Assembly (NCBI GenBank): GCA_902729315.2
Contig: LR746269.1
Location: 2,030,501-2,094,500, forward strand
DNA: 64,000 nucleotides
Direction: 5' to 3'
From: Spirodela intermedia
Taxonomy: Eukaryota; Streptophyta; Magnoliopsida; Alismatales; Araceae
Under the pieces are notes generated by a model. The model was not told where the DNA came from, ran no database searches, and saw only the letters and a list, made by a program, of their open reading frames with translations. Below, in pieces: positions 1 to 64,000 of the stretch. Numbering within the stretch: the stretch's first letter is position 1; each line of letters begins with the position of its first letter. The translations under genes and the position numbers were made by a program.

Positions 1-243
1 CCTTACCCCTCAAGAGGTCGAGGAAGACCGTCTGCCTCTTTTTCTGCGACGAAACCCGCGCCCCAGCCGGACGCATCGCCGCCTAGAGCGATGCCATTGA
101 ACTTCGCAGCATAACTTGGAGGTCACTGGGTTCGCTGATCAGATCTCCCTTTGTTCTGATCCCTTATTTCTCTGGGTAACTCTACGAAAACCTTCTCCAT
201 CTTGTTCGATCTCTGTTCTGGAGGACCTTTGAGGACGGCTTCT
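1..243 (+). pseudogene. PRS 5' fragment: end of exon 1, intron 1, start of exon 2
   Basis: This stretch matches the functional PRS gene from about 22523 to 22763 almost base for base. It covers the last part of exon 1, the whole first intron and the first bases of exon 2 (the codons for FEDGF). The similarity stops abruptly near 243, where unrelated sequence follows. A TAG at 84-86 replaces the Glu codon of the AAESD segment, and the exon 2 acceptor reads gag instead of cag. The intron is kept, so the copy arose by DNA duplication and not through an mRNA. It is a dead gene fragment, cut by the window edge on its left. Confidence 0.9.
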
Positions 244-1002
244 TCTTCTGTTTGTAGAGACAATCAGCAGTAGCAGCGTGGATAGAGTAGCTTGTTTTTT
301 ATCGTTTATTTGTCCTTTTCCTCCCCCCTCTGCCTTCCTGTTTGCTGGGACTAGCAGGAGCAGCCGCGTGGATGAAATGGATCGTCTTTCCTCTTCGGGC
401 GTAGTTCTTCACCTTTTTCTGGCGAATATCAGCGCGATTTTCCGCCATTGGCTGTGAATAACTGCAGGCTTTCTCTCATTGTCTAATCTCTCACTGGCTC
501 CCCTTTGTTACTATTTTAAAACATAAAGTCAAAATAACTTTTAGAAAATGGAGAACCCAATAAGCTGATAAAAGATATCATAGACTGATTTTGATTGAAA
601 TATATTGGATGAAAACACATGGAAGACAGATTTTTTAAGTTTCCAGTGGGCCCCACGTAGGAAACGCTTGACACTCCAACTCCACTTCATGGGTTTCATA
701 ACAGAAAAGAAATAATTACTGTATATAATTGAGGGAAAATATGTGAAGCAATGGGAATTCTAACTTATTAACGTTATTGACATGACTACAACAAGAACAC
801 TTGACTTGTCACGTACTTTCCTTCCAGTTAATAACCTTTTATAGATTTTATTGGAAAGAAGGATGTGATTTCTACGGTCAACATTGGCGTTCCACCAGCT
901 GTAGGGCTCTCGCCCATCATAAGAGTCACGCCGAGCCAGCTGTCAATGCTAGCGGCGCTTCTTTCCTCTTCCTCCACCTACGCCAGCCCCCTCCTCTCCG
1001 CC
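244..1002 (+). repeat. Duplicated upstream module of peptide gene P1
   Basis: Homologous to about 12330-13150, upstream of P5, and by inversion to about 7200-8000, upstream of P3. Shared landmarks include the segment around 360-395 (gcagccgcgtggatgaaatgg here) and the leader around 862-960. A TATA-like tataga lies at 841-846. The paired TGACG motifs seen upstream of P3 and P5 are decayed here. No gene is supported in this stretch other than the P1 leader. Confidence 0.7.
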
Positions 1003-1407
1003 ATGGATCTGACGGCGAAGCGGCGCGACGCTGCCGTCTTCCTCTCTCTCGTCTGTATCCTTCTGGCTTCTCCGGCGGCATCGATCTCCACAGCCTGGCC
1101 AGAGCAAGCGACCTACGAGAAGGTGCGCTCAGCGCTGGCGGAGGCCAGATTGAGGAGGGAAGCAGCCGAATTTTGGCCCGTGGATTGGTGGCTGTCAAAC
1201 AAGCAGCGTCGGCGTCGACCGCTGAGATCGCCGCCACCTCCACGTTCCAGAACGATAATCAATCAGAACAGACCGCCGGCTTTCATCCTCAGGTCTCCGC
1301 CGCCACCTAGAGCTCTGCCGCCGCCCCCACCTCCACCGCAGGTGCCGCTGCGTTCCCCCTCGGTCTCCGGTTACAGGAGACCTACGCCCCCTCGGCGCTT
1401 CAGGTAG
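1003..1407 (+). CDS. P1: putative secreted WPVDWW / Pro-Arg-rich peptide precursor
   Basis: Predicted protein of 134 aa from ATG 1003. Residues 11-27 form a hydrophobic stretch ending in ASPAAS, typical of a cleavable signal peptide. The segment EKVRSALA (40-47) is shared with P4. A basic site RLRRE (49-53) precedes the core EFWPVDWW (56-63), followed by SNKQRRRRPLRSPPPPR and a tail with further RSPPPPR and poly-Pro runs. This is the longest member, and its tail ends RRPTPPRRFR. I do not know the family. Conservation of the core among paralogues and the leader-propeptide-basic tail layout suggest a processed, secreted peptide. Antimicrobial, signalling or wall-protein roles are all only guesses. 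The codon context (GCC ATG G) supports this start over upstream non-ATG codons. Confidence 0.6.
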   Translation: MDLTAKRRDAAVFLSLVCILLASPAASISTAWPEQATYEKVRSALAEARLRREAAEFWPVDWWLSNKQRRRRPLRSPPPPRSRTIINQNRPPAFILRSPPPPRALPPPPPPPQVPLRSPSVSGYRRPTPPRRFR

Positions 1408-1439
1408 CGTCGAGGAATGGCACGAATGTAATCTCCTCG

Positions 1440-1885
1440 GGAAATAATTCCAAATTGGAAAAATCATAAGACTATTTTGCCAGCAAAACTTTACAGAGCA
1501 AGTATAAAAGGAGCTTGTTTTATTGCCGCAACATTATCAAACAACATTGCGGGCTCTCTTCACGGCTTCTTAGTCAACCAAAAGGGTCAGCCATAATCCT
1601 CAAAAAAAGAAACATACTTTAATTAATAAAGTGCCACGGATGAACTTTGGTCTAATCCCAGCTTCATCAATACCTTGGATTCCGCAGCTAGCCTGAGATA
1701 ACGAAACTTAAAAGTTGCAAGGTCACCATGTGAAACCTTATATGTTGACCAAATAAAAAACAGATAAAAATAAAAGTGGGTATTTTGAACTACGTCTTTG
1801 TTACGTACCCAATATGGATCTCCTTCAACGCCACAGATAGCATGAGGAAACTGTGATCTTTAGATATTCCCAGTTTTACCGTATA
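1440..1885 (+). repeat. Conserved 3' flank of the peptide-gene family (copy at P1)
   Basis: This region is related to those following P4 (about 9940-10371) and P5 (about 13485-13870), and in reverse to the region beyond P3 (6511-6870). Shared landmarks are the blocks around ggtcagccataatcctcaaa, cttcatcaataccttggattg, aaggtcaccatgtgaaac and tatggatctcctt. It may be the 3' untranslated region plus flanking DNA. No coding potential is evident. Confidence 0.7.
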
Positions 1886-2300
1886 ATTATGAATCTTTTT
1901 ATTTAAAGGTAAAATTAGCTAGACACCGTGCACCAAAGCAAAGCAAGGGACACCAGAGTGTAGTCGGTCATTTTCTTCTTGGCGTCCAGTATAGGTCTAG
2001 ACCGTCGACACAGTTATACATCTGTAGTGAAGGATGTTGCCATACTGATAACAAATGGCAGGAAGAGGTATCCCATCAGGTGCAGTGCACAACGGGGTGC
2101 TATCCCATCCGAGAGGGAAGTGACATTACTCTAAAATTTATTATTTTAATTTGAAAGCAATAGAAACATCTTCAGGTCAGTATACCATCTTCTTGGAAGA
2201 GTTGGAGCTCGGTCCGCTATATTTCTGTACAAGTTTCAATCTTAGGTGGGGCTCCCGGTCTGATGGGATCCAAGTGGTCAATCTTCTTCACATGTGGCTA
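1885..2300 (+). repeat. R block, copy 1 (dispersed repeat of the peptide cluster)
   Basis: About 420 bp repeated at 3347-3792 and 10372-10782. It starts near tgaatctttttatttaaagg and ends near gtggtcaatcttcttcaca. The paired W-box-like TTGACC motifs of the other two copies are lost in this one. From 2300 to about 3000 I see no recognisable feature. Confidence 0.7.
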
Positions 2301-3004
2301 GTCTACCTGTATTAATCTCTCCCCTTTTGTCCCTCAATCTACAATTTGCATGTCCAACCGATTTCTGTTGAGATATGATTTAATACCCCTGATGTTTTGG
2401 ATTGAAAATAGACCCAGTGGCCTCCTCTGTTGGGGATTACTTTTAACCCATATAAAGAGTCAAATGTGTTAAAAACTTATAACGAACCCTGTTTTTTCAA
2501 GAATGGAAAAATTTTACAATTCTTAGGTTCTACTTTCTGACATTCCCTGTTTATCCAGAAACCTCTCTCCCTTTTCTTTGTCCTATTTGATGTCTTATCT
2601 AATTGCTTTCAGGTGCTGGCATCCTGAAGCTATGTAGAGGCAATTGGTGGGGCAAAGGGAACAACGAGATGACATGCTAGTTGTTCTTAGATGCTAAACA
2701 GTAATAAGTGGTAGGCTATATCAGAGGTCAATAATATAATGGATTGAACACTTATTTACAAGCATAAGACAGCTACATACGAGTCGTATTGTTGTTGTAT
2801 ATGAGGTATCTACAATTTATCATTTTTTGGACACTTTTGAGACATTAACCGTTCCATATTTGAAGGATCTTACATGTCATATTGAGCAGATATTTGAGGC
2901 AAATTGTCCTTATTCTGAAGTAAATGATCTTTATTCATATTTTCACTTTGATTTCAGTCATATATTATTTGTGGCATTTATTTTCTGTTCCTTACAATAT
3001 CTTG

Positions 3005-3269
3005 ACCAAGTTTACAACACCCCGCTATTCTAACTGTAAGATGCCGCCCTCATCTTGCTTTGGCAGCTTAGTCCTGCCCTTCTCTTTCGATATCATCTAT
3101 TCCTCTACCCTCTCCTACTATCTATTGATTTCTTTACCCATTTCTGCTAGGAAAATATCCCCTCCTTCCAACTGCCTCCACTGATAATCTTCATCCCATC
3201 CTCCACTTCCTAGCTAGTAGAACTACCTCTCATACGCCATCTCCTACAGCTGCATCCTGTAACGCTTCC
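3005..3269 (+). repeat. Type II promoter/leader module, copy upstream of remnant P2'
   Basis: Pyrimidine-rich 265 bp block related to 3810-4096 (upstream of P2) and about 9300-9586 (upstream of P4). Shared pieces include ctgtaagatgccgcc-like, atccc-tccttccaact and ataa-cttcatccc segments. It ends directly at an ATG (3270) equivalent to the P2 start. It probably represents promoter plus 5' leader. Confidence 0.6.
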
Positions 3270-3296
3270 ATGGATATGGCAGTAACTCCCCTATAG
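3270..3296 (+). pseudogene. P2': deletion remnant of a peptide gene
   Basis: The start region ATG GAT ATG GCA GTA matches the P2 start (ATG GAT CTG GCA GTA), but after five codons the sequence jumps to cccctatagagcc. It then continues as the 3' flank seen after P1 and P4 (a gatagcatgag-like piece near 3303). The whole coding body is missing, so this is a paralogue lost by internal deletion. The residual reading frame encodes eight residues. Confidence 0.65.
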
Positions 3297-3346
3297 AGCC
3301 ATTGATAGAATGAGGAGAATGTGTATCTTAGACATTTATGTTTTAT

Positions 3347-3792
3347 GGCGTAGTTTTGAATCTTTTTATTTAAGAAATAAACTTTGCGAGACACCTTGCA
3401 TATATTCTGAGGGGATACCAAAGTGTACTCTATCAGGGTCTTTACGGAGACTAGCATGGGTTGACCAAACCATTGACCCATTTATATCTCTGATGTCAGT
3501 GATGATGTCATGGTGATAACAAATGGTTCGAATAGTTGACTTCGACTACAAGAAGCTACAACTTGTTCAATGCACAGCTTGCCGCCATGCCAACCGAGAC
3601 GGATGTGATATTATTGTTATAAATCATTGGATTAATTGGAAAGAGTGAAACATCTTTAGGTTAGTCCACAATCTTCTTCGAAGTCTTTGTATCCTGGTGA
3701 GTTATACCTTCGTTCGGGTTTTAGTCTTAGGTGCATCCCTGGCCAAATGGGAACCAAGTGGTCAATCTTCTTCACACCTGACTGGTCTACCT
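3347..3792 (+). repeat. R block, copy 2, with paired W-box motifs
   Basis: Same dispersed repeat as 1885-2300 and 10372-10782, here immediately upstream of the type II promoter of P2. Two TTGACC motifs lie at 3461-3466 and 3473-3478, a 12 bp step that is also kept in the copy at 10471-10488. TTGAC[C/T] is the established core bound by WRKY factors. Any role in P2 expression is inference. Confidence 0.65.
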
Positions 3793-3809
3793 TTTTCTCT
3801 TTTATTCCG

Positions 3810-4096
3810 CGTCTCATTCTTTGAATTTTATGTCCTGTTTCCTGTCTAGCAATTATAAGATCCTGTCCCCCGCCTCGTCCTGGCAGCTTCATCCTTTCTC
3901 TCTCCTTCAATATCATCTTCCCTCTTCCTTGCCTCTCCGAACTTGCTTGCTCCCCATCTCTCCCTGTCTTGCTAGGCCTTCCATTTCTTTACCTGTTGCT
4001 TCTGGGGAATATCCCTAACCTTCATCCCGTCTTGAACTTCTTGGTTGGCGGAACTCCCCTGCACCGTCTCATCCGACTGCGCCCTATTACGTTTCT
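3810..4096 (+). promoter_or_regulatory. Type II promoter/leader module of P2
   Basis: Pyrimidine-rich block homologous to 3005-3269 and about 9300-9586. It runs straight into the ATG of P2 at 4097. No sharp TATA box could be assigned. It differs from the type I module that precedes P1, P3 and P5, so the family uses two kinds of upstream region. Confidence 0.5.
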
Positions 4097-4582
4097 ATGG
4101 ATCTGGCAGTAAGGGTGCGTTCCGCCGCCGTCCTCCTTGCTCTCCTCCACATCCTCTTAGCTATGCCGGGCGGTCAGCATTCTGCCGCATGGGCCAAACT
4201 GGTGACCGATGAACGGCCGGAGTTAGCGTCGGCGTGGACAGGGCCAGGAGCTGAGACTGGGGCCCGAGCTTTTGTGGGAAAACCTCCCGTGATACGGCCG
4301 CCGTACACACAGTGCGCCCCCAATAGGCCTATTTACCAAGGGAGAGTCCACCGAGGAGGCCACCTCTTTACCACCAAGTGCGTTTGCTACTACTATGTTA
4401 TCCTCGATAATAAAATACTGTTGAAAATTACTGTTGAAAAGGGCAATGAAACAGCGTTTAACACTGACATGTCCTCCCCCATAATATGTATATGCCTTGT
4501 TCTCAAATGGATAACTGAATTTTTAGCCAAATTAATGACACTCATGTTTTCACATTGGGTAGAGATTTGTTTTCAAAATTAA
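4097..4582 (+). CDS. P2: putative secreted peptide precursor, divergent mature part
   Basis: Open frame of 161 codons from ATG 4097. Residues 1-25 (MDLAVRVRSAAVLLALLHIL plus following Leu/Ala) resemble the P1 leader, and the upstream module matches that of P4. The rest differs. There is no WPVDWW core; instead GKPPVIRPPYTQCAPNRPIY and a downstream GRVHRGG stretch appear around residues 61-87. After about residue 93 the frame runs into AT-rich DNA (about 4385 onward) that looks non-coding, so the true protein may end by splicing near 4375 (AA|gtgcgt) or be shorter than drawn. Function unknown. It looks like a family member with an exchanged or strongly diverged C-terminal part. Confidence 0.45.
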   Translation: MDLAVRVRSAAVLLALLHILLAMPGGQHSAAWAKLVTDERPELASAWTGPGAETGARAFVGKPPVIRPPYTQCAPNRPIYQGRVHRGGHLFTTKCVCYYYVILDNKILLKITVEKGNETAFNTDMSSPIICICLVLKWITEFLAKLMTLMFSHWVEICFQN

Positions 4583-5280
4583 TCTTATAATCTTTAAGTT
4601 AGCATTTTATCTCTAAAACTTGTGTGCAACATATATCTGTGATTTGATATTCAGATTAGCTATTAACAAAGCAATTGTAATTTTTTCTGAGATGTCTATA
4701 AAATGAGACATTGTCATAGACTTAAACATGACCCATTGGTAATTTTCTAACAATTAAATTTTCAGTGAAGTCAGAATCAATGTATTTTACTAAATTCATT
4801 CCACACTGCTTTAGAAACCAAATTCCAAAATCAGATAGAAATGTTCTGTATCGAAATATTTTTTTCACATTAGTTAAATGTGATTCCTCTGGATCACTTT
4901 AAATTCTAGTGTATAGGAATATGCTGAAAATTGTGTCGATTTTACTTGTAGTCAAATATAACACTTTTGTATTTGGATCTTAGATAAATTTTGATCTTAC
5001 CGTCTATGAGAATTTATTTTCTTTTACATCTGCATGATTATATGTCCTAAAATTATTTAGTATATTACGGTTAGAAATGAAGATTTCATATTCTAATTAC
5101 CATATTTGTATTCCTAAGGCATAACTAACTTCACCCATCATGATCTTCTAAATTATAAGAGTCATCCTTAAAATTATCATTTCCTTAAAATTTTCCAAGT
5201 TAGTATATTTTTCATTTTTATCTTTGATGAATGTTGGTCATATTGTCCATGATAGTTTTCTTTCCCTTTACACTTCCAAG
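4583..5280. other. AT-rich stretch without recognisable feature
   Basis: About 700 bp of AT-rich sequence between P2 and the copia remnant. I see no conserved frame, repeat copy or RNA gene here, and the 3' flank conserved after P1, P4 and P5 is absent. Confidence 0.6.
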
Positions 5281-6389
5281 TTATTACTTGATATATTGGC
5301 TGACGCCCTTGAGTCAATAATCCAAAAGGTTGGATTTGAGGCTGATAGAGTGATGGTACCTAAGGTGGAAGTCATGGCATGAATGGCCAGCATGACTCAT
5401 CGATGTAGCCTCCTTATGCTTCATCCAAGCATCATATTAGAGTTCTTGGATGACATCAAGTTAGACGTAATTTGGGTCCAATCATTGAGCTTGCCAAACT
5501 TATCCCATTAATTATCTGACTAGTGGTTAGTCTTCCCTCAATGATGGAGGAGTCATGGACAACCAGAGTGAAAGTAGCGGAGTTTGGCTAATGGACACAC
5601 ATACTTTGAAAAAGTCTCTAGAAGGGATGGTAGGAAGTTGGCAGCGGGTACTGACCCTGAATTTGAGAAGAAGTGAGAGTGGTGGACGATCATGAACAGT
5701 CACTGCCAACTCTTTACAGCATCTAACCTGTGTGACCAAATCAGTGGTGGAAGGTTATAGACCTTGAGATTGTCCATGAGAGAACTGAGCTTTGCATAAT
5801 AATCTTAGACTGTCATCTCGTCTTGCTTAAGTTTGAAGAGCTATTCATAGACTTCCACCATACAGTAGATATTCTTTTAGTTCTTATACATATACTCTAG
5901 AGTTTCTCAAACTTATTTATCCAGGATAATAAGAGGAAGTGCGCACGCAACGTAAGAGGTGATGCTCTTGAGAATCCAAAAAATGGTGGCCGAGTCTGTC
6001 ATATATTATTTATCATATTTGTCACTCCTCATCTCAGTAGAATTCTTAGTGAGAGATGACAGCCTCCCATGTGGCTGAAGAGAGTGCTTGAAGTTTGCCG
6101 CCCATGACATGTAGTTTGTCCCATAAAATACTTTCGAGGGACTATTAAGTTGTGCCCCAAGTGTGTTGTGTGATGTTGGTGCCGGTGTGCGCGCTGCTGT
6201 GGTGCACTACACGCGCATGCATGGCCACTGCGTAGCTACGGTTTTCTGTGTGTGGACAGCGGATGCGCTGTGTGAGGCACACACGCCTATGTGCCCCTTG
6301 GAGGAGACAGAGCCGGCGGGGGTGGTGGTTGCGCGAGGCCGGTGTGCCTTAGGAGGAGACAATCAGCCGGCGACCTGGCTTTGATACCA
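5280..6389 (-). mobile_element. Ty1/copia-type gag remnant with primer-binding site
   Basis: Read on the minus strand, the right end has a PBS complementary to initiator tRNA-Met (TGGTATCAAAGCC, 6376-6389) next to the LTR at 6390-6510. Further left come degraded gag-like frames with several stops. One resembles the usual plant gag segment (FKLKQDEMTV, a stop, then DYYAKLSSLMDNLKVYNLPP, around 5760-5840). The GC-rich part 6160-6375 lies just inside the PBS. No protease, integrase or RT was found, and no second LTR, so the element is truncated. Confidence 0.7.
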
Positions 6390-6510
6390 TGCGTAACGAT
6401 AGAGGCTATGAGTCACAGAGGAGGCCTCTACCATTTATATATAGGGAGAGGCCATACAAGAAAGAGAGATACAATAGGCCTGTTAGGCCAGTTGGGGCCC
6501 AATCACAACA
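6390..6510 (-). mobile_element. Short copia-type LTR (121 bp) at the edge of the inverted repeat
   Basis: On the minus strand this runs from TGTTGTGATTGGG (6510) to CGTTACGCA (6390), so it has TG...CA ends, and a tRNA-Met PBS follows immediately. A TATA-like tatatataa is present on the minus strand near 6440. Its outer end coincides with the point where similarity to the right arm of the inverted repeat stops. Confidence 0.7.
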
Positions 6511-6954
6511 TACCTCAAAGTAACGATATTTACTTTTCGAATTCTTCCATTTGGTCTAGAAAATAGTTTCACATGGTAACCTCACTAATTTGAAGTTCCA
6601 TTAAGTCCTCGGACTAACTTGGCCAATCCAAGGTGTTTCTGAAGTTGAGACTAAATGATAGTTCGTACATTGTATTTTATTAATTATACCATTTCTCCTT
6701 ATTTGAAGAATATGGCTGGCCCATTTTTGTTGACTGATAACTTGCAAAGAAAATCCACAATGTTCATAAACTTCCACAAAAAAAAAAGATCCTTTATGCT
6801 TTCTTTCATCATTTTTTTTGCTGAAAAAATAATCATATGATTTCTAATTCGCGCTTATTTTCCAAGGAGATCAGGTTCGTCCCAGTGTACGACGCTGCCC
6901 ATAACGCGGAGGGGTGGGGTCACCGGTAAACGGAGACGGAGATGGAACGCAGCG

Positions 6955-7194
6955 TCAGCTGCAACACGATGGCGGAGGTCTGATTCGATGAACTTGTGGT
7001 CTGCGTCTTGGAGCTGGCGGCGGTCTCAGTGGTCGACGCCGAAGCTGCTTGTTTGATTGCCACCAATCCACCGGCCAAAACTCGCCTCCTTCCCTCCTCA
7101 ACCTGTTTTCAGCCAGGACTGTGGAGACCGATGCCGCCGGAGAAGCCAGGAGGATGCAGAGCAGAGCGATGAGGATGCCAGCACAGTGCTTCAT
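6955..7194 (-). CDS. P3: putative secreted WPVDWW / Pro-Arg-rich peptide precursor
   Basis: Predicted protein of 79 aa from ATG 7194. An in-frame ATG at 7317 would add 41 residues, but those precede the signal-like segment and the ATG is missing in P1, so the shorter start is preferred. Residues 6-23 are hydrophobic (ILIALLCILLASPAASVS). RLRRE (31-35) precedes EFWPVDWW (38-45), then SNKQLRRRPLRPPPAPRRRP and a short tail ending PPPSCCS. Compared with P1 the tail is truncated by an early stop, and the sequence beyond it still resembles the P1 C-terminus out of frame. The EKVRSALA segment of P1 and P4 is absent. Function unknown; secretion is inferred from the leader. Confidence 0.6.
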   Translation of the reverse strand: MKHCAGILIALLCILLASPAASVSTVLAENRLRREGGEFWPVDWWQSNKQLRRRPLRPPPAPRRRPQVHRIRPPPSCCS

Positions 7195-7317
7195 GGCCGT
7201 CAGATCCTTGACGGAGAGGGAGTGACGTTGGTGGAGGGGGGAAGAAGTGCCGCTGGCATTGACAGCCGGGTAGCCGTATCTTATGGTTGGCGAGAGCCGT
7301 GGTTGGTAGAACGCCAT

Positions 7318-7445
7318 TGTTGACCGTAGATATCACATCCTTTTGTTGTTTTATAACCTATAGAAAATTATTTAACTGGAATAAGAATATATGGAACTCA
7401 TGTCAATAACGTCAACAAATTAGGACCCCCACGTCAATATTCTAC
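7318..7445 (-). promoter_or_regulatory. Type I promoter module of P3 with paired TGACG motifs
   Basis: Minus-strand TGACG motifs lie at 7410-7414 and 7432-7436 (seen as cgtca on the plus strand), mirrored at the P5 promoter. A ctataggttataaaa segment near 7351-7365 is the likely TATA region. Paired TGACG motifs about 20 bp apart are known as-1-type sites for TGA bZIP factors. Their function here is inferred. Confidence 0.5.
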
Positions 7446-8259
7446 AAAAAAAGTGCGGTAGGTAAAGCACGTGTGGACTCGTATCTTAGTCCAAGAGGAA
7501 GTCCTGATCGAACTGATAGGAACGTGGGGGGAGCCACCGAAACTGACTTCGATGAGTTTACATCCAATAAGTTTGAACCATAGTCTGTCTATGATATCCT
7601 TTATCAGCATGTTGGGTTTTCCATTTTCTAAAAGTGATTTTACCATTATGTCTTAAAGTATTGATAATTAGGGGTGCCAGTGAGAGGGTAGACAATGAGA
7701 AAGCCTGCTGCTCTTCACAGAAGAAAAATCACGCTGATGTTCGCTAGAATAAGGAGAAATACGCCGAAAGGAGGAGAATAACAGCGATAAATCTCTCATT
7801 TCAGTTAGAAAACTAGAAAAGAACGATATCGTATTGCACTTCCTTCGTCAAATCAAGGCTGAGAAGAAGAAGAAAAGATCGATGTGAAGGAGATCGCACG
7901 GAAAAGGTAAATATGAACGAGGAGAAGAAAGAGAAGCACGATCCATTTCATCTGCGCGGTTGCTCCTGATAGTCCCAACAAAAAGAAGAATGAAGAGGGA
8001 AGGAAGAGAAGCACAAAGAAGAGATAAAAGATGAGAACCATTCGTGTAGAGCTGGAGAGTCGGACAAATAAGAGGCAGGCTAAGAAGAAGACGATGTTAC
8101 AGCGTATGATGCTTTTTCGAAAGGCCTAAGGATGATTTATAATTGATAAATATGGCGCTACAGCACCGTAGAACAGTAGATCTGATTAGGTTCTGAATCA
8201 ACAGACAACAGGTAGGCCGTTTAAAGGCCGCTGATAGATCGGGAACAATAACGGAAGAA

Positions 8260-8517
8260 AAAGGGGGGGGGCGTCGGAGAAATTTATGAATTTCTCGTCT
8301 TCCTGAAACGCCCCATGCCCGCCATGGATTGAGCTCCCAGGCCACCAAACCAATCACGTTGAGGTTTACGCGGAGGGAGGCGAAGAAAAAGTCCGCTCAG
8401 AACGCCGCCAGTAACGTGGGACTTTGGCCACCTTCTACGGACTCTGCAGAGAATCCACTGAATGAGCATCGAGATGAGACGGAGGAAGACAGTCTGTAAT
8501 TGAGACTGACCCATGAT
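8260..8517 (-). repeat. Copy of PRS upstream region (left arm)
   Basis: Reverse complement of the block also present at 11817-12070. It is related to the true PRS upstream/5' leader at 21885-22180: shared pieces include gactgtcttcctccgtctc, tcgatgctcattcag, ggattctctgcag and ggcctgggagctca. The PRS coding exons themselves are not present in this arm. The G-box CACGTG of the real promoter reads AACGTG here. Confidence 0.8.
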
Positions 8518-8941
8518 TTTTCCATAGAAGAAGGTAATTTTTCATAATTCATTCAGGGTATTTTCCGTGTTCCATTTTTCGGTGAAGAAAAACATCTGTT
8601 CTTGTTCTTGGTAATCTGGTTTTGTTGGGGAGACGACGCTAATTGTGTGGGCTCCGTCGTTCAGCCTGTGGGGACGGCGGCAGGAACTGGGAAGGTCCAA
8701 CCTTGAAGCCAGCCGTGGCCGATCCCACTTACACGCCAGCCAGGTTCGAATTCTATTTATTTTTCAAACTGTTTCTCTCCTTCCTTCTCCGGTTTGCAAT
8801 ACAAACGTCGTGCATTTTCTCTCTGGTGTCTAGATTCTTGAAGGAGAAAATTAATAAACTTAAAACATTGGATAACATATAATTGCGCTACTAGAATGCT
8901 GAATTTTAACCTTAAACCCTTTATTACCGTCTTGCACTCCA

Positions 8942-9300
8942 GTTACCTCGTTGTGTACATTGCTCTCTACCTCTTCTTCTCCAACTATTTCCTTATTTTT
9001 TTTGCAGCATTTACTATCAAATCAACCAAAATCAAAATAGTAATATTTAATTTTAATTTTATTAATAATATTTTTTATATATTATAATTAATATTTAATT
9101 TTAATTTTACTAATAATAATTTATATATATTATAAGATGAATAAATAATAAATACATAATAACAAACTAATTGTTATCTAGCATATAGCATTAAATAAAT
9201 AATATAACAAATATATATATTAAAAAGTAAATCTTCTTCATACCTGTGGCCTATCTGCCTTTCTCGTCTGTTTCTCAACTACGACTTTTAAGTCCTACCG
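8942..9300. other. AT-rich spacer in the inverted-repeat loop
   Basis: Extremely AT-rich, with a short direct duplication: taatatttaattttaatttta near 9041 recurs near 9089. No gene is supported. It forms the first part of the 2448 bp loop (8942-11389). Confidence 0.6.
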
Positions 9301-9586
9301 CACCCCCCCTGTTCAGACTGTAAGATTCCCTCTCCCACCTCGTCCCGGCGACTTCATCCCATCCTTCCCCTTCGACGTGAGTCACTCCCTTTCTCGCCCC
9401 TAGTGACATAATTTCTTCCCGTCTCCCGCTATCTCAGTATCCCTTCATTTCTCTGGGATACAAATCCCCTCCTTACAACTTCCCCCGCTGATAACCTTCA
9501 TCCCGTCTTGCAGTTTCTTGGTCGGCTGAACTACCCTTCTCCCTCTCCTCTAGCTCCGCTTTCTATCCCCTAAGAATCTGGTGGCG
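9300..9586 (+). promoter_or_regulatory. Type II promoter/leader module of P4
   Basis: Pyrimidine-rich module homologous to 3005-3269 and 3810-4096. The position equivalent to the P2 start codon reads aagaatctg, so that ATG is lost and the first usable ATG is at 9587. Confidence 0.5.
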
Positions 9587-9889
9587 ATGCAGCGCGACGC
9601 CGGGATCCTCCTCACTCTCATCTGCATCCTCCTGGCTTCTCCGGCGGTATTGGTTTCCACAGCCGGACCCGAGCACGAGAAGGTGCGCTCAGCGCTGGCG
9701 GTGGTTAAACTGAGGGGGGAAGGGACCCCGATTTGGCCGGTGGATTGGTGGCACTCCGACAAACGGCGTGGGCGTCGACCGCGGAGAACGCCGCCAGCTC
9801 CTCGTTCCAGGCCGCCACTGAATAGCCGCGGATGGCGGCCTCGACGTCCGCCGCAGGTGCCGCCGTATTCCCCACCGGTTCCAGGTTGA
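9587..9889 (+). CDS. P4: putative secreted WPVDWW / Pro-Arg-rich peptide precursor
   Basis: Predicted protein of 100 aa from ATG 9587. Residues 6-24 are a hydrophobic leader (AGILLTLICILLASPAV and on). EKVRSALA (31-38) matches P1. The core IWPVDWW (49-55) is followed by HSDKRRGRRPRRTPPAPR and a tail ending PPYSPPVPG. The stop truncates the tail: the following bases would still encode a Pro-rich end like that of P1. It lies in the loop between the inverted-repeat arms and, unlike P1, P3 and P5, uses the type II upstream module. The most divergent flank of the core is before W50 (TPI instead of AEF or GEF). Function unknown. Confidence 0.6.
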   Translation: MQRDAGILLTLICILLASPAVLVSTAGPEHEKVRSALAVVKLRGEGTPIWPVDWWHSDKRRGRRPRRTPPAPRSRPPLNSRGWRPRRPPQVPPYSPPVPG

Positions 9890-9939
9890 GGGAAACCCCC
9901 GCCCCCTCCGCGATATCGGTGGCGACGTGGACTGGCACG

Positions 9940-10371
9940 AACCAGATATCGAAAATAAACCAAGAGTGGAAAATCATATGATTGTTTTGTCACCAAAAAT
10001 GTATAACATGAAGAATAAAGAAGCTTCCTTTATTGCGGCAAGTTTACCAACCTTGGGACTTTCTTCACTAGTTATCAGTAAACAAAAATGGTCAGTCATA
10101 GTGTTCTAAAAATGGGAAATACTATAATTCATAAAGTACCAAGTAAGAACTATCCAGCTTCATCAACACCTTGGATTGCGGGAGCTTGTCCAAGATCTTG
10201 AAGAAACTTCAAAATAGCGAGGTGACGATTTAAGAAAGACCTGATATTTGGAAAAATAGGTACTTTTTAACAAGTCGTAGTTACTTAGCCCTACAGATCT
10301 CCAAAAAAACGATTGATAGCATGAGAAAAGATATGCATTTTAGACACTCCTGTTCTAAGGTGCAATGTTGA
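9940..10371 (+). repeat. Conserved 3' flank of the family (copy at P4)
   Basis: Related to the 3' flanks of P1 and P5: blocks around tggtcagtcatagtgttctaaa, cttcatcaacaccttggattg and aaatcatatgattgttttg. It continues directly into the R block. No coding potential seen. Confidence 0.65.
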
Positions 10372-10782
10372 ATCTTCTTATTTAAAGGTAAAATTTGCGA
10401 GACAACGTTCACTAACTTAACGGAGGGGACACCAAAGCGCACTCGGTCGTCCCTGTGGGATCCGCCCTGGTTGACCCAACCGTTGACCCATTTTTATATA
10501 TATCAAGTCAGTGATGGCGTCATACAAATTGTAGTGAGAGCTGACTTGGACTACAAGAAACCATAGCTGGTGCAGTGCATAGCGGGGGCTCTATGCCATC
10601 AGAGAGGGATGGGATATCTTTATTATATCTGTTTACCTGAAAAGACCCAAATCATCTTCAGCCCAGTCTAAAATTTTCTTAGAAGCCTTTGTAGCGTGGT
10701 CTATACCTTAGTAGGCGGGTCCGCGTTAGGTGCGGCCTCGGTCTAATCGAAACCGAGTGGTCAATCTTCTTCATACGTAAGT
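10372..10782 (+). repeat. R block, copy 3, with paired W-box motifs
   Basis: Third copy of the dispersed block. TTGACC motifs at 10471-10476 and 10483-10488 keep the 12 bp spacing of copy 2. It is followed not by a type II promoter but by an imperfect CT tract (about 10788-10845). Confidence 0.65.
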
Positions 10783-10787
10783 GGTCT

Positions 10788-11389
10788 CCCTCCCTCCCTC
10801 TCTCGCTCTCTCACTCTCTCTTTCTCTCTCTCTCTCTCTTTCTCTGGCTCCCGCTCACTATTACTATATTTTTTTTATGACGTTTTAACAACTGAACACT
10901 ATCCATCAACCTCAACGCGTCGACGAGTTTACAACCTGACCTAAGATGAGATCGCCTTGGTGGCAACGCGAGAACCTTTAATCCAGGCCAACATCCCGTG
11001 ATACCACGTAGACAAAGTCATACTGAGTTGGTGAGTCAGAAAATGCTGGGTATTACAAGAGAGATGCCAATCATAAAGTTAATCTAATCTGATGATGGTA
11101 TATAGCAAATGTAATGGGATCAACAGTAGACATGATGGTGAATAGGTGGAAAGTAAGTCAGCATCGAAGCAAACTTTCATGATTTTTTTCTCAACTGCCG
11201 ATCTTAATCTAATACGCTGATTTCAGCTACAGTGCTCACAGCTCCTCGAGTTGTATGATGCAGCTGTACCTACAAATGAATGTACAACAATTATTGCCAT
11301 TCGAGGGCATGATGCTTGAACTACTGAAGGTGGATTATTCTTCTATTTTTTCGTATCAATGTACTAATTGATAGTTAACTATACTAACG
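10788..11389. other. CT tract and unassigned rest of the loop
   Basis: An imperfect (CT)n tract to about 10845 is followed by unassigned DNA. One stretch at 11226-11325 follows a good acceptor (tgatttcag) and is open as LQCSQLLELYDAAVPTNECT and onward to GHDA before a stop. It may be an exon fragment of an unknown gene, but nothing else supports that. Confidence 0.35.
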
Positions 11390-11816
11390 TGGAGTGCAAG
11401 ACGGTAATAAAGGGTTTAAGGTTAAAATTCAGCATTCTAGTTGCGCAATTATAAGTTATCCAATGTTTTAAGCTTATTAATTTTCTCCTTCAAGAATCTA
11501 GACACCAGAGAGAAAATGCACGACGTTTGTATTGCAAACCGGAGAAGGAAGGAGAGAAACAGTTTGAAAAATAAATAGAATTCGAACCTGGCTGGCGTGT
11601 AAGTGGGATCGGCCACGGCTGGCTTCAAGGTTGGACCTTCCCAGTTCCTGCCGCCGTCCCCACAGGCTGAACGACGGAGTCCACACAATTAGCGTCGTCT
11701 TCCCAACAAAACCAGATTACCAAGAACAAGAACAGATGTTTTTCTTCACCGAAAAATGGAGCACGGAAAATACCCCGAATGAATTATGAACAATTACCTT
11801 CTTCTATGGAAAAATC

Positions 11817-12070
11817 ATGGGTCAGTCTCAATTACAGACTGTCTTCCTCCGTCTCATCTCGATGCTCATTCAGTGGATTCTCTGCAGAGTCCGTAGAAGG
11901 TGGCCAAAGTCCCACGTTACTGGCGGCGTTCTGAGCGGACTTTTTCTTCGCCTCCCTCCGCGTAAACCTCAACGTGAGTGGTTTGGTGGCCTGGGAGCTC
12001 AATCCATGGCGGGCATGGGGCGTTTCAGGAAGACGAGAAATTCATAAATTTCTCCGACGTCCCCCCCCCC
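11817..12070 (+). repeat. Copy of PRS upstream region (right arm)
   Basis: Same block as 8260-8517, in the orientation of the true PRS gene, and related to 21885-22180. It ends in a poly-C run where the PRS coding exon would begin about 100 bp later. The downstream sequence here is unrelated to PRS. Confidence 0.8.
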
Positions 12071-12900
12071 CTTTTTCTTCGGTTATTGTTCCCGATCTAT
12101 CAGCGGCCTTTAAACGGCCTACCTGTTGTCTCTTGATTCAGAACCTAATCAGATCTACTGTTCTACGGTGCTGTATCGCCATATCTATCAATTATAAATC
12201 ATCCTTAGGCCTTTCGAAAAAGCATCATACGCTGTAACATCGTCTTCTTCTTAGCCTGCTTCTTATTTGTCCGACTCTCCAGCTCTACGCGAATGGTTCT
12301 CATCTTTATCTCTTCTTTGTGCTTCTCTTCCTTCCCTCTTCATTCTTCTTTTTGTTGGGACTATCAGGAGCAACCGCGCAGATGAAATGGATCGTACTTC
12401 TCTTTCTTGTCCTCGTTCATATTTACCTTTTCCGTGCGATCTCCTTCACATCGATCTTTTCTTCTTCTTCTCAGCCTTGATTTGACGAAGGAAGTGCAAT
12501 ACGATATCGTTCTTTTCTAGTTTTCAAAATGAAATGAGAGATTTATCGCTGTTATTCTCCTCCTTTCGGCGTATTTCTCCTTTTTCTAGCGAACATCAGC
12601 GTGTTTTTTCTTCTGTGAAGAGCAGCAGGCTTTCTCATTGCCTACACTCTCACTGGCACACCTACTATCAATACCTTAAGACATAATGGTAAAATCACTT
12701 TTAGAAAATGGAAAACCCAACATGCTGGTAAAGGATATCATAAACTGACTACGGTTGAAACTTATTCGATGTAGACTCATCGAAGTCAGTTTTCGGTGCC
12801 CCCCCTCCCCCCAACGTTTGAAACGTGTATCAGTTCGACCAGGACTTCCTCTTTGACTAAGATACGAGTCCACACGTGCTTTACCTACCGCACTTTTTTT

Positions 12901-13028
12901 GTAGAATATTGACGTGGGGTTCCTAATTTGTTGACGTTATTGACATGAGCAGCATATCTTCTTATTCCAGTTAAATAATTTTCTATAGGTTATTAAAAAA
13001 CAAAAGGATGTGATATCTACGGTCAACA
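12901..13028 (+). promoter_or_regulatory. Type I promoter module of P5 with paired TGACG motifs
   Basis: TGACG at 12910-12914 and 12932-12936, plus TTGACA right after (about 12939), mirrored in P3. A ctataggttatta segment near 12982-12994 is the likely TATA region. The module sits about 100-180 bp ahead of the candidate start codons. Confidence 0.5.
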
Positions 13029-13086
13029 ATGGCGTTCCACCAACCACGGCTCTCGCCAACCATAAGATACGGCTACCCGGCTGTCA

Positions 13087-13482
13087 ATGCCAGCAGCACT
13101 TCTTGGCCCTCCTTCACCTACGTCACTCCCTCTCCGTCAAGGATCTGGCGGCCATGAGCAGTGCGCTGGCATTCTCATCGCTCTCCTCTGTATCCTCCTG
13201 GCTTCTACGGCGGCATCGGTCTCCACAGTCCTGGCTGAAAACAGATTGAGGAGGGAAGGAGGCGAGTTTTGGCCGGTGGATTGGTGGCAATCCAACAAGC
13301 AGCTTCGGCGTCGACCACTGAGACCGCCGCCACCTCCACGACCTGGCCACCAGTTCATCGAATCAGACCGCCGCCATCTGGACCTTGCCGCCGCTGACGC
13401 TGCGTTCCATCTCCGTCCCCGTTTACGGGCTACCCCACCCCCTCCGCGTTATGGGCAGCGTCGTGCACTGGGACGAACCTGA
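13087..13482 (+). CDS. P5: WPVDWW peptide gene with frameshifted start region
   Basis: Inverted-repeat partner of P3. The ATG equivalent to the P3 start (13154) is out of frame here because one base is missing in atgagcagtgcg compared with atgaagcactgtg. The core can still be translated from ATG 13087, giving 131 aa with a 25-residue extension before the hydrophobic segment (about residues 27-46). RLRRE (53-57) and EFWPVDWW (60-67) are intact, followed by SNKQLRRRPLRPPPPPRPGH. After that the frame departs from the family tail. Signal-peptide function with such an extension is doubtful, so this may be a recent pseudogene or a gene with a changed N-terminus. Confidence 0.45.
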   Translation: MPAALLGPPSPTSLPLRQGSGGHEQCAGILIALLCILLASTAASVSTVLAENRLRREGGEFWPVDWWQSNKQLRRRPLRPPPPPRPGHQFIESDRRHLDLAAADAAFHLRPRLRATPPPPRYGQRRALGRT

Positions 13483-13484
13483 TC

Positions 13485-13870
13485 TCCTTTAGAAATCATA
13501 TGATTATTTTTCCAGAAAAAATTGATGAAAGAAAGCATGAAGGATCTTCTTCTTTTGTGGAAGTTTATGAACATTGTGGATTTACTTTGCAAGTTATCAT
13601 TCAACAAAAATGGGCCAGCCATAATCTTCAAATAAGGAGAAATGGTATAATTAATAAAATACAATGTACAAACTATCTTATAATCTCAGCTTCAACAACA
13701 CCTTGGATTGCACAGGTTCGTCTGAGAACTTAATGGAACTTAAAATTAGTGAGGTCACCATGTGAAACTGTTTTCTGGACCAAATCGAATAACTAGGAAA
13801 TAAATATGGGTACTATAAAGCACGTAAGTTGCCTCTCGTATGGATCTCCTTGAAATCCATTTGTTAGCAT
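13485..13870 (+). repeat. Conserved 3' flank of the family (copy at P5)
   Basis: Matches the 3' flanks of P1 and P4, and the mirrored left arm to 6511. Landmarks are aaatcatatgattattttt, gggccagccataatcttcaa, aacaccttggattgc, aggtcaccatgtgaaac and tatggatctccttg. From about 13870 to 14294 I see no recognisable feature. Confidence 0.65.
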
Positions 13871-14299
13871 GAGAAACATGTGAGTTTTATAAAATCAAGG
13901 CTAATGAAAATCATATTTACATTACTTTAGAGATACAAGCCCTTCTTTCTTAAGCATGTAAATTACAAAGTTGAAAGGATAGAAGAGCAAATCAAGAGAA
14001 TGGAGAAAGTATTTTAGATCTTTCAAGAGATTTGGGGTATCTCTGGAGATCTCCGACGTGAATAGGGTTTCTGCTATGGTGCCCCAACTCTTTTCTCATC
14101 TCTATTCTCACACGTATTTTTTTTATATCATTACTTGAATAAACATGTTCTTAGTTAGACCAATAATAGTTGATATTAAAGTCAAAGTATATAGGCAATG
14201 ACATCAGAACTCAATGAAAAATGTGGGGAAGTAATAGAAGAATGCACCAACAAGATGCAAGGGCACATTGATCTATTAGAAGAATTTTCTTGCGTATGT

Positions 14300-17200
14300 T
14301 GATGTATCCCAAGACATAAGTTGAAGTCTCAACTTCAAATTTGAGCCATAATTTAAAAAGTACTGAAAAAGAAGTCCACATGTGTCACTAGTGGGTTAGA
14401 AGTCCGAAAAGTAATATTTATTTTTACTTTATGTCCTTTCACTTCTAGAGGGTACTTTATGTCTCTTTTCTTCTAGAATAGACTTTAATGTGGTTCAGTC
14501 TATATCTAAAGTTTGTTCAAGATCTCTGACTGTCATAGTTAAGTATAAATTCTCAATTTTACACCTAGATAACATGTTAAATGTGTTATGTGATTCTAAA
14601 ATTTTCTCAAAAGTTGATTTAAAGAACATATATCATTAGATCTGAATTTGGCCAAGAGATGAATAGAAGACTGCCTTTCAAATTAAGACAAGTTTTTATG
14701 AATTGTTGGTCAAGCCTTTTGGCTTATCAAACTCCCCCAATACCTTTATGAGAGTGATGAATCAGGTTCTGAAATCTTTTATTAGTAATTTTTTTATTGT
14801 TTATTTTAATGACATTCTTATTTATAGTACTATGGAAGAATAACACATGAAACATCTCATATTAGTATTTAAAGTGTTACGACATAATAAACTATACATT
14901 AATTATATATTTATTTCATGACTACTAATTTGTTATTCTTGGGATATGTTGTAAGTGCAGATAAAATCAAAGTAGATGAAGAAAAGATTAAAACTATCAA
15001 AGATTAGTTAGCACTAATCACAACTCATCAAGTTAAAAGCTTTCATGGGTTGACATCATTTTATAGAAGATTCATCTAAAATTTTAGCTCAATAATGTCT
15101 ATAGTTATTGAATGTATATATATAAAAAAATTTAAATCAATTGATGAAGCTAGTAGAAGTTTTACCATGATAAAAGAGAAATTATGTTCTAGTTCTATTT
15201 TCACCTTACCAAATTTCAATAAACTATTTGAAGTGAAATGTGATGCATCCATAGTTGGCATTGGAGGTGTATTGTCGCAAAAAGGTTGGGCAATAGTATT
15301 TTTTAGTGAAAAACTTTCCGATATAAGAAAAAAATGAACAACAAATGAACTAGAATTTTCTGTCGTGATTTGTACTTTATAAACATATGAACACTATTTG
15401 ATTCAATGAGAGTTTATTTTATATATTGATCATTAGGCTCTTAAATCAGACTTCTATAATAGAATACATGTCAAATAGATTTCTTTCATTCAACGTTTTT
15501 CTTTCATTATTAAACACAAGTCAAGGAAATTAAATCGAGTTGCAAATATTCTTAGTATAAAAACAACATGTTTGGTGAACCTGCGTGCGGAGATCACATG
15601 ATTTGATTATTTCAAGAAATTATACCCAAATGACAATAATTTTTCTCAATAATATATGATCTAATATGTCTGAAATATCAACTAAATATTTTCACCTACA
15701 TGATGGTTTTTTATTTTGAGGAACACAATTATGTATTCCTTGCAGCTCTTTAAGGGAGAAACTACTACGAAAATTACACTCTTTAGATTTAGTAGGACAC
15801 CTTGGTCGAGACAAAACCTTATAGTCAATTGAAGAGCAATATTATTAGCCCAAATTGAACAAAATGTAGAGAAATTTATTTGTAAATGTCACATTTGTCA
15901 AACCTACAAGAGACAAAGTAAAAATATTAGACTATACACTCCATTGTTTATTCTATAATGTCTATGGGCTGATATTTCTATGGACTTTATATTAGGCCTA
16001 CCACGAACACAAAATAGAGCTGACTCAATTTTCATGGTCATTGATAGATTTTTAAAAATGGCATACTTCATTGCATGTAAAAAGACAAATAATGCAAGTC
16101 AAGTAGTCAATCACTTCTTTAAATAAATTATTCGTCTACATGAAATTTCTAAGTCAATTACCTTTGACAGCGATTCTAAGTTTATATCTCACTTCTAGTG
16201 AACTCTTTGGAAAAGGCTTGACACATTTTTAAAATTTAGTAATACTAGTCACTCACAAATTGATGGCCCAATTGAAATTGTGAATAGAACTCTTGACAAT
16301 TTGATTTGTTGTATTTAAGGAGAAAATTCAAAACAATAGAATTATGCTTTGGCTCAAACAAAGTTTGTTTATAATTTGATGATTAATCATTCGACTAACC
16401 AATCTATATTTTCAATGGTATATTATTTTCCTCCAATAATTTCATTTGATCTATTACAAGTACCAAGATCAGTTGGAACTAATATTATTGCAAACAATAT
16501 GGTAGATCATATCAAAACGCTTCATAAAGATGTGATACACAATATTATAATAAATTCTGAGAAATATAAAATAGCAACAGATAAAAAAAGAAGAAAGAAG
16601 ATATTTGAAGTTGGAGACAAAGTGATGATGTACTTTCGTAAAAAATGATTCCCAACAAGTAACTACAATAAGTTAAAGCTAAAGAAAAATAGACTATATC
16701 AAGTTCTACAGAAGATCAATGACAATGCATATCTCATTGAGCTCCCACCAAATATGATCATTTCACCCACATTCAATGTTAGTGACATATGAGTACTACG
16801 ACGATTCAAATGAAGACTTGGGGTCAAGTTTTCTTAAAGAAGGAGAGATTGATGTAGCCCAAGATATAAGTTGAAGTTTCAACTTTGAATTTGGACCCAC
16901 TGATCTTAAATTTGGGTCATAATTTAGAAGTGCTAAAAAAGGAGCCCACATATGTCTCTATTAGGTTGGAAGTCTGAAAAGTAATATTTATTTTCTACTT
17001 TATGTCCTTTCACTTTTAGATGGTACTATATGTCTCTTTCCTTCTAAAAAAGACTTTAATATTATTCAATCTATACCTAAGATCTATTCAAGATCTCTAA
17101 CTAATAGAGTTTGTACTTAATCTGTTTAGTATATCAACCTATTAGAGTCTATTTTAGGTCCTTTTAGAGTTAATTAGAGTATTTTTAGAGGATATGACTA

Positions 17201-17540
17201 AGATCTCAATCTATTAGAGACTGTTTTAAGTCATTTTAGAATTAGTTCACACTCTATACCCAGAATTTGTCAAGATCCTCTTTTAAGGAGTGTTCAACCT
17301 CATTTGCCTCTTTTAAGGAGTAAAGGCTCCCATTGTAACTGAAAGTACTCACTTTTTTAGTTGAATTAATTTTCTCTATTGTAAGAACCTTTCCCTCTTG
17401 CTTGTGGATTCAAGCACCCCCTTGTGAATTCAAGAGTTGAAGACTCTGAACCTATGAATTTAGAGGCTGATTTCTTTCCCAAGATCAAAGCTTTGTGGAT
17501 TCAAGTAGTCTTATTTATCTTCAGCATTACTGTTGCATCA
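14300..17540 (+). mobile_element. Ty3/gypsy LTR retrotransposon, internally deleted and decayed
   Basis: The element is flanked by the 5 bp target-site duplication tatgt (14295-14299 and 17541-17545). The 3' LTR is 16850-17540 (TGATGTAGCC...GCATCA), preceded by a purine tract (aaagaaggagaga, 16836-16848). The 5' LTR keeps only about 14300-14531 before internal sequence begins. Gag, protease and the front of RT are missing. What remains is RT with YFNDILIYS (about 14796-14829), RNase H (15100-15600, EVKCDASIVGIGGVLSQKG), and integrase (about 15780-16650, with [31 protein letters not shown] and [13 protein letters not shown]) broken by many stops. Order RT-RNaseH-IN identifies Ty3/gypsy. The element cannot move on its own. 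Confidence 0.9.
16850..17540 (+). repeat. 3' LTR of the gypsy element (691 bp)
   Basis: TG...CA ends, directly after the purine tract and directly before the tatgt duplication. Its first 240 bp match 14300-14531. One difference is an extra segment (gacccactgatcttaaattt, about 16895) absent from the 5' copy. Confidence 0.85.
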
Positions 17541-17545
17541 TATGT

Positions 17546-19740
17546 TCAGTCAACTAATACAATAGAAAAATCAAATGAAGGTCAAGGTTATAACATGAGA
17601 AGAAAGGGAAAGTAATAACAACTAGTTTAATGATCTATACACAAATAGAGATCAAGATTGTCCATTAGACATTCCACTTTATTACAGAGAGGTCTGATGA
17701 TTAACTAGTTCAAAGAGAACTATACTTCACTATCAATGAATCACCCAAGCATGATAAGATGCAAATAATAATGATGGGTCCAAAGAGGATGTATTTCTAT
17801 GATTCATTTAGACCAATTGTCATCACTCATTCAAGTAATAGCACAACTTGAAGATATAATTGCTCATAGGCTAGCTCAGACAAACCTTTATTGCAAGTTT
17901 CTCAACATCAATTATGAGGAAATGTGGCTGACTATAGGCATGATTTAAAGATCCTATTCATATCTTTACATAAAATCTCCAAGTACATTATGTAAAATAT
18001 GTTTATCAAAAGATTAGAGGCAATTATTTTAGAGTTGAAAATGTTCAAGCTAGTGGGGCTTTATAAATTCATGAAGATGCTGCAGCTAATGGAAGAAAGA
18101 TGGAAACCCTAAGTTGGCAAGACCTCATGATGACAATCTTTGGGTTTTTTAGAGGAACTCACAATGAGGATAGAAAGAACTCATCTTGTCTCATCCACCA
18201 ACAAGAGCACAAATAGAAACAAGTTTGGAGGGTCATTTTTAAACTATAAATCTTTGGAACTCATTAGGGAGAGTTGTGTTTACCTTCTTAGTAAAGAAGT
18301 AAAAAATGATATTAAAATTATTTATATGATTATATTGCTAATTTCTAGAAATTATATGATGAAATTGACCATGAATTATTTTGATAGGTTATACCAATAA
18401 TCACTATTATTATCAAAATTCTTCTATATTCATTGTATTTATTTCTAAATTTTTCTTGAATTGTCTTGAATTTTCTTGAGGTTATTATAGTAAATAATAA
18501 TATAATATAATAAATTAAAATATGAGACTAATTTCTTTTTTTAGGTTTTCCAGATCAACAACAAACATAACAAATTTAGCAAGAAGTATGGTGGATGATT
18601 TGATGAAATCGACGAAATTAATGCACAAAAAGATGGAAAAATGCTGGGGGAAGAAGAATGGGGCATCTTTTGATCAATCTATCACTCCTCACAACTATTT
18701 TCTCTCTCCTCCTACAATGACGAACATCAAACTCGCCCAAATCATCCATCCAATACAAATGATAGATTTTATCTTGATTTCTCTATAATTCAATTATTAT
18801 GCAAGTTGAACTTCATATACTAACTCATCACATTCTTTGCTCAACACAAACGGTGAAAAAAAATTTCCAATGATCTTTCTCCAAATGGTACAACACCTTC
18901 GGAGTTAAACCACTACCGTCAATCGATTCTAGCAATTGATAGTTGTTGGGATCATCATTCATCAACTAGAGATTGTGTAGGAATCTATTTAGTGCACCAT
19001 GCCTGCACAAATTTGGTCAAATTCGGTCAAAAATTCAATCATCGACTATTCCATCCATTCTTCTGTAAAACATGAATCTTTACATGATTTTACTTTCTTT
19101 TTAATTTATAAAAAGTTTTATTCAATTCCAAATTGTGTTATAAATAATTTCTCTTTTTAAATCAAAGTTTGTTTGAAAGTATTTTAACTTTGATTTTGAG
19201 AAATACAAATCCATGTATAAAATTTGGGGGTGTTTTTCATAAGCTGATGTCATAATCTCTAATTTTTTATTTCAAAATTATTTTTTATTAATTTTTATAA
19301 TAAAAAAATCTAAAAAGTTAATCTATCAACTAGAAATTATAAATATAATTAACTATTTTTTTAATCTTCCTTACGTTCAACTTAGAAAACCTCTATAAAA
19401 TTAAATTACTCTAAATTAGCTTATTTTCAGCATTTATAAATTGTAAATTTACTAAATTTTCTTTACAACAACAGAAAAGATTCAATCAGCCTCCTCTAGT
19501 TATATCTCCTTGAGATTAAGACACCAATTGAAAAACTTTTAATGTAATTCTCTTTTATATAATAGTTTTAGTAGATTTTTTTTAAAACTATTCATGACGC
19601 CAATACCCATATCTCATCAATATGATATTGACTAACCATTGAATTTGTCAAAATATGACCTTATCAATATCTAAATGTTTAGAAAAGCATCATCAAGAAA
19701 CTAGTATAAAATATGAGCTCCACCAATTTCATCAAATTGT
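17546..19740. other. AT-rich region without recognisable gene
   Basis: About 2.2 kb with only short open frames that show no recognised domain. It lies between two gypsy relics and may be degraded internal sequence of an older element into which the 14300-17540 element inserted. That is inference from position only. Confidence 0.5.
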
Positions 19741-19749
19741 CAATCAACC

Positions 19750-20125
19750 CATTGGTTAGTCAAACCCTCTTAATCAAAGAGAAGAATGGTGAATGTTGAT
19801 TTTGTGTAGACTACATAGTGTTAAGTTAAGTTATGATTTTATGCAAGTTCCTAGTGCCCAATGTTAAGTATTTCTTAGATGAGTTACATGGGATGACCAT
19901 GTTTTTCAAATTAGACTTACAATCAAGATATCATCAAATAAGGATGATTGAACAAGATGTGTACAATAAGTCATTTTGAACCCATGAAAGGCATTATAAG
20001 TCATCATTGTCTATTTTGGGTTTTTCCAATGAACCCAGAACACATGAAATAGTAGTGAACCAAGATTTTAGATTTTTCCTTCAAAACTTTATTTTGATAC
20101 TCTTCAATAGTATACTCATCTATAG
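19750..20125 (+). mobile_element. Second Ty3/gypsy reverse-transcriptase relic
   Basis: A conceptual reading shows successive gypsy RT blocks with stops and frame shifts: LLIKEKNGEC, a stop where Trp is expected, FCVDY (about 19770-19817), then FKLDLQSRYHQIRMIEQDV (about 19905-19965), then a decayed ILILFNSILIYS at about 20085-20120 where the YxDD box belongs. The frame is interrupted at least three times. No LTRs were identified. Confidence 0.75.
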
Positions 20126-21780
20126 AAACTCAATAACATCACACATCCAACATGTGGAATAGGTATTCTGATAGTAAGAAGATAATTTATTATGTATAGG
20201 CATCAAAAAAGGCCGATTTGGGTAGTGGAAGATTGTTATCTCGCACTCTCGGTGTTTATTGATTAAGTGGTCATGGTAAGGTTAAAATTATGTTCTAATG
20301 ACCTTAACCTTTAACTTTTTGCAAATTAGAGGGATTTTTCAAACTTGTATGTTATTCTTGTAAATTATAATCCACTTTGAGATAATAATCCAATCTCTAA
20401 CATGATGACTTAAGATAGATACTTAAAAGTGGGATAAAGCAGTACAATTATTTTTCCAACTCCTTAAAGAGACCTTATCTTAAACAAGAGTAACCAACTT
20501 CACTCTAAAACTGAAGTTGAGGTAGATTCCTATAGATAAGAAAGTAGAGTTATCGTGCTACAAAATATATGCATTCCAAACAACTCCTATTAGAAAAAAA
20601 CTAGGTAAAGTTGAATTACTAATAAGAACTTATGATAATTATACTAGGAAGCATAAAAGTACTAACTAGCATCTCAATGATTTATGATTGATACTAACCA
20701 AATTAATTTGAATTTTGTATTGAAGTAATCAAATATTGTCTTGAATTATCAGAAGTAGGTTTAAAGTCATCTTAAATTTAAAATTTAATGTAAGCAGGGA
20801 TTAGAGAATAAATACATCAGTGCCTTATCGAGGATAGTAAAAAAATTTGAGGTCAAATTAGAGGTGGTATTACATGTCTTCATTTAAAATAATAAAAAGA
20901 GAAACCTTGCGAAGATAGTCAAGGCCTTGGCATGTAGAGAATACACACCATCACAATATTCACTTTGTCAAAGAATGTTACTTCATAAATGTTTAGTTGT
21001 CCTTGCTTCTCACTCATCCTTATTTCCTACACCTTCAAAGGTTATCATGATGGTATTATCAGTGGACACATGTGATTCATTCATATTTATAATTGGCTTT
21101 TTTGAAGACAATATTCTAGAAATAGATAAAATGACAAACCAAGGATTATATATTCTAATGCTCAACTTATCAACTAAATAAGATATAGACTCTTCCCCCC
21201 AATTAGTCTATTGCAACCTTTTCAGATTTCAAAGTAGGTTAAGAGGATGTGTTAGTCAACTTCACTGAAGTACTTTCAAAATATGGTGGTAAAAATATCA
21301 TAATGGTGGTGGTGAATGTCTAACAAAATATGATCACTCCATCCTCGTTAAGTACCCTTCCTTTGTCATAGTCATTACTGGAATATTCATCATGGAGATC
21401 ATATGATTTTATAATTTCTCTCTATCGGTTGTCTCGAACTTTGATTTCCTCTTTTAAATTTTTCTTTGACAAAGTTGCTGAATTTATATGGCACAACTTA
21501 AAGCATAGTGATAACATGATATCTTTAAAGTAAAAATAACATGAAAGCATGTATTCTTGTTGCAATGATCCTCCACATCAATATCCAAGGTTTAAGTTAG
21601 GAATCCAGAGTTTTTTCTTAATGGGGACTGGAGATGAAGTGTTATGACTTTCTATGATTCCTCCTTTATTCACTAATATGGTCACCCTTTTCGTAATTCT
21701 TTGAACAAACTCTTTTGAAATTTCAGCTTTTCAATGTTTTATCAAGACAGCAAGCCACTTTTCACCCAAAAAACTGCACT
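20126..21780. other. AT-rich region without recognisable gene
   Basis: No conserved frame, LTR pair or RNA gene could be supported. Short frames (for example 20927-21181) show no known domain. It is probably old repeat DNA upstream of PRS. Confidence 0.5.
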
Positions 21781-21859
21781 TTGTTATGATCTGATTAAAA
21801 ATGGAGAGAAAAACTTTTGATGATGCATTTTTCTTATGAAAAAAAGAGTCTTTTTACCG

Positions 21860-22204
21860 CGGTCTCCCCCGGAGCTTCGGGGTTTATGACTGTCTTCCTC
21901 CGTCTCGCCCGTTCTCCCCTCTTCCTCCCTCTCACCTCGATGCTCATTCAGGGGATTCTCTGCAGCATCTCTAGCAGGCGACCCCAATGTCCCACGTTTC
22001 CGTCGACTGGGCCGCTCTCCCTCCTCGCCGGGACCTACCGGCGGCGTTTTGAGAGGACTTTTTCTTTGCCTGGCGCCGCGTAAACCTCCACGTGAGTGGG
22101 GTTGGTGGCCTGGGAGCTCATTCCAGGCGAGCAGGGGGCATTTCGGGAAGACGAGAAGTTCATAAACTTCTCCGACGCTGCCCCCCTTGGTCGCCGGCGA
22201 CCAG
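21860..22204 (+). promoter_or_regulatory. PRS upstream region / 5' leader, with G-box
   Basis: GC-rich block directly ahead of the PRS start. It contains CACGTG at 22089-22094, the established G-box core for bHLH and bZIP factors. The block is the parent-like version of the copies at 8260-8517 and 11817-12070. The transcription start was not determined, so part of this is probably 5' untranslated region. Confidence 0.55.
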
Positions 22205-25141
22205 ATGGCGGCGGCTCTCTCTTGTCGGATCCCTCTTCCGCAACCAGGTTCCACCCTCCAACGCAGAGCCCCGGCGGCGCTTTCCGGCCAGTCCTTGCTT
22301 CTGCTTCCTAGGCAGCGGGAGGATGGGCGGGAGAGCGCCCCTGGGACTCGCCGGATCCGCGGGGAGCTGGCGAGCGGGATTGGGTTCTCGTCCGAGAAGG
22401 ATAGCGCCGCCCATCACCTCCGGATTTTTCCGTCCTCGTCGTCGTCCTCTTCCTCTGACACTCACTTGGCGGTTTCTTCCTCTTTGAGCCCCGCCGTTGC
22501 ACCGTCTGTGGCCTTCTCCTTGCCCCCGAAGAGGTCGAGGAAGACCGTCTGCCTCTTCTTCTGCGAGGAAACACGTGCCCTAGCCGAACGCGTCGCTGCC
22601 GAGAGCGATGCCATTGAACTTCGCAGCATCAATTGGAGGTCGCTGGATTCGCTGAGCAGATCTTCCTTTCTTCTGATTCCTTTTTCTTTCTGTGTGATTC
22701 TAGTAATACTTTCTCCGCCTTGTTCGATTTCTGTTCCGCAGGACCTTTGAGGACGGCTTCCCCAACCTGTTCATCCCCAACGGCCAGGGAATACGGGGCC
22801 AACACGTCGCCTTCTTGGCATCCTTCAGCTCGCCTCGAGTAATCTTCGAGCAACTCTCCGTCATCTACGCGCTGCCCAGGTTGTTCATCTCCTCCTTCAC
22901 CGTCGTCCTCCCCTTCTTCCCCACCGGCACCTCGGAGAGGATGGAGGAGGAGGGCGACGTTGCCACCGCATTCACACTGGCAAGGATTCTCTCCAGCATA
23001 CCCATCTCCAGGGGCGGACCGACCAGCCTCGTCATCTACGACATCCATGCCCTCCAGGTTCTTCACTTGGAGTTCATTTCCATTGGTGTTACTGCATGTA
23101 AGGTCGAGTATCCTCTGACTTCTTTGCTCTGCGGCTCTATCGTCCTCTTCAGGAGAGATTCTATTTTGGGGATAACGTGCTGCCATGCTTCGAGAGTGGA
23201 GTGCCTCTACTCATGAACAGGCTTCAAGAGCTTCCGGATTCAGACAATGTAGGTTCTCTAGAACCCGGCAACGATCGAACTCTTCCTTTAGCATAAATTT
23301 CTCTGTCCGGAGGTAAAAACCCGATGAGATTGCTTCACTCTGTATCTCAGTCTACTCCTAAGGAGCATGGTGCGAGTTTCTTCCAATTATAACTAGAAAT
23401 GGTTTGCTAGACCCGTGCCTCATTCGTGAATCTGCCATCTCCAGATATCGATAGCTTTCCCAGATGATGGTGCATGGAAGAGATTCAATACACTGCTGCA
23501 GCATTTCCCAACAGTACTGTCCATAGCTGAGCACTGCTTCATTCAGAGCCATTATTCCCCTCTCGCTGTGCAAATTTTACTCAGAGTGAATCAGGAACTT
23601 GCAGATTATTTGCACAAAGGTTCGGGAAGGAGATCAGAGGATCGTACGTCTCAAGGAGGGAGATCCCAGAGGTCGTCATGTTGTTATAGTTGACGATCTA
23701 GTACAATCCGGTGGTACGCTGATCGAGTGTCAGGTACCCTAATATCCTTTTTTGGAAATGTCTCCAAAGCTCACCGACCTCTGCATTAAGTGAAGAACAC
23801 TGCTGCCATGTTCAGAAAAAAAACACGATATGAATCCAGTTTTCAAGGCAGTGTAATGAGGCTCATGTGGCCGTTGTTTTTCAGTGGGCTTCTTCCAACT
23901 TGAGAGTTTGAGCTGTTCTAAGACTGTCTCTAACGTTTCAGAAAGTATTGGCTGCTCATGGGGCTAAGAAAATCAGCGCTTATGTGACACATGGAATCTT
24001 CCCTAACAGGTCATGGGAACGGTTTCAGCATGACAACGGAGGTAACAGCCTCTTCAAGTGGATAATTTTGGTCTAGCCCATTCTGTAGTGTAGAAATGTC
24101 CATATTCATGAATTTCTCTCAACTGATTTAATAATTGGACTTGTAAAATAACATTCTTCTTATGATTATGCATATGTTATGCTCTTATAAACCGAGTATG
24201 TTGGTTTTTTCTCATTCTGCTTAGTTCATTTTTAATTTTTTTTTTACTGTAAAAGAAAAACTTTTTTCATGTACTAACATTTTGAGTTAAAATTTTATGA
24301 GATTTTTTTTTACCGAAAATTTTAGTCATATTTTCTCAGCCTAAGTCATCCTCTACTAATGATAGATATATGAGGTGATATGACTTCAAGGGATTATTAT
24401 TAACTTGATATAAATGGAAATTTGCTGTGTTGGTAAGGATTAAGCATAATGGCTCACTAAAGTGGTTACATTTAGTATCAGTTTTGCTCACTGAGAAGGA
24501 TTTTCCAATTGAGAGTAGGGCAGTGGAGATCTTGTGAAGAAATTTCTTCTCTTCAGCTTTGTATTCAGGGATTTTAAAAAAACAAATCACAGATCCTTTT
24601 ATTTCAATTATTGACGTTTATTATAATCTTGAACCCTCTCATTCAGGGATATCTTGCTTCTAACAAATTAGCTTACATAATTAAGTTTTTTTCTTATTTC
24701 CACTATTTTTTTGTTAGGTTATTATTAGTGCTTCATTTTACCCACTTGGAAAGATAATCAAACAGTAAAACAAAATATATATATATATATATTTAATTCC
24801 CGGAAAAAGAGAAACCTGATTTTCAGCCATTTATGGGCTTCTTATCCAGTCGGGCAGAGCCCATAGTTTTCTTCCACACTTGAATGTTGTTCATGTAAAA
24901 ACAGATAGTTCTCAGATATCATTCACCACCCAATCAAATCTTTTCAGGCGTTAACAACTTCTTGATGCACTCGGTTTAACCAACCCCCTTCTGTTTCTTG
25001 TTGCCAGTTGGCCCAAATGAGGGCCTGAGCTTCTTCTGGATAACGGACTCCTGCCCGCTCACAGTGAAGGAGGTGAAGAACAAGCGGCCCTTCGAAGTCC
25101 TCAGCCTTGCTGGCTCCATCGCCGCTGCACTGCAGATTTAG
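22205..25141 (+). CDS. PRS3: Ribose-phosphate pyrophosphokinase, class II (PRS3-like)
   Basis: Makes phosphoribosyl pyrophosphate from ribose 5-phosphate and ATP for nucleotide, His and Trp synthesis. Seven exons: 22205-22638, 22742-23057, 23153-23248, 23445-23513, 23605-23733, 23942-24041, 25008-25141. All introns are GT-AG and the frame stays open, giving 425 aa. The first ~110 residues are Ser/Arg/Ala-rich ([14 protein letters not shown] and on), consistent with an organelle transit peptide. Then come [76 protein letters not shown], the PRPP loop [16 protein letters not shown] and the C-terminus [16 protein letters not shown]. The long N-terminus and SIAAALQ ending favour the PRS3 type over cytosolic PRS4; this choice is less certain than the family. 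It ends 300 bp from the stop of MKK3, which is transcribed towards it. An aataaa lies near 25276. Confidence 0.93.
24775..24792. repeat. (AT)n microsatellite in PRS intron 6
   Basis: Pure AT dinucleotide run within the last and longest intron of PRS. Confidence 0.85.
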
Positions 25142-25441
25142 ACTCAGACCGACCCACATCATTCAATAAGTGATTACTTGGCCTCGACCCCCTTCTCCCT
25201 CATTTTGTTGCTCTCCTTTCCCCTCAAATGGGTGACTTTCCCAGAAGGGTAAGGAGCAAGTACTCCACATCAAATAAAATGTCACAAATGAGGATATGCA
25301 AGATTCGATCTTGTGAACATTATCTCACATTCTTACTCATTAGTGACAGGATAAACGAGTTCCAAGGGTTCACTCGATACCATGTGTTCATCTACAGGAG
25401 TCTTCTTAGTGTCAACCTCGTTAGTAGTAAGCAGTAGTTCT
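25142..25441. other. Short spacer between convergent PRS and MKK3 stops
   Basis: Only 300 bp separate the two stop codons, so both 3' untranslated regions and terminators must lie here and probably overlap. A plus-strand caaataaaat at 25273-25282 can serve PRS. I found no clear minus-strand AATAAA for MKK3 in this stretch. Confidence 0.6.
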
Positions 25442-28400
25442 CTACGGCTGGCGAATGTACAGCTCCTGCTTGGCAACGAAGAAGCAGCCGATGGTGCCCC
25501 CTGGCTCCACAGTGAATTGCTCTCGGAAAGTCCCCAGCCGCTTGCCGGCCATATCTGGCAGCAGCTCCCGGAGGCTCGGCATGCCCTCGGCCTGCACCCC
25601 GTCTCCGCAGATCAGGAAGTGGGTGCCCACAATGAATGACCCAGAGGCCCGGACGGCCACTCCATCATTGCCATGAGGGCGGCACTGGAGCTTCTCCACC
25701 ACATGCACAAGCCTCTCATTCGGCCTGCTCCCCACCAGGGCACTCCTTATGCTTGATAATCTTGCCAAGATGTCGTCCGAGCCGACGGAGGCCTTCTCCG
25801 AGAAGCTACCAGGCCAGTCCATTGGTGAGATCCCCAGAGGCCATACTGTTTTGGGGTTTGTAGTGTTAAGATAGGGCACCAACCTGAACGTTGAGTGATC
25901 GTTGTAGAAGGTCTTCATGTGCGGCCAGAGGTCGTCGGGCCCATCGAAAAGCATGTAGTAGTGGACTGTGAACATCTGCAAAAATAGCAATAAATGTATG
26001 AAGGATTCCAGTGGAGGTAGGATGAGAAAGGGTGATTAGTAGAGGAGCTCACATCAGCTAATTCTTTCAATCTCTGAGTTGGATCGAAGATGCCCCGGAC
26101 AAATGCAGCGAGATCTACTCTTGTGTTCTCGTGTTTCCTGATGAATGGATGCGCCAATAGCTGCAATATTTGTGTGTGTGAAGGGAATCGACCATGGGTG
26201 AATCGGATCAGTGTTCCTTGTAAGAAGTTATGAACAGCCAGAAACAAAAGAAGGAGACAACTCTGTTCTTCAAAAGGGTATTGGCCATATTAAGATGGAA
26301 TCTACGCAATTGAGGCACAGATAATCACTTAACTTTCAAGAAATTAGGGATTTTTCCTAAGATCTTCAGCACCACATGCACCACCCCGGTATTTATCCAC
26401 ACATTTCCTGGCAGCTTTATTAGCGTTGAATTATGTTGAAGTGCCCATATAGTTGTATCTTACCTAGGCATGAATTATGAATTTCATGATAAATAATGAG
26501 AATATTGAGGATATGGGGCATTGACTTTGTCCAATATGATCATTATGTATCATGAAATTTTTTTTGGAAAGCAAAAGTCACCCTGCCTGTATCCTCGGAA
26601 TAGGAAGCTAGATAATACTCTGATTAACTTTATAAGCTGATTTTTTTGCTCATGCTCCTGATAATTCGCCAGAAGTACCAATTGAGTGTGTCAAATGGAT
26701 AGAAAAGCTTGATTCCATATTTTACATTGCATTAGACAAACTTGGAGTTGACCAATTACATAGCTTGGATGATGCTCGTGGAGCAATTGTTATCCACCTT
26801 TCAAAAAAATTAATTAAAATGCAAGGCTTCACTTACTTGCTCAGCTGTCGGCCTTGCATCAGCATCCTTCTGTAGGCAAGCATCTATAAATGAGCAAAAC
26901 TCGGGAGAAAATGAGTTTTCTGGAGGAGTTGGCGATGGATCATACAAAATCTGCCATCGGAGGAAATGATGCACCAGCAGATGGAATGAGAGTTGACAAA
27001 TTTGTATGCTCAAAAATAAAAATAATTCTTTGAAATGCCAAAACATCTATTTTCCAACTTTTCTTGATTTCATGGCACATTTTGGCGACAGGAAAATTTA
27101 GATCTTCTCATAGAGATCAACTAACATCAGCAACATCCTCTGTTGCATGGAGCATTTCAGTGTCCATCTGCCTAAGGGTTCTTGGTAACCCTATCCACCC
27201 TTGACGTCGACTACTCTACAAGAAGAATGAAATGTTTGTACAATGGTATTCTATACGATTTTTCTGTATTCTCTTCTCAATTTTCTATTTTTTTGGAATT
27301 TCGCTGATCCTACGGTCTGGATGAAAACACCACGAAGTTGTGAATACTCACCAGGGAGGCTCCATTTCCAACCAGTCAGGAATTCAGTTTCCAAGTAGTA
27401 ATAGCAGATCAAGCAACTTGTTCAATATTGTATAGGTAATAAAGTGGAGACATACCACGGGTCATGAAAAGGTTTTCCTTAAACGCTTCTTTCTTAGAGA
27501 AAATAGATACATATTTTCCAATCTGGACGGAACATTTTGCACTAGTCAGGAAGGAAGGTTCTAAATTTCTGCATGAGATGTGAGTTATTACAACAATGAC
27601 TACGATACCAAAGATACCAATTTCTCTTTCAACTGAGTGAGCCTCGGTAAGTAGACATCTAAGAAACATAATAACAATGAATAAATTTCTGATGGACCTT
27701 AGAAACCGTAGTAAATCCCTAATGAAGACCTGTAACTCATTGATTTGGAGTTATACTTTTGCCGTTGTGCTTTTATGCAATTGAAAAAAGGAAGTAAATA
27801 TTTATTTGGACAAATTCAGGGAAATATTTGACAACACTCGGGGTAACAAAATGTTCTTGCACTGATGGTTGGAGAAGATTTCTGGAGCTATAACACTGAG
27901 TGGTGTAAACCCTACGAGTGATCTTCCAAGTGATCTTGTCCTTTAACTTGGCAATTATTTTCTTCAGGATACTATAGTTTACAACCAATATACACCCCCA
28001 CCAAAGAAGACTAAATCAGTCTCCTTGGAATGTCAAAGACCTGTCATCTGGTCCAGGGACATGAATCCACCACATCATCTCTAAACCCTAACATTTCTTT
28101 GCTTCTCAGTAATCTCCAAGCCTCAACTTGAGGTCCTCATTCATATTTCAGGCAGGCCTATCCTTGCCAAGTACAAGACAAGGTTCTGCTCAAACTTTAG
28201 CACAACACCTTTGTTGTTTCTCCCATCACGTCACATAAAAGAAGGGAAGAGGAATATCTCCAATATGGTTAGTGTAAATCCGATGGAGCGAGAATTGGAA
28301 AGAAATCAATGGATAGCAAAAGCAGCCAAGGAAAAGGAGCCCAGTCAGTTTCCCAGCTTAAAACTAGAAAATGCTCTCTAAATGTTTCTCTTCAGAAAAA

Positions 28401-31400
28401 AAATACCATATGCAGTGCACTAAATAAAATCATGGTAGAAAAAATAAAAATAATCCAGAGAAATACATGATAATAAAAATAATCTCTCTCTGACCTGCAA
28501 CATGAGATTAACAGGGCCTTCATTTGCAGCATACGGAAATTCACCAGTACCACACTCAAATAAAGCAATACCGAGACTCCAAATGTCAGCAGGATAGGAA
28601 TAACTCTCGTTCCTGATTCTCTCAGGTGACATGTACGTTACAGTTCCAACAAATGTAGCGCACTGATGGATCACATTCAAAGAAATGTTAAGCAAACTTA
28701 TACCAGATGGTCGTGATGCCAAGAATGAAAAGGAAGAAACATGAACAAAAGATGCTCGTCAAATAGGATGAACATATGTCCTTAAAGTTACTAAACTAAA
28801 ATAAATGAAATGAAAGAAAAATCAAATTTATAGAAGACAAATGCATATGAGATTTATTGCATACCATAGCAACAGAGTTCTCCAATCCAGCACTTATCCC
28901 AAAATCAGTTATCTTTGGTTCACCCTTGAGATTTATTAGTAGATTTGCAGGCTTTATGTCTCTGTGAACTAGATGCCTTACCCCATGTAAGTAGCTTAAT
29001 CCCTACAAATCAGAAGTAGCTCAAAACCATGGTCTGGAAACTTCTTTAAACAGACTGAAAAGAGTAATCGAACTTCAGCTAGCTCTTACGTGCAATAGCT
29101 TCTGAACCATACATGAAAGAATCGGCTCTGGAATAAATTTCCGCACCCTCAAGATATCTGCAAGTGAACCTCCATCCATATATTCCAATGCAATGCTGAT
29201 CTGCCCTGAATCAGGGGTGAAAAATGCTCCATGAAACTCCACAAGCCCTTCATAACAAGGCGCCTCACACAACGTCCTTATCTCATTGAGAAGTTGCTGT
29301 CTTTTTTCCTTGAAAAGGCAGATAAATGATGTTAAGAAAAGACTTTACGCCAGATGTACCAAAAAACCCAACTCTTTTTACAAGAAAGAAGAAACTGCTT
29401 CTGCTCCCAAAAGTGCTATGAATAGACAAAAGGCCCCATGATAACATAAACTTCCAACGGTCTAATGGAAAATGAGATAAATAAGTGATCTCAACATATT
29501 TGCCTTTAGAAAGGCCCTGTCAGACCTAGCACATAAAACCAAGGTTCTATATGTTAAAGACTATAAGTCTTTATAGAGAAAGAACAACTGCATGTACAAC
29601 TTGACGGCAACCTGAATTTGTGCTTAAAGAAGTCAATTCAATCAAAATAGATGCCAGTTTCATTGAATACTCTAAACAGATGGTTAAAGCCTTCAAAAGA
29701 AATAAGAAGCACAAAAAATCGAAAATTAAAAGGGTCTACAAGCAACAGTTGTAGGATTGCTCAAATTTCTAATATTGTATGGGCTACATCAGGTTGCAGA
29801 CTCCTGGCTTTTTGGCTGAAAATAAAACTAAGGTAAATAAGATGATAATACATTCAATGAATCTGAAGATTAATATTCCAGTGAATGCCATCGTAAAATC
29901 GCAGCAGGAAGAAGATCAACCTTTTCAAATATGTTTATCTTTTTCAGTGCGAGGATTCGATGAACAGGTATATGAATAGCCCTCTGGACGATACTGCTTG
30001 CCCCATACCCTATGGCTCCAAATACATGCATCTCATTGGAAGCACATCGATATGTCCTTTCACCAGCATCTGGTTCATCAAGAGGTCCAGTGCGTTTTTG
30101 CAAGCCAAGCTCATTGATGTTGTAAACACCATAGGATTGGCTCAATAAATTCACTGTACTCCCATCTGAGAGCTTTAAGGAAAAAAAAAAATGTCATATT
30201 ACGAAAGCTCTGCAGCAAGATAGAATATGCAACTTCACATCAGTACCAATGACTAGACAGAAAGCATTAAAAAGTGCATAGTCCTTTAAAGATGGCGAGG
30301 TTGACATGCTTTATGATTCACCAACGCTTACAGCCAGTCATCAACCTTATATATTTTAGAAAGAAACGGTCACTAAGGAGTGTCACTTTAGACATTGGTG
30401 CGAGCAACTCTCATACTGTGCTCTAGTTATTGGGCAAATCCAACGACAAAATCGTGAGTTTAGGATGGAAAAAATATCACTATAATTAGGGAGCCAAAAT
30501 AACAATCGAGAGATGCTAAAATCCCTCTATAGTATTTCTTCTAAGATGGAGGAATAGCACAGCTTATAGAAACATAAAACTTAATAGCCAGTACAGAACT
30601 CGGCTTGGAGCTGTTCAGTGAGAAACCCACAAACACTAGGAAGTAGACTCAGTAGAGCTCAATCCATCCATCTGATAGCTTAGGCATAGCACAACAAAAT
30701 GAAAGACTAGTTTAAGCAGAAACTAGCGTGCAGCCAGGAACGAGTTTAAGTTCCTCCTTGCAGGATTTGTAAGGAAACATTTTATCCCCCTCTATGAAAC
30801 TGAGTTGACAGGACCGATTATTTTTTTCGCAATTGCCTCAAAATATATTTTGATTTCACTCATATGCCCTCCTCCCTGACTCGGCCATGAGGCAATGTCT
30901 TAGGTAGGAGACTCTTTGACTAGCACATTGTCATATACTCTTCCGGACATCTTATACCCAAGGTGCAAGGAATAGAACTCCATATGATTTAATTTTCTGG
31001 GTCAAAAAAAAAAAAAACCTCAATGATATCAGGCTGCCCTCCACAGAAAAGAGAGGCATGATGCAGCCTTGGGAAAGACTAACTGTCTTCAGTGATATTC
31101 CGCAGGAAAATCTTGATCAACTTCTTCGAGAAACTTCTCCCATCATAATTCCCTACAAGAAGCTTCAAAACCATTACCATTCCCCTTAAGTTGAATACTC
31201 TAACTAAGAACTTACCTCTAGGATCTCATCTCCAATCCATAGTCTTCTACATCTCTAAAACCAACACTGAAGACACTGGGACTACAACTTAAATTGAACA
31301 TGGAAAACTACAATTGCTCCTTAAAGATGTGGGGGGTTGAGCACAGAAAAATCAAATTTTTTTAATGGAATTTCCTAATTATATGCTTTAGACCTCTCGG

Positions 31401-32434
31401 AAACATCTGAGAGGTCTAGATCAATTAAAAGAAATATCTGCGCAATACCATATAAATATAGCGTGGCATATACGTTCCTGTGTTTCATAGTTTATATTCA
31501 TCGTTACTCCGTCCATTGCTAAGTCGTAAAGGCAAGAGGAGGTCACCGAAATGGCCGACTTGTTTGCACAATACTCTCCCAAAACTTTACTTTACACCCA
31601 TTATTAAGTAGAAATTGAATTAACACACAAAAAGGTCTGCTCTTCTTGGACATCATTCCAAATCTGTAAAAACGAAGGAATTAGAAGGTTCAATGCATGC
31701 ATGATTCTCTTACACAATTTTTATCTGATTCAAAAAATCCATTTTCCATAATCCACTATTGAACCGTCCATAGACATTTAGCAGAACGTGACATAGCAGA
31801 TGTACTGGTCCTTGTCAAATCAAATGCCCTTATTTGGATTTCATTTTAGGAGCTGAACTGCTCGTGTGTCTTTATTTTGCCTTCTCAAATACTATATTAG
31901 GATAATATATGCATATAAATCAAAAAAAATGAACATACGCGCATTTATCATCTAATTATATCAAGGGTTCGTTCTCCTAGACAGATTCATTTAGCAAACC
32001 TTAATATAGGATCAGAACCAGCCAGCCAATCAGCCAGCAGATTTGATTCACAATTCCATTTCTGGATATAGTGACTGGAAACTATCCCAAACATTGGCAA
32101 GCCCCTACCAATGGTCTGCCACCCTTAATCATCTATTTCCAGATCTCTTCGGTAGCAACAGAGAAGAAAAATTATATTGTATCTGTTCTGAGATTTATAA
32201 GCAAAATGAAAGAGTGTTTTTTTCTGAAATTTATGAATTATAAAAATAAAGTCCCAGTGCTGCTTGGGGATTTAAATCCAAATAGTATCATCTTGCAATT
32301 GTCATACAAGCAATTTCTTTAAAGCGTATTACCATATATGAGTCGCATGGATCCAATGCCAATCCACCTGGCAATCCTTTATCAGCGTCAAACAATGGCT
32401 GCAATTTCTTTTTTAACTCTTCCAGGCCCGCCAT
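25442..32434 (-). CDS. MKK3: Mitogen-activated protein kinase kinase 3 (MKK3), kinase plus NTF2-like domain
   Basis: Dual-specificity MAP2K of the plant group B type, the only plant MKK with a C-terminal NTF2-like domain. It acts in jasmonate, ABA, wounding and dormancy signalling in studied plants. Nine exons on the minus strand: 32434-32333, 30172-29921, 29308-29090, 29002-28865, 28662-28495, 26950-26837, 26160-26053, 25975-25884, 25805-25442, giving 518 aa. Visible: N-terminus [16 protein letters not shown]; glycine loop GAIGYGASS; catalytic lysine in ALKK (about 111); [10 protein letters not shown] (204-213); DFG (224-226); activation loop S234-VAMCA-T240 matching the S/T-x5-S/T rule; YMSPERI; NTF2-like part from about 365 ([12 protein letters not shown]...) to the end QELYIRQP. 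The length matches known MKK3. Intron 8 is a 78 bp in-frame intron (see findings). Confidence 0.95.
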
Positions 32435-33700
32435 TTGAGATTAAAATAGCCCGGTGTCAGAAAGGCAAAAGTATCCCTAAATTGACGGCATGCATTGTTC
32501 TCCTGAATTGTAGAAATAAATTAGACCCGAATTGATACAACTTCAACAGTTCTATTTGTAAGTAAGAGAAGCTACTATCAAATAACGTGCATAAAGTCTG
32601 GAAAAAAAATCGGTTCAGAAGAACTGTCAAAAAAAATGTGTTTTTTCTTACAATACAAGTAACACATATTTGTCAATTGCAACGTCAGTTAAAGCATATA
32701 CGCATAATGAACAATGGTAGTTAAGTAGGAATTGATTACCTTATAGTTTCGGATGGTATCACCCGACAAGTCCGAATCCCAGAAAAAATACAACTCATGA
32801 AGAAAAATGGCACCACCTACATGCTAAGCTGCCTTACTTCAGCTGGAGAAATATCTTCAGATGTTCGACATATTTAAAACGTTTATACTCAAGGTATGAT
32901 TCCTAAGACGACTTCGAAGATCATCCACATTACCGGGAAACCATGGTCATCAATGTACCAATCCAGTCCTTGGACGCTGACCCAGAATTTTGATACCCAT
33001 GAAGCCAGAAAGAGAAAATTAAGGGACATAACATGTTCCCTGTCTTTAAAGAGAAGAAGGAAAGCTAGCGGAATATAGAATAAAAGAAAGTCCGGCGCTA
33101 AAGCCAGATTCGGCTCGGTGAAACCCCCTATGTGGCATGGTAATTGTCTCCTGGTGGGGTGGTCAAACCTAACCCTTCAATTGACAAGATGCAGTCGAAG
33201 CCCGGCCAATCACTTACAGGGGCACCAACAATGATAACAAGCCAAGAAACTGGGTCATCCAAGTTCTACTGCTGATCCACGCTCAGGCTGAATACTCGTC
33301 AGTTCCAGGTACGGGCAGTAAGCCACTGTGAAGCAGATAAACACCACAAGCCGCATACCTTGTAGGTGACCCAAGAAGGCTTCAGCGAAGAAAATTGGTA
33401 CTTTCAAGTTCTCAACAGAGGATACACGGAGATAGCGAGAGAGAGAGAGAGGAGGTGGAGGGAGGTGAGGGAGGAGGAACCTACTGGGGAACTGGCGGAG
33501 TTAATACGGCGAGATACCTGAAGAGAATCGGCGGAGCCACCTGATTTCCCTCCGCAGCTCGGCCAGAAGCTGGCGTACGGGGGAGAGGTGACTGCACATG
33601 AAAGGAAATCTGACTGATTGTGCAAAAGGGCAACCGAATTCAGATGATCCACGTGTACCAATCAAACCAGAGCGGAATGACGGCAGATTATTATTATTAT
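32435..33700 (-). promoter_or_regulatory. Upstream region of MKK3
   Basis: Presumed 5' leader and promoter. A GA repeat lies at 33436-33453. No ORF with recognised domain is present. The GC-richer stretch 33100-33660 may hold a non-coding first exon, but I could not fix its splice sites. Confidence 0.4.
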
Positions 33701-33819
33701 TATACGATTTCATTTATGATTTGTTTATTTGTAACCTTTTAAAAAGTTTCCTTTCCTAATCCCTCGTCCTATTATTCTTTTCATGCCTTTCCCGATCAAT
33801 TTTACGTAGACAATATTGG

Positions 33820-33936
33820 CATCTCTCTCTCTCTCCCTCTCCCTCTCCCTCCCCTTCTCTCTCTCTCTCTTCTCTCTCTCTTCTCTCTCTCTCTCTCTCT
33901 CTCTCTGCTCCCCGATGTAGAGAGAGAGAGAGAGAG
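33820..33936. repeat. (CT)n tract followed by (GA)n tract
   Basis: Polypyrimidine run to about 33906, then gctccccgatgt, then (GA) at 33919-33936. The adjacent complementary dinucleotide tracts could form a hairpin with a ~12 base loop. Confidence 0.85.
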
Positions 33937-34403
33937 GTGGAGAATGAGCCCATTCGCCGTTAAGAGAAACAAGGCGACTAGAGAGGTCGTCGGCTCTGTA
34001 TCTCCCTTCATTGTCTCCATTAGAGCGTGTCTCCGTTGCATTGGAGGAGGGGGGAGAGAGAGAGGAGGAGGAGGATAGATAATATAATCGCATGGGTAAT
34101 TGAGTATTTTTTGCATATACGAGATATTAAGCACACTGATTTGTTTTAAGGAGAAAAAACTAGGTATAGTAGTTGTGGGGAATTAAAAAGATATGATCAT
34201 TAATTTAACTTTACATTAGAAAAAGTATTTTTAGTTTAATAAATCGGAAATATATTAAATGATTATCAATTAAATATACCCATAATTTAACCATTTTCAG
34301 TCACCAAGGAAAGAACCCAAGGATAGAAAAGAAGATCGAGTGATCTAGGGGTGTAAATATTGTGAGATAGCTTGTAACTCCCTCATCATTTATATATGTA
34401 TAC

Positions 34404-34405
<2 letters not shown>

Positions 34406-34449
<44 letters not shown>

Positions 34450-34518
34450 TAACTTACATTTGACAGAAGTTGGGTGCTATGTTACAAGTACCAAGTTCCT
34501 AACTGATAAGTCCAAGAT

Positions 34519-34556
<38 letters not shown>
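34406..34556. repeat. Two (TA)n microsatellites
   Basis: TA dinucleotide runs at 34406-34443 and 34524-34556, separated by about 80 bp of ordinary sequence. The surrounding 34080-35040 has no recognisable gene. Confidence 0.9.
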
Positions 34557-34559
<3 letters not shown>

Positions 34560-35079
34560 ATAAATAAATCTATTACTTAGTGATTTTGTTGGTAAAGATT
34601 CCATCAACATGCAATAGCATTCAATATATTTTAGAATTTTTAGTACCAAATAGTTATGGATAAAGACACAAAGGTATATTTTATCCAGTACAATACATGT
34701 AGTTTATTTCATTATTCTTCATAGGGTCAAAGGATTGAAGAAGGCCCAAAGTCAAGTCATGGTTGTATCCTCTGCACCTAGGTCGTCCAAAGTTGACTCA
34801 CTTATAAGCAAGTGGCCAGGTTGGGACCAGGTCTCACAAAGATTTTTCTCTAGTCCTTTATATAAGCATGAGAAATTCAACAGGTTCTAGGTTGACTCTG
34901 CCATTTGCACCAATAAATTTGCACGATTCCAAGGTCTTTTGCAAGGATAAGGGAGTATAAATCATGTGGGCTACATTAAAAAAAATGTGACCCATCAGCC
35001 ATTGGGTTTAATGTGTTTAACAGCCATATCCTCGTGTTCCCAAGAAATAATTGTACACTCCGTGTAATATGTCTCTTGG

Positions 35080-35392
35080 TTGGGTCTTTCTTTCTCTCGT
35101 TTTCTCTCTCTATCTATATCTCTTTTCCCTCATCTCTCCCTCTTTTTCTCCCCCCTTCTCTCTCCTGTCTTTCTTCTCTCTATCGCTTTCCTCTTTCTCT
35201 CTCCCCCCTCTCTTTTCTCTCTCCTTTATTTCTTCTCTGTCTGTTTGTCTGTCTCTCTCTCTCTCCCTCTCTCACTCTCTCACTCTCTCTCCGTCTCGCC
35301 CTGTACATCTCCCTCCCTTGCTCCCTCTCTCTGTACCTCTTCCCCCTCTTCCTTCTGCAGTGGCTCTATCTCTCTCTGTGCCCCAGTACTGA
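35080..35392. repeat. Polypyrimidine (CT-rich) tract
   Basis: More than 300 bp of almost pure C and T on the plus strand, made of degenerate tctc and ttcc units. The long open frame across it encodes low-complexity Ser/Leu/Phe and is not a gene. Confidence 0.85.
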
Positions 35393-35629
35393 ATTAACGA
35401 TCCCCTCCACTTCCTCTATCTTTTCCGGCTTAACTGCTCCGAAGCCCTCACCCACACCGAGATACAACTCCTGGCAACAGTCATCCGATCCAAGGTTCTT
35501 ATGGGAGCCCCATCCCCACGAGTGGAGCTGCAGAGAACATAAAAATGAGGCATCTCCTTCTATCCTGGGCAAGACGACCCTATATCTTCTCTCGCCTCGG
35601 GCTTACTCTCTTCAGTCCCTCGATTGGGC

Positions 35630-35880
35630 TGTGTCTTCGCCCCGTACTTCCTGCAGGAGGAACCCCAGATGTTTACCAACATACACAAGATCTTCGGCGG
35701 CCGTAACGTTGCCAAGCTGCTCAACGAGCTGCACCCCTCATGAGCGGGATGACGCCGTCACCGCTTTTAGCCTACGAGGCTGAGACCCAGATGAAGGACC
35801 TGGTGCATGGCTGCGTGAAACTGCAGGTCCAGAAGCTGCAGAAAGAGCTGCAAACGGTGAGGACGGGGCTTCTGCTCTAG
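35630..35880 (+). pseudogene. LOB-domain (LBD) transcription factor fragment
   Basis: Class I LOB-domain proteins are plant-specific DNA-binding regulators. From 35630 one frame reads CVFAPYFLQEEPQMFTNIHK and then FGGRNVAKLLNELHP before a TGA at 35741-35743, matching the GAS block of the LOB domain. The reading then shifts: ERDDAVTAFS in a second frame and LAYEAETQMKDLVHGCVKLQ plus a LQKELQ coiled part in a third (about 35767-35878). The zinc-finger-like C block upstream is not found. The invariant Pro of the DPVYGCVG motif is Leu here. At least two frameshifts and a missing front make this a decayed gene fragment. Confidence 0.8.
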
Positions 35881-36210
35881 CCTGAGGGGTGGGAAAGGAA
35901 GAGATTTGAACGAGGGAGAAGGCTGGTGTATCCATTTTCCTCCTCCACGTTCTCCTCCAAGGGTTTCTGGTCTCTCTTTAGATGGAAGGAACTGATGTGA
36001 GAATGCCATTGGAAATTGACGTAAAAGTCGGCCGTTGTGCCTAGTTAGCGATTTCATCCTCAGAGCCCCCTAGCAAGACTGACTCGAGGGGTTCGTTTAG
36101 ACAATCATATCTTTCTTTCTTCTTGAATGAGAATCTGTATATTGTTGTTTTGGCATTTAGCCACCCTTCTCAAGGTCATACTCCAACGTATTCAAGTTTT
36201 CTAGACATAA
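35881..36210. other. Spacer without recognisable feature
   Basis: Sequence following the LBD relic; nothing beyond short chance frames is visible. Confidence 0.5.
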
Positions 36211-36211
36211 T

Positions 36212-36465
36212 AGACCTCTCTCTCTCTCTCTCTCTCTCGCTCTCGCTCTTGCTGAGTGCTAGTAATAGCTCGTCAATGTACAGTTTTCACTCGTGGGTTT
36301 CAGGAAATAGGCAATTCAATTTCGTTCAGCTTTGCTACGTCCTCCACAGTCGCCATCCAGGAACCTCCGTCATCTTCCTCTTGGCCCCTTCACATCACAC
36401 CAGAGCTCCATCCACCATAGTCGCAGTTCCCTCTGTCGTCTCTTCCTACCCTATATCACCTCCCT

Positions 36466-36552
<87 letters not shown>

Positions 36553-36567
36553 ACTCTCACTCTCACC
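36212..36567. repeat. (TC)n microsatellites
   Basis: A short run at 36212-36240 and a long pure (TC) run at about 36470-36546, continuing as (TCACTC)n to 36567. Frames across it encode Ser-Leu repeats and are not genes. Confidence 0.9.
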
Positions 36568-36809
36568 AACGATTTTTCTACCTGTACCCATCAAGCAACG
36601 TCAAAAGCCACGGATGGTGGCCCAATTAGTTTAGAAGCTTTGTTGACCAAGTGATGGCTGGGGGGAGACATCGAGATCTTGAGAAACCATCGGCGAGCTG
36701 CGATTTGCCGGGCCATCTACCGGACTACTGATGGATAATTCCAAATCATGGGTAGCCGAGTACGCCAATGAAATTGAAAACTAATGTTTATGAGATCTTT
36801 ACCACTTAA

Positions 36810-36836
36810 AACACACACACACACACATACACACAT
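36810..36836. repeat. (CA)n microsatellite
   Basis: Run of ca dinucleotides with one interruption (acatacacac). Confidence 0.85.
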
Positions 36837-39800
36837 CACTTCACATCCTCATTAAATAAGGTTTACAATGGATATAGTCTTATTATTTTACTTATATGAT
36901 TTATACTCTGACTTGGATTATTCTTTTGGATGGGTCATTCATTTTAAAATAATGTTGGACTATTCTGACATCTCCCATCAGATGACATAGTACTTATAAC
37001 TATAGTAATTCAAATATAATTCAATGGGAGATTACCTACACTTGGACAAGAAGACATTGAAGTTTATTCATAGTAGAACAAGTTTACAATACCCAATAAC
37101 CAAGCAATCCAATGACTTATAGTCTGAAAAACTTAATTCTTTGTGTTTGACTGAAATTTTCCCTTGGGCATTATTTAACTAGTAACTAAGGCCAAAAATA
37201 GTTTAGATTTAAAGGGTACATCAGAACAATGTAACCAAAAATTTTCACATCTTCAACAACTAAAACTCCCTTACCATACTTAAATGATGAAAATCTCTTA
37301 ATCCAGCTATTTTATCACATGTGGAATCAAAGTTTATAGCTCATTCTACACCCAAATGGGGAAGAAAAGTCTAATTTTGATTGCTTCTTTTAAAACAACT
37401 CTTATAGACGTTTTCTTGAGAACTGATCCAATGAAAACCATATTTTATTAACTACCTTGACCCAAATAAAAAATAAATATTTACTAAAATAATTATAAAA
37501 ATATCTTCCACCTCTCAATCGCTCTATTTTGTAAAGAGGTTTTAACATATCATAAGTAGTGGTGAATACTTTTCTCATCACAAAATTTCTAAAATTCTTC
37601 TCCATGCCACTTCAAAATTTGAATCTAGATCCATTCTCATTCTATTGTCTCTTCCAAAACTTACTTGATGAGATATATCTAGAGCAATTTCCAACTATAT
37701 TAAAATAATAAATCTGTCCATCAAGGCAAAGAAAATTAGATAGTTTTTAATAATGTTTTTTCTCTTAAAACACTTTTAGGTTTGACTTCTACAACTATAG
37801 GAATCATAGTTGTAATTTTTCGAAGGAACCTAGGATAAACCTCATATTAAATTTATTTTCAATCATTTTGAACAATATATATTTCTTAAAGGATGATGCC
37901 ACATATCATTATCATGGATGCATCATTTGCACTAAAATAAATATGATGAAAAATGACATTAGCAAAATAAATAGTATAAACATTAACTTACCATCATAAA
38001 TGACTACACAATGTTAGAAATGATACAACATTGAAATATTAAAGATTACTTCCACGACATTATCAAATGATTTGCTTTTTTCAATAAAATGGGATAGCAC
38101 TCATGCATAATAGACTATCAATGACGATATGATCTACAATACCATCATTACCTAGGCCAATATTCTTTCTCACATTATTATCGCTAAATGTGATTTCTAT
38201 TCCATCCCTTAAAAATAGAGGTTTTTCATGCCTTCTCTATCATCAGATGTCATAAATACTTGCTATTAATATACAATGATAGAACCTCAGTTTTGTAACC
38301 CAAATTACATCGTATTGTGTAGCACTAGAAAAGGCATACAATGTTTGTTTAAGCATCAGCAGAATCATGTTTATTTATTTATATTTACGTTGATTACATA
38401 ATTTCTACAAGTGTGTTATGATCAACCATTTGAAAACAACATCATGATAGGAAAAAGATTATAACGATAATATTTTTCAATATCTAATCCATGATAAGAT
38501 ATTATGATCACTATTTTAGAACGGAATAGGTTGATTGCTAAGTCAAGGAGTCTAATGTTTGTTGGCTGTCCACTAGTCTGCATATTTCTGAATTTTTACA
38601 AATGGAGGTCAAAATTACTAATTATTTATTTCTATAGAATGGTTTAATATCAACATAATGCAAGGATAATTTTAAAGCTAAAATTTTATTTTTTTCTAAA
38701 ATGGAAAATCATAAGTTGTATTTAACATTTCATCTATCAATAAGTCAAAAAAAATGTTGCTAAGTTATATTTCATTTAATTCAATTGCAATGAGAAAGTG
38801 GCTTCTTGTCTGTTGTTCAAACTTGCATAGCAGTATTCATGACCTATTTTATAAGTGATATTGTGACTGAACTTCAGATAAATTTATAGTTGAAGAAAAT
38901 ATCATTTTCATGTTATTTTGATTGTAATTGTATTTATTGCATGATGAGCTACTAACCTTTAAAAATCTCTCACATTTAATTTAGGATTGATCAAATGTGT
39001 TTTGGATAATGTGTATTGTAATTTAAAAAAATTGACAACTAAAAATTTCAAGGAAACAAAGATTGAGAAAAGGAGTGGTATGAATAGCATAGCATGTGAA
39101 TGCTCATTTTCAGTAGATGAAGTTGATGATGGAGAATGGAGTGTATATTAAGTTGCATTGAAAATTAATGTAGTGCACCAACCATTATATTTTAATGCAT
39201 GAGAAAAATATCATGGAATAATGAAATACATCAAAGTTGGAATTTTAGAAATTGAAATTGATGATTATAACAATGTTGTTATTCTAATATATAACAAGCT
39301 ATGTTGAAGATTATTGTGGGACACAATTTCAGTCCTTGGAAACATGTTCATCAAATCTTTATTATGTAGATTGTGTAACATCTGATTTTGTCTTCTTTTT
39401 ATGACATTTTCTTATATTTAGAAATAACTTAGTTTCTTATATTTAGAACATAAGCTTTCTTATTTCATCAGCTCTAGTTTAGAAGAAGAAAATTTCTATC
39501 TGATTTTTTTATAGGGCTATCACTTATTTTATCATCACATTTGCTTGATGAAATAGGACAGTCATTGGCCTTGAGGCCGTGTGAATTGAACATGTTACTT
39601 AACCCAACCTTATATCAAAGCAAGAATCCCCTGAGTTCAATTAGTGGGATCTTCCTTGGTTTCATCTATATATGAAAAAAATGATAACAACAATTTTGTT
39701 GTGGAGAAAACAATGTCTACTAAATGGAGAAAAATAAATTCTTAATTTAATGTGATAATAATAAAGGAAATAACTTAATATCTACTAATTACACCATTAT

Positions 39801-40270
39801 CGATTATTCACATAAATATGTGATACACTTAATAGTATATTATAATAATTACGAAAAACAACTAATAAAGTATCTAATTTAGAAATATTCAAGAACATGA
39901 TTTTGAAAGAAAATTTAGTTCTATACTTATATTTCTTATTATAAGATATTTTGTGATTTTGCCTAAGTCCATTTGTATTCATAGAATAGTTGAATGAGTC
40001 CATTTGTATTCATATAATACTATAACGCCGAAAGAGTAGAGAAATACATTAAAAAATGGCTGGAGAGAATTGAGAAAGGGGCTAAGTGCAAGTTAGGGTG
40101 TTGACATGCTGAGTACATTAATGTTTTTTAAACAAGATTATCTAGTTAGACCATGACTTTTAGCTCGCTAGCAGAACGAAATACAGCGGGCACCAAGTGG
40201 GAAGATGAAGGGGTTACCTGTAATTGGAGGGATTTATGGGGAACTATAGGTAAAAATCCAACTATTTAAG
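36837..40270. other. AT-rich intergenic region
   Basis: About 3.4 kb of AT-rich DNA between the microsatellites and AP1M. I found no conserved frame, LTR, or RNA gene. It may contain very old repeats. Confidence 0.55.
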
Positions 40271-40299
40271 TTTACATTTGTATCCTTTTTTTGTTTTCA

Positions 40300-40547
40300 A
40301 TAATTGCGTTACCCCCTCAACAGATTTATTTCCGAGGAGCGAGCTGTGGCACTTCGAAGCCGGTTCATTATTTAGAATAGCGGAGGAAACTGAACGAGAT
40401 GTCTGCCCAGAGGAGATGGCAAGGGGAGGTCAGCAGTTGGTAGAGCTTCATCTGGAGTCGAGATCCAGATCTGTGTCCCGGGCTAGGATCTAGTCTGGCG
40501 ATCTCTCTTCCCGGGAACCCAAATCGTGGCCACTGCCCCGCCGATCC
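40300..40547 (+). promoter_or_regulatory. 5' leader / proximal promoter of AP1M
   Basis: GC-richer stretch ahead of the ATG, beginning around 40330. The start context is ATCC ATG G. No TATA box could be assigned with confidence. Confidence 0.4.
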
Positions 40548-43500
40548 ATGGCGGGGGCCGTCTCGGCGCTCTTTCTTCTCGACATCAAGGGGCGCGTCCT
40601 GCTTTGGCGGGACTACCGCGGGGACGTCACTGCCGTCCAGGCGGAGCGATTCTTCACTAAGCTGATCGAAAAGGAGGTAAAGGGAAGGACTGCTTTTGGT
40701 GACACAAGTTTTGGGTGGGCTTTCGTTGATTGGGGTTTCAAATCGGGGGATGAAACTCGCCTCGTGCTGTTTGTGATTTGATGGAGTTCTTTCGAGCGGA
40801 TGTGATCCTTAAATTTACCCTTTCTATTTGTTATCTTTTGAGAATTTTGCAACGGTTTTGCTTTAAAGGTATTCTTCGGGGTAATTGTAACGTATTTCTG
40901 TTCTCTTCTCCTCATCCTGCGTAGATTTTATCTTTTTTATTAGGAATATAGTTAATGCCATAAATATTTGATTGAATTCGGCTCTTGAAATCTTGTTTTT
41001 CGCTCCTTGATGAAATGAGTAGCTCTGAAAAGTAATCGCATTATATCAATTTGGTACAGGGTGATCCAGAATCTCAAGATCCAGTGTTATACGACAATGG
41101 AGTCACGTACATGTTCATTCAACACAATAACGTGTTTCTCATGACAGCATCTCGGCAGAACTGTAATGCTGCTAGTATTCTTCTCTTTCTCCATCGTGTT
41201 GTAGAGGTGAGTTTTCCCATGGCCGTACATTATTGTTATTATCCATGCGCTATTCCCTTTTAAGGTAAGAACTGACCATACAGTTGAAACGGCTGTATTT
41301 CGTGTTTTATGTACCTCTTTTATACGAGTGATGTTTCTCATGCAGGTCTTTAAGCATTATTTTGAGGAATTGGAAGAGGAATCTCTCAGAGATAACTTTG
41401 TTGTTGTGGTTGGTGACATATTGGACAGTGTCTCTTTGTAGCACATACAGAATTGTGTTTTGGTGTTCTAAATTGTCTTTTATTTGAACAGTACGAGCTA
41501 CTTGATGAAATCATAGACTTTGGGTACCCTCAGTTCACTGAAGCAAAAATTCTCAGTGAGTTTATTAAGACCGATGCATACCGGATGGAAGTCACTCAAA
41601 GGCCTCCAATGGCTGTAACAAATGCAGTTTCATGGCGTAGTGAAGGAGTACGTTACAAGAAAAATGAGGTAAGGCTTTTTTCTTTTTCGTTGAGAAACCA
41701 TGTTTAGTGAAATAGATCATGCCTGATATTTGATGCATATGTTTAGGTGTTCTTGGACGTGGTGGAAAGTGTCAATATGCTTGTCAACAGTAATGGTCAA
41801 ATTATCCGCTCTGATGTTGTTGGGGCATTGAAGATGAGAACTTATTTGAGGCGAGTTTACTGCATGTTCTCTTCAGCAATTTTGTACAAGCTTTTGTTAC
41901 ACATCTTTTTCAATTCAATATAATTCCTTGACCACTTACTCTCAATTCACAACTTAACATTATATACATTGTGTGGTTGTTGGGTCTCGACTCTATATAA
42001 GACTAGTTCTGACATTCAAAAGTCGTTATAAATAATGGTAAAAGGTTCAGGAACGCAGAAAGATATGCAATATTCGAAATAATAATTAATGGAAAAAAAA
42101 GGAAAACAAGCGGCATGTAAGTCTTAAAGATTTGACGTAGAGAACGCTGTGGAAGTTTTTTATGACGGAAAGCACCCAGATTCGACATGCCATACATTTT
42201 GACGGCATTCAATAAGTTCTATATATAGAACATGAAGGACCTACCTGATTTAGGGTGGTTGATGTTATTCTAGAAGTATCTAGATTTACTAGTGGATAAA
42301 GTTGTCAAAATCAGCATGTTCCTCTAAATAGAGATTCGCTCCTGATAGAATTTATGGTTTCTTCTGTTCAGCTGAAAGCCTGGAAAATAACAGTCTTCCA
42401 TCTGCTTGAAGATTTTATAGAGGATGCCATGGATTCCTTACCTTCCACCTTGGAATTTTCTCCGAACACCACTGCCCGACGATATTTTGGCTAGCCTTTA
42501 AATTAGCAAGAACTTGACCATCGTTACGTAGGCCTTTAAATTCTGTTCCAGTTGGGCCACAGTATATCAGAGATATGATTAGATAATTAAGCACAACTTA
42601 ACGCTTCTTAAATTCCATTTAAACCCAGTGAGGGGTTCCTTTTTCATTTGGAAAGAATGTTGGTTAAGTCCGATGCTTTTTTGACACAAAGACAATACGC
42701 TGTGAATCACTGCCTGTGTGAAATTTCTGATTTTGATGGGAATCACCTTTGATTACACTTTCTTCTTTTACATCACTCTGCACCCGTCATGCTGAAAAAA
42801 ATATTTTTAGAACTTCAACATATTATTTTTACAATGTCTTCTCAGAGAGGATGAATAAGATTCCATTTCTTGTCAGTCCTTTCCCCTAAAGAAACATTGG
42901 ACCTTTCCAACTTCAACTTTTTAATGGATTTGAATCCTCTGTATAAGCTGGCAATCCGTAGGATAAGAGGTTGTAGGGAACAAATCAAGACAAAATCCAT
43001 GTCCCTCCCATCCATATAGTCGTTGACACTTGTCTCTTATCCATATAGTTGTTGGTTGGCTTTTTCATGATTTAATTCCATTCACCGATCTAATCTTGCT
43101 ATTTCTAAGTGGCGGTCCTAATTCTTTAGCTGGAAACGTAGCTAATTTACAGGTTATTACGTCAGAACTGTTGACTATTTGTCTTCTGCAATATCATTCT
43201 TTCGAGGATTTTGAATATTGTTGGGAGTTTTTCTGGACACTGGTTCCCCATTATTAATGTTGTTGGGAGCTTTTTCCCGTGCATTTTTTTATGGGGTATT
43301 TTCTTCAAATTAATATTTTAAAATATTATATTAGAATTCATATCTTGAAAAGTTAAAAACGATAATTTGTATTGGTTCTGCTTCACATTTATTGTGACTG
43401 GTGTCATGCTTATGATCCTGATAACTCGTTGAACTTTTGCTACAGGAAAAAATCTTCAAATCTCCATTTCACAAGATGCTTTGAAGATTTTCTTCTCAGT

Positions 43501-46123
43501 TGATTGTTATTTTCCTCTCTTTCATAAAGTGTAGGGAAGATAAGTAGCTAAAAAACCTGCGATTTGTAGAGTAGTATCCATGCCAATATTTTCGAAATTA
43601 TGATTCCATCCATGTCTGAATTCCCTATTCTCTTTTGTAGAAGAAGAAAAGAAGAAATTTCTTGTTCTACACCATCACCCATCATTTTCCTTTGAGTCAT
43701 GGTGACCAGCTTCGGTCATGATTGATATAGTTATATACTCGAAATTATGTATGATAGTTGTTGCAACATCTCAAATCACATATAAAAACCCAGAAATTTT
43801 TAGAAAATGTGAAATTGGTAAAAAATGACTAAAAAAGGTCTCTTGATTCGACAACGGTGACCTTTTTTTTTGGGTAAATGATAATTAACAAGCAAAAAGT
43901 TTAACATTTGCTTTCGTATCTATATTTTTACATTAGCAAGAAAATTCCTATAACATGGAGTTTAATGACATGTTTTGAATTGGCTGGTATATAATCCATG
44001 CAAACCTCCTGTAGCTAAAACAATCAATTGCCATACAGAGTAAAGAATGGCTTAGTCACCACTGCTGTTTATCTTCTAGACCATAGCACATTGCGAAGAG
44101 TGCTTTGAATGGGAAGCTTATGCTTTGAAATCTAATTTATAGTTATGAGGGTCTTTGATGAAGATGCTTATGAGTGTCTTTTCTTTAATGTAATATTAGA
44201 TTGGTTCCATTTTGAGAAAAAATGGTTCTCAGGATCGGCCAATCTGGGTTTGAATCTGCCTTTGCTAACTCAGATTTCGATGGAAATTTGATCGGTATAT
44301 CATATTATGTCCGTATATCTATGGCCACGGGCTTGTGCATGTATATCAAGAGAGCATAACTAGTAAGATGGTCTCGCCATGCAGGACCTGCTTTTATCAG
44401 GGTAAAATCATGTGGATAGCAGCCTTGAAAACAAACTTAGTTTGGGATGCCCACAACGTTTTAAAACATAGAAAACCAAAATTTCTGCATGCCCTTCACA
44501 AAGTGACAATATGGGGGTTTCTATCGCTGATAGACAGGAAGCGGTAGAAATCCTTGCAATGCAGTGGTACGCCTGAGTGACAATATGAGTCTATAATTTC
44601 CAGCATAATATTATATATACAGTACATTAACATGGTGACCTTTGCAATGCAGTGGTATGCCCGAGTGCAAGCTGGGTTTAAACGACAGAGTACTGTTGGA
44701 GGCTCAGGGGAGGACAACAAAGGGCAAAGCCATAGATTTGGATGATATCAAATTCCATCAGTAGGGTCCCTGAGGGCCTTGAAACTTTCTTCTCTCACTT
44801 TTTCTCATCTGTTTAAGGACCCTTTGTCTATGGATAGTGACTCCACTTTCTCTGCGCCAGGTGTGTACGCTTGGCCCGCTTTGAGAATGACAGAACAATA
44901 TCGTTCATCCCACCAGATGGGTCGTTTGATCTGATGACATACAGGCTCAGCACCCAGGTCCGGTATCTGTCTTCAGCATCAGTCTTCAGCATCCTTTCTC
45001 TTTTTGATGTCAATCTCTCGTGTTTCCCATTCTTCAGGTGAATCCCTTAATTTGGGTGGAAGCTCAGGTAGAGAGGCACTCAAGAAGCCGGATAGAACTC
45101 ACAGTTAAGGCCAGGAGCCAGTTCAAAGAGCGCAGGTATATCATCGAGTTGACCTCTAGACGCTTCTTTTGGCATAACTCAACCATGAACAAACACCCTG
45201 AATCATCTCTTCTCGCCGGAATGGATTCAGTACTGCGACAAATGTGGAAATCCAATTACCCTTACCTCCAGATGCTACTAATCCCAATGTACGGACGTCC
45301 ATGGGCTCTGCTGCTTACGCCCCGGAGAGCGATGCCTTGGTCTGGAAGATTAAGTCCTTTCCTGGTGGTAAGGTATGGCCCACGAGTTAATACTTATATT
45401 TCATTCTCGTCCCCCCAACCCCAACCGGATGACGGCAGACGACCGACTACTGCCTCTTCCTACGAGCTTTAAGACTAATCGTCTGACATTCTTCTGATTT
45501 TTCTTAGGAGTACATGCTGAGAGCTGAATCTACACTGCCTAGCATAACGGCCGAGGAGGCCATCCCTGAGAAAAAGGCCCCCATTCGGGTGAAGTTCGAA
45601 ATCCCTTACTTCACGGTATCAGGAATTCAGGTATTTTCTGGTTCCATCCACAGTAATGATGAAATTTGTCTGCACTTTTTCTCAAATTTAAATCTCTCAG
45701 CATGGATTTCATGTACAATACGATGTGAGAAATCCGTCATTAGATGTAAGATTTTAGACAAGCTATCAAAGTCAAATGGACACAGTTATGATCATTAACA
45801 TGGTATCGGAGTCTATGATTGTGTTTTTAAATTGTGTCCATATATCTCTATTTTCGTAAGAATTTAAACCCTAAACCCTAAACCTTAAACATAAGTAGAA
45901 TGATTGGTAGAATATGAGATTTTTGTCGAATAACATAGGGTTGACATGATATACAATTATGGTGGAAAATATATAATTATTCTCTTTTTTTTTTCTTTTT
46001 TTCTTTTTTTTTGTTGTTCTTCAGGTGCGGTACCTGAAGATCATAGAGAAGAGTGGATACCAAGCTCTCCCTTGGGTGAGATATATAACAATGGCCGGGG
46101 AATATGAATTGAGGCTCATCTGA
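40548..46123 (+). CDS. AP1M2: AP-1 clathrin adaptor complex medium (mu) subunit
   Basis: Cargo-binding mu1 subunit of the AP-1 adaptor at the trans-Golgi network and early endosome, which recognises Tyr-based sorting signals (Arabidopsis AP1M2/HAP13 family). Eleven exons: 40548-40676, 41060-41206, 41346-41408, 41492-41668, 41747-41850, 44653-44760, 44861-44957, 45038-45135, 45231-45372, 45508-45630, 46025-46123, giving 428 aa, the usual length. N-terminal longin-like part: MAGAVSALFLLDIKGRVLLW ... FIQHNNVFLMTASRQNCNAA ... YELLDEIIDFGYPQFTEAKI. C-terminal mu-homology domain: SWRSEGVRYKKNEVFLDVVE ... SFIPPDGSFDLMTYRLSTQ ... WVRYITMAGEYELRLI. Ten introns, one of them GC-AG and 2.8 kb long. It lies 687 bp upstream of RST1 on the same strand. 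Confidence 0.96.
41851..44652 (+). other. Long GC-AG intron 5 of AP1M
   Basis: The donor reads TTTGAG|gcgagt and the acceptor aatgcag|TGGTATG. Using the nearby GT four bases later would shift the frame and hit a stop soon after, so GC is required to keep the conserved TYLSGMPECKLG sequence. The intron interior shows no recognisable element. Confidence 0.85.
45868..45893 (+). repeat. Short interstitial telomere-type repeat (CCCTAAA)n
   Basis: Two and a half units of the plant telomere heptamer (taaaccctaaaccctaaacc) inside intron 10 of AP1M. Such telo-boxes are common in plant genes. Confidence 0.8.
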
Positions 46124-46439
46124 GCCTTCCATGCAGACCCTCTCTGCCCCTCCTCCACCCCTCCGATCTGCTTCACTTCTGTCTTCTTAGGAGCGTGTGC
46201 CCATGAACATCACTTGTACATTGTTCTTCATTTTTATTTTTATTTTTTTTTGAGAAAAATGCCGGCGCCTGTATCCTCATTATTCGGATCCCTCTTCAGG
46301 GGCAGATCGTCCGCCCGACTTAGAGCGAGTGGTCACATTTGGATCCGATCCATGGTCTTCTTCCCTTGTCGGGTCAGTGGAGATTGTTTCTACTCGAACA
46401 ATCTATATTTACTCCCTTTTTCTCTTTTGCGGTGCAACT

Positions 46440-46478
<39 letters not shown>

Positions 46479-46809
46479 TAATAGCAAGGCGGCTATTAAA
46501 CTAATATGAGTTATTCGTACGTTTTATCCGGCGCTAATATGATTTTGGGTCTTTTTTGGGTTCTGTCAGTTCCTAGTTATCGGGCTTCTTTCGACCCGGT
46601 AGATATCCGAAAAGTAGTCCTCGTTTTATCCGCTTGGGGCTTTTCGGTTTGGACCGTATAGACCGTTTGCCCAGGTGGCCGTTGGGGGAAGGGAAGGGGT
46701 CGTGCTTCGGCGGAGTTGCCAACTCTCTCTCCCCCTCCCCTACAAGCCGGCAAGCAGCTCCGGTGAGTTGGATTCCGATCGGTGATTGCCGCCTCCGGGG
46801 GCCAGGGCG
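46124..46809. other. AP1M-RST1 spacer with (GA)n tract
   Basis: Holds the AP1M 3' end, a pure (GA) run at about 46440-46477 and the RST1 5' leader. The part 46600-46809 is GC-rich. No further gene is visible. Confidence 0.7.
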
Positions 46810-49800
46810 ATGGAAGCCTCTCCGTATGGGGATCTACTGGAGAAGACACGCCTCCCCCAGCCCCTGCTTCAGCGGTCCGCCGTATCCGCCGTCTTCCGGA
46901 AGCTCCAGGCAGCGCCTCCCCAAAGAGGCTTCGAGTCCCGCCACGGTAGGGATGCGGTTTCTCTCTGCCTCAATTCGTCCTCTGTTGCTGTCGTCGACCA
47001 GGCAGTCCGGGAGCTGTGCTGCCTCGTCAATGCCGGGGATGTGAAGGTCGGGCCGGCGCTGGTGGAGCTTCAGTCGGCACTCGAGGGATGTGAGACACGC
47101 TTTGTCGGCCTTTTCGTCAAGGGGATCGGCTTCTTGTCCCGGTGCACGTTCCGGACAGACCCTTCGTATTGGCGCAGCCAAGCCCAGACTCTGGAACTAC
47201 ATCCCTTTGTGAAGGTCAGTCTCGGCGGCTTTCTTCTCTCATGCGTGCTCGTTCAGTGTTACTTTGCTCCAAGTTCTTCCTAATTTCACCCCATGTTTTC
47301 CGAGCAGATTCTTTCTTGTCGCCCTGAGGTTCAGGAAGAGCTCCTACGCCAAGTATTGTTGTTTATTGTGCATAACAGGTCTTCTGGAATGGAGGCGGTC
47401 TCTGAGTTCATAAGGCCTTTCTTGGTCTTTTCTATATTGATCGTTCAATCTTCGGTTCGGTCATTGACGTTCGCGAAGGATTTGGTTTCTGGCTTGGCAT
47501 CATTGTCTTGCTCGCTTCCGAATGAGGCTATCTTAATTATTAGGCTGCTCACTGGATGCCTCGAGTATTTCCCAAGCAGCAATGAAGAGGTAAACCCGTT
47601 ATTCAATAGGCTTCCATAGCTTAATGATGTCGAGCAACATCAAGAAAAATTTTAGAAAAAAACCCTGACAGCATGTCTAGGTTTCCCAGCCTCTGCGGAT
47701 TGTAGATTATGACAAGTTAGAATGCCTTTTTTCTGTGTTAATGGTTTCTTTCAGAAGATTTTACTGGTTTTGGTCATGCTGTCAGGTATCCGTGTTTCTT
47801 GTTTTCCATGATGCACTTTCATACTTCCCTGATATTATTAATTTTTCTACTTTTCTGCTTAGGAGTTCAGATGCCTCAAAAGCTCTGCTGAATATTTGGT
47901 GGATGCATTTGAGGTGGTCTTGAAGCAGATGGTTAAGACTGAAATGGTATTCTTTTGTTCCATTTTCGTATACTTGAATTGATTTAATTCTCTTGCTAAT
48001 TTTTTTATTACTTCTGAAATCGTGGCATTTATCTTCACATTACTTGTAAATTTTGAATCCTCATTCAAATTTTTGATGAGGTCGAATCATGATTATTGCT
48101 GGTTTCACTCACATGAACATGCAATCATGCATATGCGAATTTATTTAACTAGAAATTATAATGTAAATTTATTGGTATCCGGAAATAGAATTCTGGGTGA
48201 ACTTATCATATTGGTCTTTGTGAAAACTTTGCATCTGCTTCGAGTTGATTCTATATTTGGTTGTTCCTTAATTCCTTGGTCCTTTTGGACACTGGCATTG
48301 GCATGCCTGTTTTTACAACATTTCTAATAAATGTACGTTGTGTTGCTTTGTGTTTGATGCTTTGTGATCTCATGCTCCTAGCCTTCTATACTTATGAATT
48401 AACATAATGAATGACAAGCTTAAAAATGATAATAACTGATGATCATCGCACCATATGTTTTATATTCGTTTCAATGCTGAAAGGAAAGAAGAAAAATGTG
48501 TATTTGGTTTCTGTGATGATTAGGAATGTCTTATGCTGTTAGATATCTGTTGCAATAATAATGTTTTGCATACGCTAATGTACTTTAACCATTTAAACAG
48601 CCTATGACTGAAGCTCAGCTATGTCGTGTGGAGTTGCTGGAGACTCTTCTATCCATTTGCACTGATCTGCATAAGCCTTATAGGTGCATTACGATGGTGG
48701 AGTTATCAATGCGTTTACTGGTATCACAGAGGGAGCTCGCCTTGCCATATCTACCCGAGTTTTCTTCTGCTGCTGTCTCATTATCTGTACTTCTTAGTCA
48801 AGTGGAGTTTGAACATGAGCAACTTACGATTCTGAAATTCTTGATTTTCTTAAGGGAGTGGATAAGCGAAGGTTTCTTTTTCCCATTTCTCGCGTACTCC
48901 TTACTGAAAGTTTTTTATTTACACTGTCATTTTTTAGTTTGATTAAAATGCATATCATTGGTGACATGGGGATACCTTTTCAATGCTATCCGTCAGGACG
49001 CTCTTTAACAGAAGGTCACTACACGGTAAGGGAAAAAAAAATGATAATGAAAATAAAGTGAAAGATGAAATCTTCAAATGGCTTATATCTGTAGATGGGA
49101 TATGCCCTTTCATACCCTGCTCATGGTGAAGGAGAGATGAAATTTTTTGTAGTAAGAAATTCCGAGCCCTAGTGGGATATGAACTTGAAAATTAAAACGT
49201 AGATGCCTTGTACAGTAATAAATCATTTCATTACACATCATTCAATGACTAAAAAGGTTGCAGAAATCTTTCTTTCTCTTGTACCTAAATTATTCTCTCC
49301 TGACAGGTGATTTAATGTTTCTAAGTAGGCTTAAAATAGTTTTCTGTGATTTTTATTGCTTGTGCTTTGCATTTTCACTGATAGTTCAACCATACTTAGT
49401 GAACTCTCTGAGGAGGGTAGGTGTCACTGTTCTTTCCATTTCACTTATTATATCCTAGTTGGGTCCTTTTATACATGGCCTGAGTGCTATTGTCAAATAT
49501 CCTTTATGGTGGAAAAATCAAAGCCTATATTTTCAAGTAGATTGGTTCATGCATAAATACATTTATTCAAACACACGGACAAAATTGGGAAAGTGGATGT
49601 TAACAGATTACTTTTTAATCTCTCTCCTCCTATCATGATGTACAGCATTCTTTGGGCCAATAACAAAAGGTTAACCTGTCCTTGGATTAACTGAATTTGG
49701 CATTTATCACTGATCCATTTGCAACCAGAGGAAGAGCTGAAGTGGAAAAAGAAGAAACATGAGGTTGCTAGCTGCAATTGATGGAGGAAAAGACCAAACA

Positions 49801-52800
49801 TGTAGTTGCATACTTTTGCAGCAGAAAAGGTGAAAGAAAAAAAGAGTTACCTCAATCACATTGATGGCGAGTTCCTCTGTGTCCTCTCTCGTTTTCTTCT
49901 TGGACCATTCCACCGTGGTGCCACTTTGAAAACAATAAGGATCACGTATTTGTAAAAGCCTTTGAATATGATTATTATACACTTACACTAATTGAACTGA
50001 TTTGGTCTGAGCTGACTCAAATCTTGGAGTTCAGGTCTGGCCAAAGCCAAAGTCAGTCAAATCCGGACAAAACTTCAATAATAGAATTAGTCTATTAGTC
50101 AATGTGTTCCATTGCAACAACTATGTCTGGTTATATGAATGGGTAGGCATCTGGATGACTACTTCTAGTTTATTGCAACAATGGTGGAACCAGCTCTTGC
50201 AGGGAAGTGGGTAATATCTGGAAAAGTTTTAGAATAATCTTGGTCATATGATGACCTAATTTTTTATATAATGGGGATTCCGCTATCCTGCAATGGAGTC
50301 CTTATATATGGTACTTCCCACCATAGTATGTGATTGAGACGTTCATTAAAAAATCTCCTTTATATAGTATCTTCTCCTAGAAATATATCAGAACCGTAGG
50401 ACGCAAGGGATTGTTAGAAAAAAAATTCATTTTATTTATTACTCTCTTGGATCTGTGTTTTTTTCCACAATTTAGTTTGCGTATCAATGTATTGATTTCT
50501 TGTAGGCTACTTTATTTAGTGTTATCACGTGAAACTAAACACATTTTGTTTCATTTCCAGAGGTGGAAAATAATATCCCAGAATCTGCATTTTACACTCC
50601 CTTGGAACTTCTCCAAATATTTCCAGTTATCAATGTTCTATCATCTTCTTCTGAATCTGTCAAAGAAGCAGTTGTTTCCTTTCTTTCAAAATTTGAAGCC
50701 TACATGTTGAATTCACCTTCTGGACAGAGGAAATACCAAAGTACTAGATCTGTTTTCTCAACCAGATGCAAGCTCGGATATATTCTTATAAGGCTTTTGG
50801 AACATCTTTGGACTGAGGTCATTTATGATGTCATATGATACAACCATTTTTTCGTATGTGCGCTTTTCTGTTAACCAGTTATCATTGCTGATTCTTTATA
50901 GTAGGCTTTTTCCGTCACTGTTGTGTGCATGACCGCTCAGAGAGCAATGCAATGATCTTATGCCCTGTTTACTGGGCAAGTAAGAGCTGGTGCCATTACC
51001 AATATTTTCTGTGTTCCTCAATTGGATAAACTTTTAACTTTTTTGTTAAAGATTCTCATTTAATTCATAATACATTTATTAGGTCATTCAATTCCATGTG
51101 TAATGAAAATTTGGCGTACATCTATTAAAGTTGAACACCTATTCAAGTAAGAAAACAAATGCATTATCAATTAAGAATGAAATATTAAGAAAAAAAGGTG
51201 GAAAGCCTTTGTTCATAATTGACATGAGGAAAGACGTTTTGATTTGGAGGAACCTCAAAAACAGGGAGAAATAATGCTGATCGATGATGCATTGGTGCTA
51301 CTCTGTAGATGAGGGTAGCTGGCAAGGTGGATCATCTGGTCATCAAGATCGGATATGTGATTGGTGGATAGCTGTAAAATTTTTGAAGAAATTCCATTTC
51401 TGTTCCATTTATGTCATTATATGAATTTTTGTTAAAACTTCACTATGATACCCTGTTTGGTGCTATTAATGAGGACTTGTGCGTTGTCAGTAGATTCGCT
51501 CGCTCTTCTAGTAAGGTCAATGGCCCCATCTAGGCTTGTCTATGAAACCCTGACGATATTGGGGATGTTACATGTCCTAGATGCTAGATTGTAGTCTCAT
51601 AACTCCTATTAGTTCATGTCAATCTCATAACATTAGTGATCTCATAATAGATATATGGTTGCCATGGTTTTCTTCCATCATAGTTTTTGTACTGCATTGG
51701 TAGATGTAGAAGAGACAATTTCGGGGTCTTACACCAATTGTCATGACAGGTAAAGGGGAAATGAAAGTGTGATGTTAGGTCAATTGGAAATGGAAGTTAC
51801 TGATTTCTGATCATCCTTATGTTCACCTAATGGTAGGTATTGATGTGGTAGAGGTCCATGTGGCAGATCCATATGAATGGTGCTATGATATCTTACATGT
51901 GACATTGATTGAGCTATGTGGGTGAAAAAATTTAGGTCAATTTGTTAAATAGAATTTCTGGTAGAGGAGTTCCGTTGTGAGGAGGGGAATGTGCTTGAGC
52001 CTTTCAAGTATGTTACAACTTGAGAAAGATGACTTAAATAAACAAATCTATGGACCCTGGTATTTATACCAGAGCCTAGATGGACTTGGTGGGCAAGTTT
52101 GGTCCAGACTGCTGGATGGGGTGATCTGGCCTAGACTTACTAAAATATATAATCTAAAAGCCTCCATATATATCATATGCTCTAAGCTTGTTACGTAGAA
52201 ATTCTATCCTGTGACTATTCAAGGACTTGGTGAACATATTAGCTAGTCAATCTATACTGTTAACATTCACAGTAGTCGTAAGTTATGCCTAGAGCTTCTC
52301 TTTGACAAAGTGTCTATCAACTTCAATATATTTTGTCACCTCATGGACCACATGATTTGAGGCAATGGATCACTGCTTGGTCGTCACATTTGAGTTCCTT
52401 AGCACCTGGACAAGGTAAGCCAAGTTCTTCAAGAAGACGTTTGATCCATATAAGTTCACATATAGTGTGTACTATTGTCCTGTATTTTGATTCAACATTG
52501 CTTGGTATGATTCTTTCTACCATAATGATTACACTCAAGTCTTTGACAAACTATAGCATTTCTGCCTCCACCTCTCCCTCAATCTGCACAACCACCATGG
52601 TCATAACCACAAGAGGTCTTTGTGACAGACTGAGTAGGCATCAAGTTAGTGTTCTCTCCAGGTGTTGTAGTTTACACGCCCTGCTGGTCTAGAAAAGTTC
52701 GAGAGATATGGTGGTAGGTCACAGCTGGTGAGGGTAATTGAGCTCCATACAAAATTTGTCTATGAGCTCTATATTTTTCACGAAGACTATCAAGAAGCTT

Positions 52801-55800
52801 AAGAACGACCATCTGATCATGCTGCTTTTGCATCACCTGAGCATCACTGGAGATAGGAAGTAAGACATGAACGTCACACTAAGTTGGGTCACATTCTTCA
52901 AATAGAGATCGAGATGATCTCACGCAGCATTACAAAGATCGAGATGATCTGAAACCATTAATACTAGACTCCATGGAATTTCACAATAGACTAAGGAGGT
53001 TTGCATCTTGCTGCTCTCATTGCTCCAATTTGACAGTGTTAGAGGGTGCTTCATTCGTGAGGTGCTTGATCTTTTCTTGACTTTTGAAGTTGATCTCGAC
53101 GAATCTACTCCACTGTTTACGCTTTCTTCTCATTTGGTCTTTGAGCAGTGACGATATGGCTCTGCTGAATGTGGGATCGAAGAGATTTTGATTCATCACT
53201 TATATTGTGAAAATAATTAATATCAATCAGAGTTGACCATTGACTACTTACTGGTGTGGGACTCTTTTCTTGGACTGAGGAAGAAATGTCATCTGCTGAA
53301 CAACTCTAATGTTCAGGTGGAGAAAGATGGCGGATACTGCGGTGGTGTAGACCATGGTGCAGCAGACCACGGCAGATGGGAAGAAGGCGACACAGACAGT
53401 CTCCAGTCTCAGACGACACGAAACTGAACAGACCATGGTGGCACGAGGTGGAGACCCTGGTCTCAGACAGCACAGGGCGGAGATGTTAGTCACGGATGGC
53501 ATGGGACAGACTATGGCACAGCATGTAGTGCGAGACGTCATTGGCGAATCTTCGAACAAGGTAGGTGGATGAGAAAGAAGCTGCTGGCCCACAATAGAAG
53601 AGGTCGCCAATGAGGAAGAACCTTCTTCGATGACTAGGGTTTACATCTCGACAGCTCTGATACCATGTTACAACTTGAGAAAGATTAATCAAAGAAACCT
53701 AATCTACGGACTCTGATATTTATACCAGAGTTTAAACGTATTTAGGTGGGCTAGTTCGGCCCAGACTGCTAGATGGGGCGATCCGACCCAAACTCACTGA
53801 AAATACACAGTCTAACAAAGTACAAAAGTGAGAGAATATAACTAACTCCATTCTTCTTGGAGGAGGGTTGGATTGCCCATGCTACAAGAGATGTTCTAGT
53901 TTGACATGCATGTCATTACTTTAAGCCTGGTTCTAGTGCGTGGAGAACCTAGTTGCAGTATGGGACCAGAGGTATTGCCTTTAATATAAAAGATGATTTC
54001 GGATTGCCTTAAAACATGGCTTCATGCCAGGATATTCACATCGGATTTTATGTAACGACACCTTTTCAGGCAAGATCCGAAACCAGTTTTTCGTTTTTTT
54101 TTGCCACGTTCATTATGCCATTATGAGAAGCGGTCCCTTATTTTTAAAACCCATCTGGAGATTGTATGGCTGTGGTTGCCTATGAACACTACTATTACTA
54201 GTTAGAAAGTTTAAATTTGTGCACTCATGACCATAATTGTTCTACTGCAGGAAAACGATTCCTTTTGTAGTTCATGCTTTCTAGAATTTGCTTTCAAGGA
54301 TAGTTTGGAGGAGAGGCCCAATATAAAAGCACAGTGGTTATTGAAACTAAGAGACTACTGTTTATTAAGCGTTCAACAATCAAAACTCATCCCATCTTTC
54401 CATCCTCAGGACAGAATGTTCACAGGTTGAGTTCACTTTATCAGTTCACTACTACTTTTATAAATCTATTATACCTTGTTAATTTATTGATTAGTGCTCA
54501 CATCACATGAAAAAAACTTGAATCATTTTCAGGGATGTCTTTGTTACTAAGTGCTGTTGCTTCGATCTTCATCTTTCATCCCCAGCTTATGTCTTTGGCC
54601 GTTGATTCTTTGTCTTCTCTTGCTTCCATGGATCCGAAGTTCAGCATGACCTTATTACTTGGAATTTTGTTTTACCTTAAAATATTCAGCGCTTCAAGAG
54701 ATAACTCAGCAAAAAAATTGGTATGCAGTTAGCATTTTGCTGCTCTTTGGTTAAGTATTTCCATAGTTAATCTGTGATAACACATTTTTGGTGCATAAAT
54801 TCATTTGATTGCAGCTTAAAATTTTGGAAATGCTTCCACTGCTGGCCTCATCTTCTGCTATGGTACCACTGATTCTCCAGATTCTTATGCCAATGCTGCA
54901 GGAGGATGCAAAACCGTATGGCATCTATCTCACTCATTCTAATTATTTATCTGACTTCTCATTTGGTGTGTTCTGTGTTTTTGAATATCACCGAAACTTA
55001 AAGCCAATCTGGATCAGCATTGTTAAAATGTACGATGTCCCTTGGACCGTAGGAAGCTTTGGCTAAGCCTCGGTGTAAGCCTAAAAAGTTGAATAATTTC
55101 AGCATAGGTTTTTCAAAACAATTTAAAAGCTGGTCTGTTGCATCAACTCGATCATTAGTTTAAAAGAGATGAACATGAGAAATCCAACATTATTGTCCTG
55201 GAGTGCTTTTCGGTTGAAATTTTCATTGAGTTCATTTCTTGTGATGAATTACTATTCTAATTGATCGGTAGGTGTTCCATCTCTCTTGGAGACACCATGC
55301 ATGGGTAAATATATATTTTTTTCTTTCAAACTCATTTTGTGGCGCTAGTTGTGTAGAAAAATATCAAATACTAGAGGAAGTAGTCTTTTTTTCTTCCAGA
55401 AACATTAAAGAACTAAAACGGGATACCTGTGTCGAGTTATGGGTTTGAAAAAAGACGTGGGTTTCCTGAAGGATACTCTTATTTTATTGTTATTTAATAT
55501 GGATTTTGTGTGACAATCTAGTTGTGTCTAGTTATGAAGCTCATTTCATATAAGGGCCATTCGTTGCACAGTTTTGACTGGAATATCATGTGATGCCAAA
55601 TAAGCTTCAGGAGTGCCTGATTGGCGTGATTTGAGTGTTCTGGGTTGGGAAAAACCACTTTTAAGTGGGTGTTGGGGGAGAGAGATAGGGCTTGGAATAT
55701 GGATAAATCACCTTGTCCCTGCCACCTTTAGGACAAAGGAAACTCAGAAAGGTCTGATTGTCTGATCATACCAGGGAGGCAGGGGGTGCAACAGTACTTC

Positions 55801-58800
55801 GGGGGTCAATAAATCCATTGCAAGGTACTTAAAATTGACTGACACCCTTCCAGGTCAGTATCAATAGTATTCGGTCAATATGGTAGGGGGACAGTTCCCC
55901 AAAATCAGGTTTGTTTTGTGGGGCTTGTTCATCATGGACTTGGGTGATTTAGGGTTTGACTTATTCTGAAATCGTACAATTCAGGAAAATTTCTCTATAA
56001 ATCAACAGATTTCCAACTGTTCTGAACTGGTCCAGTTGGTCCAAGTGGCCAACCAGACAGTTTAAGAAAGCTTTGAATGGGTGAACCAGACACTAATCTG
56101 AAATTCGCTACAGTAGACACTAGATAAGAAGAAATTGAAGATGCGTTTTTTATTTTTTTACATTTTATTTTCTTTTCTTTACCTTGTGTGTAGTGTGCCA
56201 CTTTCATTTGAGCTGATAAATTTCGCAGTTCTCAATTGTTATTTGATCATCTGGAATTGATTTGTAGATCCGTTTCCTGTTCAGGTCCTTTTTTTCTCAT
56301 AATTTCAGTTTTGATAATGCATTTGATCCTAAGGTTCTGATGTATTTTTTATTTATCCTAAAGTGTGTTGAGAAATCTGGATGCATTGAGAACACTTACA
56401 TGGGAGGAGAAACTTCCTCTGTCACAGAGGACAGAGGGGAGGAACGGTGGAAACCGCCACTCTCCATTTACCTTTAACGTCCCTTAAATAGGGACGAACC
56501 CTACATACATCTTCCCATAATATGCTTAGTCCTTTACAATACTACCCCTTTACAATATAGCCCTCTACAATATCATTTCGATTTTGATAATGTATTTGAT
56601 CCGGATGTTCTGATATTATTTTTTATTTATTCCAGAGTGCTATACGCCATGGCTGTTCGTTTGCTATGTAAGACATGGATTGTTACAGATCGTGTTTTTG
56701 GAACCTTACAGGTAAGCCAAGCGATGTCGTTCTTGTTGTTTACTTAACAGCATCAGAAACTATTTGATTTATACGCACAGACACAAACAGAGCTAAACAT
56801 TTGTGATGGCTTGTAATGTCAAGATTCAACGATTAAAGTAATCTTTTGGCATCAATTTTTTCGTTTCAATGTCACTTGTATTTCTCCCAACTGGTTAACA
56901 TTAAGTCATTCTCTTGTTAGTTGACTATTGTGTACCAGAAATACTTGTTTTATTCGTCTTACTGATTAACTTCTTTCCAAATATTGAACCAAAAAAATAA
57001 AATTTCATGTGCGATTTCTTATCATTGAGGAAATATATCTAGTAAAACTTCACCTCTTTTTTCTTATAATAGTTCACCATTGATCTTAGTTGCAGAAATA
57101 GATATACTTAGGTTGAGCTCCTCACCTTGCTCAACAATGCTTACAAATGTTTTTATAAAAAGCCTTGTAGGCGAGCCCAGTTTATGATAAGTTTTCCATT
57201 TTCACATTGAAATGTTCTGGATCTAGCAATCTTGCCCAGCATGAACCAATCTTTCATATAGATGTCAAGTATTTGTAGACTTCTGGCTCTATGCCTGAGT
57301 TTGGAAGCAATCTTCTCTAATTTAACAGCTTTTCAGCCCTCCTGTTTAAACTCGTAAGGATTCAAAAGCTGTAACCCTTCTCCAGTCATGATGCTTGGGT
57401 TGTTTCCATTGTCCACTTTATGAGCTGCCCACAAGACATAATGTCTGTCCTCCGTTTTAGGAAGGTTTTTTCACTCCGGCTTGCTAGCTGATGACATGGC
57501 CTTGTTGTTTGACATCTTGACTTGAATCTCACCTCTAAGATCTAGAGCCACCTCTAAGATCTTTACCACTATTGGGAAATTGGATTTTTTGGGTGGTCAT
57601 GGATCATCTATTCTTTCTCCGAGCTTCCCCTACCTTCTGTTTGTAGAATCAAGGGGAAGTTGACTATAGCTAGGCGGCACTCCTACTTGGGTCTGAGTTA
57701 GCCAGTAAACCAAGGATTATATCGAAGATTAGTTAATAAACAAAAGATTAAAACAAAATTTAGCCAGGAAACAAAGGAAAGGCGGCACTCCTATCTTCAC
57801 CAGTATCAGCTAATAGTGGTGCCTATTCTAAGTAGGCTAAAACTAAAAGTTTACTGACTAACCTTTCATATAATCCTTTGTTAGCATGAGAGATAAGTGG
57901 GCTTTCTTATCACTTCTAATTGATTCACGTCAATTAGAGTCTCAATTGATTTATACTTGCTCGCTGATATCTCATGAAAGATCTAATGCATATTTTCCTT
58001 GACATATGTAAATACTTTTAGATCTTTCCGCTTGATACCAAGGGCTCGAGGTTATTTACATCTTTGATTTCAAATTTTTCAAGAAGTTTGGTCCTTACAT
58101 GTAATCTCCTTACTATCCTCACTGTTGAGTACTTTACAGTCAACATATGCAATTAAAATGCAATAATTTATTTCTTGCAACTTTGTAAATAAGGTATGAT
58201 TAAAATTGTTCTGCTTAAAGTCCAAGGTGAACAAGATTTTTCTGAACATATCAAATCAGACTCATGGTGATAGCTTAAACCTGCATAGAACTTTCTTTAG
58301 TTTCCACACGTTTCTTTTGTAATGTACTGTGGGTATTCATATAGATTTCCTATTAAAAGTCCTTATTTAAGAAAACATTTTAACATCAGGTTGGAGGAGA
58401 TTTCATTGGTTTAAGGCATTTTGTGATAAGTTTATCTTTACTAATTTAAGCTTCTACATAATGCAAAGGTTTCTTGGTAGACGAAGTTATAAGTTTATGT
58501 AGAGACTTTGCTACTAATATTGCCTATAATCTTCTTTCCTATTAGAGGTTTTAAGATTATGATATTCAGTTTCCTTTTAAAGGCTTTCACTGTTTCACCC
58601 ATTACGTGTAGTTATTTTGAATATTTTATGGCCCCTACAAAAGAGCTAGGAAGAGAGAAGGAAGCTTAAGTATACGTAAAAGTAGTACTAAACATATTGC
58701 ATTGCCAAATTGAAGCCTTTTAACACTACAACCATATTGAGTTTGAATCATTTTGCAGAAAATCTAAATAATGTGAGGAACTATCTCTAGTTTTCATTAG

Positions 58801-61800
58801 AAAATCTGTGTGGTTAAATAATAGTCATCAATAAGGTTTACAAAATATTTGCATCCATCCATAGAGGGTGAAAAAGGGTCCCCATACATTAGAATGGACA
58901 GCATAAAATAAACATACTTTTAGTGTAAGAAAAAGTGAGTAAAGTATAAAGTATAACAATGTTTAGATACTTATAAGACATAATATTCAAGGAAATTATG
59001 ACTTGTTTGACTAAAAATAGATGTATACCAAATATTTAGGGACATAAAGGTTCGGAATCTCATGAACCTTTTCTATTCATACTCCTTGATATTGACATCC
59101 ACTCTTCATGTTGGAACGAAAAGGTTTGGGATACCAATCATGGATTGATTGCACTAGTGTTTATGACTTCTGAATTGAGTGAATTGAGAAATATTGTCCT
59201 TACATTTCCTCATAAGTACCTACATCTCTTTTTGTCACTTTCTGTAAAATAGGATGTTGAATCCGCCACTAATTGAACCTAAAATCGCCGTTACAACAAC
59301 ACCATCATCCAGCTCTTGCGTAACATGTCTCCGGCAATCCTCATTCGAGTGTTTGAGGTTTTTCATTAATGTGGTTACTCTTACTCCTCTCCTTAATATG
59401 GAAGTGAAGTATTGTAAATCACACTTCATAATGATCCCAACGATTTTCATCACTCTTAGATGAAGATCAATCTCTTAAGTAGGAATTAAAGTTGATCTCG
59501 CTACTTCCAGATAACATTGTCAAAGATTTGTTCAAGGATATGTCACTAAGATTTTAGAACTTTTGACGGAAGAATTATTAAATTATTCAGCATTAATGGT
59601 GGCTTTTGAGAAAGAGACTATGTAAAACTCCTGTGATGATTCCAATAGAATATGCTTGCTTTTATCTTAGTAAACATAAATATCCTTGGATCAACTGATT
59701 TATACTTTATCCAGATATCATTTGGATCTTTGAACTGGCACTTTTCTGTCCTCAGATACTGCATATTTATTTGTTCTTATGCCCCACTCGCATCTCAGAA
59801 ATGTTAAGCGGGAATTGATTTTTCTTGATGATGAGACAGGGAGTTTTGGATCCAAAAGCATTTTCTATCTTTGCCACCCAGAGAGATATTTGCTTGAGCA
59901 TTGCTGCTTCCATACGAGATGTCTGCAGGCACAATCCTGATAGGGGTGTTGATCTCATTTTGTCTGTTTCGGTGGGGTAGCTTGATAACTCTAATTATTT
60001 ATTTTACATTTTAATTAGAGTTTTGCTAAAGGTTGTTCTTTCTGCATTCCCAGTCATGCATTGAAAGTAGAGATTCATCTGTCCAAGCTCTTGGTTTTGA
60101 AGCTATTTCTTACTTGTCTGAAGCTGATGTCATTGGTAATCCTTCTTGCCTTATTTTTCACCGTCCTTTTTTTCACTTTTTCTTGTCACCTAGAATTCTG
60201 GAGTAGTACGATACCCACCCTGAAAGAACATGTTTTTGTTGATGACGACAGTGTTTTTGCATGTCCATCTTACGAGCTTTCAGAATTCCTTCAGAATTAG
60301 CTGTGGTGGATTTATTGGCGTGTCTAATTTATTCTGTATTGCTTTCCGTTTATTAGACTTGATAACTCTTTAGATTGCCAAAATTACGAGCAAAGGAGGC
60401 TTCAAGTTCAATGTGAAGTTGTAAATGTCATGTCGTCTTTGTGGAATTCAATCAATATTAAAGGGGATATCGTCTTCTTCATAATGGGGTATCTTTATCG
60501 ACAATGATAATTTTAGGCCAAATGACACTAAAGGGGAGTCTGTTACCAACGTCGTCCTTGATGAGGCATTTACTAGTGTGTAACGCATTAAAGGACTGCC
60601 TAACTGTTAAAGTTCATTTGAAAGAATTAATATGAAATGTTTCATTGTTGATTGGTCACGAAAATAAAATTTCATTAATTCAGGCAAATATCTAGCGACG
60701 CATTCGTCTTGCCTTTGAGGTCTGAAAATATATTAAGGTAATGGATGGGAATTTCACCCTCCCTTCCTTTATAGATTATAAGTTTTGCCTCCATTCTTTG
60801 CTATTGTCGCCAGTACATCCTTGGAGGAGAATTCCAGTTCTGAAGAAGGAATTGTCTAGGTGTATTACATGTCTTAAAGATATCCACATAATGGTCATCG
60901 AATGATTTTTTTCTATATGTATAGATCATCATTTCGTATATGTTCGTTTCGTATGTATAGATCATGAGAGGAAATAATTGCATTGCATGAGAGTGTTTTG
61001 CTCTCCACGGCTAAGTTATCTATGAGCTTTGTGGCTATTCATTTGTGTTAAGTTACCAATCGTCACTCTAGTTATCTATATTTTCCCCTCAGATTTCTAT
61101 ACTGCATGGAGCATCATTGAGAAACATATGCTGGACTATTCTGAAGATCCTGTTGTTGCACTTGGGTAAGAAGAAACCTTTTTTATGGGTTTTCTAGTTT
61201 TAGCTCCCTCTTAATATCTCAAACTATCTATAACTTCCTTTTTTTTTCAATAATGCATGTCCATCAAAACATTCTAATTTTTAGATATTACCCCTTTGAT
61301 TAGTATCTATTAGTTTAAATAGGATTAATGCCTGGGTTAATTACTCATGTGAAAATGATCTGAGTACCCTCGATATCTCACTCGCATAAATTTGTGGCCT
61401 AAATTCACATGTGACCTCCTGTCTCCACACGAAAGTGGGTCCTTACCCGATCTGGCAGCCTTTTGTTGTGGTTTCCTCCCAGTACGTCCTCCCCATGCCC
61501 TTGTCCTCTAACTCACTGCCGTCTATTCCTCAATCTGGCTGCTCCCTCCGTCTGGGTCACTTTCTCCCTGGTTTCTCACTCTTTCCCTAGTTGTTCTCCC
61601 TTCTCTTGGATATTGGTACGATCCTCTGATGATAGGATCGAATCTGAGCAAGCAGTAGAGACAAAATACTTCGTATTGAACTCACGGACTCTCGCCAGCG
61701 ACGAGAGACAAAGCAATGGGAAGGACGACCTTCCTGGGCACAGAGACGAAAGAGAGAGAAGAAGAGTAAAGTAGGGAACAATTTCGAGAGGGTTCCCCGC

Positions 61801-64000
61801 CTCTCCAGAATACCAACTTTGCCGCCCCGACCCCCCCTTCTCGTGCTTTATTTATACCCCCTGTCACGTGACAAGCAAGTGACTCCTTATGCTTTCTATA
61901 GGTCCGTAGTGGGGTCGTATCAGATACCTTCCCACTGCTGCGGTTCTCTCCCCAACCATCCTAGTTCCCTATGTCAAACAGTTCCCTCTCTGTTCTCCTG
62001 AGCATTCACTTGCACTGTGCTGAATCGTTTCAATGATCGCACTTTAAATTAGCCAGTTATCACTAACACCAGGCTTCTATGATGCATTTTCTGGTTGCTG
62101 ATGACAAATACCATTATTTACTCACAGGAGACTGCAGAAAAAAATTCCAGAGAAAATGATTGAGTTTTATCAGTTAGATTCTCCACTAGCACATTCTGCC
62201 TTGTTAACTTTTAATGACAACATTATGACTGTCGGCTGATGGGTTTACTATCTGAAAATTCCTATTGTTCCTTTAGATATCAGATCATTAAATTATGTTC
62301 ATGTCTTTTTCTCCAATTTTTAGAACTCTTTTTCCATTTTTCTATTACAGCTTGTGTACTCTCGTACGCTGGGGGGCAATGGATGCAGAGGCCAACCCTG
62401 AAGCTGCAATGAAGGTTATTCTGGTTTCATGGCAAATTGGTATATGTAATAATTCCCATTCTTGTCAATGGCTAAAAGCACGAGTGACTGCCTTAAGATC
62501 CTTGAACTGTTTTGAGGCAAGTGTTATTTCTGCCTTTTGTCCATCTTTTCTCTTTCTTTGTCTTGTTACCTTGTGAAACAGACACGTTTTTTTCCTCTGT
62601 ACAACTAATACATTTCTTTTGAAGATTGAACATATACTCAAAGCAATCCCTGATTTTCTGAAAAGGAGCTTGGAGTTTCTTGTTTCTGAAGATAATCCTG
62701 AAATCCGGAAGGCAATGGAAGACCTGGTAGTCAGGATCATCAATTTTGAGCATATGTGAAGGATGCTAACCTTTGATGTTTATTTTATTTCGAGCGATAA
62801 AGATGAAATCTTATATAGTAGTGCTTTTGGCTTCAGAAATCGACGTAGAGCTGTAAAGGAAAGAAAAGCAATGACGCACAAGGTTGAAAAGCTATTAGAC
62901 ATCTTTCCTCGTGCTATGTTTTCTTCGGGTAAGTCTTGCATCCAATCCTTTCCCTTATTCATGGCTCATCTGGCTTTCCTGTCAAAATATCAGTTATCAT
63001 AAATCCTTCAATGATGGCTGATACAATTCCAGTTGGTTTTGGTCTAACCGAAGTATATATAATTAACAGGCCTCTTGGCGTCAGAGTGAAATGGCATCAA
63101 ATAAAAATCACTGAAAAAGTCATTGGAGACTCTTATCTGATTATTGGCCATTTTAGATCTAAAATTGTATCTTTATGTTGAACGATTCATTCAACTTGCA
63201 CTCATAGGCTCTCTATGAGGGATCGCAGGGCCCTCTCCAAGATTACAAATTGAGATGCCCTATCAACTAACTCCTGACAGATCATGCATATACCAGGGTT
63301 GTCCTTGTTAATTCTTGGAAAACATTGTAAGAAATTTCGAGGAAATTGTCATCATTTTTATACGAAACTTCATTATAATTATTTATGCAGTGTAGCAGGA
63401 AATCATAGGGCCTATACAACTGAAGTTATGGATTCTAGTTGGGTCCATGTTTGTTTTATGATGTTACATGTCACGATGGGAATACACTTATTTATCCCTT
63501 TGCTTTTAGTATGATATTGTCAACATTCAAGAGAAAGTACCTCTATGTTGATATTACAGGCGATTGGGAATTTTTTGTGAAGAAACGCAGAACACCATGT
63601 AAATGGTTTTTTGCAAACATTGAAGTAAAAATCTGTATGTTTATGCACATATTATTAACATCACTTAGCTGCTCATATTAATTAATACATCTGCATGTGC
63701 AGACGTCTCAGAGGCTATGGACCATCTTGTTCAGCATCCCTCTTTAGCTCATTGTAGGTTTAGGATAGTCCTAAGAATATTGAAGAACCTCTTGGGTCCC
63801 TCTCTATCTTCATCACGTGTAAATGAATAACATTTCTATGGAGTTTAACGTGCATCTCTTCCAGTTTCGAGTTCTTTCAATGTTTGCATCCCAAGATGTT
63901 CAAACACCTTTGGATGTCCGGTGGATGTTCTGACAAGCAGTCACTAGCTAAGGGCTTTAGTTCAGGGTTTACGTTTCACATTTTAGGAGACTCTTCTAGA
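46810..64000 (+). CDS. RST1: RST1 (RESURRECTION1) homologue, focadhesin-like; 5' part only
   Basis: RST1 is a large (~1840 aa in Arabidopsis) helical-repeat protein, related to animal focadhesin, needed for cuticular wax, embryo development and cytoplasmic exosome function with RIPR. Fifteen exons are readable: 46810-47214, 47308-47589, 47863-47946, 48601-48871, 50561-50817, 54251-54425, 54533-54720, 54815-54915, 56636-56711, 59840-59971, 60054-60135, 61093-61165, 62351-62516, 62625-62755, 62837-62928. Together they encode about 838 aa in one frame. Markers: [110 protein letters not shown]. The rest lies beyond the window; exons after 62928 could not be fixed. Introns 5, 8, 9 and 12 carry antisense LTR-type insertions, and intron 13 is GC-AG. 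Confidence 0.9.
52011..53817 (-). mobile_element. Deleted Ty1/copia element in RST1 intron 5
   Basis: Minus-strand element with LTRs at 52011-~52158 and 53667-53817 (about 150 bp, TGTTAGACTG...GTTGTAACA), flanked by the 5 bp duplication aagta (52006-52010 and 53818-53822). A tRNA-Met PBS (TGGTATCAGAGC) lies just inside the right LTR (about 53655-53666). Next to the left LTR is the copia RNase H end: [20 protein letters not shown] and [11 protein letters not shown] (52341-52490), then [14 protein letters not shown] and LANMFTKSL towards 52220. Integrase and RT are missing. It sits inside an intron, antisense to RST1, and must be spliced out. Confidence 0.9.
56310..56635 (-). repeat. Duplicated intron segment around a solo-LTR-like insert
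   Basis: A ~60 bp segment (tttgataatg-atttgatcc-..ttctgat..ttttatttat) occurs at 56310-56360 and again at 56582-56634, the second copy running into the real acceptor of exon 9. Between them, 56364-56575 reads on the minus strand as TGATATTGTAGAGGG to TTTCTCAACACA, with TG...CA ends and a tatttaag TATA-like motif. It looks like a ~210 bp solo LTR, but no matching target-site duplication was found. Confidence 0.5.
57400..59250 (-). mobile_element. Degraded Ty1/copia pol in RST1 intron 9
   Basis: On the minus strand around 58210-58030, conceptual reading gives [20 protein letters not shown], then [15 protein letters not shown], and in a second frame [14 protein letters not shown]. This matches the copia RT stretch around YVDD and FEIKDLG. 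The second catalytic Asp is Cys. Stops are frequent and no LTRs were identified. Boundaries are approximate. A direct repeat (aggcggcactccta at about 57672 and 57780) lies at the left side. Confidence 0.6.
61440..62010 (-). mobile_element. GC-richer LTR-like insertion in RST1 intron 12
   Basis: This block contrasts in base composition with the AT-rich intron. On the minus strand it carries gggtataaataaagc (a good TATA box, about 61848-61862) followed by a C/T-rich leader-like region, as in LTR promoters. Ends, PBS and target duplication were not identified, so the class is open. The plus-strand frame 61463-61774 shows no known domain. Confidence 0.3.

Follow-up and report, generated by a model that had tools for sequence, protein, structure and literature searches.

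The window analysed here, 64,000 nucleotides in length, is part of contig C6 (chromosome 6) in the assembly of the duckweed Spirodela intermedia. It contains four genes with a WPVDWW motif (P1, P3, P4 and P5), a paralogue without this core (P2) and several duplicated segments:

1..242, + strand: duplicated, truncated 5' portion of a neighbouring ribose-phosphate pyrophosphokinase-like gene, adjoining P1 (85.6% identity to 22518-22760)
1003..1407, + strand: P1, WPVDWW-type, 134 aa, with a full-length Pro/Arg tail (core 1174-1191)
1410..2309, + strand: 3' flank of the unit, about 900 bases, whole or partial repeats of which accompany many array copies, at about 65-76% identity, and the relics at 7.07/7.08 Mb
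4097..4582, + strand: P2, P2-type (B-type) paralogue, a 161-aa open reading frame (ORF) with a related leader and AW..-type segment
6534..8941, no strand assigned: left arm of an inverted duplication, with P3 (base-by-base comparison)
6955..7194, - strand: P3, WPVDWW-type, 79 aa, with a 13-codon in-frame deletion in the pro-region and a shortened tail (core 7060-7077)
9587..9889, + strand: P4, WPVDWW-type, 100 aa, with a 3-codon in-frame deletion (core 9734-9751)
11390..13800, no strand assigned: right arm of the inverted duplication, with P5 (base-by-base comparison)
13087..13482, + strand: P5, a 131-aa ORF via an upstream ATG at 13087 (core 13270-13287)

A Pribosyltran_N match just below the Pfam cut-off lies at window 22707-23213, and a retroelement RNase H fragment at 15095-15334. 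The sequence-only reading had described, in P1, P3, P4 and P5, a hydrophobic leader followed by WPVDWW-x-S-x-K and then RRP-x-R-x-PP-x-PR, and all four genes indeed carry this arrangement, with WPVDWW encoded at 1174 (+), 7077 (-), 9734 (+) and 13270 (+). The homologous ATG of P1 is at 1003, another in-frame ATG being present at 946, and the tail of P4 meets its stop ahead of a PPPPPRYR-like stretch. In P5, a 1-nt deletion relative to P3 puts the ancestral ATG (13154-13156) out of frame, and the gene is therefore probably an altered or dead copy. P3 and P5 are the arms of one inverted duplication, 90-98% complementary by segment, and thus hardly independent; the strongly diverging flanks reported for the genes are not seen in this pair, mismatch being 6.5% in the leader-core-RRP part versus 1.6-9.4% in the surrounding segments.

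The window is only the right end of a larger array. By a hand-sorted tally that leaves out four rows, the array on C6 holds 14 WPVDWW-type and eight P2-type copies; the range noted earlier does start at the homologous ATG of P1, but the array extends about 73 kb further to the left of the window. Five of the 14 WPVDWW-type copies have a damaged start, frame or core, in-frame stops occur in five of the eight B copies, and two relics of the unit, both broken, are found 5 Mb off, at 7.07 and 7.08 Mb. The degenerate 18-mer TGGCCNGTNGAYTGGTGG matches the 136.5-Mb genome seven times, six of them within one 21-kb stretch, and its reversed-pattern control not once, so the motif is not a product of chance. 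The copies form one tandem family, however, and identity by descent is to be expected: the 18 bases encoding WPVDWW are the same in P3, P4 and P5, and P1 has one silent difference. The supposed invariance of WPVDWW holds for the four genes in the window but not for the array, where the hexamer is altered in eight of the 14 copies, all outside the window (WPMDWW, WCLDQW, WSSDRW, WPVDSW, WSMDWC, WPADWW, SPADWW and WLVGWW).

Repeated units of this kind could be fragments of a transposable element that spread as repeats, and both the RNase H fragment and very weak matches of the P3 and P5 ORFs to the hAT dimerisation profile (E 0.17 and 0.53, scoring roughly half of the cut-off) would fit such an origin. 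However, the five ORFs scanned contain no transposon domain at the Pfam cut-off, and, among the matches listed in the genome search, the upstream flank of the unit is found only in the array, bar one 46-base match on C17, and the 3' flank nowhere beyond the array and the two 7-Mb relics. Because the unit flanks are, among the matches listed, confined in this way, we reject a transposon origin as scarcely credible.

The view that the family was unrecognised has held up, as no Pfam, PDB or named relatives were found: no Pfam or NCBIfam profile matched at its curated cut-off, the PDB gave no relative, and the weak profile matches, each to one or two members, were, besides hAT dimerisation, to DUF7096 (E 0.076) and BimA_second (E 0.0049, no cut-off given). 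Protein searches took only proteins of similar length as candidates, and one of them scored the best 7,987 candidates by shared words. As family members they returned four uncharacterised S. intermedia predicted proteins from NCBI/UniRef (P0001-P0004) but no relative outside this species, and for P2 the database search gave no protein relative; given the restricted candidates and a possibly thin coverage of plants, the absence of homologues beyond S. intermedia is not proven. The four predicted proteins have mutually inconsistent structures. P0003 is identical to P1 over the first 62 residues and then follows a frame-2 reading of the P5 DNA about 12 kb away, and P0004 passes into frame 2 beyond residue 40; if its DNA resembles that of P1, the latter model would need an intron of about 35 bases (window 1123-1157), implausibly short for a plant. 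The S. intermedia genes were predicted from their similarity to homologous genes in nine reference annotations, that of S. polyrhiza among them (PMC7645714), and at least one reference gene thus probably resembles the WPVDWW family. The string WPVDWW was not found in literature text, the titles and abstract openings of work on Spirodela or duckweed antimicrobial or secreted peptides and tandem arrangement do not name the family, searches for Spirodela orphan genes or duckweed small secreted proline-rich proteins found nothing, and a wider plant search yielded only a study on an insect.

That these are plant coding genes, as first proposed, is backed by the maintenance of their reading frame. 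Codons 6-67 are free of stops in frame 0 in all 12 near-complete copies, in frame 2 in three and in frame 1 in none; under neutral simulation, the mean number of stop-free copies was 5.9 and the probability of 12 was 0.0028. The frame-2 consensus over these codons is open as well, yet nine of the 12 copies contain stops in it; pN/pS in frame 2, 0.48 in codons 68-76, rises to 0.92 over codons 68-133, and that reading was discarded. Within codons 1-76, the indels that set intact copies apart keep the frame (39, 9 and 6 nt), and those in broken copies measure 8 nt (A1968) and 1 nt (P5), along with an in-frame 21 nt (A1972). Comparison of P1 with the copy at C6:2002112, gapless across 1023-1422, shows that divergence within the unit is lowest in the ORF after the signal: in 40-base windows, mismatch is 5-18% over 1063-1302 and 15-38% further downstream, and the start of the ORF (1023-1062), at 30%, is no better than the flank.

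Constraint at the codon level is unevenly spread. The regions were picked after inspection of the alignment, eight overlapping partitions being tested. Residues 31-67 are under purifying selection (omega 0.43, 2dL 12.9), with pN/pS of 0.47 in frame versus 0.94 and 0.90 in the shifted frames; within them, omega is 0.49 for residues 31-57 (2dL 7.1) and 0.28 for codons 58-67 (2dL 6.9). The signal segment shows no purifying selection (omega 1.16), residues 1-57 taken jointly have an omega of about 0.75 (2dL 2.7), and the tail, which contains frame-changing indels, likewise gives no sign of it in frame 0, nor does any frame give a clear one. An omega of 7.1 in codons 68-76 (2dL 10.2) might suggest diversifying selection in the basic stretch, but we do not rely on it, as these are nine codons picked post hoc and gapped in two copies. 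Omega for the 76 alignable codons as a whole is 0.82 and indistinguishable from 1 (2dL 1.5 with a transition/transversion term in the codon model; without that term the departure is greater, 2dL 4.9), pN/pS is alike in frame (0.82) and shifted (0.89 and 0.88), and differences are near-equal across the three codon positions. The dN/dS check suggested for the core thus has a divided outcome, the ratio being well away from 1 in the ten codons 58-67 but near 1 across the full alignable length.

The near-neutral overall rate, the broken array copies and relics, the stops in the B copies and the disrupted tails would all be expected if a once-functional family were now near-neutral and its open frames left over from recent duplication. 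We consider this rather improbable: against it stand the open frame 0 in every near-complete copy, at odds with the neutral simulation, and a constraint on residues 31-67 that is confined to that frame. Alternatively, the conserved block could be a non-coding part of the duplicated unit, regulatory or RNA, with the ORF incidental to it; the even distribution of differences over the codon positions and the recurrence of the 3' flank agree with this, but stop avoidance and constraint are both frame-specific, and such an explanation seems to us very unlikely. We lean, with some reserve, towards a Spirodela family that has grown on chromosome 6 through local duplications, both tandem and inverted, and whose intact copies encode small secreted-type proteins; in these, a segment some 37 residues long is constrained, and the strongly basic, Pro/Arg-rich tail changes fast.

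The precursor-like layout with a hydrophobic leader is supported in its outline. Eight of the nine intact copies encode 79-134 aa, and the frame of the ninth (C6:2027259) runs to 227 codons; in all ten copies computed, leader hydropathy is 2.1-3.1 (Kyte-Doolittle, 15-residue window), tail charge +7 to +17 and tail proline content 15-40%. Between the two lies the constrained segment, consensus AWPEHATYEKVRSALAEARLRREGAEFWPVDWWxSDK. The hexamer does not stand out within it as the specially constrained element it was taken for: apart from its alterations in the array, a codon test confined to it falls short of significance (omega 0.39, 2dL 1.4), with low power because six codons offer few silent sites, and the significant unit is residues 31-67. 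A classical prohormone, from which a short active peptide around EGAEFWPVDWWxSDK is excised by cuts at LRR and at the basic cluster and then perceived by a receptor, would agree with the basic pairs that flank the core on both sides in P1 and P3 and with the low omega of codons 58-67. However, the upstream dibasic RR (residue 51-52) is present in just five of the nine intact copies, which makes processing into a short core peptide doubtful, the patterns generally associated with CLE, CEP, PIP, IDA, PSK, RALF and DY-type sulfated peptides match none of ten sequences, and the constraint also covers residues 31-57, most of which would lie beyond such a peptide. We regard a prohormone as unlikely.

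Under the favoured reading of a locally expanded family, the array genes probably encode secreted proteins without a known family. The leader would direct the protein into the secretory pathway, the signal would be cleaved near the ..VST-AW.. junction, and the product would go out to the cell wall or the surrounding water; outside the cell, the constrained segment could make a specific interaction, and the cationic Pro/Arg tail may act as a loosely specified binder of membranes, cell wall or microbes. The genes would then form a family of small secreted proteins that is restricted to its taxon, evolves by birth and death and possibly serves in defence, the likeliest use given the turnover of the cluster and the cationic tails. 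Duckweeds are described as being without the immune regulator EDS1 (PMC9828482), making lineage-specific secreted peptides natural candidates for defence. More tentatively, the cluster may represent a secreted defence or signalling class specific to Spirodela, whose genes arise and vanish within this one chromosome-6 cluster and whose hallmarks are the constrained AWPEH..TYEKV..LAE..RR..WPVDWWxSDK segment of 37 residues and a freely diversifying Pro/Arg tail. Intact copies stand here beside start-less and frame-shifted ones, which makes the array a small natural experiment on birth-and-death evolution. Should the proteins be made, they would constitute a new family to be named; if they are not, the locus cautions against taking a hexamer conserved in a few local duplicates for a functional core.

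Among known systems, cysteine-rich antimicrobial peptides (defensin, miAMP1 and snakin) have several conserved cysteines in their mature part; here the mature part has no conserved cysteine, the sole one common to the ten sequences (residue 17-18) sitting in the signal segment. Hydroxyproline-rich systemins (HypSys) and extensin-like proteins are likewise plant proteins of secreted type, and SPPP runs occur in some of our copies, but the WPVDWW family is basic and not Ser/Tyr-rich, and its runs (SPPP in three and PPS/PPT in four of the nine intact copies) do not recur at shared positions. A leader followed by a cationic Pro/Arg-rich stretch is shared with the animal Pro/Arg-rich antimicrobial peptides apidaecin, Bac7 and PR-39, in which the Pro/Arg part is the active product; in the WPVDWW family, by contrast, that part shows no purifying selection. 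PROSCOOP genes are clustered and diverge rapidly, and SxS is a conserved motif of the C-terminal SCOOP peptide. Four of our ten sequences have no SxS, five of the other six have it in the signal segment (residue 26-27) and the sixth at 185, with P1 carrying it additionally at 118 and 120; unlike in SCOOP, it is missing from the constrained segment and core, and the constrained part directly follows the signal and is Trp-rich at its end. The likeness lies at the level of the family: as with the PROSCOOP/SCOOP genes of Brassicaceae, described as clade-restricted (PMC6382344, PMC9784617), the WPVDWW genes appear to form a clade-restricted set of predicted secreted precursors.

The WPVDWW sites are not a product of chance, because the 18-mer pattern encoding them has seven matches across the 32 contigs of the 136.5-Mb genome, against none for its reversed control. 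Six of these matches fall in C6:2022636-2043787 and the seventh at 7.08 Mb, C6 being presumably chromosome Si06 of the duckweed S. intermedia. The window itself covers C6:2030501-2094500. Whole-genome protein searches and a local tblastn revealed a larger array at C6:1957852-2043949, in which manual sorting of 26 tblastn rows (4 left out as proline-rich or antisense) gave 14 WPVDWW-type copies and 8 P2-type copies, the related paralogues without that core; at 7.07 and 7.08 Mb there are two relics, both decayed. Nine of the 14 WPVDWW-type copies are intact from a start through the core, the others being P5, A1961, A1968, A1972 and A2008. We regard the array as a genuine, young and partly decaying gene family.

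The sequence-only reading had described an invariant hexamer between strongly divergent flanks. Its four WPVDWW sites were confirmed at their positions, but the hexamer is not invariant: only six of the 14 array copies, clustered at the right end, have WPVDWW, and eight have another sequence. For P3 and P5, strong flank divergence did not hold up: these two, carried in an inverted duplication, differ by 6.5% over the leader, core and RRP segment, a value inside the 1.6–9.4% range of the surrounding DNA. P5 is without one base directly after the ATG used by P3, and its 131-aa ORF therefore begins at a different, upstream ATG.

The evidence on the coding status of the WPVDWW-type ORF points both ways. 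Over the 76 alignable codons of the nine intact copies, the pooled NG86 dN/dS is 0.80, the ML omega is 0.82 (2dL of 1.5 versus omega = 1), and differences are about equal at the three codon positions, results that count against coding. In favour of coding is the avoidance of stops over codons 6–67 of the proposed frame, frame 0, which is free of them in every one of the 12 near-complete copies; of these, frame 2 (open in its consensus as well) is stop-free in just 3 and frame 1 in none, in a set collected via protein similarity and thus biased towards frame 0. Neutral simulations (5,000, started from the consensus on a midpoint-rooted HKY tree, without rate variation and with indels ignored) left a mean of 5.9 copies open and all 12 in 0.28% of cases.

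By selection, the most important part of the product is residues 31–67, and WPVDWW is merely its end. Omega is 0.43 there (2dL 12.9), 1.16 over residues 1–30 (2dL 0.3) and 0.49 over 31–57 (2dL 7.1); with omega from each run's own tree and 2dL from one fixed tree, residues 1–57 give about 0.75 (2dL 2.7) and 68–76 give 7.1 (2dL 10.2). The constraint looked for in the core is seen, on the same basis, in residues 58–67 (omega 0.28, 2dL 6.9) but falls short of significance in the hexamer by itself (0.39, 2dL 1.4). The 2dL values may be slightly high because kappa under the null came from a grid. Eight overlapping partitions were examined, and 31–67 passes a Bonferroni correction by eight (uncorrected p about 0.0003, chi-square, one degree of freedom); its pN/pS is 0.47 in frame against 0.94 and 0.90 in the shifted-frame controls. 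Over tail codons 68–133 (11 copies), pN/pS is 1.25 in frame 0, 0.81 in frame 1 and 0.92 in frame 2, so no part of the tail is clearly protected.

At the DNA level, identity in a ten-copy alignment is 0.70–0.85 over window 993–1232 and mostly 0.4–0.7 in the flanks, where the upstream values partly reflect aligned unrelated DNA, since the copies have two unlike classes of upstream region. Within a single upstream class, P1 and the copy at C6:2002112 mismatch at 5–18% over 1063–1302 and 15–38% downstream; at the ORF start (1023–1062) the mismatch is 30%, and there is no contrast between ORF and flank there. In a five-copy set the contrast between block and flanks is less even (26% mismatch over 1143–1182). 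The copy at C6:2002112-2002510 has the entire P1 tail in common, in frame (NQNRPPAF .. YRR.P.PP), which suggests that P1 and the 2002112 and 2022468 copies most closely resemble an ancestral form of full length with a GYRRPPPPPRYR-like stretch at its end.

Many array copies and both relics are accompanied by a complete or partial repeat of the unit's 3′ flank, which occurs nowhere else in the genome among the matches listed, the search counts being lower bounds. Within those bounds, this confinement points to local duplication and not to a dispersed element. Window 1–242, upstream of P1, is an 85.6% copy of the 5′ part of a pyrophosphokinase-like gene; on the contig, this truncated duplicate is placed at C6:2029894-2030742. 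DNA comparison located the following segments.

Segments of the pyrophosphokinase-like gene in the window
22518–22760 (22.5 kb): source segment, 5′ region of the ribose-phosphate pyrophosphokinase-like gene
8261–8489: shorter piece, in the P3 arm
11842–12067: shorter piece, in the P5 arm

With such copies beside P1 and in both arms, the duplication process appears to have captured the 5′ end of a neighbouring gene.

Directly right of the array lies a retroelement reverse-transcriptase RNase H fragment (15095–15334, plus strand). Further on, a protein kinase domain exon (28423–28758, minus strand) and a neighbouring ORF (25445–26035, minus strand; no Pfam match) together recall a plant MKK3-type MAP kinase kinase, the match being to the kinase domain only. 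Long ORFs at 33700–36650, mostly of Ser/Leu or Arg/Glu repeats, are apparently translated (AG)n/(CT)n simple repeats, a class that the genome paper describes as relatively abundant (PMC7645714).

Profile and single-sequence protein searches found no relatives beyond four S. intermedia gene models, a search with the P2 protein found none, and Pfam, NCBIfam and PDB returned no credible match. The four models are mutually inconsistent; one, P0003, joins the first part of P1 to a frame-2 reading of P5. According to the main text of the genome paper, where "RNA-seq" and "transcriptom" are absent, the models come from homology-based prediction (PMC7645714). As such a pipeline carries over reference genes, a similar gene is probably present in a reference genome such as that of S. 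polyrhiza. The products would probably be small secreted proteins, for which we infer both a possible role in defence and a binding-tail model. The family is an orphan belonging to a familiar kind.
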